Positions 1 to 64,000 of a stretch of 64,000 bases of DNA are shown here, one piece after another. The stretch spans positions 744,001 to 808,000 of the forward strand of contig NZ_JAGEMM010000001.1 in the NCBI RefSeq assembly GCF_017921815.1. Reading direction: 5' to 3'. A program made the position numbers and the translations under genes. This stretch comes from Microvirga antarctica. GTDB lineage: Bacteria; Pseudomonadota; Alphaproteobacteria; Rhizobiales; Beijerinckiaceae. The notes below the pieces were generated by a model. It was given only the letters and a program-made list of their open reading frames with translations. It was not told the DNA's origin and did no database searches. How positions within the stretch are numbered: position 1 is the stretch's first letter; every line of letters begins with the position of its first letter.

Positions 1-1
1 C

Positions 2-709
2 GTTGCGGCAGGCGCCACGCTCGTGACCGTTTGGGGCATGATGGCGCCGATCCTGGCTGCCTCGCGTGCACTTGAAGCCTACCGTGACAACCGCACCCTG
101 CCGTCTCTTCCGCGCCATTACACCGACGAGGCGGGAAAGATGCTGATCGAGGTTCAGGAGACCTTGGAGGAGCTCAATACGGCCATCCACAATCTCGCGC
201 GGGCAGCCGACACCGATGCGCTGACATCGATCGGCAATCGCCGCTGGCTCGTCACCCGCGCGGCCGAGCAGGTGGCGCGATCGCGCAAGGGCAAAGCGCC
301 GTTCTCCCTGATCCTCTTCGACCTCGATCGTTTCAAGGCGATCAACGATCGCCATGGGCATGCGACCGGCGATTCGGTGCTGATCGGCGTATCCCGATAC
401 ATCAAGGCGAGCATCGCCCCGACAGCGCTTTTTGCGCGGACCGGCGGCGAGGAATTCTGCATCATCCTGCCGGCCACGTCTCTCGCACACGCCACACAGG
501 TCGCGCAGGAGCTGCAGGCCGGCGTCGAGGCCAAGGCTTTCGCATCGCTTCCCGTCGGTCGCGTGACGGCGAGCTTCGGCGTTGCATCGCACGAACCGGT
601 GGATACGGATTTTGCCGCCACCATGGCGCGCGCCGACGAGATGCTCTATCGCGCCAAGGGCGCTGGCCGAAACCGGGTCGTCTCCACGGAAGAAGCGGAA
701 ATCGCGTAA
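2..709 (+). CDS. GGDEF diguanylate cyclase, C-terminal part (5' end outside window)
   Basis: The frame is open to the left edge, so this is the end of a longer protein. It opens with a hydrophobic stretch (VAAGATLVTVWGMMAPILAA) that looks like the last membrane segment, followed by a helical linker and a GGDEF domain. The domain holds the FDLDRFKAINDRHGHATGD region and the active-site signature GGEEF, so it should make cyclic di-GMP from two GTP. The GTG at 23 could serve as a start, but the upstream hydrophobic codons argue that the gene simply continues to the left. The sensory N-terminus, and so the signal, cannot be seen. Confidence 0.85.
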   Translation, partial: VAAGATLVTVWGMMAPILAASRALEAYRDNRTLPSLPRHYTDEAGKMLIEVQETLEELNTAIHNLARAADTDALTSIGNRRWLVTRAAEQVARSRKGKAPFSLILFDLDRFKAINDRHGHATGDSVLIGVSRYIKASIAPTALFARTGGEEFCIILPATSLAHATQVAQELQAGVEAKAFASLPVGRVTASFGVASHEPVDTDFAATMARADEMLYRAKGAGRNRVVSTEEAEIA

Positions 710-714
710 GACCG

Positions 715-1440
715 CTAACCCAGGCGACCGAGCACCGGAAAGGTCTCGAGGAGCCAGAACGACGCCGTGGTGATCCACCCGGTGAGGAACGCGATGCCGG
801 TGAGAATGAGCAGCACGCCCATGACCTTCTCGACCGCGTCAAACCGCGACCGCATCCGCTTCAGCAGAGCCAGCACCGGCTTCATGGTGAATGCGGCCAG
901 CAGGAACGGGATGCCCAGGCCAACGGAATAGGCAGCCAAAAGCAGCGCGCCTCGCGCGACGCTCGTTTCTGAACCCGCAACGGCAAGAATGGCGGCGAGA
1001 ACCGGTCCGATGCACGGGGTCCAGCCGAACGCGAAGGCCAGCCCCATCACGTAGGCGCCCCAGATCCCGACCGGACGGTCGACCTGAAGGCGCGCCTCCC
1101 GATAGAGAAAGCCGATCCGGAACACGCCCAGAAAGTGCAGGCCCATAACGATGATGGCAAGCCCCGCGAGGGTGCTCAGCACGTCCAGATACTGCCGCAC
1201 CACCTGCCCCAGCGCCGACGCGGTGGCGCCGAGCAGGATGAAGACGGTCGAGAACCCCGCCACGAACAGCAGGGCTGCCATCACAGCACGGCGGCGCACC
1301 TGCGCCTCGCCCGCATGAAGCTGGTCGAAGGTTGTGCCGGCGAGAAACGACAGATAGGGCGGCACCAGCGGCAGCACGCAGGGGCTGAGGAAACTGATCA
1401 ATCCGCCCAGAAGGGCTGCCGGGAGCGATACACTGAGCAT
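715..1440 (-). CDS. ccdA: CcdA family cytochrome c biogenesis protein
   Basis: This is a small polytopic membrane protein of about 241 residues with six hydrophobic segments. It carries the family signatures LISFLSPCVLPLVPPYLSFL near the N-terminus and FGWTPCIGPVLAAIL in the middle, each with one of the two conserved cysteines. CcdA passes electrons from cytosolic thioredoxin across the inner membrane to periplasmic thiol proteins used in cytochrome c maturation. The ATG at 1440 is preferred over an upstream TTG (1470) because AGAAGG lies four bases before it and MLSVSLPAALLGG is where the family starts. It is convergent with the GGDEF gene. Confidence 0.9.
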   Translation of the reverse strand: MLSVSLPAALLGGLISFLSPCVLPLVPPYLSFLAGTTFDQLHAGEAQVRRRAVMAALLFVAGFSTVFILLGATASALGQVVRQYLDVLSTLAGLAIIVMGLHFLGVFRIGFLYREARLQVDRPVGIWGAYVMGLAFAFGWTPCIGPVLAAILAVAGSETSVARGALLLAAYSVGLGIPFLLAAFTMKPVLALLKRMRSRFDAVEKVMGVLLILTGIAFLTGWITTASFWLLETFPVLGRLG

Positions 1441-1532
1441 GGGGCCTTCTATCTGGATACCCCCCGACAAGAAAGGTGCAGTTCGCGCCGTCGCCAGCTT
1501 GTGAACGACAGCGTTTTCGGCATGCTTGGCCG

Positions 1533-2540
1533 ATGAACACCATGCGCAATCTCATCACCGACGTTCCTGGCCTGCGGATCGGCAACGCTCAGGATGAGGC
1601 CCTCGGCTCCGGCGTAACGGTGGCCGTATTCGACAAGGCTGCCGTGGCCTCGTGCGCGGTCATGGGCGGAGCGCCGGGCACCCGGGAGACCGACCTGCTC
1701 GAACCCGACAAGGTCGCGCCCGGCATTCATGCCATCGTGCTGTCCGGCGGCTCCGCCTACGGGTTGGATGCCGCAGGCGGGGTGCAGGCTTATCTGCGCG
1801 AGAAGGGAGTAGGCTTTCCGGTCGGCCCGGCCCTCGTGCCGCTGGTGCCCCAGGCCGTCGTGTTCGACCTGCTCAATGGCGGAGACAAGGATTGGGGGCG
1901 CTATTCGCCCTATCGCGAACTGGGTTATGCCGCCGCCGCAGATGCCGGGGAAACCTTTGCGCTCGGCACGGCCGGCGGGGGATTTGGGGCTACCACGGTC
2001 AACCTCAAGGGCGGGCTTGGCTCCGCCAGCGTCAGAACCTCAGCGGGCCATACCGTCGGGGCGGTTGCCGTGGTCAACAGCATTTCGTCCGCCGTGATCG
2101 GGGACGGGCCGCATTTCTGGGCGGCCGATTTCGAGGAGAGTGCCGAGTTCGGCGGCCTCGGCCATCCCGCAAACCTCACTCCTGAGATGCGCGAGTTGTT
2201 CTGGAAAGGCGGCCGTCAGCCCTCCACCACCATTGCGTTGGTGGCCACCGACGCGATCCTCACCAAGGCCCAGGCCAAGCGCCTGGCGATTGCGTCCCAT
2301 GCGGGATTTTCCCACGCGCTGCGCTTTGCCCACGCGCTGTATGACGGCGACACGATCTTTGCGGCCTCGACCGGCCGCCGGCCTTTCGGCGACGAAGCGA
2401 TGGAGTTCACGGAACTCACGGCGCTCGCGGCCGATTGCGTGGCGCGAGCCATCGCCCGCGGCGTCTACGAGGCGACGGCCCTGCCCTATGCGGGGGCGCA
2501 GGCCGCATGGCGCGACCGGTTCGGGCCGTCGGCGCGTTAA
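1533..2540 (+). CDS. P1 family peptidase (DmpA/BapA type, family S58)
   Basis: This protein of about 335 residues has the N-terminal hydrolase fold of the P1/DmpA aminopeptidases. Visible signatures are NLITDVPGLRIGNA at the start, the glycine-rich LSGGSAYGLDAAGGV, GGGFGATTVNLKGGLGSAS, and GRQPSTTIALVATDA, which holds the family's autoproteolysis and nucleophile Ser/Thr segment. Members release N-terminal D- or L-amino acids or beta-peptides; the substrate here is unknown. The start is ATG 1533, or ATG 1542 three codons later. The open frame reaches 1476, but the extra residues are unlike the family. The stop overlaps that of the convergent DadA-like gene. Confidence 0.85.
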   Translation: MNTMRNLITDVPGLRIGNAQDEALGSGVTVAVFDKAAVASCAVMGGAPGTRETDLLEPDKVAPGIHAIVLSGGSAYGLDAAGGVQAYLREKGVGFPVGPALVPLVPQAVVFDLLNGGDKDWGRYSPYRELGYAAAADAGETFALGTAGGGFGATTVNLKGGLGSASVRTSAGHTVGAVAVVNSISSAVIGDGPHFWAADFEESAEFGGLGHPANLTPEMRELFWKGGRQPSTTIALVATDAILTKAQAKRLAIASHAGFSHALRFAHALYDGDTIFAASTGRRPFGDEAMEFTELTALAADCVARAIARGVYEATALPYAGAQAAWRDRFGPSAR

Positions 2541-3778
2541 AACCGATCCGGACGGTACGGGGTCGGATCGATGACCGGCTTCTCGCCGGTGATCATCTCG
2601 GCCACCAGACGACCGGTGATCGGACCGAGCGTCATCCCGTGATGGGCATGGCCGAAGCTGAACCAGAGGTTCTTGTGGCGGTGGGCCTTGCCGATGATCG
2701 GCATCATGTCGGGCGTGCAGGGCCGCATGCCCATCCAGGGCTCCGCATCGACCCGCTCGCCCAGCGGAAAGAACGCTTTGGCAATCGGCTCGGCGCGCTG
2801 GAGCTGCACGGGCGTCTTGGGCGCATCGCGATCGGCGAATTCGGCCCCTGTCGTGAGACGCACGCCCTTGGACATGGGCGCCAGGAAATAGCCGCGCTCG
2901 AAATCCAGCGTCGGCCGGTTCAGGACCGCATTGCCGAGCGGCTTGTAGTGCATGTGGTAGCCGCGCTTGACCGCGAGCGGCAAACGGTAGCCGAGCCCCT
3001 TGGTGACGAGGTCTGCCCAAGGCCCCAGCGCGACGACGACCTCGCGCGCCTCGACCGGGCCGCTCTTGGTGGTGACGCGCCAGCCGTCCGATGTTTCCGC
3101 AAGGCTGCGCGCATCGCCTTCCGCAACCGTGCCGCCAAGACTTTCGAACAGGCGCAGATACGCCATGGTGAGCTGATACGGATCATAGATCGCGCCCGGA
3201 TCGGTCCAGTGAATGCCGCCCTTGAGATCGCCGCTGAGGTGCGGCTCCTTCTCGCTGACGCCGCGGCTGCTCAGGGCGTCGAAATTGACGCCGAAATCGC
3301 GCTTCGTGCTCTCCGCGTCCCGCAATTGCGAGTCCAGCGCTTTCTGGCTGCGGAAAACCTTCATCCAGCCGGTCGGACGGATCAACTGGGTCGCGCCGGC
3401 GGCCTCCGCCAGCGCTGCATGCTCGACCACGCTGTGCTCGATCAGCGGCGCGTAGAGGCGCGCAATGGCGCGGTGTTCTTCCGGGCGCGAATGCATCCAG
3501 TAGCGGAAGAGAAACGGCGCGAGCTTCGGCAGCGCGCTCATGTGATAATGCGCGTCGATGGTGCTGTTGGTGGCGTAGCGCAGCAACGCGCCGAAATCGT
3601 GCGGGAACCCGTAAGGATAGACGCCCTCGCGCTGGATCAGGCCGGCATTGCCGAACGACGTTTCCTCGCCGGGTCCGCGACGGTCCACCAGCAGCACCGA
3701 CCGTCCGCGCTGCTGCAAATGCACGGCAACCGAGACGCCGACGATCCCGGCGCCCAACACGACCACATCTTTACGCAT
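2537..3778 (-). CDS. dadA: FAD-dependent oxidoreductase, D-amino acid dehydrogenase-like
   Basis: The 413-residue protein opens with the dinucleotide-binding motif [21 protein letters not shown] and ends with the DAO-family segment [17 protein letters not shown] followed by [17 protein letters not shown]. These place it in the DAO superfamily near DadA, which oxidises D-amino acids to keto acids and passes electrons to the membrane quinone pool. The substrate cannot be set by sequence; other secondary amines are possible. The neighbouring P1 peptidase family includes D-amino-acid-releasing members, so a joint role in D-amino acid or peptide use is possible, but the two genes are convergent and not an operon. 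Confidence 0.8.
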
Positions 3779-3977
3779 GAATTCTGCCCCGATTAGCTTC
3801 GTCTCTCATACGAGAGCCGGGAGAGGATCGAGCCGCTCCCGCGCGGTTTGTTTAGCCCTGATCCGGCGACGGCGTCCACGCCTTTCCTGTGACATAAGGC
3901 CCTGCCGGATTGGCATCGGCGCGCAGCGCATACCAGAGGACATTGCAGCTTTCCGGCCTCCGTGCTACCGGCCCGCC

Positions 3978-4649
3978 ATGACCCGTCCCCTGTTGATCGC
4001 CCCCTCCATCCTGTCCGCCGATTTCGCCCGCCTGGGCGAAGAGGTTCGCGCCATCGACGCTGCCGGCGGCGACTGGATCCATATCGACGTCATGGACGGG
4101 CATTTCGTGCCCAACATCACCATGGGACCCGACATCGTGAAGGCGATCCGGCCGCATTCGGCCAAACCCTTCGACGTCCATCTCATGATTGCGCCGGTGG
4201 ACCCCTATCTCGAAGCCTTCGCGAAGGCGGGCGCCGACATCATCAGCATTCATGCGGAGGCAGGTCCCCACCTCCACCGGTCGCTGCAGACCATCCGCAA
4301 ACTGGGCAAGAAGGCCGGCATCGTGCTCAATCCCGGCACCCACGAGGCCCATATCGAGCCGGTCCTCGACGACGTCGACCTGATCCTGCTGATGACGGTC
4401 AATCCCGGCTTCGGCGGCCAGGCCTTCATCCCCTCCGTCTGCGAGAAGTTGCGGCGCATCAAGGCGATGGTGGGCGACCGGGACATCGACATCGAGATCG
4501 ACGGCGGGGTCACCCCCGAGACGGCCCCTCTGGTGGCAGCGGCTGGCGCCAATGTGCTGGTGGCAGGCTCGGCGGTGTTCAAGAACGGCCCCGCCGCTTA
4601 TGCGGCCTCGATCGCGGCGATCCGCGAGGCCACCGCCCGCGCCCGCTAA
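3978..4649 (+). CDS. rpe: Ribulose-phosphate 3-epimerase
   Basis: The 223-residue TIM-barrel enzyme interconverts ribulose 5-phosphate and xylulose 5-phosphate in the pentose phosphate and Calvin cycles. It has the family segments [26 protein letters not shown] with the metal-binding His and Asp residues, [26 protein letters not shown] and [14 protein letters not shown]. The length is normal for the family. ATG 3978 is chosen because [16 protein letters not shown] matches the family N-terminus; the frame is open far upstream but that part is unrelated. The stop overlaps the end of the convergent TetR gene by four bases. Confidence 0.95.
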
Positions 4650-5269
4650 GGGGTGCCGCTGAGGCCCGAGGCCAGCAGCCGGCTGAGACGGTCGATCAGG
4701 CGTTCGACGAACGCCTCGTCGAGAGCGATGTTGTGGGGCGGCAGGGTCAGGTAGGCTGAGTCGCGCACGAAGATCAGGCCCTGATGCAGGAGCCAAAGCG
4801 TCGTGACGGCGATGTCCTCGGCCGTGGCATCCGCCGGCAGGAACTTGCGCACCAACCGCTCGACGACCGTCACCAGCGACATGTTCTCGCTCATCGCAAG
4901 CTCCTGAAACACGTCGGTGCGTTGCAGGATTTCCCAGTTGAGAATGCGGATGTAGCGCGCGAGTTGATTGCGCTTGAGCAACGGCAGGAGCTGCTGTTTC
5001 ACGAAGAGCCTGAGCGCCGCGTCCCGATCCAGACTGTCGAGCAGGTCCTCGTCGAGGAGCGCTGCCTTCTTGAACGCCACGAAGGTGGCTTTCAGAACCT
5101 CGCGATAAAGGCCTTCCTTGCCGCCGAAATGATAGGTGATGGCGCCCTGATTGGCGTGGGCCTTCACGGTGATGTCGCGCACGGAACCGGCGCCGTAGCC
5201 CTTGTCGGCGAAAACCACCAGGGCCGCATCGATAAGGCTCTGGCGGGTCCGGTCGGCAGCCCGCGTCAT
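4646..5269 (-). CDS. TetR family transcriptional regulator
   Basis: The 207-residue protein has a TetR-type helix-turn-helix at residues about 10-55 ([20 protein letters not shown], then [20 protein letters not shown]) and a helical ligand-binding C-terminus of the CecR/DUF1956 kind. It should repress its own operon and be released by a small molecule that cannot be named. It follows the membrane-anchored protein gene at 5266-5862 with an ATGA overlap, so the two are one transcript. A palindrome in front of the operon (5902-5917) is its likely operator. Confidence 0.88.
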
Positions 5270-5862
5270 CGCAGGACGAGATCCGTCAGGGACGCACCCA
5301 ATGCTGTGACGGAAGAGACGATCTTTTCACCGGTGGGCACAAATCTCGGCATGGCAATTCCCAGAATAGCCAGACGCCGCTCGGGTTCGGCCTCCGGCGC
5401 GAAGACGGTCGCCTGCGCCGTCATCGGGTCCGGACGCTCAAACGCCGGGCGCGCCGGCGGCAATACGGTGGCGGCAATCGTCGTCCGGGCCTTCTGGAGG
5501 GCCGGCCGTTCGGCGGCCTGCTCCGGCGGGTGGGACGCTACCGACCACGGCTCGCCCACGATCGGCAGGGCGGCGCGCTCGATCGAGGGACCGAAGAGAG
5601 CGCCGAACTCGATGGGGCTCGCCACCGGAACCCGGAAGGTGTCGGACTGGAAATGCGCATCGAACAGGCCTGCGGCCGATCGCGCATCGAGCGCAAAGGC
5701 CGCGGTCTCCGAAACCTGCACAGGCGGCGCATCGCTTTTGAGATAGGCGTTGCTGATCATCGCGACGCACACCGTGGCGGCAACCGAAACGACGATCTGC
5801 AAGAGGATCTTCTCGCTGATTTCGGCGACCTTGCGGGTAACCCGGACCGTGACGACGCGCAT
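5266..5862 (-). CDS. Membrane-anchored protein of unknown function, first gene of TetR operon
   Basis: I do not recognise this 198-residue protein. One strong membrane segment lies near the N-terminus (residues about 17-37, LLQIVVSVAATVCVAMISNA), followed by a low-complexity extracytoplasmic part rich in Ala, Pro and Arg. ATG 5862 is preferred because GGGAGA lies about six bases upstream; the longer frame to 5886 has no such site. The four-base overlap with the TetR regulator suggests co-translation. The operator-like palindrome is 40-55 bases upstream, so it is probably controlled by that regulator. Confidence 0.6.
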   Translation of the reverse strand: MRVVTVRVTRKVAEISEKILLQIVVSVAATVCVAMISNAYLKSDAPPVQVSETAAFALDARSAAGLFDAHFQSDTFRVPVASPIEFGALFGPSIERAALPIVGEPWSVASHPPEQAAERPALQKARTTIAATVLPPARPAFERPDPMTAQATVFAPEAEPERRLAILGIAMPRFVPTGEKIVSSVTALGASLTDLVLR

Positions 5863-5881
5863 GGCGTTCTCCCAAAGGAAA

Positions 5882-5917
5882 TTCAAACTGACGTATGAAT
5901 TTCAAACGCCTGTTTGA
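5882..5917. promoter_or_regulatory. Candidate TetR operator (palindrome plus direct repeat)
   Basis: The sequence TCAAACGCCTGTTTGA at 5902-5917 has perfect 6-bp inverted arms around a 4-bp spacer. The half-site TTCAAAC occurs at 5901-5907 and again 19 bases away at 5882-5888. The position, just upstream of the operon holding a TetR regulator, and the spacing fit tandem dimer binding. The assignment is inferred from location and symmetry only. Confidence 0.5.
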
Positions 5918-6156
5918 GGCGGAACTGAGGCGTCGTCAAGGCCCGCGCCCACGATTTGCACCGTCGAGACACCGCCCTTCCCGGGCGTCCGACTGAGTCG
6001 CGGCTTGCGCAGGGCGCTTGTCATCCGGCGCGCCATCCAATAGCCATCTGCGATCATCTGCGGGACCTTATCATCGGTCCCTTCCCGCGCGTGGCGACCC
6101 GCCTGACAAGCTCTCTTGCAGGTTACACGCCGCGCCCCGCTGCCAGGAGACGTGAC

Positions 6157-7464
6157 GTGATCCCCCGCTACAGCCGCCCCGAAATGGTCGCCATCTGGTC
6201 GCCCGAGACCAAGTTTCGCATCTGGTTCGAGATCGAGGCGCATGCCACGACGGCGCTGGCGGATCTCGGCGTCGTGCCGAAGGAGGCAGCCGAACTCGTC
6301 TGGGAGAAAGGCAGCAAAGCGACCTTTGACGTCGAGCGCATTGACGATATCGAGCGCGAGGTGAAACACGACGTCATCGCGTTCCTGACCCATCTGTCCG
6401 AGATCGTCGGCCCCGAGGCCCGCTTCGTCCACCAGGGCATGACCTCGTCCGACGTGCTCGACACCTGCTTCAACGTCCAGCTCAAGCGCGCCACCGACCT
6501 GCTCTTGGATGATGTCGACAAGTTGCTGGCGGCCCTGAAGCGTCGCGCCTTCGAGCACAAGATGACGCCGACCATCGGCCGCTCGCACGGCATCCACGCG
6601 GAGCCCACCACCTTCGGCATCAAGCTGGCGCTGGCCTATGCGGAGTTCGAGCGCTGCAAGATCCGCCTGATCGAGGCGCAGCGCGAGATCGCCACCTGCG
6701 CGATCTCCGGTGCGGTCGGCACCTTCGCCAACATCGATCCGCGCGTCGAGGAATATGTGGCCGAGAAGATGGGCCTGTCCGTGGAGCCGGTCTCGACGCA
6801 GGTCATCCCGCGCGACCGGCATGCCATGTATTTTGCCACGCTCGGGGTTGTGGCCTCCTCCATCGAGCGTCTGGCGACGGAGATTCGCCACCTCCAGCGG
6901 AGCGAGGTTCTGGAAGCCGAGGAGTTCTTCTCGGCTGGTCAGAAGGGCTCCTCGGCCATGCCCCACAAGAGAAACCCTGTCCTCACGGAAAACCTGACCG
7001 GACTTGCGCGCATGGTTCGGGCCTACGCCATGCCCGCCATGGAAAACGTGGCCCTGTGGCACGAGCGGGATATTTCCCACTCCTCTGTCGAGCGCATGAT
7101 CGGCCCCGACGCCACCGTGACGCTCGATTTCGCGTTGGCGCGCCTCACGGGCGTGATCGACAAACTGCTGGTCTATCCGGAGAACATGCAGAAAAATCTC
7201 GATCGGCTGGGCGGCTTGGTCCATTCCCAGCGGGTTCTGCTGGCCCTGACCCAGAAGGGCGCCTCACGCGAGGACGCCTATCGCCTCGTGCAGCGCAATG
7301 CCATGCCGGTCTGGCGCGGCGAGGGCGACTTCCTCACGTTGCTCAAGGCGGATGCGGACGTGACCGCCTACCTGCCCCCGGCCGAGATCGAGGATTGTTT
7401 CGACCTCGGCTACCATTTCAAGCATGTGGACACGATTTTCCGCCGCGTCTTCGGCGCAAGCTGA
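6157..7464 (+). CDS. purB: Adenylosuccinate lyase
   Basis: The 435-residue fumarase/aspartase-superfamily enzyme cleaves adenylosuccinate to AMP and SAICAR to AICAR in purine synthesis. It shows VHQGMTSSDVLDT (substrate loop), TIGRSHGIHAEPTTFG with the catalytic His, and the superfamily signature GSSAMPHKRNPVLTENL with the catalytic Ser. The start is GTG 6157, six bases after AGGAGA; the frame is open to 5956, but the extra residues are not PurB-like. The length is normal for alphaproteobacterial PurB. Confidence 0.95.
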   Translation: MIPRYSRPEMVAIWSPETKFRIWFEIEAHATTALADLGVVPKEAAELVWEKGSKATFDVERIDDIEREVKHDVIAFLTHLSEIVGPEARFVHQGMTSSDVLDTCFNVQLKRATDLLLDDVDKLLAALKRRAFEHKMTPTIGRSHGIHAEPTTFGIKLALAYAEFERCKIRLIEAQREIATCAISGAVGTFANIDPRVEEYVAEKMGLSVEPVSTQVIPRDRHAMYFATLGVVASSIERLATEIRHLQRSEVLEAEEFFSAGQKGSSAMPHKRNPVLTENLTGLARMVRAYAMPAMENVALWHERDISHSSVERMIGPDATVTLDFALARLTGVIDKLLVYPENMQKNLDRLGGLVHSQRVLLALTQKGASREDAYRLVQRNAMPVWRGEGDFLTLLKADADVTAYLPPAEIEDCFDLGYHFKHVDTIFRRVFGAS

Positions 7465-7539
7465 GCCGTAAGGGGGTAGCAATGTTCGCCAAATGGGTGA
7501 CAATCATCTGAGCGGGATGTCAGCGGGTCAGGAATTGTC

Positions 7540-8790
7540 ATGCTGTCCGAGAAATTGCTCACAACGGCCTTTACCCGGGCGGTTCGCAAAGGAACGCTCA
7601 TAATGACAACCGCCGGAGGTGAGACATTCACCTTCGGCGACGGCGGAGAGCCTCGGGTCTCCTTCCGATTTACCGATGCGGCGGCCCAGCTCGCCCTCTG
7701 TCTCCACCCGGAACTGAAACTCGGCGAATTGTTCGTCGACGGGCGTCTGGTGATCGATGAAGGCTCCATCTTCGAACTTCTGGAGCTGGTCCTCCAGAAG
7801 ACGCACGGGGATCTGGGCGAACTCCCGCTCCGGCGGCTGCGCAAGATGCGCACCATGCTCCAGCGCCGCAGCGCCAACGACGCCGCCAAGGCCAAGCGCA
7901 ATGTCGCCCACCACTACGATCTCGACGGCAGGCTCTACGCCCTGTTTCTCGACAGCGACCGGCAATATTCCTGCGCCTATTTCGACCACCCCGACGCGAC
8001 GCTCGAAGACGCGCAGCTTGCCAAGAAACGGCACATCGCCGCCAAGCTCATGGTCGATCCCGGCCAGAGGGTGCTGGATATCGGATCCGGCTGGGGAGGC
8101 CTTGGGCTCTATCTCGGCGAGGTCGCACAGGCGGGCTATGTGCGGGGTGTGACCCTGTCGGAAGAACAGCTCGACGTGTCGCGCAAGCGCGCCGCGACCT
8201 CCGGCATGCCCGAACGGGTGCGGTTCGAGCTGGAGGACTATCGCGCGACCACCGGCACGTTCGACCGGATCGTGTCGGTGGGCATGTTCGAGCATGTGGG
8301 CCCGTCGTCTTACGACACCTATTTCTCGGCCTGCCACAAGCTGCTGGAGGATGACGGCGTGATGCTTCTGCACACCATCGGCCGCAGCGGCACGCCCTAT
8401 CCCACCAATGCGTGGATCGAAAAATACATCTTCCCCGGCGGCCACCTGCCGATCCTGTCCGAGATGATGCCGGCCATCGAGCGGTCGGGCCTCGTCGTGA
8501 CGGACATCGAGATCCTGCGGCTGCATTACGCCATCACCCTCGAGAAATGGCGCGAGCGCTTCATGGAGCATCGCGACGAGATCCGCCGCCTCTACGACGA
8601 GCGCTTCTGTCGGCTGTGGGAATGCTACCTCGCCATGTCGGAATCAGCCTTCCGCTTTCAGGACGCGGTGGTGTTCCAGGTGCAACTGGCCAAGCGCAAC
8701 GACACGGTGCCGCTGACCCGCGATTACATCGCCGAGCGCGAGGCGGTGCTGCGATCTGCCGAAATCGCGGGCGTGAGGCGCAGCGCGTGA
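7540..8790 (+). CDS. cfa: Cyclopropane-fatty-acyl-phospholipid synthase family methyltransferase
   Basis: The 416-residue protein transfers a methylene group from SAM to double bonds of membrane phospholipid acyl chains. The N-terminal lipid-binding part is followed by KRNVAHHYDLDGRLYALFLD, the family hallmark, QYSCAYF, and the SAM-binding loop VLDIGSGWGGLGLYL at about residues 180-195. Further on are FDRIVSVGMFEHVG and HTIGRSG. AGGAA lies five bases before ATG 7540. The length is near that of E. coli Cfa (382 residues). Cyclopropanation usually protects against acid and stationary-phase stress. Confidence 0.92.
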   Translation: MLSEKLLTTAFTRAVRKGTLIMTTAGGETFTFGDGGEPRVSFRFTDAAAQLALCLHPELKLGELFVDGRLVIDEGSIFELLELVLQKTHGDLGELPLRRLRKMRTMLQRRSANDAAKAKRNVAHHYDLDGRLYALFLDSDRQYSCAYFDHPDATLEDAQLAKKRHIAAKLMVDPGQRVLDIGSGWGGLGLYLGEVAQAGYVRGVTLSEEQLDVSRKRAATSGMPERVRFELEDYRATTGTFDRIVSVGMFEHVGPSSYDTYFSACHKLLEDDGVMLLHTIGRSGTPYPTNAWIEKYIFPGGHLPILSEMMPAIERSGLVVTDIEILRLHYAITLEKWRERFMEHRDEIRRLYDERFCRLWECYLAMSESAFRFQDAVVFQVQLAKRNDTVPLTRDYIAEREAVLRSAEIAGVRRSA

Positions 8791-8854
8791 GAGTTGCGCG
8801 TTGGTGCGCCGCTGAGGCCTTGAAGAGCGGCCCCGCGACGGTTACCTCCGCGTC

Positions 8855-9409
8855 ATGAAAACTTCCGATTGCGACATCCTCATCGTTCCCGGCCACCTCA
8901 ATGCGAGCGACGATCACTGGCAGAGCCGGTGGGAGCGCCAGCTCTCGACCGCGCGCCGCATCGAGCAGGAAGACTGGGAATCCCCGCGGAAGGACGATTG
9001 GGTCGCGCGCATTGTCGAGGAGGTCGCGCGGGCCGAGAAGCCAGTCGTTCTGGTCGGCCATAGCCTCGGCGTGATCGCCATCGCGTTCGCCGCGCCCCTG
9101 CTGCCGAAGGACAAGGTCAAGGGCGCGTTCCTGGTTGGAATGCCCGATGTGGATCGGCCCGATTTCGAGCCGGTGGTCGATCGCGCCTTTGCGCCGATCC
9201 CGCAGGATCCGCTGCCCTTCCCGTCCGTCCTCGTGGCCAGCCGCACGGACCCCCATTGCGAGTTCGACAAGGCCGAGGACGTCTCCTACGCCTGGGGCTC
9301 GGCCCTCGTGGATGCGGGCGATGCCGGCCACCTGAACACCGATAGCGGCCACGGCCCCTGGCCGGAGGGTCTCATGCGGTTTGCGGGTTTCCTGAAACAG
9401 CTCACCTGA
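8855..9409 (+). CDS. RBBP9/YdeN family serine hydrolase
   Basis: The 184-residue alpha/beta hydrolase carries the triad expected for the RBBP9/YdeN family. These are the nucleophile elbow VVLVGHSLGVIAIA (Ser near residue 72), an Asp in ASRTDPHCEF, and a His in DAGDAGHLNTDSGHGPWPEG. The start IVPGHLNASDDHWQSRWE is typical for the family. Members are small cytosolic esterases with poorly known substrates. It lies 64 bases after cfa on the same strand and could be co-transcribed. Confidence 0.85.
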   Translation: MKTSDCDILIVPGHLNASDDHWQSRWERQLSTARRIEQEDWESPRKDDWVARIVEEVARAEKPVVLVGHSLGVIAIAFAAPLLPKDKVKGAFLVGMPDVDRPDFEPVVDRAFAPIPQDPLPFPSVLVASRTDPHCEFDKAEDVSYAWGSALVDAGDAGHLNTDSGHGPWPEGLMRFAGFLKQLT

Positions 9410-9519
9410 ATGCCAACATGACGAAAAGTTCATGCTGCGGTCACCCGCGAGAGAGCAGGCTGGCCTCACCCTGACGCTGACATCGCCACTGTTCTGGTGA
9501 TCTTCAGGAGGAGTATCGC

Positions 9520-10056
9520 ATGAAAACCTTTTCGCTCATCTCGGCCGCCTCGGCTCTCGTCGTTGCCGGGACCGCAGCCATTGCGCAGCCCGCTCCTCCC
9601 CCACCCGGCGGTCCTGGGGGACCTGCCCCGCGCCCGCCCATGACTCGGGCTGATTTCGATTCGCTGACGGACGCACGCGTCGCGGCCATCCAGGCCGGCC
9701 TCAAGCTCACGCCGGACCAGCAGAAGCTGTGGAGCCCGGTCGAGCAGGCGCTCCGCGCCAACGCCGGCGATCGCGCCCAGCGCATGGAGCAGCGCCGCGA
9801 GCGCGGCGCGCCTCCCGCCCCGCGTCCCGATTTCATGCAGCAGATCGAGCAGCGCGCCGACTGGACCACGAAGGCGGCAGCCAGCGCCACGGCCCTGTCG
9901 ACGGCGATGAAGCCCTTCTGGGCCTCCCTCGATGACCGTCAGAAGCGTCTGCTGCCGATTCTCATGCGTCCGGAAGCGGCCATGCGCGGCCGCGGCGGCC
10001 ATCGCGGGCACGGTCCCGAGCATGGCGGCCCGCGTGGACACGGCATGCAGCGGTAG
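9520..10056 (+). CDS. Periplasmic Spy/CpxP-like LTXXQ-motif protein
   Basis: The 178-residue protein has a signal peptide (MKTFSLISAASALVVAGTAA, cleavage near AIAQ), a proline-glycine linker, and a helical domain with the LTXXQ motif as LTPDQQKLW. The tail is rich in Gly, His and Arg, including HRGHGPEHGGPRGHG, which could bind metal. Spy and CpxP homologues act in the periplasm as ATP-independent chaperones or metal and envelope-stress sensors. AGGAGGAG precedes the ATG. A strong intrinsic terminator follows at 10078. Confidence 0.75.
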   Translation: MKTFSLISAASALVVAGTAAIAQPAPPPPGGPGGPAPRPPMTRADFDSLTDARVAAIQAGLKLTPDQQKLWSPVEQALRANAGDRAQRMEQRRERGAPPAPRPDFMQQIEQRADWTTKAAASATALSTAMKPFWASLDDRQKRLLPILMRPEAAMRGRGGHRGHGPEHGGPRGHGMQR

Positions 10057-10077
10057 TCACGCCCCAGACGGACAGAC

Positions 10078-10105
10078 AAGGCCGCCCCTCCGGGCGGCCT
10101 TTTTT
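10078..10105 (+). terminator. Rho-independent terminator after LTXXQ gene
   Basis: A perfect GGCCGCCC/GGGCGGCC stem with a four-base loop, extended by two A-T pairs, is followed by six T residues. Confidence 0.9.
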
Positions 10106-10141
10106 CATGAGCCAAGCGCATCCGAGAGCGACGGCGAAACG

Positions 10142-10165
10142 AAAAAGGCCGCCCGAAGGCGGCCT
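10142..10165 (-). terminator. Rho-independent terminator of rpsD
   Basis: On the minus strand GGCCGCC, a TTCG tetraloop, GGCGGCC and then five T residues lie about 30 bases after the rpsD stop. Confidence 0.9.
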
Positions 10166-10192
10166 GGATCGACAATCGATGGTCGTCGCTGA

Positions 10193-10810
10193 TTAGCGCG
10201 AATAGAACTCGATCACGAGGTTCGGTTCCATCTGGACCGGGTAAGGCACTTCCGACAGGGTCGGGATGCGCGTCACGCGGGCCGTCATCTTGGAATGATC
10301 GACCTCGATGTAATCGGGGATGTCGCGCTCGGCGAGCTGGCTCGCCACAATGACGACCTCCAGCTGCTTCGACTTGTCCTTGACCTCGATCACGTCGCCG
10401 GGCTTCACGAGGTAGCTCGGGATGTTGACCCGGCGCCCGTTGACCTTGATGTGGCCGTGGTTGACGAACTGGCGCGCCGCAAACGGGGTTGCCACGAACT
10501 TCGACCGGTAGACCACCGCGTCGAGACGACGCTCCAGGAGACCGACGAGGTTCTCGCTCGAGTCGCCCTTGAGACGGATCGCTTCCGCGTAGTAGCGGCG
10601 GAACTGCTTCTCGGTGATGTTGGCGTAGTAGCCCTTGAGCTTCTGCTTGGCGCGCAGCTGCGTGCCGAAGTCGGACATCTTGCCTTTGCGGCGCTGGCCA
10701 TGCTGGCCGGGACCGTATTCACGACGATTCACGGGGCTCTTCGGGCGACCCCAGATATTTTGACCCATGCGGCGGTCAAGCTTATGCTTGGCCTGAATGC
10801 GCTTCGACAT
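10193..10810 (-). CDS. rpsD: 30S ribosomal protein S4
   Basis: The 205-residue protein matches bacterial S4 over its full length: [20 protein letters not shown] at the start, the [18 protein letters not shown] basic segment, and an S4 RNA-binding domain ([20 protein letters not shown], then [20 protein letters not shown]). S4 binds 16S rRNA early in small-subunit assembly. The N-terminal cysteine zinc knuckle of some S4 proteins is absent. It is monocistronic here, which is common outside the alpha operon in Alphaproteobacteria. Confidence 0.97.
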
Positions 10811-11358
10811 CGCTGTTCCTCTTTGTTGTCGAACGGTTTTTGAGGAACGCGCCCTCCTCTTCCCTTTTCAGGGACGACAGGCCGGAATGAACCGAAACCA
10901 CGGGTGCGTAAAACACTCACGCGGCCCGAGATGGACCGCGCGAACCGGCTGGCTCTAGGCGAAAGCCGGCCCTGAGTCAAGAATGCCGGCAGGTCCGCGG
11001 CGCATTCCGGTCCCGATGGGTGGCCATCCGTCCCCCGCCGGGAGATGCCCTCCCGCCGGTCGAACTGCGCGTCGACGAGGACGAGGCTGACGGTAGCGGC
11101 AGCCGGACCCTGCGGGTTCGGACGGTGCCTCGGGAGACGGACCTTCTCCCGCTGTCCGTGCCACCGCCATGGACCCCCGCCCCGGGGCGGGGGCCGGTCC
11201 CGGAGCGGCCCATCCCGAAGCTGTCGCCGCTCGAACGCGTTTCGACCGTGATGAGGCAGGGGCTACGGGAAGCCGCCCGGGCTCGTGCCCGCCGGCGATC
11301 ATCAGGCGCCCCACCTCCGCGGGCCGACCGCCCACGGGGTTTGCGGCTTGAACGCCCC
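10811..11358. other. Intergenic region, no convincing gene; GC palindrome
   Basis: The first 150 bases should hold the rpsD promoter. The rest is very GC-rich and its open frames (such as 10955-11335, minus) look like composition artefacts with no recognisable protein features. It contains a perfect 20-bp palindrome made only of G and C at 11174-11193, which could form a very stable hairpin. I see no tRNA or riboswitch. Confidence 0.5.
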
Positions 11359-14300
11359 TCAGATCACCAGGAAATCGCCTGCGGCCATCTTCAGGCCCTT
11401 CGACAGGGTGGCGATCTGCACCGCCGCGTCGTGGCCCTTGCCGTCATGGTCGTAGAACAGGGCGCCGGTCTTCTTGTTGTAGATGATGCGGTCGCTGTCG
11501 TCATGCGCCGCAGGCCCCGACCAGAACGCCGCCTTCGACAGCCCGCCTTTCTTGGCGAGACCCTTGAAGACCGATTTCGCCAGCGCGATGGTGTCGTCCG
11601 GCACGGAGAAATCGACGACGCGGTCGAGGTTGGTCCTGGCGTTCGGCTTGGTGTCGAACACGAACATATCCCGCCCCGCGCCACCCGACAGCACATCCCG
11701 GCCGAGCCCGCCCGACAGTTTGTCGTTGCCGGCAAGCCCCGACAGCACGTCGTTGCCCGCAAGCCCCGTGAGGCTGTCGTCCAGGCTATCGCCGGTCAGG
11801 CGGTCCACGGCCGATGTGCCCACCAGCACCAAAGCTCTCGGGGTCGGGGTCGTGCCAGTCCCGCCTGTCCCCTCGGCCACATCCGTCACCGCAACCGTGA
11901 ACGTGCGTTCGATGCTGTGGCCGGCGCTGTCGGTCACCCGCACCTTGACGTCGTGCGCGCGCGCCGTCTCGTAATCGAGCTTCGTGCCATCGGCCACAAC
12001 GAGCTTCGTGCCGGAGGAATCGCTCGCCAGGGCGAACCGTCCGCCGGCATCATCGAGAAGCGCGTAGGTGAAGGTCTCGTTGACATCCACATCCTGCGTC
12101 GACAACCGGCCAATGAGGCTGTCCTTGACGGCGTTCTCGGCAGTGGTTTCGGCGCTGAGGGTGATGGCGGTCGGCGCATGGTTGGTTTCTGCGACGTCCG
12201 ACACCGCGATGGTCAGAACCTGATCGAGAGAGAGGCCGCCGCCGTCGGTGACCCGCACGGTAACGTGGTGGGATGTTGCCTGCTCATAGTCGATCTTCGT
12301 TCCGTCAGCGACGACCAGTTGCGTTCCCTTCAACATGAACCGGCCGCCGGCATCGTCCACAAGCGTGTAGGTAAAGGTGTCGTTGGCATCCACATCCTGG
12401 GCCAGCAACGTCCCGACCGGCGTCTCGGACGCTGCGCCTTCCGCAACGATCGCGGCCGTCAGCCCGACAGCCACAGGCTTATGGTTGTTGTCGGCAAGAT
12501 CCGTCACCGCGATGGTGAAGGTCTGATCGAAGGTGTGGCCACCCTTGTCCGTGACCCGCACCTTGATCTGGTGCGACGCGGCCGTCTCGTAATCGAGCTT
12601 CGTGCCATCGGCCACGACGAGCTTCGTGCCGGTGGCATCGCTCGACAGGGCAAAGCGCCCGCCCGCATTGTCCAACAGCGTGTAGGTGAACGTCTCGCCC
12701 GCATCCGCATCCTGCGCCGACAGCAGGCCGATGGGCGTGTTGATCGCCGCCGACTCGGCGACGACCGCGCCGCTGAGGCCGATGGCATTCGGCGCGACAC
12801 CCCCCTCAGCCACATCCGTCACCGCGATGGTCAACGTCTGTTGGAAGGACGCACCAGCATGGTCGGTGACCTGCACCTTGATCTGGTGCGCGGTTGCTGT
12901 CTCGTAATCAAGCTTCGTGCCATCCGCCACGACCAGTTGCGCGCCGTTCAGCGCGAACCGCCCTCCTGCGCTGTCGACCAGCGCATAGGTGAAGGTCTCG
13001 CCCTGATCGACATCAAGCGCGAGCAATTGCCCCACCGGCACCGCATTCGCCGACCCCTCGGCGATGCTGGCTGCCGTCAACCCGATGGCCACCGGCGCAT
13101 GATTGTTGTCGGCAAGATCCGTCACCGCGATGGTGAAGGTTTGATCGAAGGTGTTGCCGCCGCTGTCCGTGACCCGCACCTTGACCTGGTGCGACGCGGC
13201 CGTCTCGTAATCGAGCTTCGTGCCGTCCGCCACGACGAGCTTCGTGCCGGAGGCAGTCGTCAGAAGTGAAAAGCGCCCGCCCGCATTGTCCAGGAGCGCG
13301 TAGGTAAAGGTCTCGTCGGCATCGGCATCCTGCGCCGACAGCAGACCGATAGGCGTGTTGATCCCGGCATTCTCCGCGACGATCGCGCCGCTGAGACCGA
13401 TGGCACTCGGCGCGTGGCCGGTCGCAGCACCGGACGTGACATCGATGGTGAAGCTCTTCAGGGTCTCGCCGCCATAAGCGTCCTTGGCCTTGACGGTGAT
13501 CGTGTATTGCGGCGTCGTGGCGGCGTTCAACGCCTTGGCGAGGCGGATCGCGCCATCGAAGATATCGAATGTCCCGTTGCCGTTGTCCGACAGCGTGTAG
13601 GTGACGGCGTCGCCATCGGCGTCGTGGCTCGAGAGCAGCGCCACGCTCTGGCCGACCTGCTTGCTCTCCGACACGCTGGTCGTCGACAGCGCAACGCTGT
13701 CGGGGGCGGCGTTGTAGAGCGTCACGGTCTTGTCGGTAAATTGCGCGAAGCGGATATCTGTCAGGTCGTCGGCGCCAACTTCAGCGCTCTCTGGGGCACT
13801 ATAGGTGACGGTGAAATGATGATCGGCAAGCTTTTGGATGGTGTAAGCTGCGCTGTTGGACGTGTAGGCTGCGGTATCGTTGCCACCGCCGCCGATGAGC
13901 ACATCGGAGCCGTCTTTTCCCGTCAGAAGATCGTCGCCGCCGCCGCCGTCCAGCGTGTCATTCTCGCTGTCACCGGTGAGGATGTTGCGGAGATCGTTGC
14001 CGTGTAACGCCGCCCTCGCGTGGCCGGTCACCGTGAGATTTTCGATGTTCAGGAGTGTCTTCGTACCCCAGCTGGCGAAATTCTGGGCAGCATTCGACGC
14101 GAGGTCGATCGCAATGGATGGGCTCCCCGACGACACAAGCAGCGTGTCGCTCCCGTCGCCCCCATCGATGAGGTCATTGCCAGCGCCGGGATCAATCGTT
14201 TCGGATCCCGCGCCCCCGACAAACGTGTCAGCGAAATCCGACAACGTCGCCTTCCCGGTGAGAATCCCGTGCTCGCCATTGTAGACGACGGCAGAGTCAA

Positions 14301-14799
14301 TGCTAGAAAGCATCCCATCGATTGTCCCGAAATTCGAAATGACGGAACGCCCTTGGAGGACCACATTTCCCGTCATCGTACCCTGATTGATCAGCGACAA
14401 AGACTGCGTTGCCTCGTCGGTGCGATAGGCAAGTGCGGTCAATCCAGAAATATGACCTGAATTGTAAACAGTCGCAGAGCCATAAATTTCCAGGCCACCT
14501 CGCTCGCCGGACACACTGCCGGTCTCGCCGATGGAAACCATCATTGACCCATTGAGCGCCAGAGCCCGTCCAAAAGCCGGCGCACTGATAATGCCGTCGA
14601 TGGAGACGATGTGCCTGCCGGTGGAACTGTCCACGCCAAACCCCAAGGTCCCGCTGGACGTTATACTGCCGCCCTGTTGTACGGTGAGGCTATCGCCCGC
14701 CGCCAAGTTCAGCCCCACCGCGTTGTTCGCGGTGACGACAATCGAATTCGTGCTGCCGATCACATAATCGGTGGTCATGACGGTGTTCCAGAGATTCAT
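11359..14799 (-). CDS. Large secreted cadherin-repeat/RTX protein, probable type I secretion substrate
   Basis: The protein of about 1,146 residues has no classical signal peptide. The N-terminal 250 residues resemble beta-helix repeats (NQGTMTGNVVLQG, NFGTIDGML). Then come calcium-binding RTX nonapeptides (GAGNDLIDGGDGSDTLLV; GGGGDDLLTGKDGSDVLIGG), six cadherin-like modules of about 100 residues, and a C-terminal RTX block (GLAGNDVLSGLAGNDKLSGG) with a serralysin-type end (GRDMFVFDTKPNARTNLDRV). Such proteins leave the cell through type I exporters, fold with external calcium, and often act in adhesion or biofilm. No exporter genes are adjacent. The start is uncertain: ATG 14799 or ATG 14778, neither with a good ribosome site. 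Confidence 0.82.
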   Translation of the reverse strand: MNLWNTVMTTDYVIGSTNSIVVTANNAVGLNLAAGDSLTVQQGGSITSSGTLGFGVDSSTGRHIVSIDGIISAPAFGRALALNGSMMVSIGETGSVSGERGGLEIYGSATVYNSGHISGLTALAYRTDEATQSLSLINQGTMTGNVVLQGRSVISNFGTIDGMLSSIDSAVVYNGEHGILTGKATLSDFADTFVGGAGSETIDPGAGNDLIDGGDGSDTLLVSSGSPSIAIDLASNAAQNFASWGTKTLLNIENLTVTGHARAALHGNDLRNILTGDSENDTLDGGGGDDLLTGKDGSDVLIGGGGNDTAAYTSNSAAYTIQKLADHHFTVTYSAPESAEVGADDLTDIRFAQFTDKTVTLYNAAPDSVALSTTSVSESKQVGQSVALLSSHDADGDAVTYTLSDNGNGTFDIFDGAIRLAKALNAATTPQYTITVKAKDAYGGETLKSFTIDVTSGAATGHAPSAIGLSGAIVAENAGINTPIGLLSAQDADADETFTYALLDNAGGRFSLLTTASGTKLVVADGTKLDYETAASHQVKVRVTDSGGNTFDQTFTIAVTDLADNNHAPVAIGLTAASIAEGSANAVPVGQLLALDVDQGETFTYALVDSAGGRFALNGAQLVVADGTKLDYETATAHQIKVQVTDHAGASFQQTLTIAVTDVAEGGVAPNAIGLSGAVVAESAAINTPIGLLSAQDADAGETFTYTLLDNAGGRFALSSDATGTKLVVADGTKLDYETAASHQIKVRVTDKGGHTFDQTFTIAVTDLADNNHKPVAVGLTAAIVAEGAASETPVGTLLAQDVDANDTFTYTLVDDAGGRFMLKGTQLVVADGTKIDYEQATSHHVTVRVTDGGGLSLDQVLTIAVSDVAETNHAPTAITLSAETTAENAVKDSLIGRLSTQDVDVNETFTYALLDDAGGRFALASDSSGTKLVVADGTKLDYETARAHDVKVRVTDSAGHSIERTFTVAVTDVAEGTGGTGTTPTPRALVLVGTSAVDRLTGDSLDDSLTGLAGNDVLSGLAGNDKLSGGLGRDVLSGGAGRDMFVFDTKPNARTNLDRVVDFSVPDDTIALAKSVFKGLAKKGGLSKAAFWSGPAAHDDSDRIIYNKKTGALFYDHDGKGHDAAVQIATLSKGLKMAAGDFLVI
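11872..13430 (-). repeat. Five tandem cadherin-like modules encoded in alternating A-B-A-B-A order
   Basis: Within the secreted protein gene, five consecutive modules share LVVADGTKLDYETA and a VRVTD core almost unchanged. Modules 1, 3 and 5 are the long form with an SGTKL or TGTKL insertion. Modules 2 and 4 are the short form lacking it. DNA of same-type modules is close to identical, about 620 bases apart, so the array grew by copying a two-module unit. A sixth, divergent module lies before them in the protein. Confidence 0.8.
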
Positions 14800-14948
14800 A
14801 CACAATAACGTTGCAATAACGATATCCTCTACTGAATGTTCCCTGGACGGACAATCCCTTTTGGCGCAGCGCTTTCGGCGCATCTTGTCACAAGGCAGAC
14901 CATTGCCTGTCTGGTCGGCGCGCTTGAGACAAGCAGAGGTTCGCGGCC

Positions 14949-15776
14949 CTAACCCACCACCAACGGCATTGCCTCGACGGTCACGGCCGAAAGCCCCCGC
15001 GCGTCCAGCGCCGCGCGTAACGGAGCGCCAATCGCCGCCCCGCTCGTGAAGACCGCCAGCGTCTCATCCTCGTCGGCCTCGTGGCCTGAAAGCGGCGGAC
15101 CGATGAGCTGGACGACCCGCCGTGCGATGGCCGGGGCGGGGTCGATCCAGGTGACGGGCCAGGGGGCCAAAGCCGTCAGGCGGGGCAGCAGCAGGGGGTA
15201 ATGGGTGCAGGCGAGCGCCACCACGTCCGTGCGGCAGCCCTCCGCATCGACGAAACACGGGGCGAGTTCGGCCAACAGCGCCGCGTCGGGAACCGGGTGG
15301 CCGGCGAGTTGCGCCTCGGCATATTCGGCAAGACGCTGCGAGCCGACGAGGTCGACCCGGCAGGCCCCCGCATAGGTGCCGATGAGATCGCGCGTGTAGT
15401 CCCGGCGCACCGTGCCCGGGGTCGCCAGAACCGTGATGCGCCCCGTGCGGCTGGCAAGAGCCGCCGGCTTGATGGCCGGCACCGTGCCGACGAACGGGAT
15501 GGCAAAGCGTTCCCGCAGCCGCGGCAGCACCAGGGTCGAGGCGGTGTTGCAGGCGATCACCACGAGATCGGGGGTGTGGAGGGCGATGAGCCGGTCCATG
15601 ACGGCGATCACCCGGGCCACCAGCCCGTCCTCGGTCAGGCGACCATAAGGAAAGCCGGCATCGTCCGCCGCATAGATGAACCGCGCGTCGGGGCGGGCCT
15701 TCAGCACTTCGGCGAACACCGTCAGGCCGCCGAGGCCTGAATCGAACACGAGGATGGTGGGAACAGCGGACGGCAT
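14949..15776 (-). CDS. murI: Glutamate racemase
   Basis: The 275-residue enzyme makes D-glutamate for peptidoglycan. Both catalytic cysteines are present in family context: VVIACNTASTLVLP and DVVALACTHYPLLLPRL. The N-terminal ILVFDSGLGGLTV and AADDAGFPYG are also typical. The start is ATG 15776, which gives the family length; an in-frame start at 15821 would add 15 residues. Confidence 0.93.
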   Translation of the reverse strand: MPSAVPTILVFDSGLGGLTVFAEVLKARPDARFIYAADDAGFPYGRLTEDGLVARVIAVMDRLIALHTPDLVVIACNTASTLVLPRLRERFAIPFVGTVPAIKPAALASRTGRITVLATPGTVRRDYTRDLIGTYAGACRVDLVGSQRLAEYAEAQLAGHPVPDAALLAELAPCFVDAEGCRTDVVALACTHYPLLLPRLTALAPWPVTWIDPAPAIARRVVQLIGPPLSGHEADEDETLAVFTSGAAIGAPLRAALDARGLSAVTVEAMPLVVG

Positions 15777-15848
15777 GATGGCAGGCTTATAGATCGTTCC
15801 AGCCAGAAGATCGACGAGCATCCGGTTCCCCCACCCTCAGGCGCGCTC

Positions 15849-17039
15849 TCACGAGCGCGGCGTCACGTTCTGCGAGAACGTCTCTTTCGTATCCGTCGGT
15901 GCGATGTTGAGCCGGCGGCGCGGACCGCGCTCCGGCTTGTCGTCCTCGCCCTGCGGCGCCTGGGCCGTGAGGCGACGCACCGGCCAGCCGTCGCTCCATG
16001 AGCCCATGTCGATGAATTTCGGGTCGCGGCGCAAAAACGCCCCGTCCTTGCCGGAGAAAGCGGCGTCGGCCGCCATGTCGAAGGTCTTCCAGAAGGCGAG
16101 GAAATCGAGTGTGTCGATGCCGTTGGTGCCGAGCTGCTGGGTGAGAACCGTCTGCTGGCCCGACAGCGCCATGTCGGCGCTCCACCGCCAGGTGTTGCGC
16201 TGCTTGGGATCGCGCGGCGGATCGGGCGGCATCTTGATGGCGAGCGCGTCGAAATCGGGCTTGGGCGACCCGGGCGCCGTCAGGGTCGCGGTGAGCGCCG
16301 GATAGCCGTGATCGTCCGAGCCCGCCCGCATGAAGATCTTGCGGCTCGCCGGAACGGCGCTCGCCTCTTTCATGATCATCCGCGCCGCCTTGTCGCCGGG
16401 CAGATGATCGCGGTCGCCGCTCATGGTGATGAGCAGGGTGTCGGGCGCGATGGTGGCGAGATCCTGCAGCAGGATGCCGCGTTCCTTCTCGCTGGTGGTG
16501 ATGCCGCCTGGCATCAGGCCGAAGATCAGCTTCGGCGCGGGGATCTCATAGGTCGCAGCCCCGGCCGCGAGGTTGAGGGCGATCGGCACCCCGGCGAGAT
16601 GGCCGATATAGGCCACGCGGGTGAGGTCCGGCTTCGCATTGGGATCGTTCGCCAGCGCGGCGAGCGTTGCCTTGATGAGGGCTGCTGCCTGTGCCGAGGC
16701 ATCGGCCGGCCGCGAGCGGTTGACGTCCTGAAAACGCGGGTAGAGGACGAGGTTGCCCTTGCGCGCCAGGTGCTCGATCCAGCCGCCGTACAGCGCCGGG
16801 TTCACGGCGCCCCAGGAATGCAGGAACACCACCACCGGACGGGGCGCATCGGCCACGGCCGCCTGATGGAACACGAAGGTGCCGGCACTCGCTGTTCCGA
16901 TTCCGCGCTTGGTGAGATCGGAAACCTTGTAGTCGGACCCGCCTGGGCCGCTCTCCGGCTGCTTCGGAGGCGAGGCCGCCTGCGCCAGGGGAGCCGCAAG
17001 GCAGGAGCCGAGACAGAGAGCGAAAAGCGGGCCGCGCAT
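15849..17039 (-). CDS. Exported alpha/beta-hydrolase-fold protein with altered nucleophile motif
   Basis: The 396-residue protein has a signal peptide (MRGPLFALCLGSCLAAPLAQ, cleavage near AQA) and an alpha/beta-hydrolase fold: PVVVFLHSWGAVNPALYGGW supplies the oxyanion segment and LITMSGDRDHLPGD the acid region. The nucleophile elbow reads YIGHLAGVP, with Leu (CTC codon) where the catalytic Ser of GHSxG should be. A His is available in SDDHGYPAL. It may be a catalytically dead binding protein or use another residue. The function is unknown. The start is ATG 17039; a TTG 12 bases upstream is less likely. Confidence 0.7.
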   Translation of the reverse strand: MRGPLFALCLGSCLAAPLAQAASPPKQPESGPGGSDYKVSDLTKRGIGTASAGTFVFHQAAVADAPRPVVVFLHSWGAVNPALYGGWIEHLARKGNLVLYPRFQDVNRSRPADASAQAAALIKATLAALANDPNAKPDLTRVAYIGHLAGVPIALNLAAGAATYEIPAPKLIFGLMPGGITTSEKERGILLQDLATIAPDTLLITMSGDRDHLPGDKAARMIMKEASAVPASRKIFMRAGSDDHGYPALTATLTAPGSPKPDFDALAIKMPPDPPRDPKQRNTWRWSADMALSGQQTVLTQQLGTNGIDTLDFLAFWKTFDMAADAAFSGKDGAFLRRDPKFIDMGSWSDGWPVRRLTAQAPQGEDDKPERGPRRRLNIAPTDTKETFSQNVTPRS

Positions 17040-17102
17040 GGGTGATCTCAAGTCGAATGCAGAGAGCGCAGGGGCGCGCTCTTTTCTATAAGCTGTATTT
17101 CT

Positions 17103-17831
17103 TTAAGGCTTTCTCAATCGGCGGCCCTCCGCAAGAGCACGAATCGCCCCACGCAGGGTGCGCACATCCTGCTCGGTCATTTCCAGCCGGTGGAAAACGT
17201 CGCGCATGTTGCGCGCCATGATGGGCTGCTTGTCGGGCGGATAGAAGTTGACCGCCTCCAGTTCGCTCTCGAGATAGTCGAAAAACGACGTCACCATGTG
17301 GCGCGGCGCGGGCTGCGAGCGCATCTCGCCCGCGAATGGCAGCGCGCCGCCGGCCTGTTTCTGCCATTCATAGGACACGAGGAGCACCGCCTGGGCGAGG
17401 TTGACGGACGAGAAGCGCCCGTCGACCGGGAAGGTCACGATGGCGTCGGCGAGCGAAATCTCGTCGTTCTCGAGGCCCGTCCGTTCGCGGCCGAACAGGA
17501 TGCCGACGCCCTGCCCTTCGCCGAGCCGGACGCGGGCTTCCGCCATCGCCACATCAGGACCGACGACGCGCTTCATCTGGCCCCGCTCCCGCGCGGTGGT
17601 GGCGAACACGTAGTTGAGATCGGCGATGGCTTCGGCCGCGCTGTCGAACAGGACCGCCTGCTCCAGCACATGGGTCGCTCCCGAAGCGGCCGATTGGGCG
17701 CCCTTCTTGGGCCAGCCATTGCGCGGTGAGACGAGGCGCAGGGTGTCGAGCCCGAAATTGGCCATGGCGCGTGCGACCATCCCGATGTTTTCGGCCAGTT
17801 GCGGTTCGACGAGAATGATGACGGGTTTCAT
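17103..17831 (-). CDS. trmJ: TrmJ/TrmH family tRNA 2'-O-methyltransferase
   Basis: The 242-residue SPOUT methyltransferase shows the three family motifs: VEPQLAENIGMVARAMANFG (motif 1), GILFGRERTGLENDEISLAD (motif 2) and FPVDGRFSSVNLAQAVLLVSYEW (motif 3, the knot that binds SAM). TrmJ methylates the ribose of position 32 in several tRNAs. The C-terminal helical extension fits TrmJ rather than TrmL. The start is ATG 17831 (MKPVIILVEPQ); ATG 17840 is an alternative. Confidence 0.85.
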   Translation of the reverse strand: MKPVIILVEPQLAENIGMVARAMANFGLDTLRLVSPRNGWPKKGAQSAASGATHVLEQAVLFDSAAEAIADLNYVFATTARERGQMKRVVGPDVAMAEARVRLGEGQGVGILFGRERTGLENDEISLADAIVTFPVDGRFSSVNLAQAVLLVSYEWQKQAGGALPFAGEMRSQPAPRHMVTSFFDYLESELEAVNFYPPDKQPIMARNMRDVFHRLEMTEQDVRTLRGAIRALAEGRRLRKP

Positions 17832-17930
17832 CGCCGGCATCCGGCGGGTTCTGCGGTGAGCATCGTACTTGATGATCCGTTGAGCTTATCCAGCTTGCTC
17901 CTATCGGTCTTTTTTGTTCGGGAGTCTCCT

Positions 17931-18292
17931 GTGTCCTGGTTGCGCATCTGTGCGGCGATCCTCTGCGATGGCGTCGTGCCCGCCGCGATGGCGTCCCCGC
18001 AGCCGGTCCAGGCGCCGCAATCGCCGCCCCTTTTTTATGCCATTGGTGCGGCACTGGGGATTTTCACCGGGCCGGGGCCGTCGACGCCTTCGACGAGGCC
18101 TGCCACCTCTGCGACGAGAAATCCGGGCGGGGAGCCTGCGCCTGTGACAGGGCTTTCCTCAGGACCACGGCGCGTCTGATCGCAGACCCGCGCACGGACG
18201 AGCACCTGCGCGCGATGGTCGCTACGACCCTGTTCAGCGCAGTCCCCTGCATCGAGAAAACGGCTTCGCATCGGCAAAAGAAGGACCGTTGA
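17931..18292 (+). pseudogene. Small exported cysteine-rich protein gene, apparently frameshifted
   Basis: A GTG at 17931 preceded by GGGAG six bases upstream opens a frame with a signal-peptide-like start (VSWLRICAAILCDGVVPAAM) followed by PPLFYAIGAALGIFTG. Near 18070, in a GGGCCGGGGCC run, this frame turns into low-complexity Pro/Ser/Thr. The next frame (-1) reads GAVDAFDEACHLCDEK, then GACACDRAFLRTTARL and AVPCIEKTA, ending at TGA 18290-18292, with protein-like composition and four Cys residues around one segment but no start codon of its own. The two halves look like one gene split by a one-base loss. A sequencing error or programmed shift would look the same. Confidence 0.5.
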
Positions 18293-18395
18293 TCGCCTGA
18301 TGCCGGGACAGTCGGCAGCCGGAAAACTTCGTCACCCCCCATTGTTTTGTTATGAAATTACGATAGACATCGCGGCGATTCTGGAATCGGATGTG

Positions 18396-18605
18396 ATGTC
18401 GTATCGCTGGCGGGAGCGCATATTGCCGAGCCGGTCCCACGGGGACCGGCTTCCCTGGCTGCTGTGCGCGCTGCTCCTCGTCCTCCTCGTGGCCATGATC
18501 GTGTGGCTTGCGGCCGACGAGCATTGGCAGTTGAGCGGACGGGTCTCCTCGCCCTGGGGCGCGATCCTGCCCAACCCGGCCTGGTCCACCACCTCGGCCG
18601 AATAG
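18396..18605 (+). CDS. Small single-pass membrane protein, unknown function
   Basis: A 69-residue frame starts at ATG 18396, with GGA about ten bases upstream. It has a basic N-terminus, one strong membrane helix ([20 protein letters not shown]) and a short tail with a periplasmic look. I recognise no family. The clear helix and positive-inside arrangement make it plausible, but there is no further support. Confidence 0.45.
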
Positions 18606-18760
18606 GCCTCCGAACGGCTCATAATCCAGTCGCCGTCGGATGGAACGGGCGGCACTTCTTCGCGTCACGGCGCTTCCCCCCGGCCCTGAGCCGCGCTATA
18701 GCCCGCCTCACGCAGCCCGCCGTCCGGCGGGTTCCATCCGTTCAAACGCAAGGTGAGATC

Positions 18761-19975
18761 ATGGCGAAGATCAAGGTTGCCAATCCGGTCGTCGAACTCG
18801 ACGGCGACGAGATGACCCGTATCATTTGGCACTTCATCAAGGACAAGTTGATCCACCCCTACCTCGACATCGATCTGAAGTACTACGATCTCAGCGTCGA
18901 AAACCGCGATGCGACGGCCGATCAGGTGACCGTCGATGCCGCCGAGGCGATCAAGAAATACGGCGTCGGCGTCAAATGCGCCACGATCACCCCGGACGAA
19001 GACCGGGTGAAGGAATTCAACCTCAAGCAGATGTGGAAGTCTCCCAACGGGACGATCCGCAACATCCTCGGCGGCGTGATCTTCCGCGAGCCGATCATCT
19101 GCAAGAACGTGCCCCGGCTCGTGCCCGGCTGGACGCAGCCCATCATCGTCGGCCGCCATGCCTTCGGCGACCAGTACAAGGCAACCGACTTCAAGGTCCC
19201 CGGCAAGGGCCGCCTGACCATGACCTTCACGGGCGATGACGGCACCGTCATCGAGAAGGAAGTGTTCCAGTTCCCCGAGGCCGGCGTGGCGATGGGCATG
19301 TACAACCTCGATGAGTCGATCCGCGACTTCGCCCGGGCGTCCCTGAACTACGGCCTGAACCGCAAGTATCCGGTGTACCTGTCGACCAAGAACACCATCC
19401 TCAAGGTCTATGACGGACGGTTCAAGGACATCTTCCAGGAGATCTACGACGCCGAGTTCAAGGACAAGTTCAAGGCCGCCGGAATCACCTACGAGCACCG
19501 TCTCATCGACGACATGGTGGCGTCCGCGCTGAAATGGTCCGGCGGCTATGTCTGGGCCTGCAAGAACTACGATGGCGACGTGCAATCCGACACCGTCGCC
19601 CAGGGCTTCGGCTCGCTTGGCCTGATGACATCGGTTCTGATGACGCCGGATGGCAAGACGGTGGAAGCGGAAGCAGCCCACGGCACCGTCACCCGTCACT
19701 ATCGGGAGCACCAGAAGGGCAAGGAAACCTCCACCAACTCCATCGCGTCGATCTACGCGTGGACCCGTGGCCTCGCCCATCGCGCCAAGCTCGACAACAA
19801 CCCGGATCTCGCCCGGTTCGCCACGACCCTGGAAAAGGTCTGCGTCGACACGGTCGAGGCCGGCTACATGACCAAGGACCTCGCCCTTCTCGTCGGCGCC
19901 GAGCAGAAGTGGCTCTCCACCACCGGCTTCCTCGACAAGATCGACGAAAACCTCAAGAAGGCGATGGCGGCCTGA
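18761..19975 (+). CDS. icd: Isocitrate dehydrogenase (NADP-dependent, eukaryote-like type)
   Basis: The 404-residue enzyme converts isocitrate to 2-oxoglutarate and CO2 in the TCA cycle, making NADPH. It is the dimeric type shared by Alphaproteobacteria and mitochondria. Segments include [48 protein letters not shown] (substrate phosphate), [20 protein letters not shown] and [20 protein letters not shown] with the metal Asp. ATG 18761 follows AGGTGAG; the longer open frame upstream is not IDH. A hairpin at 20042 is a likely terminator. Confidence 0.96.
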
Positions 19976-20041
19976 CGAGCGTCACGCCAGTCGGCCTCCG
20001 CATGCTGACTTGCCAATTGAAAGCATGCGATGATGATAAAC

Positions 20042-20069
20042 ACCCCGGCCCTCGTGCCGGGGTTATTTA
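20042..20069 (+). terminator. Probable terminator after icd
   Basis: CCCCGGC and GCCGGGG form a seven-pair stem with a six-base loop, followed by TTATTTAT. The T tract is imperfect, so the call is moderate. Confidence 0.6.
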
Positions 20070-20125
20070 TGGCATCGCCGACGTGTCGCTCATTCCGCGA
20101 CGGCTCGGGGCATGGAGCTGTCGCA

Positions 20126-20551
20126 ATGGAGCCGATCCTGATCGAAACCGATTCCCCACCTGCGGGGGCGTATCAGGCGCTTCTTTCTGCCTTGAGAAGC
20201 TATACGGCTGGTCGGGTTGGGCCACCCGACAACCATGACTTCGCGATTCTGATCGGAGACCCGGATTGCGGCGACCCCGTTGGCGGATTATGGGCACAGT
20301 CCCGGTGGGGCGGCTTTCACATCGACATGCTTGTGGTGCCGGAGTCCATGCGCCGCCAGGGCATAGGATCGGGTCTGCTGCAGCGCGCCGAAGCGGAAGC
20401 GAGGCGGCGTTCATGCCTCCACCTCTGGCTGGAGACCTATGCCTTTCAGGCGCGTCCATTCTATGAGCGGCACGGCTTTTCGGTCTTCGGGCAGATCGAC
20501 GGTCCCGCGCCAATCTATCCGAGATACTTCATGACCAAGCCGTTGGACTGA
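20126..20551 (+). CDS. GNAT family N-acetyltransferase
   Basis: The 141-residue protein has a GNAT fold with the acetyl-CoA pyrophosphate loop VPESMRRQGIGSGLLQRAEAEA (R/Q-x-x-G-x-G/A) and a C-terminal QARPFYERHGFSVFGQI, typical of the family. The acceptor is unknown. ATG 20126 (MEPILIETD) is preferred; an earlier in-frame start would fall on the preceding icd terminator. Confidence 0.85.
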   Translation: MEPILIETDSPPAGAYQALLSALRSYTAGRVGPPDNHDFAILIGDPDCGDPVGGLWAQSRWGGFHIDMLVVPESMRRQGIGSGLLQRAEAEARRRSCLHLWLETYAFQARPFYERHGFSVFGQIDGPAPIYPRYFMTKPLD

Positions 20552-20553
20552 CG

Positions 20554-20832
20554 CTACCAGCAAATGCGCTGCCGATAGGGGCCACGCGGTCCTGTGCGCC
20601 AGCGGTAATCGCAATGCTGCCAGTTGCGCGGCCCGTAATAGAGCGAGCGGCGGGAGGGGCCGGTCCAGTGGCAGTTCTGGCGCCGGTCGCAAACCCAGCG
20701 GGTCGGCTGGACCAGACCCTGATCGATGAGCCCGGCGACGGGCCCAATGGGCAGCGCAGCAGTGGGTGTCGCACCTGCGCCCGCAAGCACCAGAGTCCCG
20801 GCGAATGCAGCAAAGGCGAGCAAGGGTTTCAT
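20554..20832 (-). CDS. Small exported Arg/Trp/Cys-rich protein
   Basis: The 92-residue protein has a signal peptide (MKPLLAFAAFAGTLVLAGAG) and a basic, aromatic mature part with paired cysteines (RWVCDRRQNCHWTGP, then WQHCDYRW, ending RQRICW). Small exported proteins of this look are widespread in Hyphomicrobiales and have no known role. AGGAGA lies about five bases before the ATG, which supports the start. It converges with the GNAT gene. Confidence 0.65.
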   Translation of the reverse strand: MKPLLAFAAFAGTLVLAGAGATPTAALPIGPVAGLIDQGLVQPTRWVCDRRQNCHWTGPSRRSLYYGPRNWQHCDYRWRTGPRGPYRQRICW

Positions 20833-21053
20833 GGCGCGTCTCCTGTCCGCAGCAAATCGCCCCCGCTGTCACAAGGCGCATTTGGCCATGCCGGTTCCGC
20901 AGCGGCAGGTGGCGATTCGGAGCAATCGCGCTGTGGAGCGCGCTCCAGATCGGGGGTTCCCCGCCCGGGCGATTGTCTTATGCTCGCACCGCGCGGCCGC
21001 CTCCCCTGCCCACGGGCACGAGGGCACGGCCGACACGACCGCGGGAGACGAGC

Positions 21054-21521
21054 ATGGCAGACCGGAGCGTCGAGGAAACGATCAAGGGCGGCTGCCAGTG
21101 CGGCGCCGTTCGCTACGCGTTGATATCCGAGCCGACGGATGCCAGCATCTGCCATTGCCGCATGTGCCAGAAGGCGTTCGGCAATTACTTCGCGCCGCTG
21201 ACGGGCGTGCCCAGGGCGGACCTGGTCTGGACGCGCGGCACGCCGGGGACATTCCGAAGTTCCGAGGCGGTCGAACGCGGGTTCTGCAAGGATTGCGGGA
21301 CGCCGCTGACCTTTCGGTACGTCTCGCGGGACCGCATCTGCGTGTCCATCGGAAGCCCCGACGAGCCTGCGCGGGTGACGCCCGAAATTCGCTGGGGCGT
21401 GGAGGGCGAATTGCCGGCCTTTGCCATTCTCCACACCCTGCCGGGCGTCCGAACCGAGGACGATGCAACGCCGGAACAGCTTGTCACGATGGCGTCCCGC
21501 CAGCATCCGGATCACGACTGA
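21054..21521 (+). CDS. GFA family (Gfa-like zinc-binding) protein
   Basis: The 155-residue protein has the cysteine arrangement of the GFA/CENP-V family: GGCQCGAVRYAL, SICHCRMCQKAFG and RGFCKDCGTPLTF, which bind zinc. The family was named after a glutathione-dependent formaldehyde-activating enzyme, but most members have unproven roles. GGGAGACGAGC before ATG 21054 sets the start; the frame extends upstream without family features. Confidence 0.85.
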   Translation: MADRSVEETIKGGCQCGAVRYALISEPTDASICHCRMCQKAFGNYFAPLTGVPRADLVWTRGTPGTFRSSEAVERGFCKDCGTPLTFRYVSRDRICVSIGSPDEPARVTPEIRWGVEGELPAFAILHTLPGVRTEDDATPEQLVTMASRQHPDHD

Positions 21522-21541
21522 TCGAGCGGGTTATCGTCCGG

Positions 21542-22708
21542 TCAGACAGCGCGCTCCTCGCCCCGTTTGCGCATGACATCGTGGATGTGGGCGGACATGG
21601 CCGGGTTCGCCTCCATCAACTGGTGGAGGTCATCCGCATCGAGGACCAGCAGCCGGCAGGCGGTGGCGGCCTTGACCGTGACGCTTCGCCGGCGGCGATG
21701 CAGAATCGACGCTTCGCCGAAAAAGTCGCCGGTTCCCAGTCGCAGCGGTTCGTGGGGAAGCATGACGTCCACGTCGCCCGACGCAATCAGGTACATGGAG
21801 TGAGCCTCGTCACCCTTGCGGACGATAAGTTCGCCCGGTGAGCAGCTTTGCGATCGCAGGCGCTGCATGACCGAGGCGACCTCCGTCGCGTCGAGATCGG
21901 AAAACAGCGGCACGCGGGCCACCATGCTCCAGGTGACGACGAAATCGCGGCGGTGAATCTCGCGCGCGAAGGCGCTGGCGATGATGCCGACCGGCAGGGC
22001 GAGCATCACGAGACCCATGACGGCGGTAATGCCCGCGATCGCACGGCCCAGCCCGGTGATCGGCACGACGTCGCCGTATCCCACCGTCGTCAGCGTGACG
22101 ATGGCCCAGTACATCGCTTCGGGAATCGTGCCGAACTTGTCCGGCTGCGCGTCGCGCTCCACGAGATTCATGGCCGAGGCGGCAATGAGAACGGCGCCGA
22201 GCAGGATGACCCCGCAGGCAATCAGCGCCCGCCGTTCTGCGTGGATGGCGTCCATCAGGCTCGTGAGGCCCGGCGAATAGCGGGCGAGCTTGAAGAACCG
22301 GAACAGGCGCAGCAGCAGAAAAGCCCGCAGGCCGCCGGCGTCCCAATAGGCCGCATAGAACGGCACGATGGCGAGAAAATCGATCAGCGATTGCGGGCTG
22401 ATAAGCCACCGCAGACGCGCCCTCAACGGCGACATCGCATGCCAGGGCGGGTATTCGGGCGCACACCAGAGCCGCAGCGCGTATTCAACGGTGAAGACGA
22501 CGCCGCTGACGGTCTCAATCGCGATGAAAAGGGTTCGATAATCGTGACGGATCGCCGGCACGCTTTCGAGGACGACCGCCGTCACATTGATGACGATGAG
22601 CAGGATCAGCCCGATATGCACCGCGTGGACGAGCGGCTCGTCCACGGCGCTGCGCTCGAGAATGCCATAGAGCCGACGTCGCACCAGGCTCGGTTTGGCC
22701 CGGTGCAA
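21542..22708 (-). CDS. Cyclic nucleotide-binding voltage-gated-type potassium channel
   Basis: The 388-residue membrane protein has six transmembrane segments with an S4-like helix rich in Arg (LLLRLFRFFKLARYSPGL), a pore with the potassium selectivity filter TLTTVGYGDVVP, and a C-terminal cyclic-nucleotide-binding domain (residues about 270-375) containing GDFFGEASILHRRRRSVTV with the cyclic-nucleotide phosphate-binding Glu and Arg. The plan is that of the MloK1 channel of Mesorhizobium. It should open for K+ on cAMP or cGMP binding at the inner membrane. Confidence 0.88.
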   Translation of the reverse strand: MHRAKPSLVRRRLYGILERSAVDEPLVHAVHIGLILLIVINVTAVVLESVPAIRHDYRTLFIAIETVSGVVFTVEYALRLWCAPEYPPWHAMSPLRARLRWLISPQSLIDFLAIVPFYAAYWDAGGLRAFLLLRLFRFFKLARYSPGLTSLMDAIHAERRALIACGVILLGAVLIAASAMNLVERDAQPDKFGTIPEAMYWAIVTLTTVGYGDVVPITGLGRAIAGITAVMGLVMLALPVGIIASAFAREIHRRDFVVTWSMVARVPLFSDLDATEVASVMQRLRSQSCSPGELIVRKGDEAHSMYLIASGDVDVMLPHEPLRLGTGDFFGEASILHRRRRSVTVKAATACRLLVLDADDLHQLMEANPAMSAHIHDVMRKRGEERAV

Positions 22709-22719
22709 AACCGCCGGTC

Positions 22720-25371
<2,652 letters not shown>

Positions 25372-25612
25372 GACAGTAAACTCGAGACTGGGACCCGAAG
25401 CGCGAGTCCGTTCACGCAGATTGCAGGATGGTGCAGGAGGGCCGGTTTTAGACGGCGGCGCAAGCCGTGTCGAGGCGGCCTGTCAGGCTTTCGTGCGCGC
25501 CTCGCGGACGCGCGCTCTGTCCTCAGGGACGTGCGAACCGGCTTTCCGGTTCAGGTCCGGCCGGGAACGGTGTAAAGCGAGCTTTGATCAGGATCGGACC
25601 GGGAGCCGCACC

Positions 25613-26653
<1,041 letters not shown>

Positions 26654-26845
26654 GGGCGCGACGAGGGGAGCGGTGCGGAAGCCGTTCGCGAGTCGGCTGG
26701 TTCGGGGGCCGGATTGCCCCCGCTTTTACGCGCGACAGCGGCCAAACGCATGCTCTGGCTGTCGCCGCCCTGCCCTGCTGCTGCGGCAGCGGCGCGATGG
26801 GGAGACCGGCCCGGCTATTCCCCCGCAAAGGCACGCTACGTCATT

Positions 26846-26885
26846 CAGACCTCGCCCACCTCCAACAGACCTCGCCCACCTCCAA
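26846..26885 (+). repeat. Perfect 20-bp tandem duplication
   Basis: The unit CAGACCTCGCCCACCTCCAA occurs twice head to tail (26846-26865 and 26866-26885), in noncoding DNA between the alcohol dehydrogenase and recA. Confidence 0.85.
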
Positions 26886-27079
26886 CCTCGGATGCGGACA
26901 ACTGGGCTTCGTCGCGTGGGCTAGCGCGAAGAGTCCCGCCCTTGCCCGCTCGTTCAAACCGCCGCCGTGTTTGTCGTTGCCGAAGAAGCCGTGCGGCGGG
27001 TCATCTGCATTTTACTGGAGCCGCATCCCCGGCGCTTTCCCCGGACCGGAGGACCCATGCAGCCCGTGCGCCAAACTGC

Positions 27080-27109
27080 AAAAAAGCCGCCGCGATTGCT
27101 CGCGACGGC
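27080..27109 (-). terminator. Rho-independent terminator of recA
   Basis: On the minus strand GCCGTCGCGA and TCGCGGCGGC form a ten-pair stem (one G-T) with a four-base loop and six T residues, about 30 bases after the recA stop. Confidence 0.88.
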
Positions 27110-27141
27110 CTCTGGTTTGCCCTTGAAGGAGAGCAAAATTC

Positions 27142-28233
27142 TTATGCGGCGCCCTCGTCGAGATCCTCCTCGGTGGGGGTGGCCTGATCAAGGATGCGGT
27201 CGGCGAGCAGCCCGGCATTCTGCCGGATGAGGCCCTCGATCTTGTCGGCGACCTCCGGGTTGTCGCGCAGGAACTGCTTAGAGTTCTCGCGGCCCTGGCC
27301 GAGACGCTGGCTGTCATACGAGAACCAGGCGCCGGATTTCTCGACGATGCCGGCCTTGACGCCAAGATCGATCAGCTCGCCCACCTTGGACACGCCCTCG
27401 CCGAACATGATGTCGAACTCGACCTGCTTGAAGGGCGGCGCCACCTTGTTCTTGACCACCTTCACGCGCACCGAGTTGCCGATCGGATCGTCGCGATCCT
27501 TCAGGGTCGAGACGCGCCGGATGTCGAGACGCACGGAGGCATAGAATTTCAGCGCATTGCCGCCGGTCGTCGTCTCGGGCGAGCCGTACATCACGCCGAT
27601 CTTCATGCGGATCTGGTTGATGAAGATCACCATGGTGTTCGACCGCGAGATCGAGCCGGTGAGCTTGCGCAGGGCCTGGCTCATGAGGCGGGCCTGAAGG
27701 CCGGGCTGGACATCGCCCATCTCGCCGTCGAGTTCCGCCTTCGGGGTCAGGGCCGCCACCGAATCGATCACCAGCACGTCGATGGCGCCGGAGCGCACCA
27801 GCGTGTCGCAGATCTCAAGTGCCTGCTCGCCGGTATCGGGCTGCGAGATCAGGAGATCGTCGAGCGCGACGCCGAGCTTGCGGGCATAAGCGGTGTCGAG
27901 CGCATGTTCCGCATCGACGAAGGCGCAGACGCCGCCCTTCTTCTGCGCTTCGGCCACCGTGTGCAGGGCCAGCGTCGTCTTGCCAGAGGATTCCGGACCG
28001 TAAATCTCGATCACCCGGCCACGGGGCAGCCCGCCGACGCCCAGCGCGATGTCGAGACCGAGCGACCCGGTGGAGACGACCTCGATGTCGTCGATCTTCT
28101 GATTCTTGCCCAACCGCATGATCGAGCCCTTGCCGAAGGACCGCTCGATCTGAGAAAGCGCCGCATCCAGAGCTTTCGACTTGTCTTTATCCATTGATGA
28201 GTTTTCCACCAGTCTCAGAGATGACTGCGACAT
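27142..28233 (-). CDS. recA: RecA recombinase
   Basis: The 363-residue protein forms filaments on single-stranded DNA, drives homologous recombination and activates LexA self-cleavage. Motifs are [19 protein letters not shown] (Walker A), [20 protein letters not shown] (Walker B region), and the DNA-binding loops [20 protein letters not shown] and [23 protein letters not shown] 28233 ([13 protein letters not shown]) matches alphaproteobacterial RecA starts; the open frame running to 28410 crosses the promoter and the mobile element end. The leader is short and the LexA box lies about 90 bases upstream. Confidence 0.97.
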
Positions 28234-28292
28234 GACCTGAGCATCCTTATGGCACGGAGGGCTGTTGAGTCTCAACGCGGGTTTGTGAGATA

Positions 28293-28335
28293 AATGTACC
28301 TGCTTTGTTCTCAAGAGCAAGTTCTTTTTTTGTTC
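28293..28335 (-). promoter_or_regulatory. recA promoter with alphaproteobacterial LexA (SOS) box
   Basis: GTTC at 28321-28324, seven T residues, and GTTC at 28332-28335 exactly fit the alphaproteobacterial LexA site GTTC-N7-GTTC. On the minus strand it is followed by a likely -35 (TTGCTC, 28315-28320) and, after 16 bases, a -10 (TACATT, 28293-28298). The -35 and -10 calls are inferences; the box is read directly. Confidence 0.8.
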
Positions 28336-28340
28336 TCGTT
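28327..28340 (+). repeat. Target site duplication, left copy
   Basis: TTTTTGTTCTCGTT abuts the left end of the element (GGGATATAGCG begins at 28341). The identical 14 bases follow its right end at 43099. The copy overlaps the proximal half of the recA LexA box. Confidence 0.92.
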
Positions 28341-28530
28341 GGGATATAGCGATCGTTCGGCTGAGCCGCATTTTAGGCACCAGCTGAGCCGGAACTATCC
28401 TCCGCGCCAAGGTCTCGACTGCGGACCTGACCTTTTTCGGCGAGTGCCGTCGTCATCGGCTTCTCTCCGCGGAGAACCCTCCCAAGGGAGGGACTCGGAG
28501 CTGCTTCGCCAAGGGCGTTCCGGCTAACGA
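28341..28530 (+). repeat. Left terminal inverted repeat of the casposon
   Basis: It matches the reverse complement of the right end: 26 of the first 29 bases agree, starting GGGATATAGCGAT. Homology continues with gaps to about 28530, where it corresponds to the 3' coding end of polB. TGAGCCG occurs twice (28362-28368, 28385-28391), 23 bases apart, as in the right repeat. Confidence 0.88.
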
Positions 28531-28535
28531 AGAGT
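28425..28535 (-). pseudogene. Decayed copy of polB 3' end inside left terminal repeat
   Basis: Minus-strand translation reads SRNAL, then [18 protein letters not shown], close to RNAL and LGRVLSGEKPMTKALAEK at the C-terminus of the element's polymerase. The frame then slips relative to polB, so it is not functional. It shows that the terminal repeat extends into coding sequence. Confidence 0.75.
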
Positions 28536-28797
28536 GTGCGGAGCTGCGTGACCGCCAGCGCTTTAGTATGAACGTCGGTCGTCAGACGCCGATCGTCGCC
28601 TACGACCGCGCATTCCAGGTGCGACTCGCCGACACAATCCAGCGCCTGCGCCTGGAGCGGCACTGGAACGGGCGATGCTGCATTGCGCCCGCCTACGCGA
28701 TTAGGCTGGGGGGGGCATGCGGCAACCGTCTAAAACCGTCTTGAGAAACGGGCCAAAATGGCCATAAGTAGGCTTTGATTTGAACGGGGGCCAAGCC

Positions 28798-28971
28798 ATG
28801 CAAAGCATGTCGGCGAAGGAGGCCAAGTACGGCTTCGGACGTTTGATCGACCTGGCTCGCGTCGAACCGGTGTTGGTCGCGAAGCATGGTCGTCCAGTCG
28901 TCGTGGTGATGTCAGTTGAGGAATACGAGAGATTGAAAACAGCGAAGTTGGCGGCGAAGCCAGGAAATTGA
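28798..28971 (+). CDS. Phd/YefM-type antitoxin, no toxin partner seen
   Basis: The 57-residue protein has the Phd/YefM N-terminal fold: SMSAKEAKYGFGRLIDLARV, then PVLVAKHGRPVVVVMSVEEYERL. Such proteins bind their own promoter and neutralise a RelE- or Doc-type toxin. None follows: after a 14-codon frame (28971-29015) comes hsdR. It may be an orphan or act as a regulator of the restriction operon. ATG 28798 is chosen over an upstream TTG at 28780. Confidence 0.75.
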   Translation: MQSMSAKEAKYGFGRLIDLARVEPVLVAKHGRPVVVVMSVEEYERLKTAKLAAKPGN

Positions 28972-29024
28972 TGAAGAGCAAGACGACCCAGCCCGCTGGC
29001 GATAAAGAAAACTGAGCTGCATAA

Positions 29025-32000
29025 ATGGCAATGATCACACCCGAACGCGATCTTGAGGAGGCCTTGGTCTCAAAGCTGAAGGACCTCAAGTACGAATACC
29101 GCCCCGATATCCGAGATCGCGCCACACTGGAGCGAAACTTCCGTGAGAAGTTTGAAAGCCTGAATCGGGTTACTCTCACCGAAGGCGAATTTCAGAGGCT
29201 ACTCGACGAGATCGTCACTCCAGACGTTTTCACTGCTGCCCGAACACTTCGCGAGCGCAATAGCTTCACCCGTGATGACGGCACGCCGCTCAACTACACA
29301 CTCGTCAACATCAAGGACTGGTGCAAGAATTCCTTCGAGGTGGTCAACCAGCTTCGTATCAACACGGACAACAGCCATCATCGGTACGATGTCATTCTGC
29401 TGATCAACGGCGTACCGGTCGTTCAGATCGAACTAAAAACCCTCGGCATCAGCCCGCGTCGTGCCATGGAGCAGATCGTCGAATACAAAAACGACCTTGG
29501 AAACGGCTACACAAAGACGATCTTGTGCTTTCTGCAGCTCTTTATCGTCAGCAACCGCGATCGAACATTCTATTTCGCGAACAACAATGCACGCCAATTC
29601 ACCTTCAATGCCGAAGAGCGCTTTTTGCCGGTCTACGAGTTTGCCGATGTAGACAACAAGAAGATCGTCCACCTCGATAGCTTTGCCGAGACTTTCCTCG
29701 TCAAGTGCACTCTCGGCCAGACGATCAGCCGTTATATGGTTCTGGTCGCAAGCGAGCAGAAGCTCCTGATGATGCGGCCGTATCAGATCTACGCGGTGAA
29801 GGCGATTGTCGACTCCATCGCGCAAGACTGCGGCAATGGCTACATCTGGCACACCACCGGCAGCGGCAAGACGCTGACTTCCTTCAAGGCGTCAACGCTG
29901 CTGAAGGACAATCCGGACATCGAGAAGTGCCTCTTCGTCGTGGACCGAAAGGACCTCGATCGGCAGACGCGCGAGGAGTTCAACAAGTTCCAGGAAGGTT
30001 GCGTTGAGGAAAACACCAACACCGCATCCCTCGTGCGCCGTCTTGTTTCAGATGACTACGCCGACAAGGTCATCGTCTGCACGATTCAGAAGCTCGGCCT
30101 CGCGCTTGACGAGAACAGCAAGCGCAACAAGCAGCAGAAGAAGGACGGCAAGAAGTCATTCAAGGAACAGCTTGAGCCCCTTCGCGACAAACGAATCGCT
30201 TTGATCTTCGACGAATGCCATCGGTCACAGTTCGGCGAAAACCATAAGGCCATCAAGGAGTTCTTCCCGCGGGCGCAGCTCTTCGGCTTCACCGGAACGC
30301 CCATCTTCGATCAGAACGCCGCGCAGCAGAAAATCGAGGACACCCAGGCCAGTATGAAGACGACGGAAGACCTCTTCCAGAAGCGGCTTCATACCTACAC
30401 GATCACGCATGCCATCGAGGACGGAAACGTCCTTCGGTTCCATGTCGACTACTTCAAGCCGCAGGGCAAGACCCTGCCCAAGCCGGGCGAACCGCTGGCC
30501 AAGCGGGCGGTCATCGAGGCGATCCTATCCAAGCACGATGCGGCCACCGGTCAGCGCCGGTTCAACGCTTTGCTCGCCACATCGTCGATCAATGACGCCA
30601 TCGAATACCACCGCCTGTTCGCCGAGATGCATGCGGAGAAGCAAGTCGCTGACCCGGATTTCAAGCCTCTGAACATCGCCTGCGTCTTCTCGCCGCCCGC
30701 CGAGGGCGATCCTGATGTGAGGCAGATCCAGGAAGACCTGCCGCAGGAGAAGGAGGACAACGCTGTCGAGCCGGAGAAGAAGAAGGAGGCCCTAAAGGCC
30801 ATCCTCGCCGACTACAACGCCCACTACGGCACCAACCACAAGATCGGAGAGTTCGACCTGTATTATCAGGACGTGCAGAAGCGCATCAAAGACCAGCAAT
30901 GGCCGGATGCCGACTTGCGCAAGGCTTACCCCAACCAGCCAAACCACAAGATCGACATCACGATCGTGGTGGACATGCTGCTCACCGGCTTTGACTCGAA
31001 GTTCCTGAACACCCTCTACGTCGACAAGAACCTGAAGCATCACGGCCTGATCCAGGCCTTCTCGCGCACGAACCGGGTGCTGAACGCCACCAAGCCCTAT
31101 GGCAATATCCTCGACTTTCGCCAACAGCAGGCGGCCGTCGATACCGCCATCGCCCTATTCTCGGGCGAGGCTGCTGCCGAAAAGGCCCGCGAAATCTGGC
31201 TGGTGGATAAGGCCCCTGTGGTCATCCAGAAACTGGAAACTGCGGTGCAGAAGCTAGACGCTTTCATGAAGTCGCAAGGCCTCGATTGCGCCCCGGAAGG
31301 GGTGCCCAACCTCAAGGGCGACGCGGCGCGCGCGGCCTTCATCGAGCACTTCAAGGAGGTCCAACGCCTCAAGACCCAGCTTGACCAGTACACAGATTTG
31401 ACCCCGGAAAACGCCGCAGTGATCGAACGGGTTCTGCCGCGCGACAATCTGCTTGGGTTCCGCGGTGCCTATCTGGAAACGGCCCAGCGCCTTCGTGCCC
31501 AGCAGAGCAAGGGCCAGGATCAGGGCGACGGAAAGCCCAGCCAGGATGCCGACCAGCTTGATTTCGAGTTCGTCCTCTTCGCCTCGGCCGTCATTGACTA
31601 TGACTACATCATGGGCCTGATCGCCCGCTTTTCCGAGGCGACGCCCGGCAAACAGAAGATGAGCCGCGAGGAGCTAATCGGCCTGATCCAGTCCGACGCC
31701 AAGTTCATGGACGAGCGTGAGGACATCGCCGCCTACATCGCCACGCTGAAGGCGGGCGAGGGTCTGAGCGAGAAGGCCATCCGCGAGGGCTATAGCCGCT
31801 TCAAGGCCGAGAAGAACGCGGCTGAGCTGGCGGGCATTGCGGGCAAGCACGGCCTTGCCGCCGAGACGCTTCATGGGTTCGTCGATGGCATCCTGCAACG
31901 GATGATCTTTGATGGCGAGGCGCTGACCGATCTGATGGAGCCCCTCGGCCTGAATTGGAAGGCGCGCCGGGTGAAGGAATTGGACCTGATGGCCGACCTA

Positions 32001-32066
32001 ATGCCGCTTCTGTTGAAGCGCGCCGGTGGCCGCGAGATTTCGGGGCTCAGCGCTTATGAACAGTAA
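29025..32066 (+). CDS. hsdR: Type I restriction enzyme, R subunit
   Basis: The 1,013-residue motor and nuclease subunit carries the nuclease motif as YDVILL with D122 and QIELKT with E136 and K138. It has Walker A TTGSGKT (277-283), DECH at 396-399, and later helicase motifs (FGFTGTPIF; MLLTGFDSK; LIQAFSRTNR). With HsdS and HsdM it would cut unmodified DNA after translocation. The length is normal. hsdS begins 11 bases before its stop, so the genes are translationally coupled. Confidence 0.95.
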   Translation: MAMITPERDLEEALVSKLKDLKYEYRPDIRDRATLERNFREKFESLNRVTLTEGEFQRLLDEIVTPDVFTAARTLRERNSFTRDDGTPLNYTLVNIKDWCKNSFEVVNQLRINTDNSHHRYDVILLINGVPVVQIELKTLGISPRRAMEQIVEYKNDLGNGYTKTILCFLQLFIVSNRDRTFYFANNNARQFTFNAEERFLPVYEFADVDNKKIVHLDSFAETFLVKCTLGQTISRYMVLVASEQKLLMMRPYQIYAVKAIVDSIAQDCGNGYIWHTTGSGKTLTSFKASTLLKDNPDIEKCLFVVDRKDLDRQTREEFNKFQEGCVEENTNTASLVRRLVSDDYADKVIVCTIQKLGLALDENSKRNKQQKKDGKKSFKEQLEPLRDKRIALIFDECHRSQFGENHKAIKEFFPRAQLFGFTGTPIFDQNAAQQKIEDTQASMKTTEDLFQKRLHTYTITHAIEDGNVLRFHVDYFKPQGKTLPKPGEPLAKRAVIEAILSKHDAATGQRRFNALLATSSINDAIEYHRLFAEMHAEKQVADPDFKPLNIACVFSPPAEGDPDVRQIQEDLPQEKEDNAVEPEKKKEALKAILADYNAHYGTNHKIGEFDLYYQDVQKRIKDQQWPDADLRKAYPNQPNHKIDITIVVDMLLTGFDSKFLNTLYVDKNLKHHGLIQAFSRTNRVLNATKPYGNILDFRQQQAAVDTAIALFSGEAAAEKAREIWLVDKAPVVIQKLETAVQKLDAFMKSQGLDCAPEGVPNLKGDAARAAFIEHFKEVQRLKTQLDQYTDLTPENAAVIERVLPRDNLLGFRGAYLETAQRLRAQQSKGQDQGDGKPSQDADQLDFEFVLFASAVIDYDYIMGLIARFSEATPGKQKMSREELIGLIQSDAKFMDEREDIAAYIATLKAGEGLSEKAIREGYSRFKAEKNAAELAGIAGKHGLAAETLHGFVDGILQRMIFDGEALTDLMEPLGLNWKARRVKELDLMADLMPLLLKRAGGREISGLSAYEQ

Positions 32067-33384
32067 GACGACGTCCACTGCCACCAAGCTTGGCGGAAGC
32101 TCCACATTCACGCCCAAGAGGCGCTTCCCGGAGTTTCAACACGCGCCGGCATGGGAGCCAGTGAGCCTTCGAAAGGCGTCTGTTCCGGTTGACCAGCGCG
32201 TGGGCGAGCGGAAGTTGACCCCAGTCAGCATTTCCGCAGGAATAGGATTCGTCCCACAAGCCGAGAAGTTCGGCAGGGATATCTCGGGAAACCAGTATCA
32301 GCTTTACACGCTGGTTCGGGATGGCGACTTTGTTTTCAACAAGGGGAACTCGCTCAAATTCCCTCAGGGCTGCATATACCTGCTAGAGGGATGGGGGCGG
32401 GTCGCTGCCCCAAATGTCTTCATCGCCTTCCGCCTGAAGGAAGGCTATTCGAACGGGTTCTTTCAGAACTGCTTTGAACAGAATCAGCACGGAAAGCAAC
32501 TCAAGAGGCATATCACCAGCGGCGCACGTAGCAACGGTTTGCTGAACATCAGCAAAGACACGTTCTTTGGCGTCGAAATTCCCACGCCAAGCCTGTTCGA
32601 GCAGGAAAAAATCGCCGACTGCCTGGCCTCTGCGGACGCGCTGATTGAGGCGCAGGCGCGGAAGGTGGAGGCGCTGAGGGCCCACAAGAGGGGCCTGATG
32701 CAGCAGCTATTCCCCCAGGAAGGCGAAACCCAACCCCGCCTCCGCTTCCCGCAGTTCGAGACTGCGGGGGATTGGGAGGAGATCCCGCTTTCTGCACTGG
32801 TGAGCGCGCTGAATGCTGGTGTAAGCGTCGATTCGGGTGACCGACCCGCGATGAGTCATGAAATTGGTGTGTTAAAGACGAGTGCCGTTAAGAATGGAAT
32901 TTTCAAACCGCTTGAGAACAAGGTTGTATTTGATGATGAAGAAGTCAACCGCGTAAGAGAGCCAGTGCGCGCAGATACAATCATCATTAGTCGCATGAAT
33001 ACACCTGCTCTCGTTGGGGCTAACGCATACGTAAAGGACGACTGTCCGAATATCTTTCTTCCTGATCGCCTCTGGGCTGCTAAGCCAAGATCCGGGACGT
33101 ATATGCGGTTTGTTGCGCTAATGCTGGGCTCAGATATGGGACGAGCATCCCTATCGAATCTGGCAGGAGGTAGTTCTGGCTCCATGAAGAACATCTCCAA
33201 ACCAAGGGTCCTCGAACTCTTGGTCATGGCTCCTTCACTTCCCGAACAGCAACGCATTGCCGACTGCCTCACCTCCCTCGACGACCTCATCGCCGCCGAG
33301 ACCCAAAAGCTCAACACACTGCGAACCCATAAGAAGGGGCTGATGCAGCAGCTTTTCCCAACGGTGGAGGGGGATGACGTATGA
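32056..33384 (+). CDS. hsdS: Type I restriction-modification, specificity subunit
   Basis: The 442-residue protein has the two-fold HsdS plan: two target recognition domains, each followed by a conserved helical spacer (LFEQEKIADCLASADALIEA with LRAHKRGLMQQLFPQ; LPEQQRIADCLTSLDDLIAA with LRTHKKGLMQQLFP). The near-identical spacers are the halves of the circular arrangement. The second recognition domain (about 32,800-33,200) is visibly more A/T-rich, as usual for exchangeable domains. ATG 32056 overlaps the hsdR end; the stop overlaps the next gene as ATGA. The target sequence cannot be predicted. Confidence 0.93.
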   Translation: MNSKTTSTATKLGGSSTFTPKRRFPEFQHAPAWEPVSLRKASVPVDQRVGERKLTPVSISAGIGFVPQAEKFGRDISGNQYQLYTLVRDGDFVFNKGNSLKFPQGCIYLLEGWGRVAAPNVFIAFRLKEGYSNGFFQNCFEQNQHGKQLKRHITSGARSNGLLNISKDTFFGVEIPTPSLFEQEKIADCLASADALIEAQARKVEALRAHKRGLMQQLFPQEGETQPRLRFPQFETAGDWEEIPLSALVSALNAGVSVDSGDRPAMSHEIGVLKTSAVKNGIFKPLENKVVFDDEEVNRVREPVRADTIIISRMNTPALVGANAYVKDDCPNIFLPDRLWAAKPRSGTYMRFVALMLGSDMGRASLSNLAGGSSGSMKNISKPRVLELLVMAPSLPEQQRIADCLTSLDDLIAAETQKLNTLRTHKKGLMQQLFPTVEGDDV

Positions 33385-34589
33385 GCGCCATCCGTACCTA
33401 TCAGAGCTTGGGCAAGCTTGTGACACGGCTACGGGACGATCTGAACGACGCTGATCTCGTGCTGCTTTACGCCTACAACCGCACCGGCAAGACGCGTCTG
33501 TCGATGGAGTTCAAAGACGCAGGCAAGCGCAAGACGAGGAAGAACCCGACCGGGACGCCTGACACCCTTTATTTCAACGCCTTCACAGAAGATCTTTTTG
33601 TCTGGGAAAACGACCTTGAAGGTGACAGCGTCCGCCGTCTACAGCTGAACGAGAAGTCCTCCTTCTTCAACGCTATGACCGAACTCGCGTTGGACGAAAC
33701 GATTGCCCAATATCTTTCCAGATACGCCGATTTCGATTTCGACTTCACCTACAAAGAGGTTCCGCAGGGCAAAGAGACCGTCTCCAAACCAGATTTCGTG
33801 AGCTTCGAAAAAGACGGTGTGCCCAACATCAAGGTGTCGCGCGGCGAGCAGAACATATTTATCTGGTGCGTGTTCATGGCGATCTGCGAGCGGATGCTCG
33901 ATGGTCATGACTCTTATCAGGGAAAGAAGTACCTCTACATCGACGACCCCATCTCATCGCTGGATGACAACAACGCGATCTCCGTCGCCTGCGATTTGGT
34001 CAAGCTCCTCCGTCGGGCGGCCACGCGGAATGACGGGACCGGAGCGCCCGCCCCGATCAAGGTGATCTTCTCTTCCCATCACGCTTTGTTCTTCAACGTG
34101 ATGTGCAACGAAGTCGGCAGGCGGATCGAGGGCGAGGGGAAAGTCACCCACAAGCGCTATTTCCTGCACCGCCCCAATGGAGAGGGTGCCTACACGCTAC
34201 AGGCGACCGAGGATACGCCGTTCTTTCACCACGTCGCCACCTTAGCCGAATTGCAGCGTGCCGCCGATCCCATCAAGGGAAAGCTCTACACATTCCACTT
34301 CAATGCCCTGCGCAGCGTCATGGAGAAGACGGCCTCTTTCTTCGGGCATCCAAGCATGGCCTTCTGCCTCAAGGCGCTCGACAACGAGGAAGACCGGGCG
34401 CTGTTCAACCGTGCCCTGAACCTGCTGAGCCACGGTGCCTATGCCATCAATGAACCCACTGAAATGGGCGAGGACAACAAGGCACTTTTCCGCCGCATCC
34501 TGAGCGAGTTCATCAAACGGTTTGAGTTTGCCCTACCGGGAATTATTCCTGCCCACGCCAAAGCCCTGGCGCCTGCGCCCGCCCCTTAG
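33381..34589 (+). CDS. prrC: PrrC-like ATPase, probable anticodon nuclease linked to R-M system
   Basis: The 402-residue protein has an ABC/AAA-13 type ATPase: degenerate Walker A YAYNRTGKTRL (residues 31-40), signature-like SRGEQNIFIW (153-162), Walker B KYLYIDDPISSLDD (183-196) and H-loop IFSSHHALFF. The C-terminal part shows R311, E315 and H351. This matches in order and spacing the Arg-x3-Glu...His triad of the anticodon nuclease PrrC (R320, E324, H356; 396 residues). PrrC is silenced by its type I R-M host and cuts tRNA-Lys when a phage disarms that enzyme. Here the gene sits between hsdS and hsdM with an ATGA overlap. Nuclease activity is inferred. Confidence 0.7.
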   Translation: MSAIRTYQSLGKLVTRLRDDLNDADLVLLYAYNRTGKTRLSMEFKDAGKRKTRKNPTGTPDTLYFNAFTEDLFVWENDLEGDSVRRLQLNEKSSFFNAMTELALDETIAQYLSRYADFDFDFTYKEVPQGKETVSKPDFVSFEKDGVPNIKVSRGEQNIFIWCVFMAICERMLDGHDSYQGKKYLYIDDPISSLDDNNAISVACDLVKLLRRAATRNDGTGAPAPIKVIFSSHHALFFNVMCNEVGRRIEGEGKVTHKRYFLHRPNGEGAYTLQATEDTPFFHHVATLAELQRAADPIKGKLYTFHFNALRSVMEKTASFFGHPSMAFCLKALDNEEDRALFNRALNLLSHGAYAINEPTEMGEDNKALFRRILSEFIKRFEFALPGIIPAHAKALAPAPAP

Positions 34590-34603
34590 GAAGCACCTGC
34601 ACA

Positions 34604-36226
34604 ATGAACGACCAAAACAAAAAGCAACTGGGCAAAACGCTCTGGAACATCGCCGATACACTTCGCGGCGCCATGAACGCGGACGATTTCCGCGACTACA
34701 TGCTGTCTTTCCTGTTCCTGCGCTACCTCTCCGACAATTATGAGATGGCCGCGAAGAAGGAGCTCGGGCGCGACTACCCAGATCCCAACGCAATCGGCAA
34801 CGGTGGGCGCTCGCCCCTCTCTGTTTGGTACGCGCAGAACCCCGATGACGTGGTGGCTTTTGAAAAGCAGATGCGCCTCAAGGCGCACTACGTCATCAAG
34901 CCGGAACACCTGTGGACCAGTATCGCCCATATGGCGCGCACCCAGAACGACGAACTATTGAACACCCTGCAGGCGGGCTTCAAATACATCGAGAACGAGT
35001 CGTTCCAGAGCACGTTCGGTGGCCTGTTCTCGGAAATCAATCTCGGCTCTGAAAAGCTCGGCCGGACATACGCTGATCGCAACGCCAAACTCTGCGCCAT
35101 CATCACCGAGATTGCCAAAGGGCTCGCCGACTTCTCCGCGGATGTGGATGCGCTTGGCGACGCCTACGAATATCTGATCGGCCAATTCGCCGCCGGTTCG
35201 GGCAAGAAGGCGGGCGAGTTCTATACCCCGCAGCAGGTGTCAGACATCCTTTCCGCTATCGTGACGCTCGACAGCCAGGAGCCCGCAACCGGTAAGAAAG
35301 AACGGCTCGCCAGCGTGCTCGATTTCGCGTGCGGCTCTGGCTCGCTACTGCTGAATGTGCGCAAGCGTATGGGGCCGCACGGCATCGGCAGAATCTACGG
35401 GCAAGAAAAGAACATTACCACCTACAACCTCGCGCGCATGAACATGCTGCTGCACGGCGTAAAAGACACGGAGTTCGAAATCTACCACGGCGACACGCTG
35501 ACCAACGACTGGGACATCCTGCGCGAGTTGAATCCCGCCAAGAAGCCCTCCTTCGATGCCGTCGTGGCCAACCCGCCCTTCAGCTTGCGCTGGGAACCGA
35601 CTGAGGCGATGGGCGATGATGTTCGGTTCAAGAACTATGGCCTGGCACCCAAGTCGGCTGCGGACTTTGCCTTCCTGCTGCACGGTTTGCACTATCTAAA
35701 GGATGAGGGCGTGATGGCCATCATCCTCCCCCACGGGGTGCTGTTCAGAGGCGGGGCGGAAGAGCGCATCCGCACTAAGCTGCTGAAGGATGGCCACATC
35801 GACACGGTCATCGGCCTGCCTGCGAACCTCTTCTATTCGACGGGCATCCCGGTCTGCATCCTTGTTCTGAAGAAGTGCAAGAAGCCCGACGATGTGCTCT
35901 TCATCAACGCGGCGGAGCACTTTGCGAAGGGCAAGCGCCAGAACCAGCTGACCGATGATCACATCGCCAAAATCATCGAAACCTACCAATTCCGAAAGGA
36001 AGAGGAGCGCTACTCCAAGCGCGTGAGCATGGAGCGAATTGCTGAGGAGGGCTTCAACCTCAACATCTCTCGATACATCAGCACCGCCGTCGGCGAGGAA
36101 GAGATTGATCTGTCGGCCACCCAGGGCGAACTGGTTGAGCTTCAAAAGCAGATCCAGGAGGCAACTTCGAAGCACAACGCCTTCTTGGAGGAACTCGGGC
36201 TTTCTCTGTTGCCGGGGGCCGAATGA
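34604..36226 (+). CDS. hsdM: Type I restriction-modification, N6-adenine methyltransferase subunit
   Basis: The 540-residue protein has the HsdM N-terminal helical domain (LGKTLWNIADTLRGAMNADD, then YMLSFLFLRYLSDNY), the SAM motif VLDFACGSGSLLL (from residue 238) and the catalytic NPPF (323-326) in VVANPPFSLRW. It methylates adenine with HsdS. It starts 14 bases after the PrrC-like gene. The order R-S-PrrC-M is unlike the E. coli prr locus (M-S-PrrC-R), but all parts are intact. Confidence 0.95.
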   Translation: MNDQNKKQLGKTLWNIADTLRGAMNADDFRDYMLSFLFLRYLSDNYEMAAKKELGRDYPDPNAIGNGGRSPLSVWYAQNPDDVVAFEKQMRLKAHYVIKPEHLWTSIAHMARTQNDELLNTLQAGFKYIENESFQSTFGGLFSEINLGSEKLGRTYADRNAKLCAIITEIAKGLADFSADVDALGDAYEYLIGQFAAGSGKKAGEFYTPQQVSDILSAIVTLDSQEPATGKKERLASVLDFACGSGSLLLNVRKRMGPHGIGRIYGQEKNITTYNLARMNMLLHGVKDTEFEIYHGDTLTNDWDILRELNPAKKPSFDAVVANPPFSLRWEPTEAMGDDVRFKNYGLAPKSAADFAFLLHGLHYLKDEGVMAIILPHGVLFRGGAEERIRTKLLKDGHIDTVIGLPANLFYSTGIPVCILVLKKCKKPDDVLFINAAEHFAKGKRQNQLTDDHIAKIIETYQFRKEEERYSKRVSMERIAEEGFNLNISRYISTAVGEEEIDLSATQGELVELQKQIQEATSKHNAFLEELGLSLLPGAE

Positions 36227-36384
36227 GCTCCGCCATACCCACGATTGTGCCACCCCGAGAGCTAGGGAAGCCAGAATGTTGCGCTTTGCTGACAATGCCG
36301 CCTGCGGTTCGCGTGCATTACTTCGCCTGATTTGAACCATCGTGGTTATGATCGGCCTGAAAAACGGACACGGCGGACACAAGC

Positions 36385-36416
36385 AAAAGCCTCGCTGGCG
36401 AGAGCCAAGCGGGGCT
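36385..36416 (-). terminator. Terminator-like hairpin downstream of the tRNA fragment
   Basis: On the minus strand AGCCCCGCTTGGC pairs with GCCAGCGAGGCT (one bulge, one G-T), followed by TTTT. It lies 33 bases after the tRNA CCA end, the place of a natural tRNA terminator. It could also stop hsdM readthrough from the other side. Confidence 0.6.
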
Positions 36417-36448
36417 CTACACAAACTCTCGAATTAGCTTGTGCATTT

Positions 36449-36497
36449 TGGTTGCTGGAACAGGATTTGAACCTGCGGCCTTCAGGTTATGAGCCTG
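36449..36497 (-). pseudogene. 3' fragment of an initiator tRNA-Met (CAT) gene
   Basis: The minus strand holds a Met anticodon loop CTCATAA closed by CAGG/CCTG, then GAAGG, a T arm with loop TTCAAAT (typical of initiator tRNA) and an acceptor 3' strand ending GCAACCA. The 5' half (acceptor 5' strand, D arm) is missing; homology stops near 36497. It is therefore not a working tRNA but the kind of fragment left by integration at a tRNA 3' end. Confidence 0.8.
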
Positions 36498-36526
36498 GGT
36501 TGCGGAGCGACGCGAAGTATGAATGT

Positions 36527-37663
36527 TCAACGCTGGCTGACGACCGTGCTGACAAGTGCTCTGGCCAGTTGCGGCGTAAGCCGCACTACGCCGTCCGCGC
36601 GGAGCACAAAATCAGCCGGGCTAAAAACATGCGATTTCACGAAATCAAGCACCTTCCGATCAACCTTCGGCCGCTCCGGCTCCATCAGATCGAAAATGAA
36701 TTTCGACGAGCCATCGGTGCCTTCATGCATAATTCCGATCGTCGGATCATAGCCCTCAGTAATTGCCTTGAGCCGCACCTCTGTTTCGAGAACCGAATAG
36801 GCGTAATTCAACATCGCGTTGACGGGGTGGCCCGCATTTCGATTTCCAGCGAGGTGATAGGGCGATGAACGTTGGCCCAAGACGGCCCAATTGTCGGGAA
36901 TTGGCCTGCGACTAGTGCCACGCCATTTTATTGGAATTCCTTGCCAGCTCCGGAAATAGGATGCGGCGCAGTTTGCCTCCAGCACACGCAAGTCAGTGAT
37001 TGATTGCGGTGGATTTTCCTCCAGCCGCGTCAGGGCTGCATAGGCGGATTTCATTGCAAGTTCCCATTTATCCGATTTTCGCACCACCTTTTCGAGGGTG
37101 ATGATGCTCGCCTCGATTTTCCCGGTAATGATCCCACACGAAAACTGCATCCGGCGTTCGAAAATTTCACGGGTTTCGAGTTGCCAGCGAACACGGTGCG
37201 AATTGGCGGAATAACCGGATGCTCCGGAAATGCAGACGACCTCGCCCTTCCAATTAATTTGAGCGAATGCGACTTTTTGTTCGGACAGCCAAGCCAGAAC
37301 ATCAAAAGAAATGCTTCCGTTCCCGTCCAATACGATAATTTGCTCCGGGAGCGATAAATCGCCCTTAAAATAGCGATACGTCTGGCGGGTCTGGGGATAA
37401 TGCGTAAAACCATTTCGGATTGTCAGGGCTCCACCTTCAATCCGGAGCGAGATACCATGTCCGGCGAGTGTGAGCGCCCGGGGCGCTTTTGCCCGCTTCG
37501 TTCGTCGTAAGGACGTTTTTTCCAACCGGTCTTGCCACATGCCCGAGCGAAGCGCCCAAACCTCGTCGTCCGGTTCGATTTCTTCGATGCTTGAATTCGC
37601 TATTTCCGCAAACCGTAGATAGGTGGATTTGGCAGGAGCATCTTGCCGAGACCGAGCCGTCAT
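36527..37663 (-). CDS. cas1: Solo Cas1 homologue, probable casposase (integrase)
   Basis: The 378-residue protein has the Cas1 N-terminal beta domain (LTLAGHGISLRIEGGALTI, then YFKGDLSLPEQIIVLDGNG and SISFDVLAWLSEQKVAFAQI) and the catalytic helical domain. The metal ligands are present: E229 in VLEANCAASYFRSW, H313 in TIGIMHEGTD, and D325 in FDLMEPERPKVD (also E328, D335). NAMLNYAYSVLETEV is also typical. Cas1 makes new CRISPR spacers by integration; in casposons it inserts the whole element. With no Cas2, effector or CRISPR array nearby but a PolB and terminal repeats, the second role fits. An N-terminal extension of about 60 basic residues may bind DNA. Confidence 0.92.
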   Translation of the reverse strand: MTARSRQDAPAKSTYLRFAEIANSSIEEIEPDDEVWALRSGMWQDRLEKTSLRRTKRAKAPRALTLAGHGISLRIEGGALTIRNGFTHYPQTRQTYRYFKGDLSLPEQIIVLDGNGSISFDVLAWLSEQKVAFAQINWKGEVVCISGASGYSANSHRVRWQLETREIFERRMQFSCGIITGKIEASIITLEKVVRKSDKWELAMKSAYAALTRLEENPPQSITDLRVLEANCAASYFRSWQGIPIKWRGTSRRPIPDNWAVLGQRSSPYHLAGNRNAGHPVNAMLNYAYSVLETEVRLKAITEGYDPTIGIMHEGTDGSSKFIFDLMEPERPKVDRKVLDFVKSHVFSPADFVLRADGVVRLTPQLARALVSTVVSQR

Positions 37664-37687
37664 ATTCAGCCCTTTGCAGTGAATTTT

Positions 37688-38809
37688 CTAAAGTCCATTT
37701 CTAGCTTTTTCTACGGCTGATATCCATCGTTTCACGCTGATGGGGTCGCGCAATGCCGCGCGAATTTCCTTTTTGCTGAATACAATTTTGAAGCGGTGGT
37801 CATCCCGTCCCAGCCGTTGAATTTCGCGAACATCGCAAAGCATTTTGCGACTTTCCATCGCCATTGCCGCAATTTCTTCTGATGACAATATTGCGCCGGG
37901 GACGATGCGAAGACGGAGCATGACAAGTACGATCCCATCACCAAACCCATCTGGGGCCTTTCTCGCGATCCATGCGGACAATCGGATCCCACCAGCTTTA
38001 TCCCCAAATACCCATTGAAACACCTCAAAGAGTGCCAAGACGAGCTCGAGTACATTTGCCGCGTCACTGCGGGCTTGAGCTATTTCTGTGGCCGGGGCGT
38101 CCGCGGCCGAGGCCAATGTCCCCAATGCAAGCGCACTTGATAAATTTTGTAGAACGGACGGGAGCTCCTCAAGCCATTGGGGGCTATTCCCCATGATATT
38201 CAGTCGTTCAGACTCTCCAAGGTCGAATGCCTTGATTATAGCTGTTTCGTCACCCGACCGCGTATCGCCTGTAACTGGAGTTTCAAAGCTTTCGAACGTT
38301 CTAGTTGCCGTTTCGATTAGAACACGGAAAAGCATCGGCAATTCGGAGCTGTCCAGTCGCCGCACAATTCGTGAAAATACAAAGTTGTCTAATGGAAAAT
38401 GCGCGGCCTTGTCTGCCAGGGTTTCCGCGTCCTCATCGCGGTCCGACCTCGCGACCATCCATGGTAAAATTTTGAGGGTACGGTCCGCCCATTCCCCAAG
38501 TCGCTTGAGCCGGGGACGCCAATGCCGCTCCGCGACCGCAAATCCCTGTCGCCATAAATGTAATCCGACATAGTCGACCCGGTTCTTTCTGAGGAACAGG
38601 GACTGCGCCGCCTTAATCTGCGCGCAAGTGCCAGATGGGTAAAGGACCACGCTTCCCCGGTAGGCTTCTGCCACCTGCTTGACGGGTGGCAGCAATCCCT
38701 CTCTTCGCCATCGATTAACCTGATCTGGGGTGACACCCGTCTCTTGGAGACAGGCGTCAACCTGATCCTGCGTCTCCCATTGCCTGCTCTCCGCCTCCAA
38801 GTCCGCCAT
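37688..38809 (-). CDS. MerR-like DNA-binding protein of unknown function
   Basis: The 373-residue protein begins with a MerR-type winged helix (residues about 15-70: TGVTPDQVNRWRREGLLPPV, then VVLYPSGTCAQIKAAQSLFL). It continues with a long helical region of no known family. It is 24 bases upstream of cas1 on the same strand, so the two are probably one transcript and it may regulate the element or assist Cas1. ATG 38809 is preferred; the frame is open to 38986 but would overlap the divergent gene start at 38888. The 78 bases between the divergent starts should hold both promoters. Confidence 0.65.
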   Translation of the reverse strand: MADLEAESRQWETQDQVDACLQETGVTPDQVNRWRREGLLPPVKQVAEAYRGSVVLYPSGTCAQIKAAQSLFLRKNRVDYVGLHLWRQGFAVAERHWRPRLKRLGEWADRTLKILPWMVARSDRDEDAETLADKAAHFPLDNFVFSRIVRRLDSSELPMLFRVLIETATRTFESFETPVTGDTRSGDETAIIKAFDLGESERLNIMGNSPQWLEELPSVLQNLSSALALGTLASAADAPATEIAQARSDAANVLELVLALFEVFQWVFGDKAGGIRLSAWIARKAPDGFGDGIVLVMLRLRIVPGAILSSEEIAAMAMESRKMLCDVREIQRLGRDDHRFKIVFSKKEIRAALRDPISVKRWISAVEKARNGL

Positions 38810-38887
38810 CAAGAGCCCTACGCCAAACGCCGATTTCCAGGATTCGCGCGCCCGATTGTCCAGCTCCTTCGAATCGGGAGCCGGACA

Positions 38888-39466
38888 ATGGCAAGCAAGA
38901 GAATACGCGACTTCAAGAAAGAGTATCAGGCCCGCATCGCCCGTGGCCTGGCAAAAGGGAAAAGTCGGGCGCAGTCCCGCGGACACGCTAGGGCGAATGA
39001 TCTGCCTTCAGGTACGGCCGGGACGATCGACGCCGAGAGCCCGCTGGAAAAGGCCCTAAAACTGATGAAGCAGGGCATGTCGCAAAAGCAAGCGGCGAAG
39101 GCTGTAGGCGTTTCGGCTGAAAAGCTCCGAAGGTATCAAAAGCAGAATACGACCTCCGTTCGCCAGGGACGGCGATGGGTGATCTCCGATAGCCGTCCGG
39201 TCTCCATGGTCATGGCGACGCGCGGGAAACTGAAAACAGTCACTCTTCCCCGTGACGCTGGCGGCGACATCGGTCGGCACTGGGTGGCCATTAACAAGTT
39301 CTTGGAAACTAATGATCCGTCCCACCTCAAGCCTTTCGTTGGCCGAGGCCTGCGCGATAATCAGAGTCTGCTCCATCCATTCGAGACCCGCCCAAACATC
39401 TTGCGGAAGCTCGATAGTGTGGGTGAGCTTTCGTTTGTCGATATCTACCGCCAGACGGTGCAGTGA
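38888..39466 (+). CDS. Helix-turn-helix protein of the casposon
   Basis: The 192-residue protein has a very basic N-terminus (MASKRIRDFKKEYQARIARG) and a helix-turn-helix at about residues 55-87 (LMKQGMSQKQAAKAVGVSAE, then KLRRYQKQ), followed by a beta-rich part. I do not recognise the family. It is divergent from the MerR-like gene and heads the rightward transcript with the unknown protein and polB, so it is a candidate regulator of transposition genes. Confidence 0.6.
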   Translation: MASKRIRDFKKEYQARIARGLAKGKSRAQSRGHARANDLPSGTAGTIDAESPLEKALKLMKQGMSQKQAAKAVGVSAEKLRRYQKQNTTSVRQGRRWVISDSRPVSMVMATRGKLKTVTLPRDAGGDIGRHWVAINKFLETNDPSHLKPFVGRGLRDNQSLLHPFETRPNILRKLDSVGELSFVDIYRQTVQ

Positions 39467-39476
39467 GAGCACCGTC

Positions 39477-39842
39477 ATGGATAAGTTTGAACGATACATG
39501 AGCCGTGCGAGAGCATGCCGCCGGGCCGGAAGGGCTCAGCCCAGCGCGCTTTGGGGGTTCGAGAGTTGGGCAAGTGACCGGCGAGAATCCCATCACGTTG
39601 CCCGAAAGAAATATGGCGACGCCACGTTGGACATCCCAGTCAGCATGCACCGCGAGTTGACGCGCCGCCAAATGGAAGAACATCCTGAAGAGGGGCCTGA
39701 TTCTTCAAATCCAACGGAAAGACTGGGCCGTCACCTTCTGGGCTTGTCGGATATTTTCGAGTGTTTTGCTGACTTCTTTCGCTATCTCGGCGAAACGCTA
39801 ATCACCGCTGCCAAAAATGGGGCGGCATCAAGTGGGAGATAA
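39477..39842 (+). CDS. Small protein of unknown function upstream of polB
   Basis: The 121-residue frame starts at ATG 39477, ten bases after the previous stop, and ends three bases before polB. The N-terminus is basic (MDKFERYMSRARACRRAGRA) and the C-terminus has an amphipathic helical run (LGLSDIFECFADFFRYLGET). There is no known family. Tight spacing on both sides supports it as a real member of the polB operon. Confidence 0.55.
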   Translation: MDKFERYMSRARACRRAGRAQPSALWGFESWASDRRESHHVARKKYGDATLDIPVSMHRELTRRQMEEHPEEGPDSSNPTERLGRHLLGLSDIFECFADFFRYLGETLITAAKNGAASSGR

Positions 39843-39845
39843 AAT

Positions 39846-42800
39846 ATGTCAAGCGATCGTGTCTTTGCAAATGACATGGTCGAGCCGATCGATCGACAAA
39901 TCATTTCCCTCCGGGCCTACGTGACGCGGCCTCCGAAAGAGGCCAAGCGGAGCCGCCAAAGTACCGATCGGCTCCCCCGGACCCCAGCGAGCGAATGGGT
40001 CCTCGTCTTCGACTGCGAAACCCGGACCACGCCCGATCAGCGATTGCGATTCGGTGCGTACCAGCTTCGATATCGAGGCCAGATCTGGGAACGAGGGGTG
40101 TTTTACGAACCAGCCGTGCTCTCCCTGGATGAAGAAACCCTGCTTCGGAACTTTATTGGAAACGACCCACCGGGTCCTGACGGCGAACGCGTCTGCTTCA
40201 GAACGCGGTCTGAATTTGTCGAGGAAGTATTTTATCAGTCCGCCTTCGACGTCGGCGCGCAGATTGTCGGATTCAATTTGCCCTTTGATCTCTCACGCCT
40301 AGCCATTCGCCATAGCAGCGCACGCGGGTCGATGCGCGGCGGCTTCAGCCTCGAATTGGCCGGATCGCGCGAGCACATCGTCGTCAAACACCTTTCACAA
40401 CGGGCTGCGTTGATCAGGTTCGCTGGCAAACGCCTTACAAGGGGCGGGAAAGGGGACTTCAACCCGGACGAAAACCATGAGGTCGATAGAGAGGCGGGGC
40501 CGGATCGCGGCTATTTCGTCGACGTAAAGACCCTGGCAGCAGCATTAACAAGCGGGTCGCATTCGCTGGACTCGCTTTGCAGACTTCTTGAAGTACCAAC
40601 CGCAAAGGAGGCGTCAGACGACCACGGTGGGCCATTGACGGACGAATATGTACGCTATGCGTTGCGCGACGTGCAAACGACCTGGGAGTGCTTTGCCAAA
40701 CTGGCCAAACGGTTTTCGACCTTCGGTCTGGTTGGGACCGGTCTCTACGACCTCTACAGCGAGGCCAGTCTCGGCAAGGCCTATCTCAAAACAATGGGCA
40801 TCAAGCCGTGGCGGGACGTTCAGCCCGACTTTCCACCGCATCTCATCGGCCATATTCTGAGCGCCTATTACGGCGGCCGATCAGAGGTCCACATTCGCCG
40901 GGAAATTGTACCGGTGATCCACTGCGACTTCCTGTCGATGTATCCCACTGTCTGCACTCTCATGTCTTTATGGACATTCGTCAGGGCGGATGGGATCAAA
41001 TCCGCGGACAGGACCAAGGAAATCCGGCAATTGGTGGCTACGCCACGCGCTCAGTTAGTCGAACGACTTCGCCACAAGGAGGGATGGCAGGGGCTCACGG
41101 CGCTCGTCCAGGTTCGACCCAAGCGAAATCTGTCCCCCGTCCGGGCTGAATATGCGGACGCCGAGACCGCAACCATCGGATTGAATTTCCTCACATCGGA
41201 CGAACCAATGTGGTTCACCCTCGCCGATGTCTTGGCCTCACGGATTCTGACCGGCGAAACACCGGAAATCGTTTCGGCGATTCAGTTTGAGCCCTCTCAA
41301 CAGCAAACTGATCTCATGACGATCAAGGTTGCGGGGCGGGAAATTGACCCCGCATCCGATGATTTTTACCAGCGCCTCATCATCCACCGGAATGCGCTGA
41401 AGGCGCAATTGAAATCGGCCTCGGACACCGAAAGGCCTGCGCTCAAAGCTGATGAACAGGCGATCAAGGTTCTCGCCAATGCGACGAGTTACGGCATATT
41501 CGTTGAGCTGAACGGGGAGGAATATAACGCGGCGAAGCCCATGTTGGCTTATGGCGCTGGCCCAAAACCGCTGAAATTCAGTTCAAAGAAGTTTGAAAAG
41601 CCCGGTCGATATTTTCATCCCTTGCTCGGCACGCTGATTACAGGCGCGGCGCGTTTGATGCTCGCGCTGGCCGAACATCAGGTCGCCGAACAGAAGCTCG
41701 ATTGGGCCTTTTGCGATACCGACAGTATCGCCATCGCCAATCGATGTGGATTGCCGCCAGACGAGTTTAAATCAAGAGCGCTCCTGGTTCGCGATTGGTT
41801 CAAGGATCTCAATCCCTACGATGAAGACCGCTCCATTCTGCAACTGGAAGATGTGAACTTCCCGGTTGGAAAAGCCGGGGATTTGGCATCCCTTGAACCG
41901 CCGCTTTGTCTCGCTGTCTCTGCAAAGCGCTACGTTCTTTTCAACCGGAACGGAACCGCCAACATCATTCGCAAGGCGTCCGGCCACGGCCTCGGCCATT
42001 TGTTGGCCCCATACGACGAGCTCGCAGTCCAGCGCCGGGCTCGCATCGAGCGGATTGGTGTTCCCCTTTGGCAAGAGGACCTTTGGCAGGAGATCATCCG
42101 CGCAGCGCAGTCGGATACACCCGATCAGACCCGATTCATGGAAATGACCGGGTTCGATGCCCCTGCTGGCAGCCAGTACGCAGCGACTACGCCGGAACTG
42201 CTGTCTTGGTTTAAGGGATACAATGAGCGCCAGCCCGAGGGGCATCGCGTCTTTCCATTCGGCTTTCTGCTTTCCCTGCAAGCGAAGTCCCGGCTTGAAA
42301 TGGCCAAGGACCAACCCGAAGGTTTATCCGATCAACTTTGGCGCATGCGCGAGCCACGTCCTGCCGCACCATTTTTCAAACGGTCAACTGATGCGAAGGA
42401 CCACGCCTTTGATCGTGATCTGGATATCCCCATTCCCGCGTCCTGGCTCAAATCCCACGGGCGCAGCCTGATCCGATATCATATGCATCCTGAGACGAAA
42501 TTCCGGGGTGGTGAAGCTGATCAGCGGGGACCGCTCACCCGCCGTCATGTGTTCGCTCTGAGCCATCGATCGATTGGCAAAGAAAGCGATAGCATCGAAG
42601 AGAATGAGTTTATCGGAGAAGATCTAGCCCAGCTCAAGCAGCCCCTGCTTTCAACAGATCGCCAAAAGCTGTTGGAATTCATTTCCAGCACGCAGGAAAA
42701 GCGCCGGATCAGCGATCGTGCTTTGATCGATAAAGCTAACGTTTCTCATCACACGTTGCGAAAGCTCCGCCAAGGGGAGAGCATTGATAATCGGTCGCTG

Positions 42801-43034
42801 GAGGGTCTGATTCGGGCTGCAAATTATTTCGCGAGCGAGGCCGATTTCAGCAAGGCGGCCAACGAGATAGCCCTCGAAGGCCTCAGGCGCCTCCACACCC
42901 GCTTTGGCGGTCGGAACGCCTTGGCGAAGCATCTCCGCGTTTCAGGTCCCTACCTTGGGCGGGTTCTCAGCGGAGAAAAGCCGATGACCAAGGCACTAGC
43001 CGAAAAGGTCAAATCCGCAGTTCGGGACATTTGA
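39846..43034 (+). CDS. polB: Family B DNA polymerase of the casposon
   Basis: The 1,062-residue protein has all family B motifs: Exo I FDCET (D56, E58), Exo II GFNLPFD (N144, D148), Exo III YALRD (Y271, D275), Pol A DFLSMYP (D361), Pol B KVLANATSYG (K541-G550) and Pol C CDTDS (D624, D626). It should copy the element DNA with 3'-5' proofreading. After the core comes an extra C-terminal region of about 400 residues, ending in two HTH-like segments (ALIDKANVSHHTLRKLRQGE; NALAKHLRVSGPYLGRVLSG). It is longer than most mobile-element PolBs. GGGAG precedes ATG 39846, and its 3' end forms part of the right terminal repeat. Confidence 0.92.
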   Translation: MSSDRVFANDMVEPIDRQIISLRAYVTRPPKEAKRSRQSTDRLPRTPASEWVLVFDCETRTTPDQRLRFGAYQLRYRGQIWERGVFYEPAVLSLDEETLLRNFIGNDPPGPDGERVCFRTRSEFVEEVFYQSAFDVGAQIVGFNLPFDLSRLAIRHSSARGSMRGGFSLELAGSREHIVVKHLSQRAALIRFAGKRLTRGGKGDFNPDENHEVDREAGPDRGYFVDVKTLAAALTSGSHSLDSLCRLLEVPTAKEASDDHGGPLTDEYVRYALRDVQTTWECFAKLAKRFSTFGLVGTGLYDLYSEASLGKAYLKTMGIKPWRDVQPDFPPHLIGHILSAYYGGRSEVHIRREIVPVIHCDFLSMYPTVCTLMSLWTFVRADGIKSADRTKEIRQLVATPRAQLVERLRHKEGWQGLTALVQVRPKRNLSPVRAEYADAETATIGLNFLTSDEPMWFTLADVLASRILTGETPEIVSAIQFEPSQQQTDLMTIKVAGREIDPASDDFYQRLIIHRNALKAQLKSASDTERPALKADEQAIKVLANATSYGIFVELNGEEYNAAKPMLAYGAGPKPLKFSSKKFEKPGRYFHPLLGTLITGAARLMLALAEHQVAEQKLDWAFCDTDSIAIANRCGLPPDEFKSRALLVRDWFKDLNPYDEDRSILQLEDVNFPVGKAGDLASLEPPLCLAVSAKRYVLFNRNGTANIIRKASGHGLGHLLAPYDELAVQRRARIERIGVPLWQEDLWQEIIRAAQSDTPDQTRFMEMTGFDAPAGSQYAATTPELLSWFKGYNERQPEGHRVFPFGFLLSLQAKSRLEMAKDQPEGLSDQLWRMREPRPAAPFFKRSTDAKDHAFDRDLDIPIPASWLKSHGRSLIRYHMHPETKFRGGEADQRGPLTRRHVFALSHRSIGKESDSIEENEFIGEDLAQLKQPLLSTDRQKLLEFISSTQEKRRISDRALIDKANVSHHTLRKLRQGESIDNRSLEGLIRAANYFASEADFSKAANEIALEGLRRLHTRFGGRNALAKHLRVSGPYLGRVLSGEKPMTKALAEKVKSAVRDI

Positions 43035-43098
43035 GCAGAGGTTTTTCCGGCTCAGGTGGTGCCCAGACCGCGGCTCACGCGAACTATCGCTATATCCC
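42915..43098 (-). repeat. Right terminal inverted repeat of the casposon
   Basis: On the minus strand it begins GGGATATAGCGAT and mirrors the left end. It holds TGAGCCG twice (43071-43077, 43048-43054; 23 bases apart). The inner part is the coding end of polB, whose stop is at 43032-43034. Confidence 0.88.
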
Positions 43099-43112
43099 TT
43101 TTTGTTCTCGTT
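43099..43112 (+). repeat. Target site duplication, right copy
   Basis: TTTTTGTTCTCGTT follows the terminal CCC of the element and is identical to 28327-28340. It lacks the outer GTTC of the LexA box, so only the recA-side copy keeps a full SOS site. Confidence 0.92.
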
Positions 43113-43222
43113 AAAACACGTGGAGACGGCGCCTGTTCGAGCCACTCTCGATCAATCCCGAGCCCAAGCTCGACTCCGTCCCGTCCAGGTGCTCCAATGC
43201 TTTCGATAGCGTGGAACCATAG

Positions 43223-43519
43223 ATGAACATTCAAACCGCTGTAGACGCGATCAACTCGAAGCGGTGTCTAGAAGTCCAATATGACGGCTATCGTCGCATC
43301 GTCGAAGTCCACCAATGCGGATACACAGCCGACGAGCACGCCATCATGCTGGTTTGGCAAGTGAGCGGCGGAAGCAAGAGCGGAGAACCTGCCGGCTGGA
43401 AGCTCTTACGCCTTGATGAGACGCGAAGTCTTCACATGACTGAGGAAGCGTTGAGAGGGCCACGAGAAGGCTATCAGAGAAGCAATAAGGCCATATTTCG
43501 GATTGTTGCCAGGCTATGA
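43223..43519 (+). CDS. Small WYL-domain-like protein
   Basis: The 98-residue protein (MNIQTAVDAINSKRCLEVQY, then DGYRRIVEVHQCGYTADEHA, later GWKLLRLDETRSL) resembles an isolated WYL-type ligand-sensing fold, usually found attached to DNA-binding domains. It has none, so its role is unclear. Before the casposon inserted, it would have been divergent from recA with a short shared promoter region. Confidence 0.7.
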   Translation: MNIQTAVDAINSKRCLEVQYDGYRRIVEVHQCGYTADEHAIMLVWQVSGGSKSGEPAGWKLLRLDETRSLHMTEEALRGPREGYQRSNKAIFRIVARL

Positions 43520-43661
43520 ATAAATATTCGGCTGGCTCTTACATATCAGAGTCTGGTCTGATTTCTGGTCTAGACGTGGTTGTCTTCCTCTATAATGCGT
43601 ACGACCCCCTTGTCGACCTGGGTTCAACGGGTTCTCAATTGCCCTGACGGACATCCCCACA

Positions 43662-46196
43662 TCACGTCCCCCCAATCACCTGCTTCACCGTTTCCACCAG
43701 TTGCCGCAAACTGAAGGGCTTGGGCAGGAAGTTGAATTCCTCGCCTTCGGGCAGGTTGCGGCGGAAGGCGTCTTCGGCGTAGCCGGAGACGAAGATGACC
43801 TTGAGGTCGGGATAGAGCTTGCGCAGCTCGCCCAGCAGCGTCGGGCCGTCCATTTCGGGCATGACCACGTCCGACACCACGAGGTCGACCGGGGCGCCGC
43901 GGTCCAGGATGATCTGCATCGCCTCGACGCCCGAGGCTGCCTCCAGCACCGTGTAGCCGCGCGCCGACAGGGCGCGGGAATTGACGGCGCGCACGGGGTC
44001 CTCGTCCTCGACGAGCAGGATCGTGCCCTGCCCGGTCATGTCGGCTGCCGGACGCTTGACCGTCTCGGGCTTGATATCCTCGGGGAGTTCGTGCGCCTCG
44101 GGGATGTGGCGTGGCATGTAGATGCGGAAGACCGTGCCCTGGCCGAGTGTCGAATCGACGTCGATGAAGCCGCCCGATTGCTTGACGATGCCGAACACCG
44201 TCGACAGGCCGAGGCCGGTGCCCTTGCCCATTTCTTTGGTGGTGAAGAACGGCTCGAAGATCTTCTCGATCACGTCGGGCGTCATGCCGGTGCCGCTGTC
44301 TGAGACCTCGACCACCACGTAATCGGCCGGCGGCATGCCGCTCACATGGAGGCGCGCGGCCTCGCTTGCCGACACGTTGGTGGTGCGGATCACGAGCTTG
44401 CCGCCATCCGGCATCGCATCGCGGGCATTGACCGCGAGATTGACCACCACCTGTTCGAACTGGTTGACGTCGGCCTTCACGAACCACAGGTCGCGGCCGT
44501 GGCTGAGATCGAGTTCGACGCGCTCGCCGAGCAGGCGCTTCAGCAGCATCGACAGCTCATAGAGCCGGTCGTTGAGATTGAGCACTTCGGGACGCAGGGT
44601 CTGGCGGCGCGAGAAGGCCAGCAATTGCCGCACGAGGCTAGCGGCCCGGTTGGCGTTCTGCTTGATTTGCATAATGTCCTGGAAGGACGGATCTGTCGGC
44701 CGGTGGTTGGCGAGCAGCAGGTCGCTGTAGCCGATGATGGCCTGCAGCACGTTGTTGAAATCGTGCGCCACGCCGCCGGCCAGCTGGCCGACCGCGTTCA
44801 TCTTCTGCGATTGCGCGAGCTGCTCCTCGACCTTGCGGAAATCCGTGGTGTCGAAGGCGTAGAGGATCGCGGCCTCGCCATCGGCCGCATTGTCGCTCAC
44901 CGGCGTCACCCAGACGCGCACGGACCCGCCCTTTTCGCCGGCGGTGTGCAGCTCCAGCGGCGGCACCTCGCTGCGGCTGTCGCCGGCAGCCTTGAGGGCT
45001 GCTGCCACCTGCGCGCCCTCGCCATCCCGGAAGGCATGCGCGATGAGCGGCCCCTCGCCGCCCTCACCCGTGCGCGGCAGGGTGCCGAAAAGGCGCGTGA
45101 ACGGCGCATTGGCCTGCAGGATCCGGCCATGCCGGTTGACCGTCGCGATAGCGATCGGGGTGTTGTTGAAGAACCGGGCGAAGCGCACCTCGGCGGCGCG
45201 CTGGCCTTCGTCCACATCGAGACCGGGCGAGCGGTTGAGAACCAGCGTGCGCGACGCGCCCATGGCGCCGTCCTGCCCGAAGGCGATGCGGTGATACAGC
45301 CGGACCGGCAGGAACTGGCCGTTGCGACGGCGCAGGTCGAGATCGAAGGTTTCCGTGCGCACGCTGCCGGGCTCGCCCGAAAACGACGTCATCATCGCCA
45401 CCACGTTGCGGGGCACGATGTCAGCGAGCCCAAGACCGCCGGATCCGACCTGCGCCAGATCGTAATCGAGCCAGGAGGCCAGCGTCGCGTTGAGATAGAC
45501 GATGTTGCCGACCGGATCGATCGATAGGAAGCCTGCCGGCGCATGATCGAGATAGTCGATGGCGTGCTGCAGTTCCTGGAAGACGTTCTCCTGCCGCTCG
45601 CGCTCGTGGGTGACGTCGGAAATGATCCAGAGAGCCGCCTGGGTGCCGTTTCGCGGCAGGGCGCGGACGCGGACGCGATACCAGCCGAATTCCTGTGTCC
45701 CGCCGAGGGAGGGAGAGAGTCGGATTTCTTCCGAGCCAGTGCGGTGCTCCCGGGCCGCCTGCGCCAGGCGATAGATCGCCTCCGAGACCTCCGGCGCCCC
45801 CGTGAACAGATGCTCGACGGCCCGTACGTCGCCGCCCGCGGCTCCCGCGAGGTCGAGATAAGCCTTGTTGGCATAGACGACCCGTCCGTCATCCTCGACG
45901 ATGACGAGCCCATCGCCGGAGGTGTCGGCCATCACCTTCGTGATATCGTTGCGCGCTGATTTGCTGCCGAACTGCATCACACCGATGGCAATGGCGAACA
46001 GGAAGAACACGCCTGCCATGGCGAAGAACGCCAACAAGGCGAGGATCAGCGGTTGGGCCTGATCGCTGCCGAGATAACGCAGGCTGAGGATCGCCCCGAC
46101 GAGGATCGTCGCCAGCAGAAGTACGAGCCCGATATGGCCCGGGCGGTCGGAGCGATCGATTGGTTCGCCCTGTGGCGGTTCGCCCTCATGAGCCAT
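43662..46196 (-). CDS. cckA: Hybrid sensor histidine kinase CckA
   Basis: The 844-residue inner-membrane kinase has two N-terminal membrane segments (residues about 20-75), PAS domains ([20 protein letters not shown]), a dimerisation domain with the phospho-His in [14 protein letters not shown], an ATPase domain ([24 protein letters not shown]) and a C-terminal receiver with the phospho-Asp in [12 protein letters not shown]. CckA feeds phosphate through ChpT to the cell-cycle regulator CtrA. A CtrA site stands in the divergent promoter region upstream. Confidence 0.95.
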
Positions 46197-46466
46197 GGAG
46201 TGTCGATATCCCTAAGGAATGGAGGCGCGGTTCAAACGCGCCGAGATCTGCACGATCGGACGAAGACTCATAGTACACAGATTTATTGCTCGACCGCTAA
46301 GCCTGCCGCAAGAGGGCGCGTTGCGCCGCAAATGCCTGTGCGTGACGCTCCGGCGGAGGGTAAGCGGCAGATTTCCCTACCGAAATGCAGGCGGATGGTG
46401 CCTGCGTGTGCCGAGCGACGAACCGAAGTTGGAAACGCGCGTTAGCATTCCTCGCGGATTGCATCG

Positions 46467-46481
46467 TTAACCATCCATTAA
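46467..46481. promoter_or_regulatory. CtrA binding site (TTAA-N7-TTAA)
   Basis: TTAACCATCCATTAA matches the full CtrA consensus exactly. It lies 88 bases before the FliO-like GTG and about 270 bases from the cckA start. Rarity in GC-rich DNA and the flagellar neighbour support function. Confidence 0.72.
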
Positions 46482-46569
46482 CCTTGCGGCTCCCTTTGCC
46501 GATCGATGTGTTACAACGCCATTCAGGAAAGTGGCCTCTAATGGCCCATACAACGCTTGAGAGTTCATC

Positions 46570-47805
46570 GTGCTGTCTCAATTTGGTATCGAAGCGTCAC
46601 GGGCGGCCCAATATGCCATCGCTTTCGCGATCATTCTCGTTCTGGTCGCCTTGTTCGGTCTCGTTCTCCGAAAGTTGACCGGCGGGCGCCTGATGATGAG
46701 CGGGCAGGATCGCTCGCGGGCCCGTCAACCGCGCCTGGGCGTGGTCGATATCTACGACCTCGACCGGCAGCGCCAGCTCGTGCTGCTGCGCCGCGACAAT
46801 GTCGAACATCTCCTGCTGGTCGGTGGCCTCAACGACGTGGTCATCGAGACGAATATCGTGCGTGTCGCGGGCGCGCGGGTCCCGGCCGCCGCCGCCGAGC
46901 AGGGTCCAGAGCGCTTCGAGCCTGCTTTCGAGCAGCCGCGGCCCCAGGTCGAGACACCGGGTCGCCCCTCCATCGAGACGCAACTCGCGGCACAATTGGG
47001 CTCCTTCATGAAGCGGCCGCAGGATGAGCCCGAGGACGCGGCCGAACCGCCGGCCCCGGCGAGCGCCTATCCCGCACCCAAGCCCGCGCCCGCGCCCGCG
47101 TTCAAGGCTGAGGAACCGGTGCAGCCGGCGCCAAGCGAAACGCGCCGTCCGGATTCCGCTTTTGCGGATCTCTCGGCAGTGCCGCGCACCATGCCCGAGC
47201 CGCCCGCCATCCGGGTCGAACCGCGCTACACCCCACCCCTGTTCCAGTCGCGCCCGACGCCGCAGCCTCCGGCTCCTCCGCTCCCCCCTTCGCCCCCGCC
47301 AGCCGCGATCTTCACGCCGGAGCCTTTCCATGCGCCTGAGCCGCCGGTCGTCGAGCGTGCCGGGCCGGATGCGGCCGTCCTCTCCGACATGGCAAAGCAG
47401 CTCGAGGAAGCGCTGAAGCGACCGGCTGCAGCGCCCGAGCAGGACGAGCGCGTACCGCCGGCGATCGAAGATAACCCTGCTTTTGAAGACGAGTTGCTGG
47501 AGCCTGTGGCGCCCCCGGCCTTCGGACCAGGCTCTTCCGCGACTTTTCGCGAGGTCGACGTGACCAGCGAGGATATCGTGATCGAGAGCGAGATCGTGGA
47601 GGTGTCGCATCGCGACGCCATCCCCAGCGAGCCTGACGCGACGGAGCCCGTCATCACGCCAGCGCCTCCTCCGCCTGCTCCGGCTGCGAGCGCGCCTCCG
47701 AAGGCCGAGGCCGACAAGGTGGCCGACCCCTTCTCGGTCGAGGAGATCGAGGCGGAATTCGCCCGCCTGCTCGGCCGTCCGCTCGATCCGGGGAAGAAGG
47801 GCTGA
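46570..47805 (+). CDS. FliO-like flagellar biosynthesis domain protein
   Basis: The 411-residue protein begins with a membrane helix (AAQYAIAFAIILVLVALFGL) and a FliO-type cytoplasmic domain (RLGVVDIYDLDRQRQLVLLR, DNVEHLLLVGG). It continues with a long Pro/Ala/Glu-rich disordered tail and ends with VEEIEAEFARLLGRPLDPG. FliO assists assembly of the flagellar export gate FliPQR; whether this divergent form does so is unproven, as no other flagellar genes are near. The start is GTG 46570. The CtrA box upstream fits flagellar-type control. Confidence 0.7.
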   Translation: MLSQFGIEASRAAQYAIAFAIILVLVALFGLVLRKLTGGRLMMSGQDRSRARQPRLGVVDIYDLDRQRQLVLLRRDNVEHLLLVGGLNDVVIETNIVRVAGARVPAAAAEQGPERFEPAFEQPRPQVETPGRPSIETQLAAQLGSFMKRPQDEPEDAAEPPAPASAYPAPKPAPAPAFKAEEPVQPAPSETRRPDSAFADLSAVPRTMPEPPAIRVEPRYTPPLFQSRPTPQPPAPPLPPSPPPAAIFTPEPFHAPEPPVVERAGPDAAVLSDMAKQLEEALKRPAAAPEQDERVPPAIEDNPAFEDELLEPVAPPAFGPGSSATFREVDVTSEDIVIESEIVEVSHRDAIPSEPDATEPVITPAPPPPAPAASAPPKAEADKVADPFSVEEIEAEFARLLGRPLDPGKKG

Positions 47806-47822
47806 CGCTGTTACCGGAATGG

Positions 47823-47855
47823 AAAAAGGGCTCCGCTTGCGGGGCCCTTTTTTTG
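47823..47855 (+). terminator. Rho-independent terminator after FliO-like gene
   Basis: AAAGGGCTCCGC and GCGGGGCCCTTT pair around TTGC (one G-T) and are followed by a run of T. The A-run before the stem lets it act in both directions. Confidence 0.9.
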
Positions 47856-48064
47856 TCTGGCGCGATCCGGTTCAGGCAGGCCCGAGGCGCGTCAGGCCGC
47901 GATGTCTAGCGGACAGAAGCGCACCCACCCGGCAGTGTCAGCAGGGACATGCTTGACCTTGCGGGAGGAGCACAAGCCCGGAGGGTCGCGTTCTTCAGAC
48001 ACCGATTCCTCATCGGGACAGGGAGAAGCACCCTCCCCGCTCAGCGTTGTGCAGTTCCGCCTGT

Positions 48065-51028
48065 TCAGAAGTTCCAGGTGAGCCCGCCCTTGACGGCGTT
48101 CTGCTGGGCGCCGTCCGCAAGCTGTCCGATATAGGACAGGTTCAGCTTCACCGCGTCGGTGACCTGCAGCGTCGCCCCCACATCGAGAAGGGCCGAATTG
48201 GTGGCGAGCGGAACGCCCGTGACGGAGAGGGGTGATCCGGCAATGCCGGCAAAGCCCATCCGTGCTGCCGGGGTGACGTCCCCGAACGCGTGCTGCCAGC
48301 CGATCGAGGCATGCGGCACGAGCACCATGCCGTTGCCCAGCACCATTTCAGTCGCAAGCCGCAGGCCGAGGGTGGTGTAGCCCACATCGGGGGACGCACC
48401 GCCGCCGGTGAGGCCGATCGAGGCGGCGCTCTCGGTAAAGCTGCGGCTGTCGAGATGCGCCCAGGCAAGTCCCGCGAACGGCTCGAGGGCGACCTTGCCG
48501 AGGGCGATCCCGTAGCCCACTTCGCCGAACATCTGGAACAGGCCGGCATTGTACTGCGCGTGCGCGCTGTCGCTCACGCCGGGGAACACCACGACGCGCG
48601 AGGTATCCACCTGCGAGAGGGTGTAGCTCATGCCGCCGCGCACCTTGAAGGCGCCGAAGCTGCTGCCCGCATAGGCGGCCACGAGGCCGCTATCGGCCTG
48701 TGCCGAACTGGCGAGGGCGCCGATGGACGTGGTCGACTGGGAGTAGCCCAGCGCTCCACCCAGATAGGTGTCGGCACCAATGCGCTTGTCGAAACCGCCC
48801 ACGACGCCGCCAAGTGTCGTCGAGACGCTGGACGCGTTGCCGTTGCGATCGAGATTGCCCCAACTGCCATAGCCCTGGGCCCAGACGGCCAGACCTGCCG
48901 TTCGGTCATAGGCCAGGGGTGCCTTTGAGGCACTGGCGAAGGTGCCGCCGGCGCTCTTCGGCGCAGCCCTCGGATCAGCACGGTAGGACAGCATGTCGCC
49001 GCTGTAGCCCAAAGCCGATTCGGCCCCTTGCGTGCCGTCATAGGAGAGCTGGCGCAGGCGGCTGAGCAGGAGCTCCCGGGTGAACACGCCGTCATTGACC
49101 AGCACGGATTGTTCGCTGGCATGGATCTCGCCGGAAAGAGAGCCCAGCGCAGCCGGGAGTTGCGACGCGCTCAGGCCATAGAGGCGGCCCAGCGCCGAGG
49201 CGGTGGCATTGCCGGTATCCGCGAGGGTGCCGGCGTTGAAGGCGCGGTCGACCGCGCCGCCCGTCGACGCCTGGTTGAAGGTCAGGCCGCTTTGCTGGGC
49301 CATCTGCGAGGTCAGGTTCAGCGCCACGCGGGTGTCCGAATAGGCCAACGACGCGCTGACGAAGCTGGGCAGGCCTGACGTGATGAGCGTGGTGAAGGTG
49401 CCGGTCATCCCGCCGGTGGCGAGCAGCAACGGATAGGTGTTCGACAGGGTCGAGGTCTGGAACGGAACGGAGAGCGTGCCGGCAAGCCGCGCAATACCCG
49501 TCACGCCGAGCGCATCGTTGCCGTCATCGCCTACCCTCAGGGAGAGCGTGCCGGCCGAGGTCTGGGCGTAGATGCCGCTGAGGAGATGCGTGATGGGGAT
49601 GCCGGTGCCGGTGACCCCGATCCAACCGCTGTTCTCGAACCGCTTCTCAGGGCCGGCGGTCGCGGCGATCCGGCCGTCGATGATGCCGGTATTGACGATC
49701 ACGCTGCCGAAGCTGTCCGGCCCGGTGCGCAACGCATCGGCGACGGCGGGAGCCTGCAGGGTGCCGGAGTTCAGCAAGGTGCCATAGAGGCCGTGCATCT
49801 CGACCGCGGCGCCGACGCCGCCCGTGGCGACGACCGTGCCGGAATTGGTCAAGACCCCATAGGTTTCGCCCCGAATGCCGATGCCGCCCCTGCCGCTGAC
49901 CCGGACAGTGCCGCTATTGACGATGTCGTCGCCCTTGCGGCCGGAGAGAGCGGCCGCATTGGAGGCCGATGACGTCAGGGCGCCAGTGTTGCTGATCGGG
50001 TTGTAGATGCCCGGGATGGTCGCGACGTAGCCGTTGGGCGTCGTGGAGCCGGGCAGCAGATAGATGCCCACCACCTTGTCGCCATAGGCGGAGTTGGACG
50101 ATACCAGCGTGGCGCCGGGAATGTTGATTTCGTACCAGGTCGGGATGCCCAGCGCATTCACGTGCAGGACGCCCGCATGCACCACGCCGTCGGCCGTCAC
50201 CCAATCGGCCACCATGTTGTATTCGCCGGAACGGCCGGCCCCGGTGATGCCTTCCAGATGGGTGATGATCGCGGCGGGATGGTCGTAGGTGGACCATTGC
50301 TTGGTAATCTTGTTGTAGAGGTAACCATGCTCGAAGCCGATGCCGCCACCGGGCCCCACATTGGCATAACCGCCCGCGATCATGTCGCCATACACGCCAT
50401 AAGCCGTCGTGCTGACGGCGCCGGGCTTGTTGTTGGTCACATAGGTGCCGGTGGAGATGGTGTAGATCGCCGCATTGCCGGTCGCGAGACGGGTATCGTA
50501 ATTGCCCACCACCGTATCGCCGAACGTGCTGTGGGCGATGGTGAAAAGGGTCGGGTTGCCGGGCGCGCTCGGATAGGCCAGCGGAGTGATCTGCCGGCCA
50601 GGCGCCGCGGCCCCGTCATAGAGATAGCTGAGATCGTAGGGTGACGACGCCGTGGTCAGGTAACTGCCCACAGTCCGCAGGACGCCATTCGGGTTGCCGA
50701 AGCTCGGTCCGTAGGGCGATGAACCGATCGCGTCGGGGAAGTTCACCCCGTTGGCCGTGGCAACCGGCATGGCCGACCACTGGCCGGAAGTCATGTTGTA
50801 GAGCAGCCCGCCCGTCGCCGTGGTCCCCGGCACCACATAATTGCCGACGATGTTAGTGCCGCGGATGCCGGTCAGGAATGTCCCGGTCGTGCCGAAGTTC
50901 AGCGTTGTATAGGGCGTTGGGGCCTGCGCCTGCGCGGCGGAGCCGAGGGCGCAGAATGCAGAGCCGACGATGGCAAAACGGGCACAAGACGACAGCAGGC
51001 GTCTACGAATTATAGCGTTGTTCTTCAA
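48065..51028 (-). CDS. Autotransporter outer membrane beta-barrel protein
   Basis: The protein of about 987 residues has a signal peptide (RLLSSCARFAIVGSAFCALG, cleavage near AQAQ), an N-terminal passenger of repeated WD/kelch-like strands (GTFLTGIRGTNIVGNYVVPG), a beta-helix part (NSGTVRVSGRGGIGIRGETYGVLTNSG split over turns) and a C-terminal 12-strand autotransporter barrel ending in the required aromatic (GGLTWNF). The passenger is displayed or released at the surface; its ligand is unknown. The start is uncertain: TTG 51028 after AGGGTGGGG gives a normal signal peptide; the open frame reaches ATG 51163 and would add 45 unlikely residues. Confidence 0.8.
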   Translation of the reverse strand: MKNNAIIRRRLLSSCARFAIVGSAFCALGSAAQAQAPTPYTTLNFGTTGTFLTGIRGTNIVGNYVVPGTTATGGLLYNMTSGQWSAMPVATANGVNFPDAIGSSPYGPSFGNPNGVLRTVGSYLTTASSPYDLSYLYDGAAAPGRQITPLAYPSAPGNPTLFTIAHSTFGDTVVGNYDTRLATGNAAIYTISTGTYVTNNKPGAVSTTAYGVYGDMIAGGYANVGPGGGIGFEHGYLYNKITKQWSTYDHPAAIITHLEGITGAGRSGEYNMVADWVTADGVVHAGVLHVNALGIPTWYEINIPGATLVSSNSAYGDKVVGIYLLPGSTTPNGYVATIPGIYNPISNTGALTSSASNAAALSGRKGDDIVNSGTVRVSGRGGIGIRGETYGVLTNSGTVVATGGVGAAVEMHGLYGTLLNSGTLQAPAVADALRTGPDSFGSVIVNTGIIDGRIAATAGPEKRFENSGWIGVTGTGIPITHLLSGIYAQTSAGTLSLRVGDDGNDALGVTGIARLAGTLSVPFQTSTLSNTYPLLLATGGMTGTFTTLITSGLPSFVSASLAYSDTRVALNLTSQMAQQSGLTFNQASTGGAVDRAFNAGTLADTGNATASALGRLYGLSASQLPAALGSLSGEIHASEQSVLVNDGVFTRELLLSRLRQLSYDGTQGAESALGYSGDMLSYRADPRAAPKSAGGTFASASKAPLAYDRTAGLAVWAQGYGSWGNLDRNGNASSVSTTLGGVVGGFDKRIGADTYLGGALGYSQSTTSIGALASSAQADSGLVAAYAGSSFGAFKVRGGMSYTLSQVDTSRVVVFPGVSDSAHAQYNAGLFQMFGEVGYGIALGKVALEPFAGLAWAHLDSRSFTESAASIGLTGGGASPDVGYTTLGLRLATEMVLGNGMVLVPHASIGWQHAFGDVTPAARMGFAGIAGSPLSVTGVPLATNSALLDVGATLQVTDAVKLNLSYIGQLADGAQQNAVKGGLTWNF

Positions 51029-51397
51029 CAGACCAGCCCCACCCTGAAATGCAATGCCGAAATGACTAGCAGAGCCAGAGTTGGAAGCTAGTCGGATCGC
51101 GACAATTTGCGCCAGGTGACGCTGAGGAACCAAAAACGAATGGCCGCGTGATCTTTTGAACACAGTGGCACCGTCGCACAGCGCCGGCCGTCCGTTACGT
51201 CATTTACGCCGAGGTCTTCCGGCCGCCGTGCAGTCATCATCGGCAACCGTCTTGCGCAGCAACACTTTCCACATGGTCAGCCGCGTGAACCCACCCGTGA
51301 GCGAGTCACTTCCGTCTTTCGAGACGGTTGCTCACAGCCGGTGAGGCCTGGGCCGGAGCCATTCCCGCTCCCGCCGTCTCACTGCCGTTGCGAGGCG

Positions 51398-51817
51398 CTA
51401 ATCGTCCCGGTGGACTCGCTCGTTGCGCTCGTGCCGTTCCTGGGCTTCCAGCGACAGGGTGGCGATCGGGCGGGCTTCGAGGCGCTTGAGGGAGATCGGC
51501 TCGCCGGTCTCCTCACAATAACCGTAGCTGCCGTCGTTGATCCGGGAGATGGCCGAATCGATCTTGGAGATCAGTTTGCGCTGGCGATCCCGGGCGCGTA
51601 ATTCGATGGCGCGGTCGGTTTCGGAGGAGGCGCGGTCGGCGATATCGGGGTGATTCTCATTCTCGCTCTGGAGGGTCGCCAGGGTATCCTGCGCCTCCTT
51701 CAGGATGTCGCTCTTCCATCGGAGGAGCTTGCGCCTGAAATATTCTCGCTGCCGCTCGTTCATGAACGGCTCGTCTTCGGTCGGTCGATAACCCTCGGCG
51801 ATTACAATATTGGTCAT
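51398..51817 (-). CDS. dksA: DksA RNA polymerase-binding transcription factor
   Basis: The 139-residue protein matches alphaproteobacterial DksA: coiled-coil EREYFRRKLL-like region (NERQREYFRRKLLRWKSDIL), DRASSETDRAIELRARDRQR, and a zinc-finger remnant YGYCEETGEPISLKRLEARP with one Cys where classical DksA has four. DksA acts with ppGpp in the stringent response. ATG 51817 (MTNIVIAEGYRP) is the family start; 15 upstream codons are open but not conserved. Confidence 0.92.
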   Translation of the reverse strand: MTNIVIAEGYRPTEDEPFMNERQREYFRRKLLRWKSDILKEAQDTLATLQSENENHPDIADRASSETDRAIELRARDRQRKLISKIDSAISRINDGSYGYCEETGEPISLKRLEARPIATLSLEAQERHERNERVHRDD

Positions 51818-51991
51818 GTGTGGCCGCTGAATCCCGATGAACTGTGGGGCCCCTATATACATTCGCAGGTTCCCCTACAACGGACTTGAACGTCACCGAT
51901 TTGTCTAATGGCGGACGCTTGTTCCCTTGAGGGGGCCGCCGAAATCCCGCAATTCCTGACGGCAGAACTATTTGACGCACCCGCAGGTGGC

Positions 51992-53020
51992 TCACGGCAG
52001 CGACTTGAGGGCCCGCGCGACGTCATCCTCGATCGCCCTGGCGATGGGCTGGCGATAATGGCTCATGTCGAAAAACAGGCTGGCGTCGCGATTCTCGGGA
52101 CGATCGACCCGCCAATCCACGATGGCGGACCGCCCATGACGTTGCGCCGCAGCGGTGATCGCCGCCTTGCAGGCCTTTTCACGGAAGAAGGGCTCGGTCC
52201 CTTCAGGCGGCTGCAGATTGGTGTAGGCGGCCGGGAACACGATTACGAGAGCAAGCTCCGCAGGAAGCGTCTCGGCGAGCTGCCGCAGCCGGTCGGCGGC
52301 GGGAAAAGACCGCTGCCCTGCCCTTGGGTCGGTCGCAAAGCGCTTCTCGCCGGCATGGGGCATCTGCGTGAGGCGCTGGCGCAGGACGGGGTCACGGTCG
52401 TAGCCAAGGCCGATATAGTTCGGCTCGTAATCCCAGTAGCCGTCCGGGCGGGCGCGCTCGGGATCGCGGCCGGCCACGTAGGCCAAACGGCGCGGGGCCT
52501 CCTCCAGGATGTCGTAGCGCAGGAGTCCACGGGCATAGGTGAGCGGGTTCTGGGCGAACAGCCAGAACGGGAACGGCTTTTCATTGGTGAGCGCTGAATC
52601 CGCATTGCACCAGGTGTCGTCGACGCTGATCACCAGGGCTTTTGCCGGACGCTCCCGGTGGCGCAAGAACCAGTCGATCAGGGTCAGGTGCTCCTTCGGT
52701 CCGGAAGCCGGCACCGCAAGCTGCACGAAATCGAGGCCGGTCGTCGCCTTCAGCCGGTCCGGGGACAACAGCTGGATATGGGAGTTTCCGACAATCGCCG
52801 CGTCGAAGGCCTGGTCCCTGCCCCGGCTCGCCGCGGCCGTGCGCGGCCCCTGCGGGCGCACGCCGGCCTTCTGCAGCAAGACCGATCGGCCCGTGTCGTA
52901 GGGGTCGATCATGTAAGCGGCTGACACGATGAGGCCCAGAACCATCGCGGCCACGATCAGCAGCGTGCCGGTGAAGGCCCGCCAGGATCTCGCCTCAGAA
53001 CTGGAAATAGATGAATTCAT
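51992..53020 (-). CDS. Membrane-anchored SGNH/DltD-like partner of MBOAT protein
   Basis: The 342-residue protein has one N-terminal membrane segment (TGTLLIVAAMVLGLIVSAAY) and a periplasmic part with SGNH-like signs: AAIVGNSHIQLLSPDRL (GNSH at the nucleophile position) and a late DMSHYRQPIA. AlgJ- and DltD-type proteins with this design work beside MBOAT acyltransferases to finish O-acylation of envelope polymers. It overlaps the MBOAT gene end by 26 bases, so they are one operon. The start is ATG 53020 or ATG 53032. Confidence 0.7.
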   Translation of the reverse strand: MNSSISSSEARSWRAFTGTLLIVAAMVLGLIVSAAYMIDPYDTGRSVLLQKAGVRPQGPRTAAASRGRDQAFDAAIVGNSHIQLLSPDRLKATTGLDFVQLAVPASGPKEHLTLIDWFLRHRERPAKALVISVDDTWCNADSALTNEKPFPFWLFAQNPLTYARGLLRYDILEEAPRRLAYVAGRDPERARPDGYWDYEPNYIGLGYDRDPVLRQRLTQMPHAGEKRFATDPRAGQRSFPAADRLRQLAETLPAELALVIVFPAAYTNLQPPEGTEPFFREKACKAAITAAAQRHGRSAIVDWRVDRPENRDASLFFDMSHYRQPIARAIEDDVARALKSLP

Positions 53021-54368
53021 AGTTCGCATCATCGCCGATTTTAAACAGCACGATCACGAAGAGCACCGCGAAGGCGATCGCGATCCAGCGCCGTGGCGGG
53101 AGCTTGTGCACGAAGGTCCAGGCGGTCGGCCCGATGACCGCAATCGCCATGGCGAGCGCGATCGCCCGCCACTTGAAGGCGACGCCCTGGGGGCCGAGAC
53201 CCACAAGGCCTTCATAGACGCGCAGGGCCGCCTCGAAGCTCGTCGCCCGGAACAGCACCCAGGTCAGCATCACGAAGATGAAAGTCAGTGCCCAGCCGAG
53301 CGCGTTTGGCATCGTTCGGCCGGATTTGCGCCAGAGCAGGCCCGCTCCCAGGGCAGCCCCATGGGCCGCACCCCACGCCACGAATGTCAGGCCCGCCCCG
53401 TGCCACAATCCGCCCAAAGTCATGGTGGCGAACAGGGCGCCGATCTGGAGAGCCAGCCCTTTCCGGTTTCCGCCCATGGCGATGTAGAGATAATCCCGCA
53501 GGAACCGCGACAGGGTCATGTGCCAGCGCCGCCAGAAATCCTGCAGGGAGACGGAGCGGTACGGCGTGTCGAAATTCTGCGGCAGCACGATGCCGAACAG
53601 CAGGGCAAGGCCCAGCGCCATGTCGGTATAGCCGGAGAAGTCGAAATACATCTGAAATGTGAAGCCCAGCGTCGCTTGCCAGGCCTCGCCCATGGCAATG
53701 GCCTTGCCGGCCTCGGCCGCCTGGAAGACCGGATTGACGTATTCCGCGAGTTGGTCGCCCAGGAACACCTTCTTGGCGAGGCCGCAGACCAGAAGCATGA
53801 TCCCGCGGGCGACGCGCTCGGCCGCGTCCGGACGCAGGTAGGGCCGCTCCTCGAACTGGTGCATGATCTCGCTCCAGCGCACCAAGGGGCCGGCGAGAAC
53901 CTGCGGAAAGAACGCGATGTAGAGCGAGTAGCGCACGAGGTCGTAGCGCGGCGCCTTCCCGGCCTTCAGGTCGGTCAGGTACATGATGTGGTGAAACGTG
54001 AAGAACGAGATCCCCAGCGGCAGCGCGATATCCAGGTGGGGGGCATGGAGGCCGGGAACGAGGCTCGCCAGATCGGCGAAGAAGTTGAAATACTTGAAGA
54101 CCGCAAGAACCAGAAGGTTGGCGGCGATCGCCAGCGGGATGAGCATCCTGCGGCCGGAGCGTATGAAGCTCTGGGCGACGATCCAGTTGACCAGGATGGA
54201 CAGGGCCAACAGCGGAATGAACCGCCAATCCCAATAACCGTAGAACGCGAATGACAGCACCACCAGCAGGGGCAGCCGCCAGGACGGCCGGAACCGCTCG
54301 ACCAGCCAATGAGCGATCAGGGCGATCGGCAGAAATCCGAAGAGGAAAATGAACGAGTTGAAGAGCAT
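52995..54368 (-). CDS. MBOAT family O-acyltransferase (AlgI-like)
   Basis: The 457-residue polytopic protein follows AlgI: MLFNSFIFLFGFLPIALIAH, LPLGISFFTFHHIMYLTD, FPQVLAGPLVRW, MYFDFSGYTDMALGLALLFG, DFWRRWHMTLSRFLRDYLYI and the catalytic His in GGLWHGAGLTFVAWG. MBOAT proteins carry acyl (often acetyl) groups across the inner membrane to extracytoplasmic polysaccharides. No alginate genes are near, so the acceptor is unknown; the downstream SGNH-like protein is its likely partner. Confidence 0.9.
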   Translation of the reverse strand: MLFNSFIFLFGFLPIALIAHWLVERFRPSWRLPLLVVLSFAFYGYWDWRFIPLLALSILVNWIVAQSFIRSGRRMLIPLAIAANLLVLAVFKYFNFFADLASLVPGLHAPHLDIALPLGISFFTFHHIMYLTDLKAGKAPRYDLVRYSLYIAFFPQVLAGPLVRWSEIMHQFEERPYLRPDAAERVARGIMLLVCGLAKKVFLGDQLAEYVNPVFQAAEAGKAIAMGEAWQATLGFTFQMYFDFSGYTDMALGLALLFGIVLPQNFDTPYRSVSLQDFWRRWHMTLSRFLRDYLYIAMGGNRKGLALQIGALFATMTLGGLWHGAGLTFVAWGAAHGAALGAGLLWRKSGRTMPNALGWALTFIFVMLTWVLFRATSFEAALRVYEGLVGLGPQGVAFKWRAIALAMAIAVIGPTAWTFVHKLPPRRWIAIAFAVLFVIVLFKIGDDANYEFIYFQF

Positions 54369-54486
54369 TGCCGCGCGGACTTGGTCAGACGGCGCGCGAG
54401 GATTCCTTCCGCGCCAGAAGGCGCGTTCTTGTGCGGGAATGCGCCGCTGGCGTCAACTTTCGCCAAGGTCAGCCCTGCCCTCTCAG

Positions 54487-54515
54487 AAAAAAGCGCCCCC
54501 GTCGCCGGGGACGCT
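54487..54515 (-). terminator. Rho-independent terminator of the sulfatase gene
   Basis: On the minus strand AGCGTCCCCG and CGGGGGCGCT form the stem (one G-T) with a four-base loop and six T residues, 20 bases after the stop. Confidence 0.88.
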
Positions 54516-54535
54516 CATGATGCTGCAAGAACGCC

Positions 54536-56152
54536 TCAGTTGCCGGCGCGAGACTGAATCGCCTTTTCGATCTGTTGCTTGACGGCCTCGAGGTTGAAGC
54601 TCGCGCCGCGCTGCATCGGCGGGAACTCGATCACGCTCTGGGCTGCCTTCGCCACCTCCTGCTGGACGAAGACGAAGCGCCAGAACTCGTAGACGAACCA
54701 GTTATAGTAGTTGAGCGATCCGGACTTGCCGTCCGAGATCCCGGTCCGCTCAAAGGGGTCGAGGCGCAGGTTGACCAGGATCGGCCAATCCACCTTCTCG
54801 GTTGCGCCGAGCCAGCCGTTCGGCTGGTCGGTGAAGCGGTACTTGTAGTCGTTGATCCGCATGGCGCTGAGCGTCGACTCGGTGAAGTAGAAAATCTCGC
54901 TGCGCTTGGACGGTCCCTTGCCGGTGATCAGGTTGGTTTGGTCGTAGCCGTCGAGATAGACCTTGAAGGTCTGATCGCCGAGCTGCTTTCCGGCCTTGAG
55001 TTCACTGGCGATGGAAGGATTGCCTGCCGCCGCGACGAAGGTGGGAAACCAGTCGAGTCCGGAGAAGATGGAATTCTCCACCTTTCCGGCCGGCACCTTG
55101 CCGGGCCAGCGCAGGATCGCCGGAACCCGGAAACCGCCCTCGAGCGCCGTGCCCTTGGCGCCTGCAAACGGCGTCTGGCCGCCATCCGGCCAGGTGAAAT
55201 TCTCGGCGCCATTATCGGTGGTGAACACGACGATGGTGTTCTCCTCGAGGCCATTGTCCTTGAGGTACTTCATCACCGACCCGACGATGTCGTCGAGCTG
55301 CGCCATGCCGGCTTCCTGGACACTCCAGCCGTTCTCGGAATTCCGCATGCTGTCGTACTTCTCCGACAGGTGGGTGACGATGTGCATGCGGGTCGGGTTG
55401 AGCCAGACGAAGAACGGCTTGTTGTCGGCGCGCGACTTGTCCATGAACTTGACGGTATTGCCCAGGATCTCGTCGTCGACGGTTTCCATGCGCTTCGGGT
55501 CGAGCGCACCCGCATCTTCGATCCGCTGCTTGCCGACCTTGCCCCAGCGCGGCTGCTCGGTGGCGTCATCGGTCGTCGTCGCGAAACTGTGGACCATATT
55601 GCGCGGCCCGACGACGTCCTTCAATGCCTGCGGATAGTTGCGGTGGAAAGGGTCTTCCATGGCGTCGAGATGGTAGAGATAACCGAAGAACTCATCGAAG
55701 CCGTGGACGGTGGGCAGGAAGCGGTTGAGGTCGCCCAGATGGTTCTTGCCGAACTGACCCGTCGCGTAGCCCATCGATTTCAGGGCCGTCGCGATGGTCG
55801 GCGCCTCGGCCGGGATGCCGATCGGGGAACCCGCCTGCCCCACGGTCGTGAGGCCGGTGCGGATGGGCAATTCGCCGGTGATGAAGTTGGCGCGGCCAGC
55901 GGTGCAACTCGCCTCCGCGTAGTAATCGGTGAAGCGCATGCCTTCGGCGGCGAGCCGGTCGAGGTTGGGAGTCCGCCCGGCCATGATGCCCTGGTTGTAG
56001 ACCCCGATATTGCTCCACCCGATGTCGTCGCCCATGATGACGAGAATGTTCGGTTTCGTCGGGGCCGGCGTTTGGGCCATGGCGGGCGCCGCGAAGGCGC
56101 CGCATAGCATCACCGCTCCATAGAGCAGCTTGTCCCAGCATGATCGTTTCAT
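54536..56152 (-). CDS. Exported arylsulfatase
   Basis: The 538-residue enzyme has a signal peptide ending near APAMAQ and the sulfatase metal site NILVIMGDDIGWSNIG. It has the formylglycine motif ASCTAGRANFITG (Cys-x-Ala-x-Arg), a Lys/His pair GQFGKNHLGD and the second metal site FTTDNGAENFTW. It should hydrolyse sulfate esters in the periplasm after a maturation enzyme converts the Cys; no such gene is seen here. ATG 56152 follows GGGAG; the in-frame upstream ATG would spoil the signal peptide. Confidence 0.9.
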   Translation of the reverse strand: MKRSCWDKLLYGAVMLCGAFAAPAMAQTPAPTKPNILVIMGDDIGWSNIGVYNQGIMAGRTPNLDRLAAEGMRFTDYYAEASCTAGRANFITGELPIRTGLTTVGQAGSPIGIPAEAPTIATALKSMGYATGQFGKNHLGDLNRFLPTVHGFDEFFGYLYHLDAMEDPFHRNYPQALKDVVGPRNMVHSFATTTDDATEQPRWGKVGKQRIEDAGALDPKRMETVDDEILGNTVKFMDKSRADNKPFFVWLNPTRMHIVTHLSEKYDSMRNSENGWSVQEAGMAQLDDIVGSVMKYLKDNGLEENTIVVFTTDNGAENFTWPDGGQTPFAGAKGTALEGGFRVPAILRWPGKVPAGKVENSIFSGLDWFPTFVAAAGNPSIASELKAGKQLGDQTFKVYLDGYDQTNLITGKGPSKRSEIFYFTESTLSAMRINDYKYRFTDQPNGWLGATEKVDWPILVNLRLDPFERTGISDGKSGSLNYYNWFVYEFWRFVFVQQEVAKAAQSVIEFPPMQRGASFNLEAVKQQIEKAIQSRAGN

Positions 56153-56447
56153 ATTCGACTCCCTTGACGCCGCTTTCTTTTCGCAACGGCGCCCAGCCAT
56201 TGATCACAAGGCGTTCGGTCTTTCCGTAGAGATACGCACGGCGACTAAGGACAGCGCTCCTCCCGGTGCGGTGACACAGGACGACGCCTCCCGGAAAAAG
56301 GGCGGCGCGAGGCGGCTCCGGAGCCTATCATCATGCGCCAGCTTATGGCCAAGCTAAAACGAGTTACTTTACGGAAATCTTGGAGATCTTCGCGCGATGA
56401 CGCTGATGTCTGATCTGTTCAGCAAGGCGCAAGTCAACCACGCGCGT

Positions 56448-57434
56448 TCAGTCGGCGGCAGCCTCTGCGCGGCTGAGAAGCTCGCCCGCCACGTCGCCGA
56501 TCTTGGGAGTCTCCTCGCGGATGAAGGGCAGCGGCCGGCAGACGGCCAGCGCCGCAAGGCCGAAGCGGGCAGTCATCAGGCCGTTCAGCACCCCCTCGCC
56601 CAGTTTGGCGGAAATCCGGGCCGCAAGACCCAGCCCCAGGACCTGCTGCATCAGGCTGTCGCCGACGGCGACCCCGCCCGTGACGGCGAGATGATTGAAG
56701 GCGGCTTTCGCCAGCCTGAGGAAGCCGAACAGGCCGGGCCGGCCGCCGTAGATGCGCGCCAGGGTCCGCAGCAGGCGAACGGCTGCGAAGACCACGAAGG
56801 CCACGTCGACGATGGCCCGGGGGCTAACGGCGGTGACGAGGGAGACCTGCTTGGCTGCGGCCGCGATGGCGCGCTTGGCCTGCGCATCGAGGGGTGCCAG
56901 CAACTCCCGCTCAGCAATCGCGAGACGATCGTCAGCGTCGATAATCTCGTCCATCAGGCCCATCAGGCGGGCGCTGCCGGGCACGGCGCTGGCGCGGGAG
57001 CCGTAGAGGCTCAGAAGATCGGACACGATCCCCTTGGCGCCCTTGTGGTCCTTGACGGCCAGGACATCGATGGCCGCATCACGCAGTTTCTCGATTTTCT
57101 GTTCCCGCCAGATTCCAGCGAATTCCCGGCCGACGACCGCGACGAATGCCAGGGCGGCAACGACCGCCAGCACGAGCGCCACCCAGCCCAACCAGGGCGC
57201 GACGGCATACAGGTCCACGACGAGGGACTGGATCCCCAGCCCCATGGCGAGCACGAGAAGGCCCGAGAGCGCCGAGAGAAAAATGCTCACGAGGGGCGCG
57301 CGGCGTTTGCGCCCCATGGGCACGACCACGCCGTCGGCGGCCTCGATGGCCTCGAGCGGTTCGTCGGTCATAACGATGGCGCCGCTCTCCACTTCCGGAG
57401 CGTCGAGACGAAAGGCGCGTGGCTGGCGTGTCAT
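56448..57434 (-). CDS. YcjF/TIGR01620 family membrane protein
   Basis: The 328-residue protein has two membrane helices (PLVSIFLSALSGLLVLAMGL; PWLGWVALVLAVVAALAFVA) and a cytoplasmic DUF697 region (AKQVSLVTAVSPRAIVDVAF, AVRLLRTLARIYGGRPGLFG). YcjF proteins pair with the YcjX GTPase; the cell role is unclear, with links to stress and envelope. It follows ycjX with a four-base overlap. Confidence 0.85.
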   Translation of the reverse strand: MTRQPRAFRLDAPEVESGAIVMTDEPLEAIEAADGVVVPMGRKRRAPLVSIFLSALSGLLVLAMGLGIQSLVVDLYAVAPWLGWVALVLAVVAALAFVAVVGREFAGIWREQKIEKLRDAAIDVLAVKDHKGAKGIVSDLLSLYGSRASAVPGSARLMGLMDEIIDADDRLAIAERELLAPLDAQAKRAIAAAAKQVSLVTAVSPRAIVDVAFVVFAAVRLLRTLARIYGGRPGLFGFLRLAKAAFNHLAVTGGVAVGDSLMQQVLGLGLAARISAKLGEGVLNGLMTARFGLAALAVCRPLPFIREETPKIGDVAGELLSRAEAAAD

Positions 57435-58879
57435 GTGAAGCGGTCCCCGAGCAGGAATTCAAGCGCGCGGTCGAGGCGGATATGGGGCATCCTGGCCATG
57501 CGCCCGGCGGCATCGACCGGGAGCCGCGGCGGCCTGAAACGCGGGAAGCGAAGCGAACCGGGCGGCACGGCGCCCTCGAACACCGCTGCCGCGGCCTCGG
57601 GCAGTTCGCCGGGGAAGATCGCGGCCTCGGTTTCGCCATCGAAGCGTTCGCCACCGATCCGCTCGCCGGCCTCGGGGATTCCGGCCACTGCCCGCAGGGT
57701 CTCGCGTCCTTCCCGGATCGTCGTCTCGCGGGTCGCCCGCACGGAGGCAAGCGCAACCGTGCCGACCCGGGCGCCCGCGGCCTCCGTCCGCCGTGCGGCC
57801 CGGTTCACGAGGAGGCGCAGGATCGCGTCGAGCCTGTCGTGATCGGTGTGATGGATATGGTCGGCCTTGGTGGCGGCGAACAGCACCTTGTCGGCGCGGG
57901 GGGAGAACAGGCGCGACAGGAGGGTGTTTCGGCCGGTCCGGAACGCCATCAGCACCTGATCGAGCGCCTCCTCCAGTTCGGCCAAAGCCGCCGGCCCCGC
58001 ATCGATGGCCGCCAGCACGTCGACCAGCACGATCTGCCGGTCGATGCGCTGGAAATGATCGCGGAAGAACGGCCGCACCACGTGGGTCTTGTAGGCCTCG
58101 AACCGGCGCTGCATGAGGGCCGCGAAGCTCCCCGCCGCAATCGGTGCGTCAAGGGGCAGATCGAGGGGCGCGAAGGTCAAGGCCGGGGATCCGGCGAGAT
58201 CGCCCGGCATCAGGAAGCGTCCTGGTGGCGTGGTGGCCACAGCCTCCGCGTCGGCACGCAGGGCCACGAGATAGCTTTTGAAGGCCTCGCTCGCCTTGCT
58301 GGCCAGAACCTCGTCGGCGGGGCCCGCCGGATCGAACCCGGCGAGCGCCGCATGCCATTCCCGAGCGGCATCAAGGCGGTCGGGACGGCGGCTCTGGAGC
58401 ACGGTCTGACGGGACCACTCAGCGTAACCGACTTCGAGAAGAGCGAGATCGAGAAGCCATTCACCCGGATAATCGACGATATCGAGGGCCAGCGACCCGG
58501 GACCGGTCCGCCAACCGCCCTTGCGCTCATACGCGATATCGACCCGCAACTCGCTGATGCGGTTGGTGGATTGCGGCCAGCGCCGGTCCGCTGTCAGCGT
58601 CTCCATATGCTCCTCATAGGGGAAGCGCGGGATCGCGTCGTCGGGCTGCGGCACGAGATAGGCCCGCCGGATACGACCCTCGGCGGAGGCCCGGAAGGCC
58701 GGCAGATTGGTTCCGCGCGTCAGATGGTGGACGAGTGCCGTGGTGAACACGGTCTTGCCGGAGCGGGCAAGGCCCGTAACCCCAAGCCGGAGGGAGGGCT
58801 GAACCAGCTGGCCCGAAGCCTCCCAGAGCGAATGCGCAGCCGATCCGGCGCGGGAGGCGAAATTGGTAAGCACTGACAC
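57431..58879 (-). CDS. ycjX: YcjX-like GTPase
   Basis: The 482-residue protein belongs to the YcjX (DUF463) family: P-loop GVTGLARSGKTVFTTALVHH near residue 35, LALDIVDYPGEWLLDLALL for the DxxG switch, and FAATKADHIHHTDHDRLDAI supplying the TKAD guanine-specificity motif. Length and arrangement match the family. It is coupled to the YcjF-type gene. Confidence 0.88.
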   Translation of the reverse strand: MSVLTNFASRAGSAAHSLWEASGQLVQPSLRLGVTGLARSGKTVFTTALVHHLTRGTNLPAFRASAEGRIRRAYLVPQPDDAIPRFPYEEHMETLTADRRWPQSTNRISELRVDIAYERKGGWRTGPGSLALDIVDYPGEWLLDLALLEVGYAEWSRQTVLQSRRPDRLDAAREWHAALAGFDPAGPADEVLASKASEAFKSYLVALRADAEAVATTPPGRFLMPGDLAGSPALTFAPLDLPLDAPIAAGSFAALMQRRFEAYKTHVVRPFFRDHFQRIDRQIVLVDVLAAIDAGPAALAELEEALDQVLMAFRTGRNTLLSRLFSPRADKVLFAATKADHIHHTDHDRLDAILRLLVNRAARRTEAAGARVGTVALASVRATRETTIREGRETLRAVAGIPEAGERIGGERFDGETEAAIFPGELPEAAAAVFEGAVPPGSLRFPRFRPPRLPVDAAGRMARMPHIRLDRALEFLLGDRFT

Positions 58880-58993
58880 GCGGGCCCCGACCTTTGCTGT
58901 AACGCCTATGGAGATGGGCGCTCGGTCGCCATTTGCAAAGCGCCCGGACGTTTTTTGGCCCGTCCGGAAGACGGACCCTCGATCCGACAGACC

Positions 58994-60043
58994 CTAAGGC
59001 GAAGCCTGCGTCCCCGTGGCCTGGGCCAGTTTTTCAGACATGCGCCTGATCGCCGAATCCACGAGTTCGGGGCTGGCGCGCAGGATGCCCAGCTCGACGC
59101 TCGACATGGCGCGCATCACCGCCGCGAGATTGGCCTGCGGGCTGCCGTCGGGTGAGAAGAGCTTCAGGTCGTCTGTTGGTCCGAGCCCGAGTTCCTCCAC
59201 CATGCGAGCCGCATAATTGCGCAGGCGCTGTTCATCGGGGGCGCAGGCGGTCGACGCACTCACCGCGGCGGGAACCGCTGCCTTTTTGGTGGGGGCGGAC
59301 GAAGGTTTGCCGGGTGCGGAGGCGGATGTCGCGGTCCTGGCGGCTGTGCGAGGCGGGCGGACGGGTTTCGGCTTCTCGCCCATCCCTTCGGCAATGTCCG
59401 GCACCCGGTATTGCGGTGTCTTCACGTCGATCACCATCGACACCCGTCCGGCCTTGCCGCCCCGGGCCGTCGCGGTGAAGCGGGTCACGCCCTTGCCTTT
59501 GCGGGATGCGAGGTAGCGCGCCCGCACGGTCCCGCCGATGCCTTTGACCGCTAAGACCGCGAGGCCGCCGATCCCGGTTGCCAGATTGCACTCGGCCGGC
59601 GCCCAGCGCCGCACGATGTCGAGGGCCGACTTGCGGCCGAATTCCAGATAGTAGCGCCGCAAGAGCGTGGCGGCGGCATCTGCTCCACGCTCGGCACTGG
59701 CAAAGGCGGTGTGGCCCTCTCCGTCCTTGCCGATCTCTCCATCCCAGCGTGCGCTCTTGATACACCAGTAATTGTTGAGTTTGACGCAGCGGGTGATGAC
59801 CGGCCGGTCGGCGCCCAGCAGCGCTGCCGCCACCGCCACAGGGCGGGGCTCCAGAGTCGCGGCGGACTGAGAGCGCCAGTTGGAGATCTGCCGCGCGTCC
59901 GCGTCAAAACGAGCGGCTGCGACTGAGGGTGCGTCGGGGGAAGGCCCACCGCCCAAGCCCCAATGGTCCGTCGACAGGGCGCTGCCGGCAAGAAGGAAAG
60001 CCACCAGAAGGGATGACAGCATCGGACGCGACAGGCCTCTCAC
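58994..60043 (-). CDS. Conserved exported protein of unknown function
   Basis: The 349-residue protein has a signal peptide (MLSSLLVAFLLAGSALSTDH region), a central domain with paired cysteines (VITRCVKLNNYWCIKSARWD, GEIGKDGEGHTAFAS, then RRWAPAECNLA), a Lys/Pro/Ala-rich linker and a helical C-terminus. The central domain looks conserved and recalls structural or lysozyme-like domains, but I cannot assign it. It lies upstream of sixA's end on the same strand, 55 bases away from it. Confidence 0.65.
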   Translation of the reverse strand: MRGLSRPMLSSLLVAFLLAGSALSTDHWGLGGGPSPDAPSVAAARFDADARQISNWRSQSAATLEPRPVAVAAALLGADRPVITRCVKLNNYWCIKSARWDGEIGKDGEGHTAFASAERGADAAATLLRRYYLEFGRKSALDIVRRWAPAECNLATGIGGLAVLAVKGIGGTVRARYLASRKGKGVTRFTATARGGKAGRVSMVIDVKTPQYRVPDIAEGMGEKPKPVRPPRTAARTATSASAPGKPSSAPTKKAAVPAAVSASTACAPDEQRLRNYAARMVEELGLGPTDDLKLFSPDGSPQANLAAVMRAMSSVELGILRASPELVDSAIRRMSEKLAQATGTQASP

Positions 60044-60097
60044 AAAGCAGGGATCGTGGAACCCCTTTCAGGCACAACGATGGTCAGACGGCCCGGT

Positions 60098-60622
60098 TCA
60101 GTCGTCCTCGCCCGCTCCCAGCGTCTTCGGGGTAACAAACCGGTCGAGCTTGCCGCCGCGCGCCTTTACATCCGCCCAGCTCTCGCAATCGCAATCGATT
60201 ACCGCCAAGCCTGCGGTTGGATATTTCTGCCGCATTCGCGACATCGCTTCCCCGCTGCCGTGACTGGCCAGCAAACGGGCCAGATCCTCGAAGCCGGGAT
60301 TGTGGCCGATCACCAGAACGGTCTGGCTCAGGGGTTCGATCTCCTGGAGCATCGACAGCAATCGTGACGCCGGGGCGTCATAGATCCGCGGCTCGGTCCG
60401 GACCGCCACAGGACCCAGGGCGGGTTGTACGAGAGACCACGTCTCCTGCGTCCGCCGCGCCGGCGAGACGAGAACGAGATCGGGGCTCAGTTCCTCGTCG
60501 TCGAGATAATCGCCCATGAGGACCGCTGCCTTCCGGCCGCGCGCGGAAAGCGGCCGGTCGACATCCGGAATGCCCGACGGCCAGGAGGACTTTGCGTGGC
60601 GCATGAGCAGCAGTCGGACCAT
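60098..60622 (-). CDS. sixA: SixA-type phosphohistidine phosphatase
   Basis: The 174-residue histidine phosphatase has the catalytic RHAKSSWP (His near residue 9), SPARRTQETW and the second His in VIGHNPGFEDLARLL. SixA removes phosphate from His in phosphotransfer proteins. The gene follows the MoxR ATPase by four bases, so they are probably co-transcribed. Confidence 0.88.
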   Translation of the reverse strand: MVRLLLMRHAKSSWPSGIPDVDRPLSARGRKAAVLMGDYLDDEELSPDLVLVSPARRTQETWSLVQPALGPVAVRTEPRIYDAPASRLLSMLQEIEPLSQTVLVIGHNPGFEDLARLLASHGSGEAMSRMRQKYPTAGLAVIDCDCESWADVKARGGKLDRFVTPKTLGAGEDD

Positions 60623-60626
60623 TCAC

Positions 60627-61475
60627 TTACCGCCCTTCGCGCCGCGACAGGAAAGCAAGTTTTTCAAACAAAGCGACATCCTGCTCGTTCTTCAGCAACG
60701 CCCCGTGAAGCGGCGGAATGAGTTTGCGCGGATCGCGCTCGCGCAGCTGATCGGCGCCAATATCCTCGGCCAGCAACAGCTTGAGCCAATCGAGCAGCTC
60801 GGAGGTCGACGGCTTCTTCTTCAGCCCGGGCGCCTCGCGGATCGCGAAAAAAATCTTGAGTGCTTCCTCGACCAGCCGCTTCTTGATGTCCGGATAATGG
60901 ACATCGACGATGCGCCCCATCGTCTCCTCGTCGGGAAACTTGATGTAGTGGAAGAAGCATCGCCGCAGAAAGGCGTCCGGCAATTCCTTCTCGTTATTCG
61001 ACGTGATGATGACGATCGGACGCTTTTCGGCGCGCACGGTCTCGCCGGTCTCGTAAACATGGAATTCCATACGGTCGAGCTCGAGCAGCAGGTCGTTTGG
61101 AAACTCGATGTCGGCTTTGTCGATCTCGTCGATCAGCAGCACCGGCCGCGCATCGGCCGCAAAGGCCTCCCACAGCTTGCCCCGGCGGATGTAATGGCGG
61201 ATGTCGGAAACGCGCGGATCGCCGAGCTGGCTGTCGCGCAGACGTGACACCGCATCGTATTCGTAGAGGCCCTGCTGCGCCTTGGTGGTGGACTTGATGT
61301 GCCAGGTCAGGAGCGGCGCTCCGACCGCCCGGGCGATTTCCTCGGCCAGAACCGATTTGCCGGTCCCGGGTTCGCCCTTCACCAGAAGCGGGCGCTCCAG
61401 AACGATTGCGGCATTGACGGCGACCGTGAGGTCCTCAGTCGCCACATACGATTGCGTGCCTTCGAAACGCACCAT
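60627..61475 (-). CDS. MoxR family AAA+ ATPase
   Basis: The 282-residue ATPase shows Walker A LLVKGEPGTGKSVLAEEIAR, Walker B PVLLIDEIDKADIEFPNDLL, sensor 1 PIVIITSNNEKELPDAFLRR and a C-terminal lid. MoxR proteins act as chaperones, often with a VWA-domain partner gene next door, which is not seen here. GGAAGG before ATG 61475 sets the start; seven upstream codons are open. Confidence 0.9.
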   Translation of the reverse strand: MVRFEGTQSYVATEDLTVAVNAAIVLERPLLVKGEPGTGKSVLAEEIARAVGAPLLTWHIKSTTKAQQGLYEYDAVSRLRDSQLGDPRVSDIRHYIRRGKLWEAFAADARPVLLIDEIDKADIEFPNDLLLELDRMEFHVYETGETVRAEKRPIVIITSNNEKELPDAFLRRCFFHYIKFPDEETMGRIVDVHYPDIKKRLVEEALKIFFAIREAPGLKKKPSTSELLDWLKLLLAEDIGADQLRERDPRKLIPPLHGALLKNEQDVALFEKLAFLSRREGR

Positions 61476-61573
61476 TCTACCTTCCTTTGCTATCATGCCC
61501 GACCCTATGCCGTCAGGTCATCTTCCGGCAACAGGCCTGTTAGGGTAAGGCTGACGAAAGGGAGAACGATATC

Positions 61574-62860
61574 ATGGCCTATAATCGCTATCACAAGGAC
61601 AGGATCGGCAATCACAAGCTGAAACCCGAAACCCTGATGCTCGGCTACGGCTATGATCCGACCCTCTCGGAAGGGGCCGTCAAGCCCCCGGTCTTTCTCA
61701 CCTCCACCTTTGTGTTCAACAGCGCGGAGCACGGCAAGGAATTCTTCGATTACGTCGCCGGACGCCGGGAGCCGCCGCAAGGGGAGACGGCAGGTCTCGT
61801 CTATTCCCGCTTCAATCATCCGAATGCCGAGATCGTTGAGGATCGCTTGGCGATCTTCGAGGAAACCGAAGCGGGGCTGTTGTTCTCGTCGGGCATGTCG
61901 GCCATCGCGACATCGATTCTCGCCTATGCCAAGCCCGGCGACGTGATTCTCCACTCGCAACCGCTCTATGGCGGCACCGAGACCTTGATCTCCAAGACTC
62001 TCGCCAACCTGAACATCCATTCGGCGGGCTTTGGCGACGGTGTCGACGAGACGAGCGTGCGTGCCGCGGCGACCGAGGCGCAGGGTAAAGGGCGGGTGTC
62101 GGTGATTCTCATCGAATCCCCTTCCAATCCGGTCAACACCATCGTTGATTTCGCACTCATCCGCCGCGTCGCTGACGAGATCCAAGCCGCGCAGGGGCAC
62201 CAGCCGATCATCATGTGCGACAATACCCTCCTGGGCCCGGTGTTTCAGAAGCCGATCCAGCATGGGGTCGACATCTCGCTCTATTCGCTGACGAAATATG
62301 TGGGCGGCCATTCGGACCTGATTGCCGGTGCGGCGCTCGGATCGAAAGAGTTGCTGAAACCCATCCGGCTGCTGCGCTCGGCGATCGGGACGCAACTCGA
62401 CCCGCATTCCTGCTGGATGCTCGGCCGCTCGCTCGAGACTCTGTCGCTCCGCATGAACGCTTCCAACCGCAATGGCGAGATCGTGGCGAAGTTCCTCAGC
62501 GATCACCCCATGGTGACCAAGCTTCACCATCTCGATTATCTGCCTGAGGGCTCGCCCGCCAAGCGCGTCTACGCGCTCCAGAGCACCGCGCCCGGCTCGA
62601 CCTTCTCGTTCGACGTGAAGGGCGGCGAGCCCGAAGCCTTTCGCGTGCTGAACGCCTTGCAGGTCTTCAAGCTTGCGGTCAGTCTCGGCGGCACCGAATC
62701 GCTGATTTCGCATCCGGCCTCGACCACCCATTCGGGCGTGCCGAAGGCCACTCGGGACCGGCTTGGGGTCAGCGACGCCACGATTCGCGTGTCGATCGGC
62801 ATCGAGCATCCGGACGATCTGGTGGCCGATCTGGCCCAGGCCCTCGCAACGCTCGCGTGA
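61574..62860 (+). CDS. Cystathionine gamma-synthase family PLP enzyme
   Basis: The 428-residue enzyme belongs to the Cys/Met metabolism PLP family. It shows [36 protein letters not shown] (PLP phosphate), [30 protein letters not shown] and the PLP-binding Lys in [20 protein letters not shown]. Family members act in trans-sulfuration (cystathionine synthase, lyase, homocysteine synthase, Met gamma-lyase). The long form (428 residues) and [15 protein letters not shown] point to a distinct subgroup, so the exact reaction is open. It is divergent from the MoxR gene. Confidence 0.88.
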
Positions 62861-62868
62861 CGTCGAAG

Positions 62869-62912
62869 CAACTTCGCCGCGTTCGGGCCCCATCCCGGCC
62901 TCGGCGAAGTTG
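62869..62912. repeat. Inverted repeat after the PLP enzyme gene
   Basis: CAACTTCGCCG and CGGCGAAGTTG are perfect 11-bp arms with a 22-base loop. No T tract follows, so it is either a weak terminator or a protein site. Confidence 0.6.
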
Positions 62913-62967
62913 ACGCTTGCGCTCGGCGAGCGCTTAAAACCATGATGGACGGAACCGGACGGAGCAT

Positions 62968-64000
62968 ATGGCAGCGGCGATCGACCTGTACGCCTATCAG
63001 GAACCCATTTTGTTCCTCGCGACGGCAGGCATCGTCGTTCCACTCTTCCACCGCCTGAAGATCAGTCCGGTTCTCGGCTTCCTTGGCGCCGGCGCATTGC
63101 TCGGACCCTATGGACTTGGGCGGCTCACCGCCGAGCATCCGTGGATCAACTGGCTCACGCTGACCAATCAGGAAGAAACCTCGCATCTGGCCGAGTTCGG
63201 CGTGGTGTTCCTGCTCTTTACCATCGGCATCGAATTGTCGTGGCAGCGGCTTCGCACGCTGCGCCGGCTCGTTTTCGGCTTCGGGTCGCTGCAGGTGCTG
63301 GTCTGCAGCCTGGCGCTGGGCGCCCTCGCCTTCCCGCTTGTCGGCACCATCACGGGGTCGGCCATTGTCGGCCTTGCTTTCGCATTGTCCTCGACGGCCA
63401 TCGTGATTCCGGTGATGGCCGAACAGAAACGGCTCAACACGCCGGCGGGCCGGGCGACGTTCTCGGCGCTGATTTTCCAGGACCTCGCCGTCGCGCCCAT
63501 CCTCTTCACCCTCGCGGTGCTGGATACGGGCCAGCCAGAGGTGACGACCGCGTCATTCCTCTGGGCGCTCTCGCAAGCCGCCGTGGCGCTGGCCGTTCTC
63601 GTCGGCCTCGGGCGCATCATCCTGCGTCCATTCTTTCAGCTGGCATCCGCGGCCAAGAGCCCGGAGGTCTTCATGGCCGCCTGCCTGCTGGTGGTCATCG
63701 TCACCAGCCTGATCGCGGCCGTGAGCGGCCTCTCCATGGCGCTGGGCGCGTTCATCGCCGGCATTCTGCTGTCGGAAACCGAGTATCGCCGCGCCGTTGA
63801 CGTGACCATCCAGCCGTTCAAAGGGCTGCTGCTGGGCGTGTTCTTCGCGTCGGTCGGCATGAAGCTCGACCTGTTTCACCTGTTCGACGCGCCCCTGCTG
63901 GTCCTGTCGGCCGCAACCGCCGTGATCGCCGTCAAGGCCGTCATCGTCGTTGGGCTCGGACGCCCGTTCGGCCTGACGCTTGCGGAATCGGCGGAGAGTG
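62968..64000 (+). CDS. kefB: Kef-type monovalent cation:proton antiporter, N-terminal part (runs off window)
   Basis: The frame from ATG 62968 (GGAG seven bases upstream) is open to the window end. The 344 residues seen form at least nine membrane helices of the CPA2 family: ISPVLGFLGAGALLGPYGLG, EFGVVFLLFTIGIELSWQRL, IVGLAFALSSTAIVIPVMAE, FSALIFQDLAVAPILFTLAV, SGLSMALGAFIAGILLSETE and FKGLLLGVFFASVGMKLDL. FQDLAVAP holds the conserved Asp. The C-terminal TrkA-N domain expected for KefB/KefC lies beyond the edge. Confidence 0.88.
   Translation, partial: MAAAIDLYAYQEPILFLATAGIVVPLFHRLKISPVLGFLGAGALLGPYGLGRLTAEHPWINWLTLTNQEETSHLAEFGVVFLLFTIGIELSWQRLRTLRRLVFGFGSLQVLVCSLALGALAFPLVGTITGSAIVGLAFALSSTAIVIPVMAEQKRLNTPAGRATFSALIFQDLAVAPILFTLAVLDTGQPEVTTASFLWALSQAAVALAVLVGLGRIILRPFFQLASAAKSPEVFMAACLLVVIVTSLIAAVSGLSMALGAFIAGILLSETEYRRAVDVTIQPFKGLLLGVFFASVGMKLDLFHLFDAPLLVLSAATAVIAVKAVIVVGLGRPFGLTLAESAES

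Follow-up and report, generated by a model that had tools for sequence, protein, structure and literature searches.

A casposon of Microvirga antarctica very probably attached at the LexA operator of recA

The machinery of CRISPR adaptation is proposed to derive from casposons, and those of bacteria are little studied. A 2014 survey named four bacterial casposons, and an alphaproteobacterial casposon is already known from Henriciella marina (PMC4046053). The preliminary description of the present element called casposons rare in bacteria, which is fair, though the H. marina case precedes it. An HNH endonuclease is reported for all family 2 and family 3 casposons (PMC4046053). HenMar-C1 of H. 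marina (family 3), which is set beside our element by description only, shares with it a bacterial host, a solo Cas1, PolB, HTH proteins, inverted ends and a duplication near 15 bp (PMC4046053). The element here differs from family 3 in having no HNH match and in targeting the recA operator, whereas PMC4046053 names tRNA genes, aEF-2 and intergenic sites. The archaeal AciBoo-C1 and MetMaz-C1 (family 2) have in common with it the Cas1 integrase likeness and a duplication of about 14-15 bp, and likewise lie at a fixed safe site by an essential gene (PMC6614799, PMC10359463). Their sites are at tRNA genes, in contrast to the SOS operator here, and again the HNH match is absent from our element. 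The E. coli prrC locus likewise combines type I restriction with an anticodon nuclease and has prrC in the midst of hsd genes; here the set is borne by a casposon. Tn7 has an unrelated transposase and inserts downstream of glmS rather than in an operator. At attTn7 it also sits beside an essential gene without harm, and it has been compared to casposons (PMC4046053).

The casposon of M. antarctica occupies positions 28341-43098 (14,758 bp) of the window, the 64-kb stretch of DNA that was analysed. The features of the locus are as follows.

27142..28233, minus strand: recA, the host gene adjoining the insertion (TIGR02012, 2.7e-172; start taken from the translation)
28321..28335, plus strand: LexA/SOS box of recA, GTTCTTTTTTTGTTC, whole after the insertion (consensus GTTCN7GTTC)
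28327..28340, plus strand: target site duplication, left copy, TTTTTGTTCTCGTT
28341..28551, plus strand: left terminal inverted repeat, long and imperfect, outer 13 bases perfect
29025..32066, plus strand: hsdR, type I restriction subunit (TIGR00348, 1.3e-108; PADLOC REase_I)
32056..33384, plus strand: hsdS, type I specificity subunit (PF01420, 1.5e-13; PADLOC, 6.3e-96)
33381..34589, plus strand: prrC-like anticodon nuclease (PADLOC PrrC, 1.3e-126; R311xxxE315 and H351 present)
34604..36226, plus strand: hsdM, type I methyltransferase (TIGR00497, 1.3e-117)
36527..37663, minus strand: cas1, casposase (PF01867, 9.3e-35; E229, H313, D325)
37688..38812, minus strand: MerR-like HTH protein with a helical C-terminal part (weak MerR match)
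38888..39466, plus strand: second HTH protein, adjoining polB (tblastn conservation)
39477..39842, plus strand: small ORF; L004 and L005 have similar ORFs in this place, judged by eye
39846..43034, plus strand: polB, B-family DNA polymerase with an HTH-like C-terminal end (PHROG family 1907, motif residues)
42883..43098, minus strand: right terminal inverted repeat, overlapping the 3' end of polB
43099..43112, plus strand: target site duplication, right copy, TTTTTGTTCTCGTT

The outer 29 bases of the two ends pair in inverted orientation at 26 positions, the outermost 13 being the same in both, and the inverted homology continues over 219 aligned columns at 78% identity. The flanking direct repeat of 14 bp is perfect and has no further copy elsewhere in the window. 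When a direct repeat of at least 12 is combined with inverted ends of at least 18/29, positions 20001-50000 hold one qualifying pair, and 100 block shuffles hold three in total; the observed repeat and ends are well over this threshold. No internal stop is found in any of the nine element genes. The paired ends and the perfect repeat of the preliminary description are thus reproduced, and its view of the element as intact holds at the sequence level. A tRNA or tmRNA as target was ruled out, as none exists in the window.

Cas1 has the three residues E229, H313 and D325 at the positions first given for them, in an unbroken gene. Its closest PDB relative is 6opm (1.6e-19; the next, 1.6e-10), which we take to be the M. 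mazei casposase. A phylogeny against CRISPR Cas1 had been proposed as a check. In a tree with 22 reference Cas1s, which omits 11 partial or over-long rows and Cas1s shorter than 250 residues and whose references include neither archaeal casposases nor published casposon-family sequences, this Cas1 and 43 other casposon-type Cas1s form a 44-row group (100/100) outside the CRISPR references. Two Henriciella Cas1s (L034, L037) fall within the group, and the M. antarctica Cas1 groups with those of Henriciella and Nitrosomonas in this tree without published family references. A Cas1 search of the host genome gave two matches, both pieces of the element's own gene, and found no second Cas1 gene; the window holds no exact-repeat array. 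None of 100 other related genomes searched has a Cas1 of this kind, and an IMG/VR search with peptide patterns gave no match. A plasmid search found no full-length relative, and the annotated ones among the matches listed (30 of 50) are CRISPR Cas1s or a hypothetical protein.

PolB, which had been described as an unbroken family B polymerase with six motifs, matches PHROG family 1907 "DNA polymerase" (5.1e-11); no Pfam or NCBIfam polymerase model reached E 0.01, and no PDB sequence matched. Its exonuclease and polymerase motif residues D56/E58, N144/D148, Y271/D275, D361/Y366, K541/Y549-G550 and D624/D626 are invariant across 12 aligned homologues, and the earlier description stands. The MerR-like protein has an AlphaFold model of pLDDT 84.6 with only local MerR likeness and no PDB fold at E 0.001. 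The second HTH protein has tblastn matches in 42 of the 87 compared loci, and the small ORF has no Pfam family. HNH (PF01844) has no match in the element, nor among the ten proteins scanned, and the genome's only match lies elsewhere; therefore the element is not filed in casposon family 3. With Cas1, PolB, terminal inverted repeats and a duplication in the range of about 14-15 bp all present, the predicted gene products and ends indicate that the element is a casposon.

The left copy of the 14-mer (28327-28340) overlaps the SOS box of recA (28321-28335). GTTCN7GTTC is the SOS-box consensus for Caulobacter (PMC9578287). The element targets the LexA/SOS operator of recA, for which LexA binding is predicted. 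The whole box stays on the recA side, so recA retains a complete operator after the insertion. The search of relatives for an empty site, suggested earlier, bore out the insertion: the recA site is undivided in 18 other genomes having recA beside the box (11 of 30 loci are left out as not beside recA: L083-L086, L093, L095, L099-L101, L103, L110), and a doubled site without an insert was not seen. The end-like motif GGGRTATAG was not found in the 18 undivided loci. L090 has a variant SOS box at the recA site, and L102 has two half-box matches, one of them in the recA promoter.

Within the recA operator, six elements from different genomes are inserted at one position, to within a base, all six in a single orientation, and RecA is identified beside each. 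Both ends are known for four of them, each flanked by a perfect 14-bp duplication with the junction GTTCNN^NNNNNGTTCNNNNN^; in all four, a GTTC half-site of the LexA box lies within the duplicated bases. L040 and L012 are each read from one end only; the second end of L012 was sought and not found, and its box is less regular. Five of the six fall in one Cas1 clade (99/98) in a tree of 44 chosen rows, two of them hand-added (L139 and the partial L040); the recA site is read for these five members, and L003 and L004 are further members without a placed site. The L012 Cas1 is placed close to the recA group on an unsupported branch; on this tree the recA label requires two changes. The attachment site of this proteobacterial lineage of casposons is thus very probably the LexA operator of recA. 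As a casposon target used by six elements, the predicted recA operator appears to be new. The casposon literature searched, with most subscription papers outside it and some sources available in part, gave no recA-operator site, stem-loop targets or CRISPR-Cas9-carrying casposon; prior publication is possible. The SOS-operator target, its reuse by other elements and the defence cargo are all absent from the preliminary description.

On this reading, Cas1 would link both 3' ends of the free element to sites separated by 14 bp, and filling in would produce the target duplication. PolB may synthesise or repair element DNA, and the HTH proteins may help bring the ends together or select the target. 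The recA-side sequence could be the counterpart of the leader used by the A. boonei casposase and CRISPR Cas1. As the SOS box next to recA stays complete after insertion, the operator may be a safe haven, the role that tRNA 3' ends and EF-2 play for archaeal casposons and attTn7 plays for Tn7. Such a fixed site would give a bacterial casposase a defined target and might tie it to the SOS state.

The element might instead be a former casposon, now immobile and kept for its restriction-PrrC cargo. The single Cas1 gene copy in the genome and the long, imperfect left end are consistent with this, as is a near relative in Methylocystis (L004) whose cas1 is interrupted and in which no ends were recognised; nine genes without internal stops, identical outer 13 bases and a perfect duplication make it rather unlikely. 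Less probable still is a gated form of recA targeting, where LexA on the operator blocks the site and integration, perhaps also exit, occurs mainly under DNA damage with LexA off. The GTTC half-site inside the duplicated bases of all four two-ended elements would fit, and M. mazei excision frequencies differ by treatment, highest under mitomycin C in one strain, but stress overall had little effect on them (PMC10359463). No promoter of an element gene was seen to have an SOS box, which also counts against gating. SOS control of these genes was rejected, the two exact internal GTTCN7GTTC matches being in polB and downstream of cas1. Archaea are not known to possess LexA, a further point against gating. 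That recA is a chance hotspot of a clade without a fixed site is very improbable: there are just six cases and the recA promoter is conserved among the compared hosts, but all six share point and orientation despite widely differing cargo and Cas1, and G885 keeps the cut position though its spacer and downstream bases differ. CRISPR Cas1 profiles do match the element's Cas1, but a CRISPR adaptation module or what is left of one, or an island mobilised by a different enzyme with cas1 as passenger, is hardly credible given a Cas1 outside the CRISPR types, the lack of a second Cas1 gene in the genome and of an array in the window, the joint recurrence of cas1, HTH and polB inside matching ends at many loci, and no integrase or transposase family at curated cut-off among the scanned element proteins (one IS21 match, 0.005, is far under cut-off).

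As cargo, the recA-operator casposon carries a type I restriction system together with PrrC, in the order hsdR-hsdS-prrC-hsdM; R311xxxE315 and H351 are presumably functionally meaningful residues of PrrC. This cargo may repay the cost of carriage. Defence-gene matches are found in eight of the nine elements with chosen cargo genes tested (two of the eight uncertain), which suggests that casposons carry anti-phage systems between proteobacteria.

Most relatives use another kind of site. A short stem-loop, in some cases terminator-like, is both target and duplication in 18 of the 19 two-ended relatives tested, counting only two-ended elements from 62 scanned loci, with motif matches inside genes dropped and weak end pairs (L020, L072, L080) left out. 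The MerR-like protein was rejected as the cause of recA targeting because its homologues also occur in stem-loop elements, e.g., L006 and L041. The stem-loop targets bear on the origin of palindromic CRISPR repeats. Tentatively, and with more doubt than confidence, proteobacterial casposons may be a family of transposons that carry defence genes and attach at regulatory DNA: most would use a short stem-loop, often terminator-like, which becomes the direct repeat, and one lineage would have switched to the recA SOS operator with possible LexA gating. Duplication of a stem-loop, of which a single copy serves two element ends at some loci, could have started a palindromic CRISPR repeat array. One relative, the UBA5336 element, now encloses in its assembled sequence a complete type II CRISPR-Cas9 locus.

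The element beside recA in the window is very probably a casposon of a lineage that has the SOS operator of recA as its insertion site. It is 14,758 bp long (28341 to 43098). The preliminary description had claimed inverted ends identical at 26 of the 29 outer bases and a perfect 14-bp flanking repeat, and both are recovered on re-measurement at 28341/43098. TTTTTGTTCTCGTT flanks the element on both sides, and these two copies are the only ones in the whole window. A direct repeat of at least 12 bases combined with inverted ends identical at 18 or more of 29 positions is found once in the 30 kb around the element; 100 shuffles of the 30 kb gave three such pairs in total, this threshold being loose. 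The inverted homology of the ends extends across 219 columns (78%). The right arm overlaps the 3' end of polB. The left arm carries this same coding end in inverted, decayed form (28373-28663 versus 42883-43034), so that the inverted repeat includes coding sequence. GC content per kilobase is 0.52-0.62 within the element and 0.58-0.70 outside. Its gene content is as follows.

36527-37663, minus strand: cas1, with residues E229, H313 and D325 present
39846-43034, plus strand: polB, with a PHROG polymerase family match and the motif residues
between cas1 and polB: MerR-like HTH protein whose C-terminal portion is helical
between cas1 and polB: second HTH protein, with matches in 42 of 87 loci
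between cas1 and polB: small ORF
cargo: hsdR-hsdS-prrC-hsdM, in this order

All three Cas1 residues are thus as first described. Pfam, NCBIfam and PDB sequence searches give no polymerase match for PolB; its assignment to family B, also proposed earlier, is upheld by the PHROG match and by motif residues kept across 12 aligned homologues. None of the nine genes of the element has an internal stop, in agreement with the claim that Cas1 and PolB are unbroken. Between the right duplication and cckA lies a 98-aa ORF (43223-43519), for which Pfam, NCBIfam and PHROGs all give no family; it has no counterpart among 30 related 3-kb loci.

In a PDB search with the window Cas1, 6opm is the best match (1.6e-19; runner-up 1.6e-10). 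Its PDB title is just 'CRISPR-associated endonuclease Cas1'; we take it to be the casposase of M. mazei. The Cas1 phylogeny proposed as a check (66 rows) places the window protein within a group of 44 with support of 100/100, separate from five annotated CRISPR Cas1s and from 17 low-identity Cas1s, 13 of which adjoin CRISPR-like arrays. Hosts in this group are Pseudomonadota-type or genomes of that class in 43 rows, and an Armatimonadetes bin in one (L046). Note that the program flags two long rows, L077 and L129, as possibly misplaced, and that L129 attaches beside the group of 44. No second Cas1 gene is found in the host genome. Counting the host's own genome each time, a Cas1 at E <=1e-20 was recovered from 3 genomes among the 397 searched in the order, 4 among 385 in the class, 7 among 347 in the family and 1 among 101 relatives. 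Ends, duplication, Cas1 tree and PolB together bear out, with high confidence, the original claim of a casposon in an alphaproteobacterial chromosome.

The gene adjoining the insertion is recA (TIGR02012). The target duplication overlaps GTTCTTTTTTTGTTC (28321-28335), which agrees with GTTCN7GTTC, given as the SOS box of Caulobacter (PMC9578287); this consensus is that of Caulobacter and would be used likewise in Microvirga antarctica. The box is matched with at most two mismatches in 55 of 61 related genomes. Among the 30 related loci retrieved, 19 lie beside recA, counting the window's own locus together with 18 from other genomes. A search for the empty site had been suggested, and in all 18 the box is undivided and the end motif GGGRTATAG is absent. 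cckA lies within the same 3-kb locus in 17 of the 18, and in the window it sits beyond the element. As judged from these loci, the undivided recA-cckA locus of relatives is the empty site at the genus level, the far flank having diverged so that alignment resumes from cckA onward only.

Five more casposons exist at the same point of the recA operator (L005, L040, L012, G101 and G885). The four elements with two known ends (window, L005, G101 and G885) each have a perfect 14-bp duplication and are cut at GTTCNN^NNNNNGTTCNNNNN^, G885 despite its differing spacer and downstream bases. A single end is known for L040 and L012, and its position agrees to within one base; the SOS box of L012 is less regular. 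The SOS box stays entire and in place after insertion, as does the sequence between it and recA, and cas1 is read towards recA in all six. Five of the six form a clade (99/98) with L003 and L004, insertion sites within this clade having been read for those five; L012 (tree row L124) is on a nearby, unsupported branch. A close relative in Methylocystis sp. B8 (L142:10748-11850, on the contig of L004) has cas1 split across two frames. Its ends were searched for and not found, and it is apparently immobilised.

An HNH gene is reported for family 3 casposons (PMC4046053). No HNH match is found anywhere within the window element, which is therefore kept out of family 3; it appears to work like the members of that family. 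We infer that the element may be mobile; any role of LexA and any tasks of the HTH proteins would likewise be putative.

Chosen, mostly longer cargo genes were screened, eight elements against PADLOC and a ninth against NCBIfam. Defence models are matched in 8 of the 9, which is not a rate because genes and elements were picked. G101 has no defence match among three cargo genes screened.

Cargo of the eight elements with matches
window element: type I restriction, PrrC
L005: DRT3 pair, TIR and ThsB-like genes
L026: Lamassu A, B and C (genes matching LmuA, LmuB and LmuC at L026:11689-15301)
L041: type III restriction
L034: Avs2-like gene and REase domain
UBA5336: CRISPR-Cas9
L037: candidate PDC-M60A (less certain)
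G885: helicase matching many models and HNH restriction-like gene (less certain)

In L005 (844-15110), the DRT3 genes are a reverse-transcriptase pair, and a SLOG gene is also present. The Hyphomonadaceae UBA5336 element (L030/L145; G1118 contig 29) is a single metagenome-assembled contig. Its ends at 5553 and 18825 have the common stem-loop duplication CCCCGCTTTCGCGGGG and enclose casposon cas1 and polB, together with cas9 (6e-174), type II cas1 (2.6e-67), cas2 (5.5e-17) and a CRISPR array in which 36-bp repeats alternate with 30-bp spacers. On sequence grounds, the type II CRISPR-Cas locus within this casposon is complete, comprising cas9, cas1, cas2 and array.

Outside the recA group, most relatives have a stem-loop as their target. 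The 19 two-ended elements there (L125 included) were examined by folding the 26 nt outside each element end and comparing them with 300 stretches drawn at random from the locus concerned. At the right-hand end p is <=0.05 in 18 of the 19 (L019, 0.24), and at the left-hand end it exceeds 0.05 in three (L009, 0.13; L025, 0.07; L019, 0.36). In the same test, p is >0.9 in five recA-site elements. No stem-loop is seen at some one-ended sites (L016, L017, L046, L054 and L055). With ends placed at GGGGTA, 18 elements have duplications of 12-17 bp (median 15). T-runs follow the stem-loop, as in intrinsic terminators, in L013, L021, L024, L026, L033 and L041. The casposase of A. boonei is described as recognising its target chiefly at positions 9-15 bp upstream of the cleavage site (PMC6614799).

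A single 15-16-bp target copy is found between two facing casposon ends at L023:3828-3844, L038:8467-8482 and L043:611-626, as if these were tandem elements arranged like the repeats in a CRISPR array. Archaeal casposons are known to insert in tandem (PMC6563490). Targets in several hosts are similar GC-rich palindromes of the CTCCC...GGGAG type (L036, L047, L119, L009, L023 and L037), which may be dispersed REP-like repeats.

Follow-up and report, generated by a model that had tools for sequence, protein, structure and literature searches.

A probable tRNA-fMet attachment-site scar between the cargo and core of a composite casposon in Microvirga antarctica

The window, a 64,000-nucleotide stretch of a Microvirga antarctica contig, raises the question of how a 3′ piece of an initiator tRNA came to lie inside a casposon, between its restriction-modification cargo and its casposase gene. 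The original prediction placed the piece between hsdM and the cas1 stop codon, which is where we find it (hsdM ends at 36226 and the stop codon begins at 36527), and offered two origins: either the cargo had arrived on a separate tRNA-targeted island, or the casposon had itself once sat at a tRNA-fMet gene. The first is the better of the two. We consider it probable that the fragment is the att-site scar of a tyrosine-integrase island that carried hsdR-hsdS-prrC-hsdM and had integrated at tRNA-fMet.

The fragment does lie within a casposon, as had been claimed. The element is complete, 14.76 kb long (28341–43098) and situated beside recA (Table 1), with inverted repeats of about 216 nt that are 78% alike and a perfect 14-bp target-site duplication. 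Its core comprises Cas1, an HTH-like protein and a family B polymerase (PolB), and its cargo is hsdR-hsdS-prrC-hsdM, so that the genes of a PrrC-type restriction-modification system stand together. Among the features by which casposons are recognized, a casposase-type Cas1, a family B polymerase, terminal inverted repeats and a target duplication of 14–15 bp are all present, and an HNH nuclease, which is common in casposons and not required, had no match among the element proteins searched. The best structural match of Cas1 is 6opm, the Methanosarcina mazei casposase. PolB matched Pfam DNA_pol_B below threshold only, and its homologues, 37–65% identical, accompany cas1 in related elements. Upstream of hsdR, a small open reading frame (28798–28971), partly shared with the cargo relative L201, has the appearance of a putative Phd/YefM-type antitoxin.

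Table 1. Features of the casposon and its surroundings (window coordinates unless another locus is named)
Feature	Position	Strand	Similarity
recA-operator casposon ends	window 28321–28340; L056 15676 onward; L091 about 6120; L063 about 13812
Left 14-bp target-site duplication, TTTTTGTTCTCGTT, overlapping the SOS box upstream of recA	28327–28340
Left inverted repeat with decayed copy of the PolB 3′ end	28341–28514
hsdR, type I restriction subunit (cargo)	29025–32066	+
hsdS, specificity subunit (cargo)	32026–33384	+
PrrC-type anticodon nuclease (cargo)	33381–34589	+	PDLC02360, E=1.3e-126
hsdM, type I methyltransferase (cargo)	34604–36226	+
Cargo tail after hsdM, 88% identical to G036; homology ends just before the tRNA fragment	36227–36438
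Terminator-like hairpin, then T-rich tail; end of the cargo, also in G036 without tRNA	36387–36417	-
10 nt between the tRNA CCA and the start of the sequence shared with G036	36439–36448	-
Initiator-tRNA 3′ fragment (positions 29–77, anticodon stem to CCA; proposed att-site scar)	36449–36497	-
Spacer of 29 nt from the tRNA fragment to the cas1 stop	36498–36526
Cas1 casposase	36527–37663	-	Pfam Cas1, 9e-35; best PDB match 6opm, 1.6e-19
Core protein with weak MerR/HTH-like similarity, conserved across related casposons	37688–38986	-
Divergent family B DNA polymerase (core), weak C-terminal HTH similarity	39846–43034	+	phrog_1907, 5e-11
Right inverted repeat; overlaps the 3′ end of PolB	42883–43098
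Right 14-bp target-site duplication, identical to the left	43099–43112

The ends of the element are informative about its assembly. A decayed PolB C-terminus is encoded in the left repeat (E=2e-10), as it is in the left repeat of a copy from the same genus (G036), which indicates that the left end was copied from a right end. The repeats measure 17–116 nt in relatives for which both ends are mapped, and in two small related casposons (L071, L072) the left repeat lies at most about 80 nt from the cas1 stop; in the window this ordinary left end is gone, and the tRNA fragment begins 29 nt past the stop codon. Since the 14-bp duplication is perfect, the whole composite moved as one unit, a reading that rests jointly on the inverted repeats, the duplication and the PolB remnant.

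Read on the minus strand from 36497 to 36449, the fragment is CAGGCTCATAACCTGAAGGCCGCAGGTTCAAATCCTGTTCCAGCAACCA and ends in GCAACCA. It is identical to tRNA-fMet positions 29–77 at 46 of 49 positions in G041 and at 45 of 49 in the genus consensus (four changed positions), and fMet genes from other families of the same order agree with it at up to 46/49. The closest match found, at 47/49, is the tRNA-fMet of the Komagataeibacter phages phiKX1 and phiKX2. A 29-mer taken from the fragment matched once in the window against 0.00 expected in shuffled sequence. The agreement is well beyond chance and identifies the fragment as the 3′ portion of an initiator tRNA of alphaproteobacterial type. The Rfam tRNA model scores it at 19 bits against a gathering score of 29 bits, and ARAGORN calls no tRNA there or anywhere in the window; it is therefore a fragment and not a gene. 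It probably has no present function. A search of the host draft assembly returned neither an intact fMet gene nor 5S rRNA. A GAAC-N7-GAAC motif resembling an SOS box occurs within the fragment (36458–36472), formed by the T loop and one change relative to the genus fMet; with four such motifs in 20 kb, it may be due to chance. Abutting the fragment, CTCCGCAACC at 36498–36510 resembles an fMet acceptor end; this may be a chance likeness or what is left of a further att copy. A candidate for a decayed second fMet copy at about 36318–36362 (GGTTCAAATC, TCATAACC and AATGCAC in order) was rejected, as 10–28 of 2000 shuffles equalled it and G036 lacks it.

The hairpin had been treated as one unit with the tRNA piece (36385–36497), and only part of that unit stands. 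A strong terminator-like hairpin with a T-rich tail does follow the fragment on the same strand, and a terminator scan recovered a weaker core at this position; the tRNA-derived part, however, covers 36449–36497 only. In G036, whose left repeat and cargo are 81–88% identical at the nucleotide level, homology continues past hsdM and through the hairpin and ends at 36438, 10 nt short of the tRNA CCA, with no tRNA beside the hairpin. The hairpin therefore travels with the cargo and marks its end. It offers no argument for a terminator from a host fMet gene, and its supposed role as companion of the tRNA gene finds no support. The fMet genes of the genus also have hairpins downstream, of different sequence. 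The casposon hairpin may still be a working terminator. G036 has no Cas1, and neither a right inverted repeat nor a target duplication was found when sought in that copy.

Where the cargo occurs elsewhere, it is repeatedly found in or beside tRNA attachment sites, which supports the earlier proposals that the fragment was left by integration at a tRNA 3′ end and that a separate island with a tRNA target had brought in the cargo. In G123, an intact tRNA-Thr stands on one side of the cargo and an exact 47-nt copy of its 3′ part, starting at tRNA position 32, on the other, with a tyrosine integrase near the far end, the one with the 47-nt repeat; the hsdM stop is 160 bp from the intact tRNA-Thr and faces it, the same facing as in the window. 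The viral contig L206 has prrC-hsdM, then an integrase and then an fMet 3′ fragment. Unlike the window fragment, this one is on the far side of the integrase and is directed away from hsdM. In a further viral contig, L207, a tRNA-Ser 3′ fragment is directed at hsdM from 0.4 kb away. All three tRNA pieces begin at or near the anticodon loop, one of the standard att positions (2083 of 3919 islands, PMC4383910). A provirus contig that carries another type I restriction-modification system also has an fMet 3′ fragment close to its edge (L294, 95–156), and the 5′ boundary of the window fragment lies within about 2 nt of those in L206 and L294.

When the T-arm/acceptor pattern was counted, the cargo loci (287 kb) yielded four tRNA 3′ fragments and the casposon loci (890 kb) one (Poisson P of about 0.0003, or 0.002 without the window; Fisher P 0.03 without the window), a comparison that few loci underlie. 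The single casposon-locus piece (L110) is unrelated, and none in those other 890 kb is fMet; the exact pattern was not found in viral contigs. Most cargo relatives (L200–L205, the plasmids pTM1 and p17, and G036) have no tRNA piece nearby, so the link between cargo and tRNA is a tendency and not a rule. By the usual marks of an island, the window has a tRNA 3′ fragment that starts at a recognized crossover site and no intact tRNA at the other end, so that no more than a relic of the island would be left. When a tyrosine integrase was sought with those of L206, G036 and Tistrella, the window gave no match.

The casposons themselves insert elsewhere. Among 13 mapped elements of the clade, the target sites are the recA operator or mostly palindromic, and none (0/13) is a tRNA. 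The duplications of L057, L069, L072, L074, L075, L084, L085, L087 and L088 are GC-rich palindromes that resemble terminator or REP-like hairpins. In the window, L056, L091 and L063, the element ends about 5–17 bp short of the recA LexA box (GAAC-N7-GAAC), on the upstream side of its first half-site; both duplications are mapped in two of these, the window and L056. The recA SOS operator thus looks like a recurrent casposon target. Relatives of the casposase were not found in viral contigs, and no close ones were found in plasmids.

These sites bear directly on the second origin originally proposed, in which the fragment would be a target-site relic of a casposase that once inserted at tRNA-fMet. 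Archaeal casposases use tRNA 3′ ends, the A. boonei enzyme recognizing the T-loop motif TCAAATC (PMC4046053, PMC6614799), and TCAAATC is present in the fragment. However, no inverted-repeat end abuts the fragment, no tRNA is targeted by the mapped clade, and a 49-nt half tRNA is not a target duplication, with no 14-bp repeat flanking it (best 9/14); we regard this origin as quite improbable. A relic of a phage- or prophage-borne tRNA-fMet gene, truncated at random, deserves somewhat more weight and is still unlikely. It would accord with the closest match being to the phages phiKX1 and phiKX2 and with the frequency of extra fMet genes in rhizobial prophages (PMC11476347, PMC12429752), but the truncation point nearly coincides with those of L206 and L294 and lies at a standard crossover site, where a random deletion need not end, and the phiKX2 tRNA is beside an integrase gene and may thus be an att site as well.

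It is less probable than either of these that the fragment is a functional element, acting as a tRNA-like decoy or regulator for PrrC or as a signal that ends cas1 and hsdM transcription. PrrC cuts tRNA-Lys, whereas the fragment is an initiator tRNA; moreover, its 5′ half is missing, it cannot fold as a tRNA, and the G036 cargo copy does without it. What speaks for a function is the presence of prrC in the same element, the hairpin beside the fragment and the ability of phage tRNAs to counter anticodon nucleases (PMC11555353). Least credible of all is an assembly artefact joining the fMet end of an rRNA operon to unrelated contigs. Although rRNA operons are absent from the draft and fMet is a frequent contig end in relatives, the junction is internal to a contig of 1.5 Mb. 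The half tRNA, moreover, is accompanied by neither rRNA nor 5′ sequence, and 4 of its 49 positions depart from the genus fMet.

The reading of the fragment as an att scar draws on what the fragment is and on its being cut at the anticodon stem, on its position exactly at the border of cargo and core, where G036 homology ends, and on the cargo relatives at tRNA sites together with the fragment rate. Against it, no integrase gene is left in the casposon, the cargo has neither an intact tRNA-fMet nor a second att copy beside it, most cargo relatives are without a tRNA piece, the L206 fragment is placed and oriented differently, and the junction of cargo, tRNA and cas1 is seen in one genome only. 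In the history we propose, an island with hsdR-hsdS-prrC-hsdM would have integrated at tRNA-fMet by crossover in the anticodon loop, leaving at one edge of the island the 3′ tRNA piece that runs from the anticodon loop to CCA. The cargo's position on the CCA side of the piece could reflect an att junction of two elements or an attP carried along. Casposon DNA would later have become attached to this edge at a point about 29 nt past the cas1 stop, with the island taking the place of its ordinary left end, and a second, inverted casposon right end would have come to lie on the hsdR side, as the PolB remnant in the left repeat suggests. The outer ends could then have acted as one unit, the casposase moving the 14.76-kb composite and its scar next to recA; the duplication demonstrates this unit move, and the order of the earlier steps is deduced.

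Casposons are proposed ancestors of CRISPR adaptation, and how they gain cargo is little known. The scar at the cargo/core boundary and the right-end-derived left end suggest a concrete, testable route, in which tyrosine-integrase islands are taken over by flanking casposon ends and defence cargo is freed from tRNA sites. The fragment, as an att scar, most likely records the joining of two mobile elements into one. More generally, and tentatively, casposons might act as composite transposons, in which two inverted ends of the same type capture and move the whole defence cargo of a tRNA island, att scar included, redistributing islands once tied to tRNA genes.

The type of scar is ordinary and already known, and its position inside a composite casposon is unusual; a limited literature search did not meet the combination. 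Islander-type islands in tRNA genes with att in the anticodon loop likewise have a boundary marked by a 3′ tRNA fragment from the anticodon region, and the cargo relative in G123 exemplifies them fully, since integrase, intact tRNA and exact fragment are all present there. In contrast, the window is without integrase, intact tRNA and second boundary, and the scar has moved inside another transposon. With the Family 3 bacterial casposons of Henriciella and Nitrosomonas the element has in common the casposase Cas1, PolB, inverted repeats and a 14-bp duplication, but it differs in a left end derived from a right end, in foreign tRNA-island cargo that replaces the ordinary left end, and in its recA-operator target. 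Matches in this group include Henriciella pelagia (L085) and Nitrosomonas (L067, L068). Finally, hsdR, hsdS, prrC and hsdM form one cluster as in type I systems of the EcoprrI/PrrC type, whereas here the cluster, in the order hsdR-hsdS-prrC-hsdM, is carried by a casposon.
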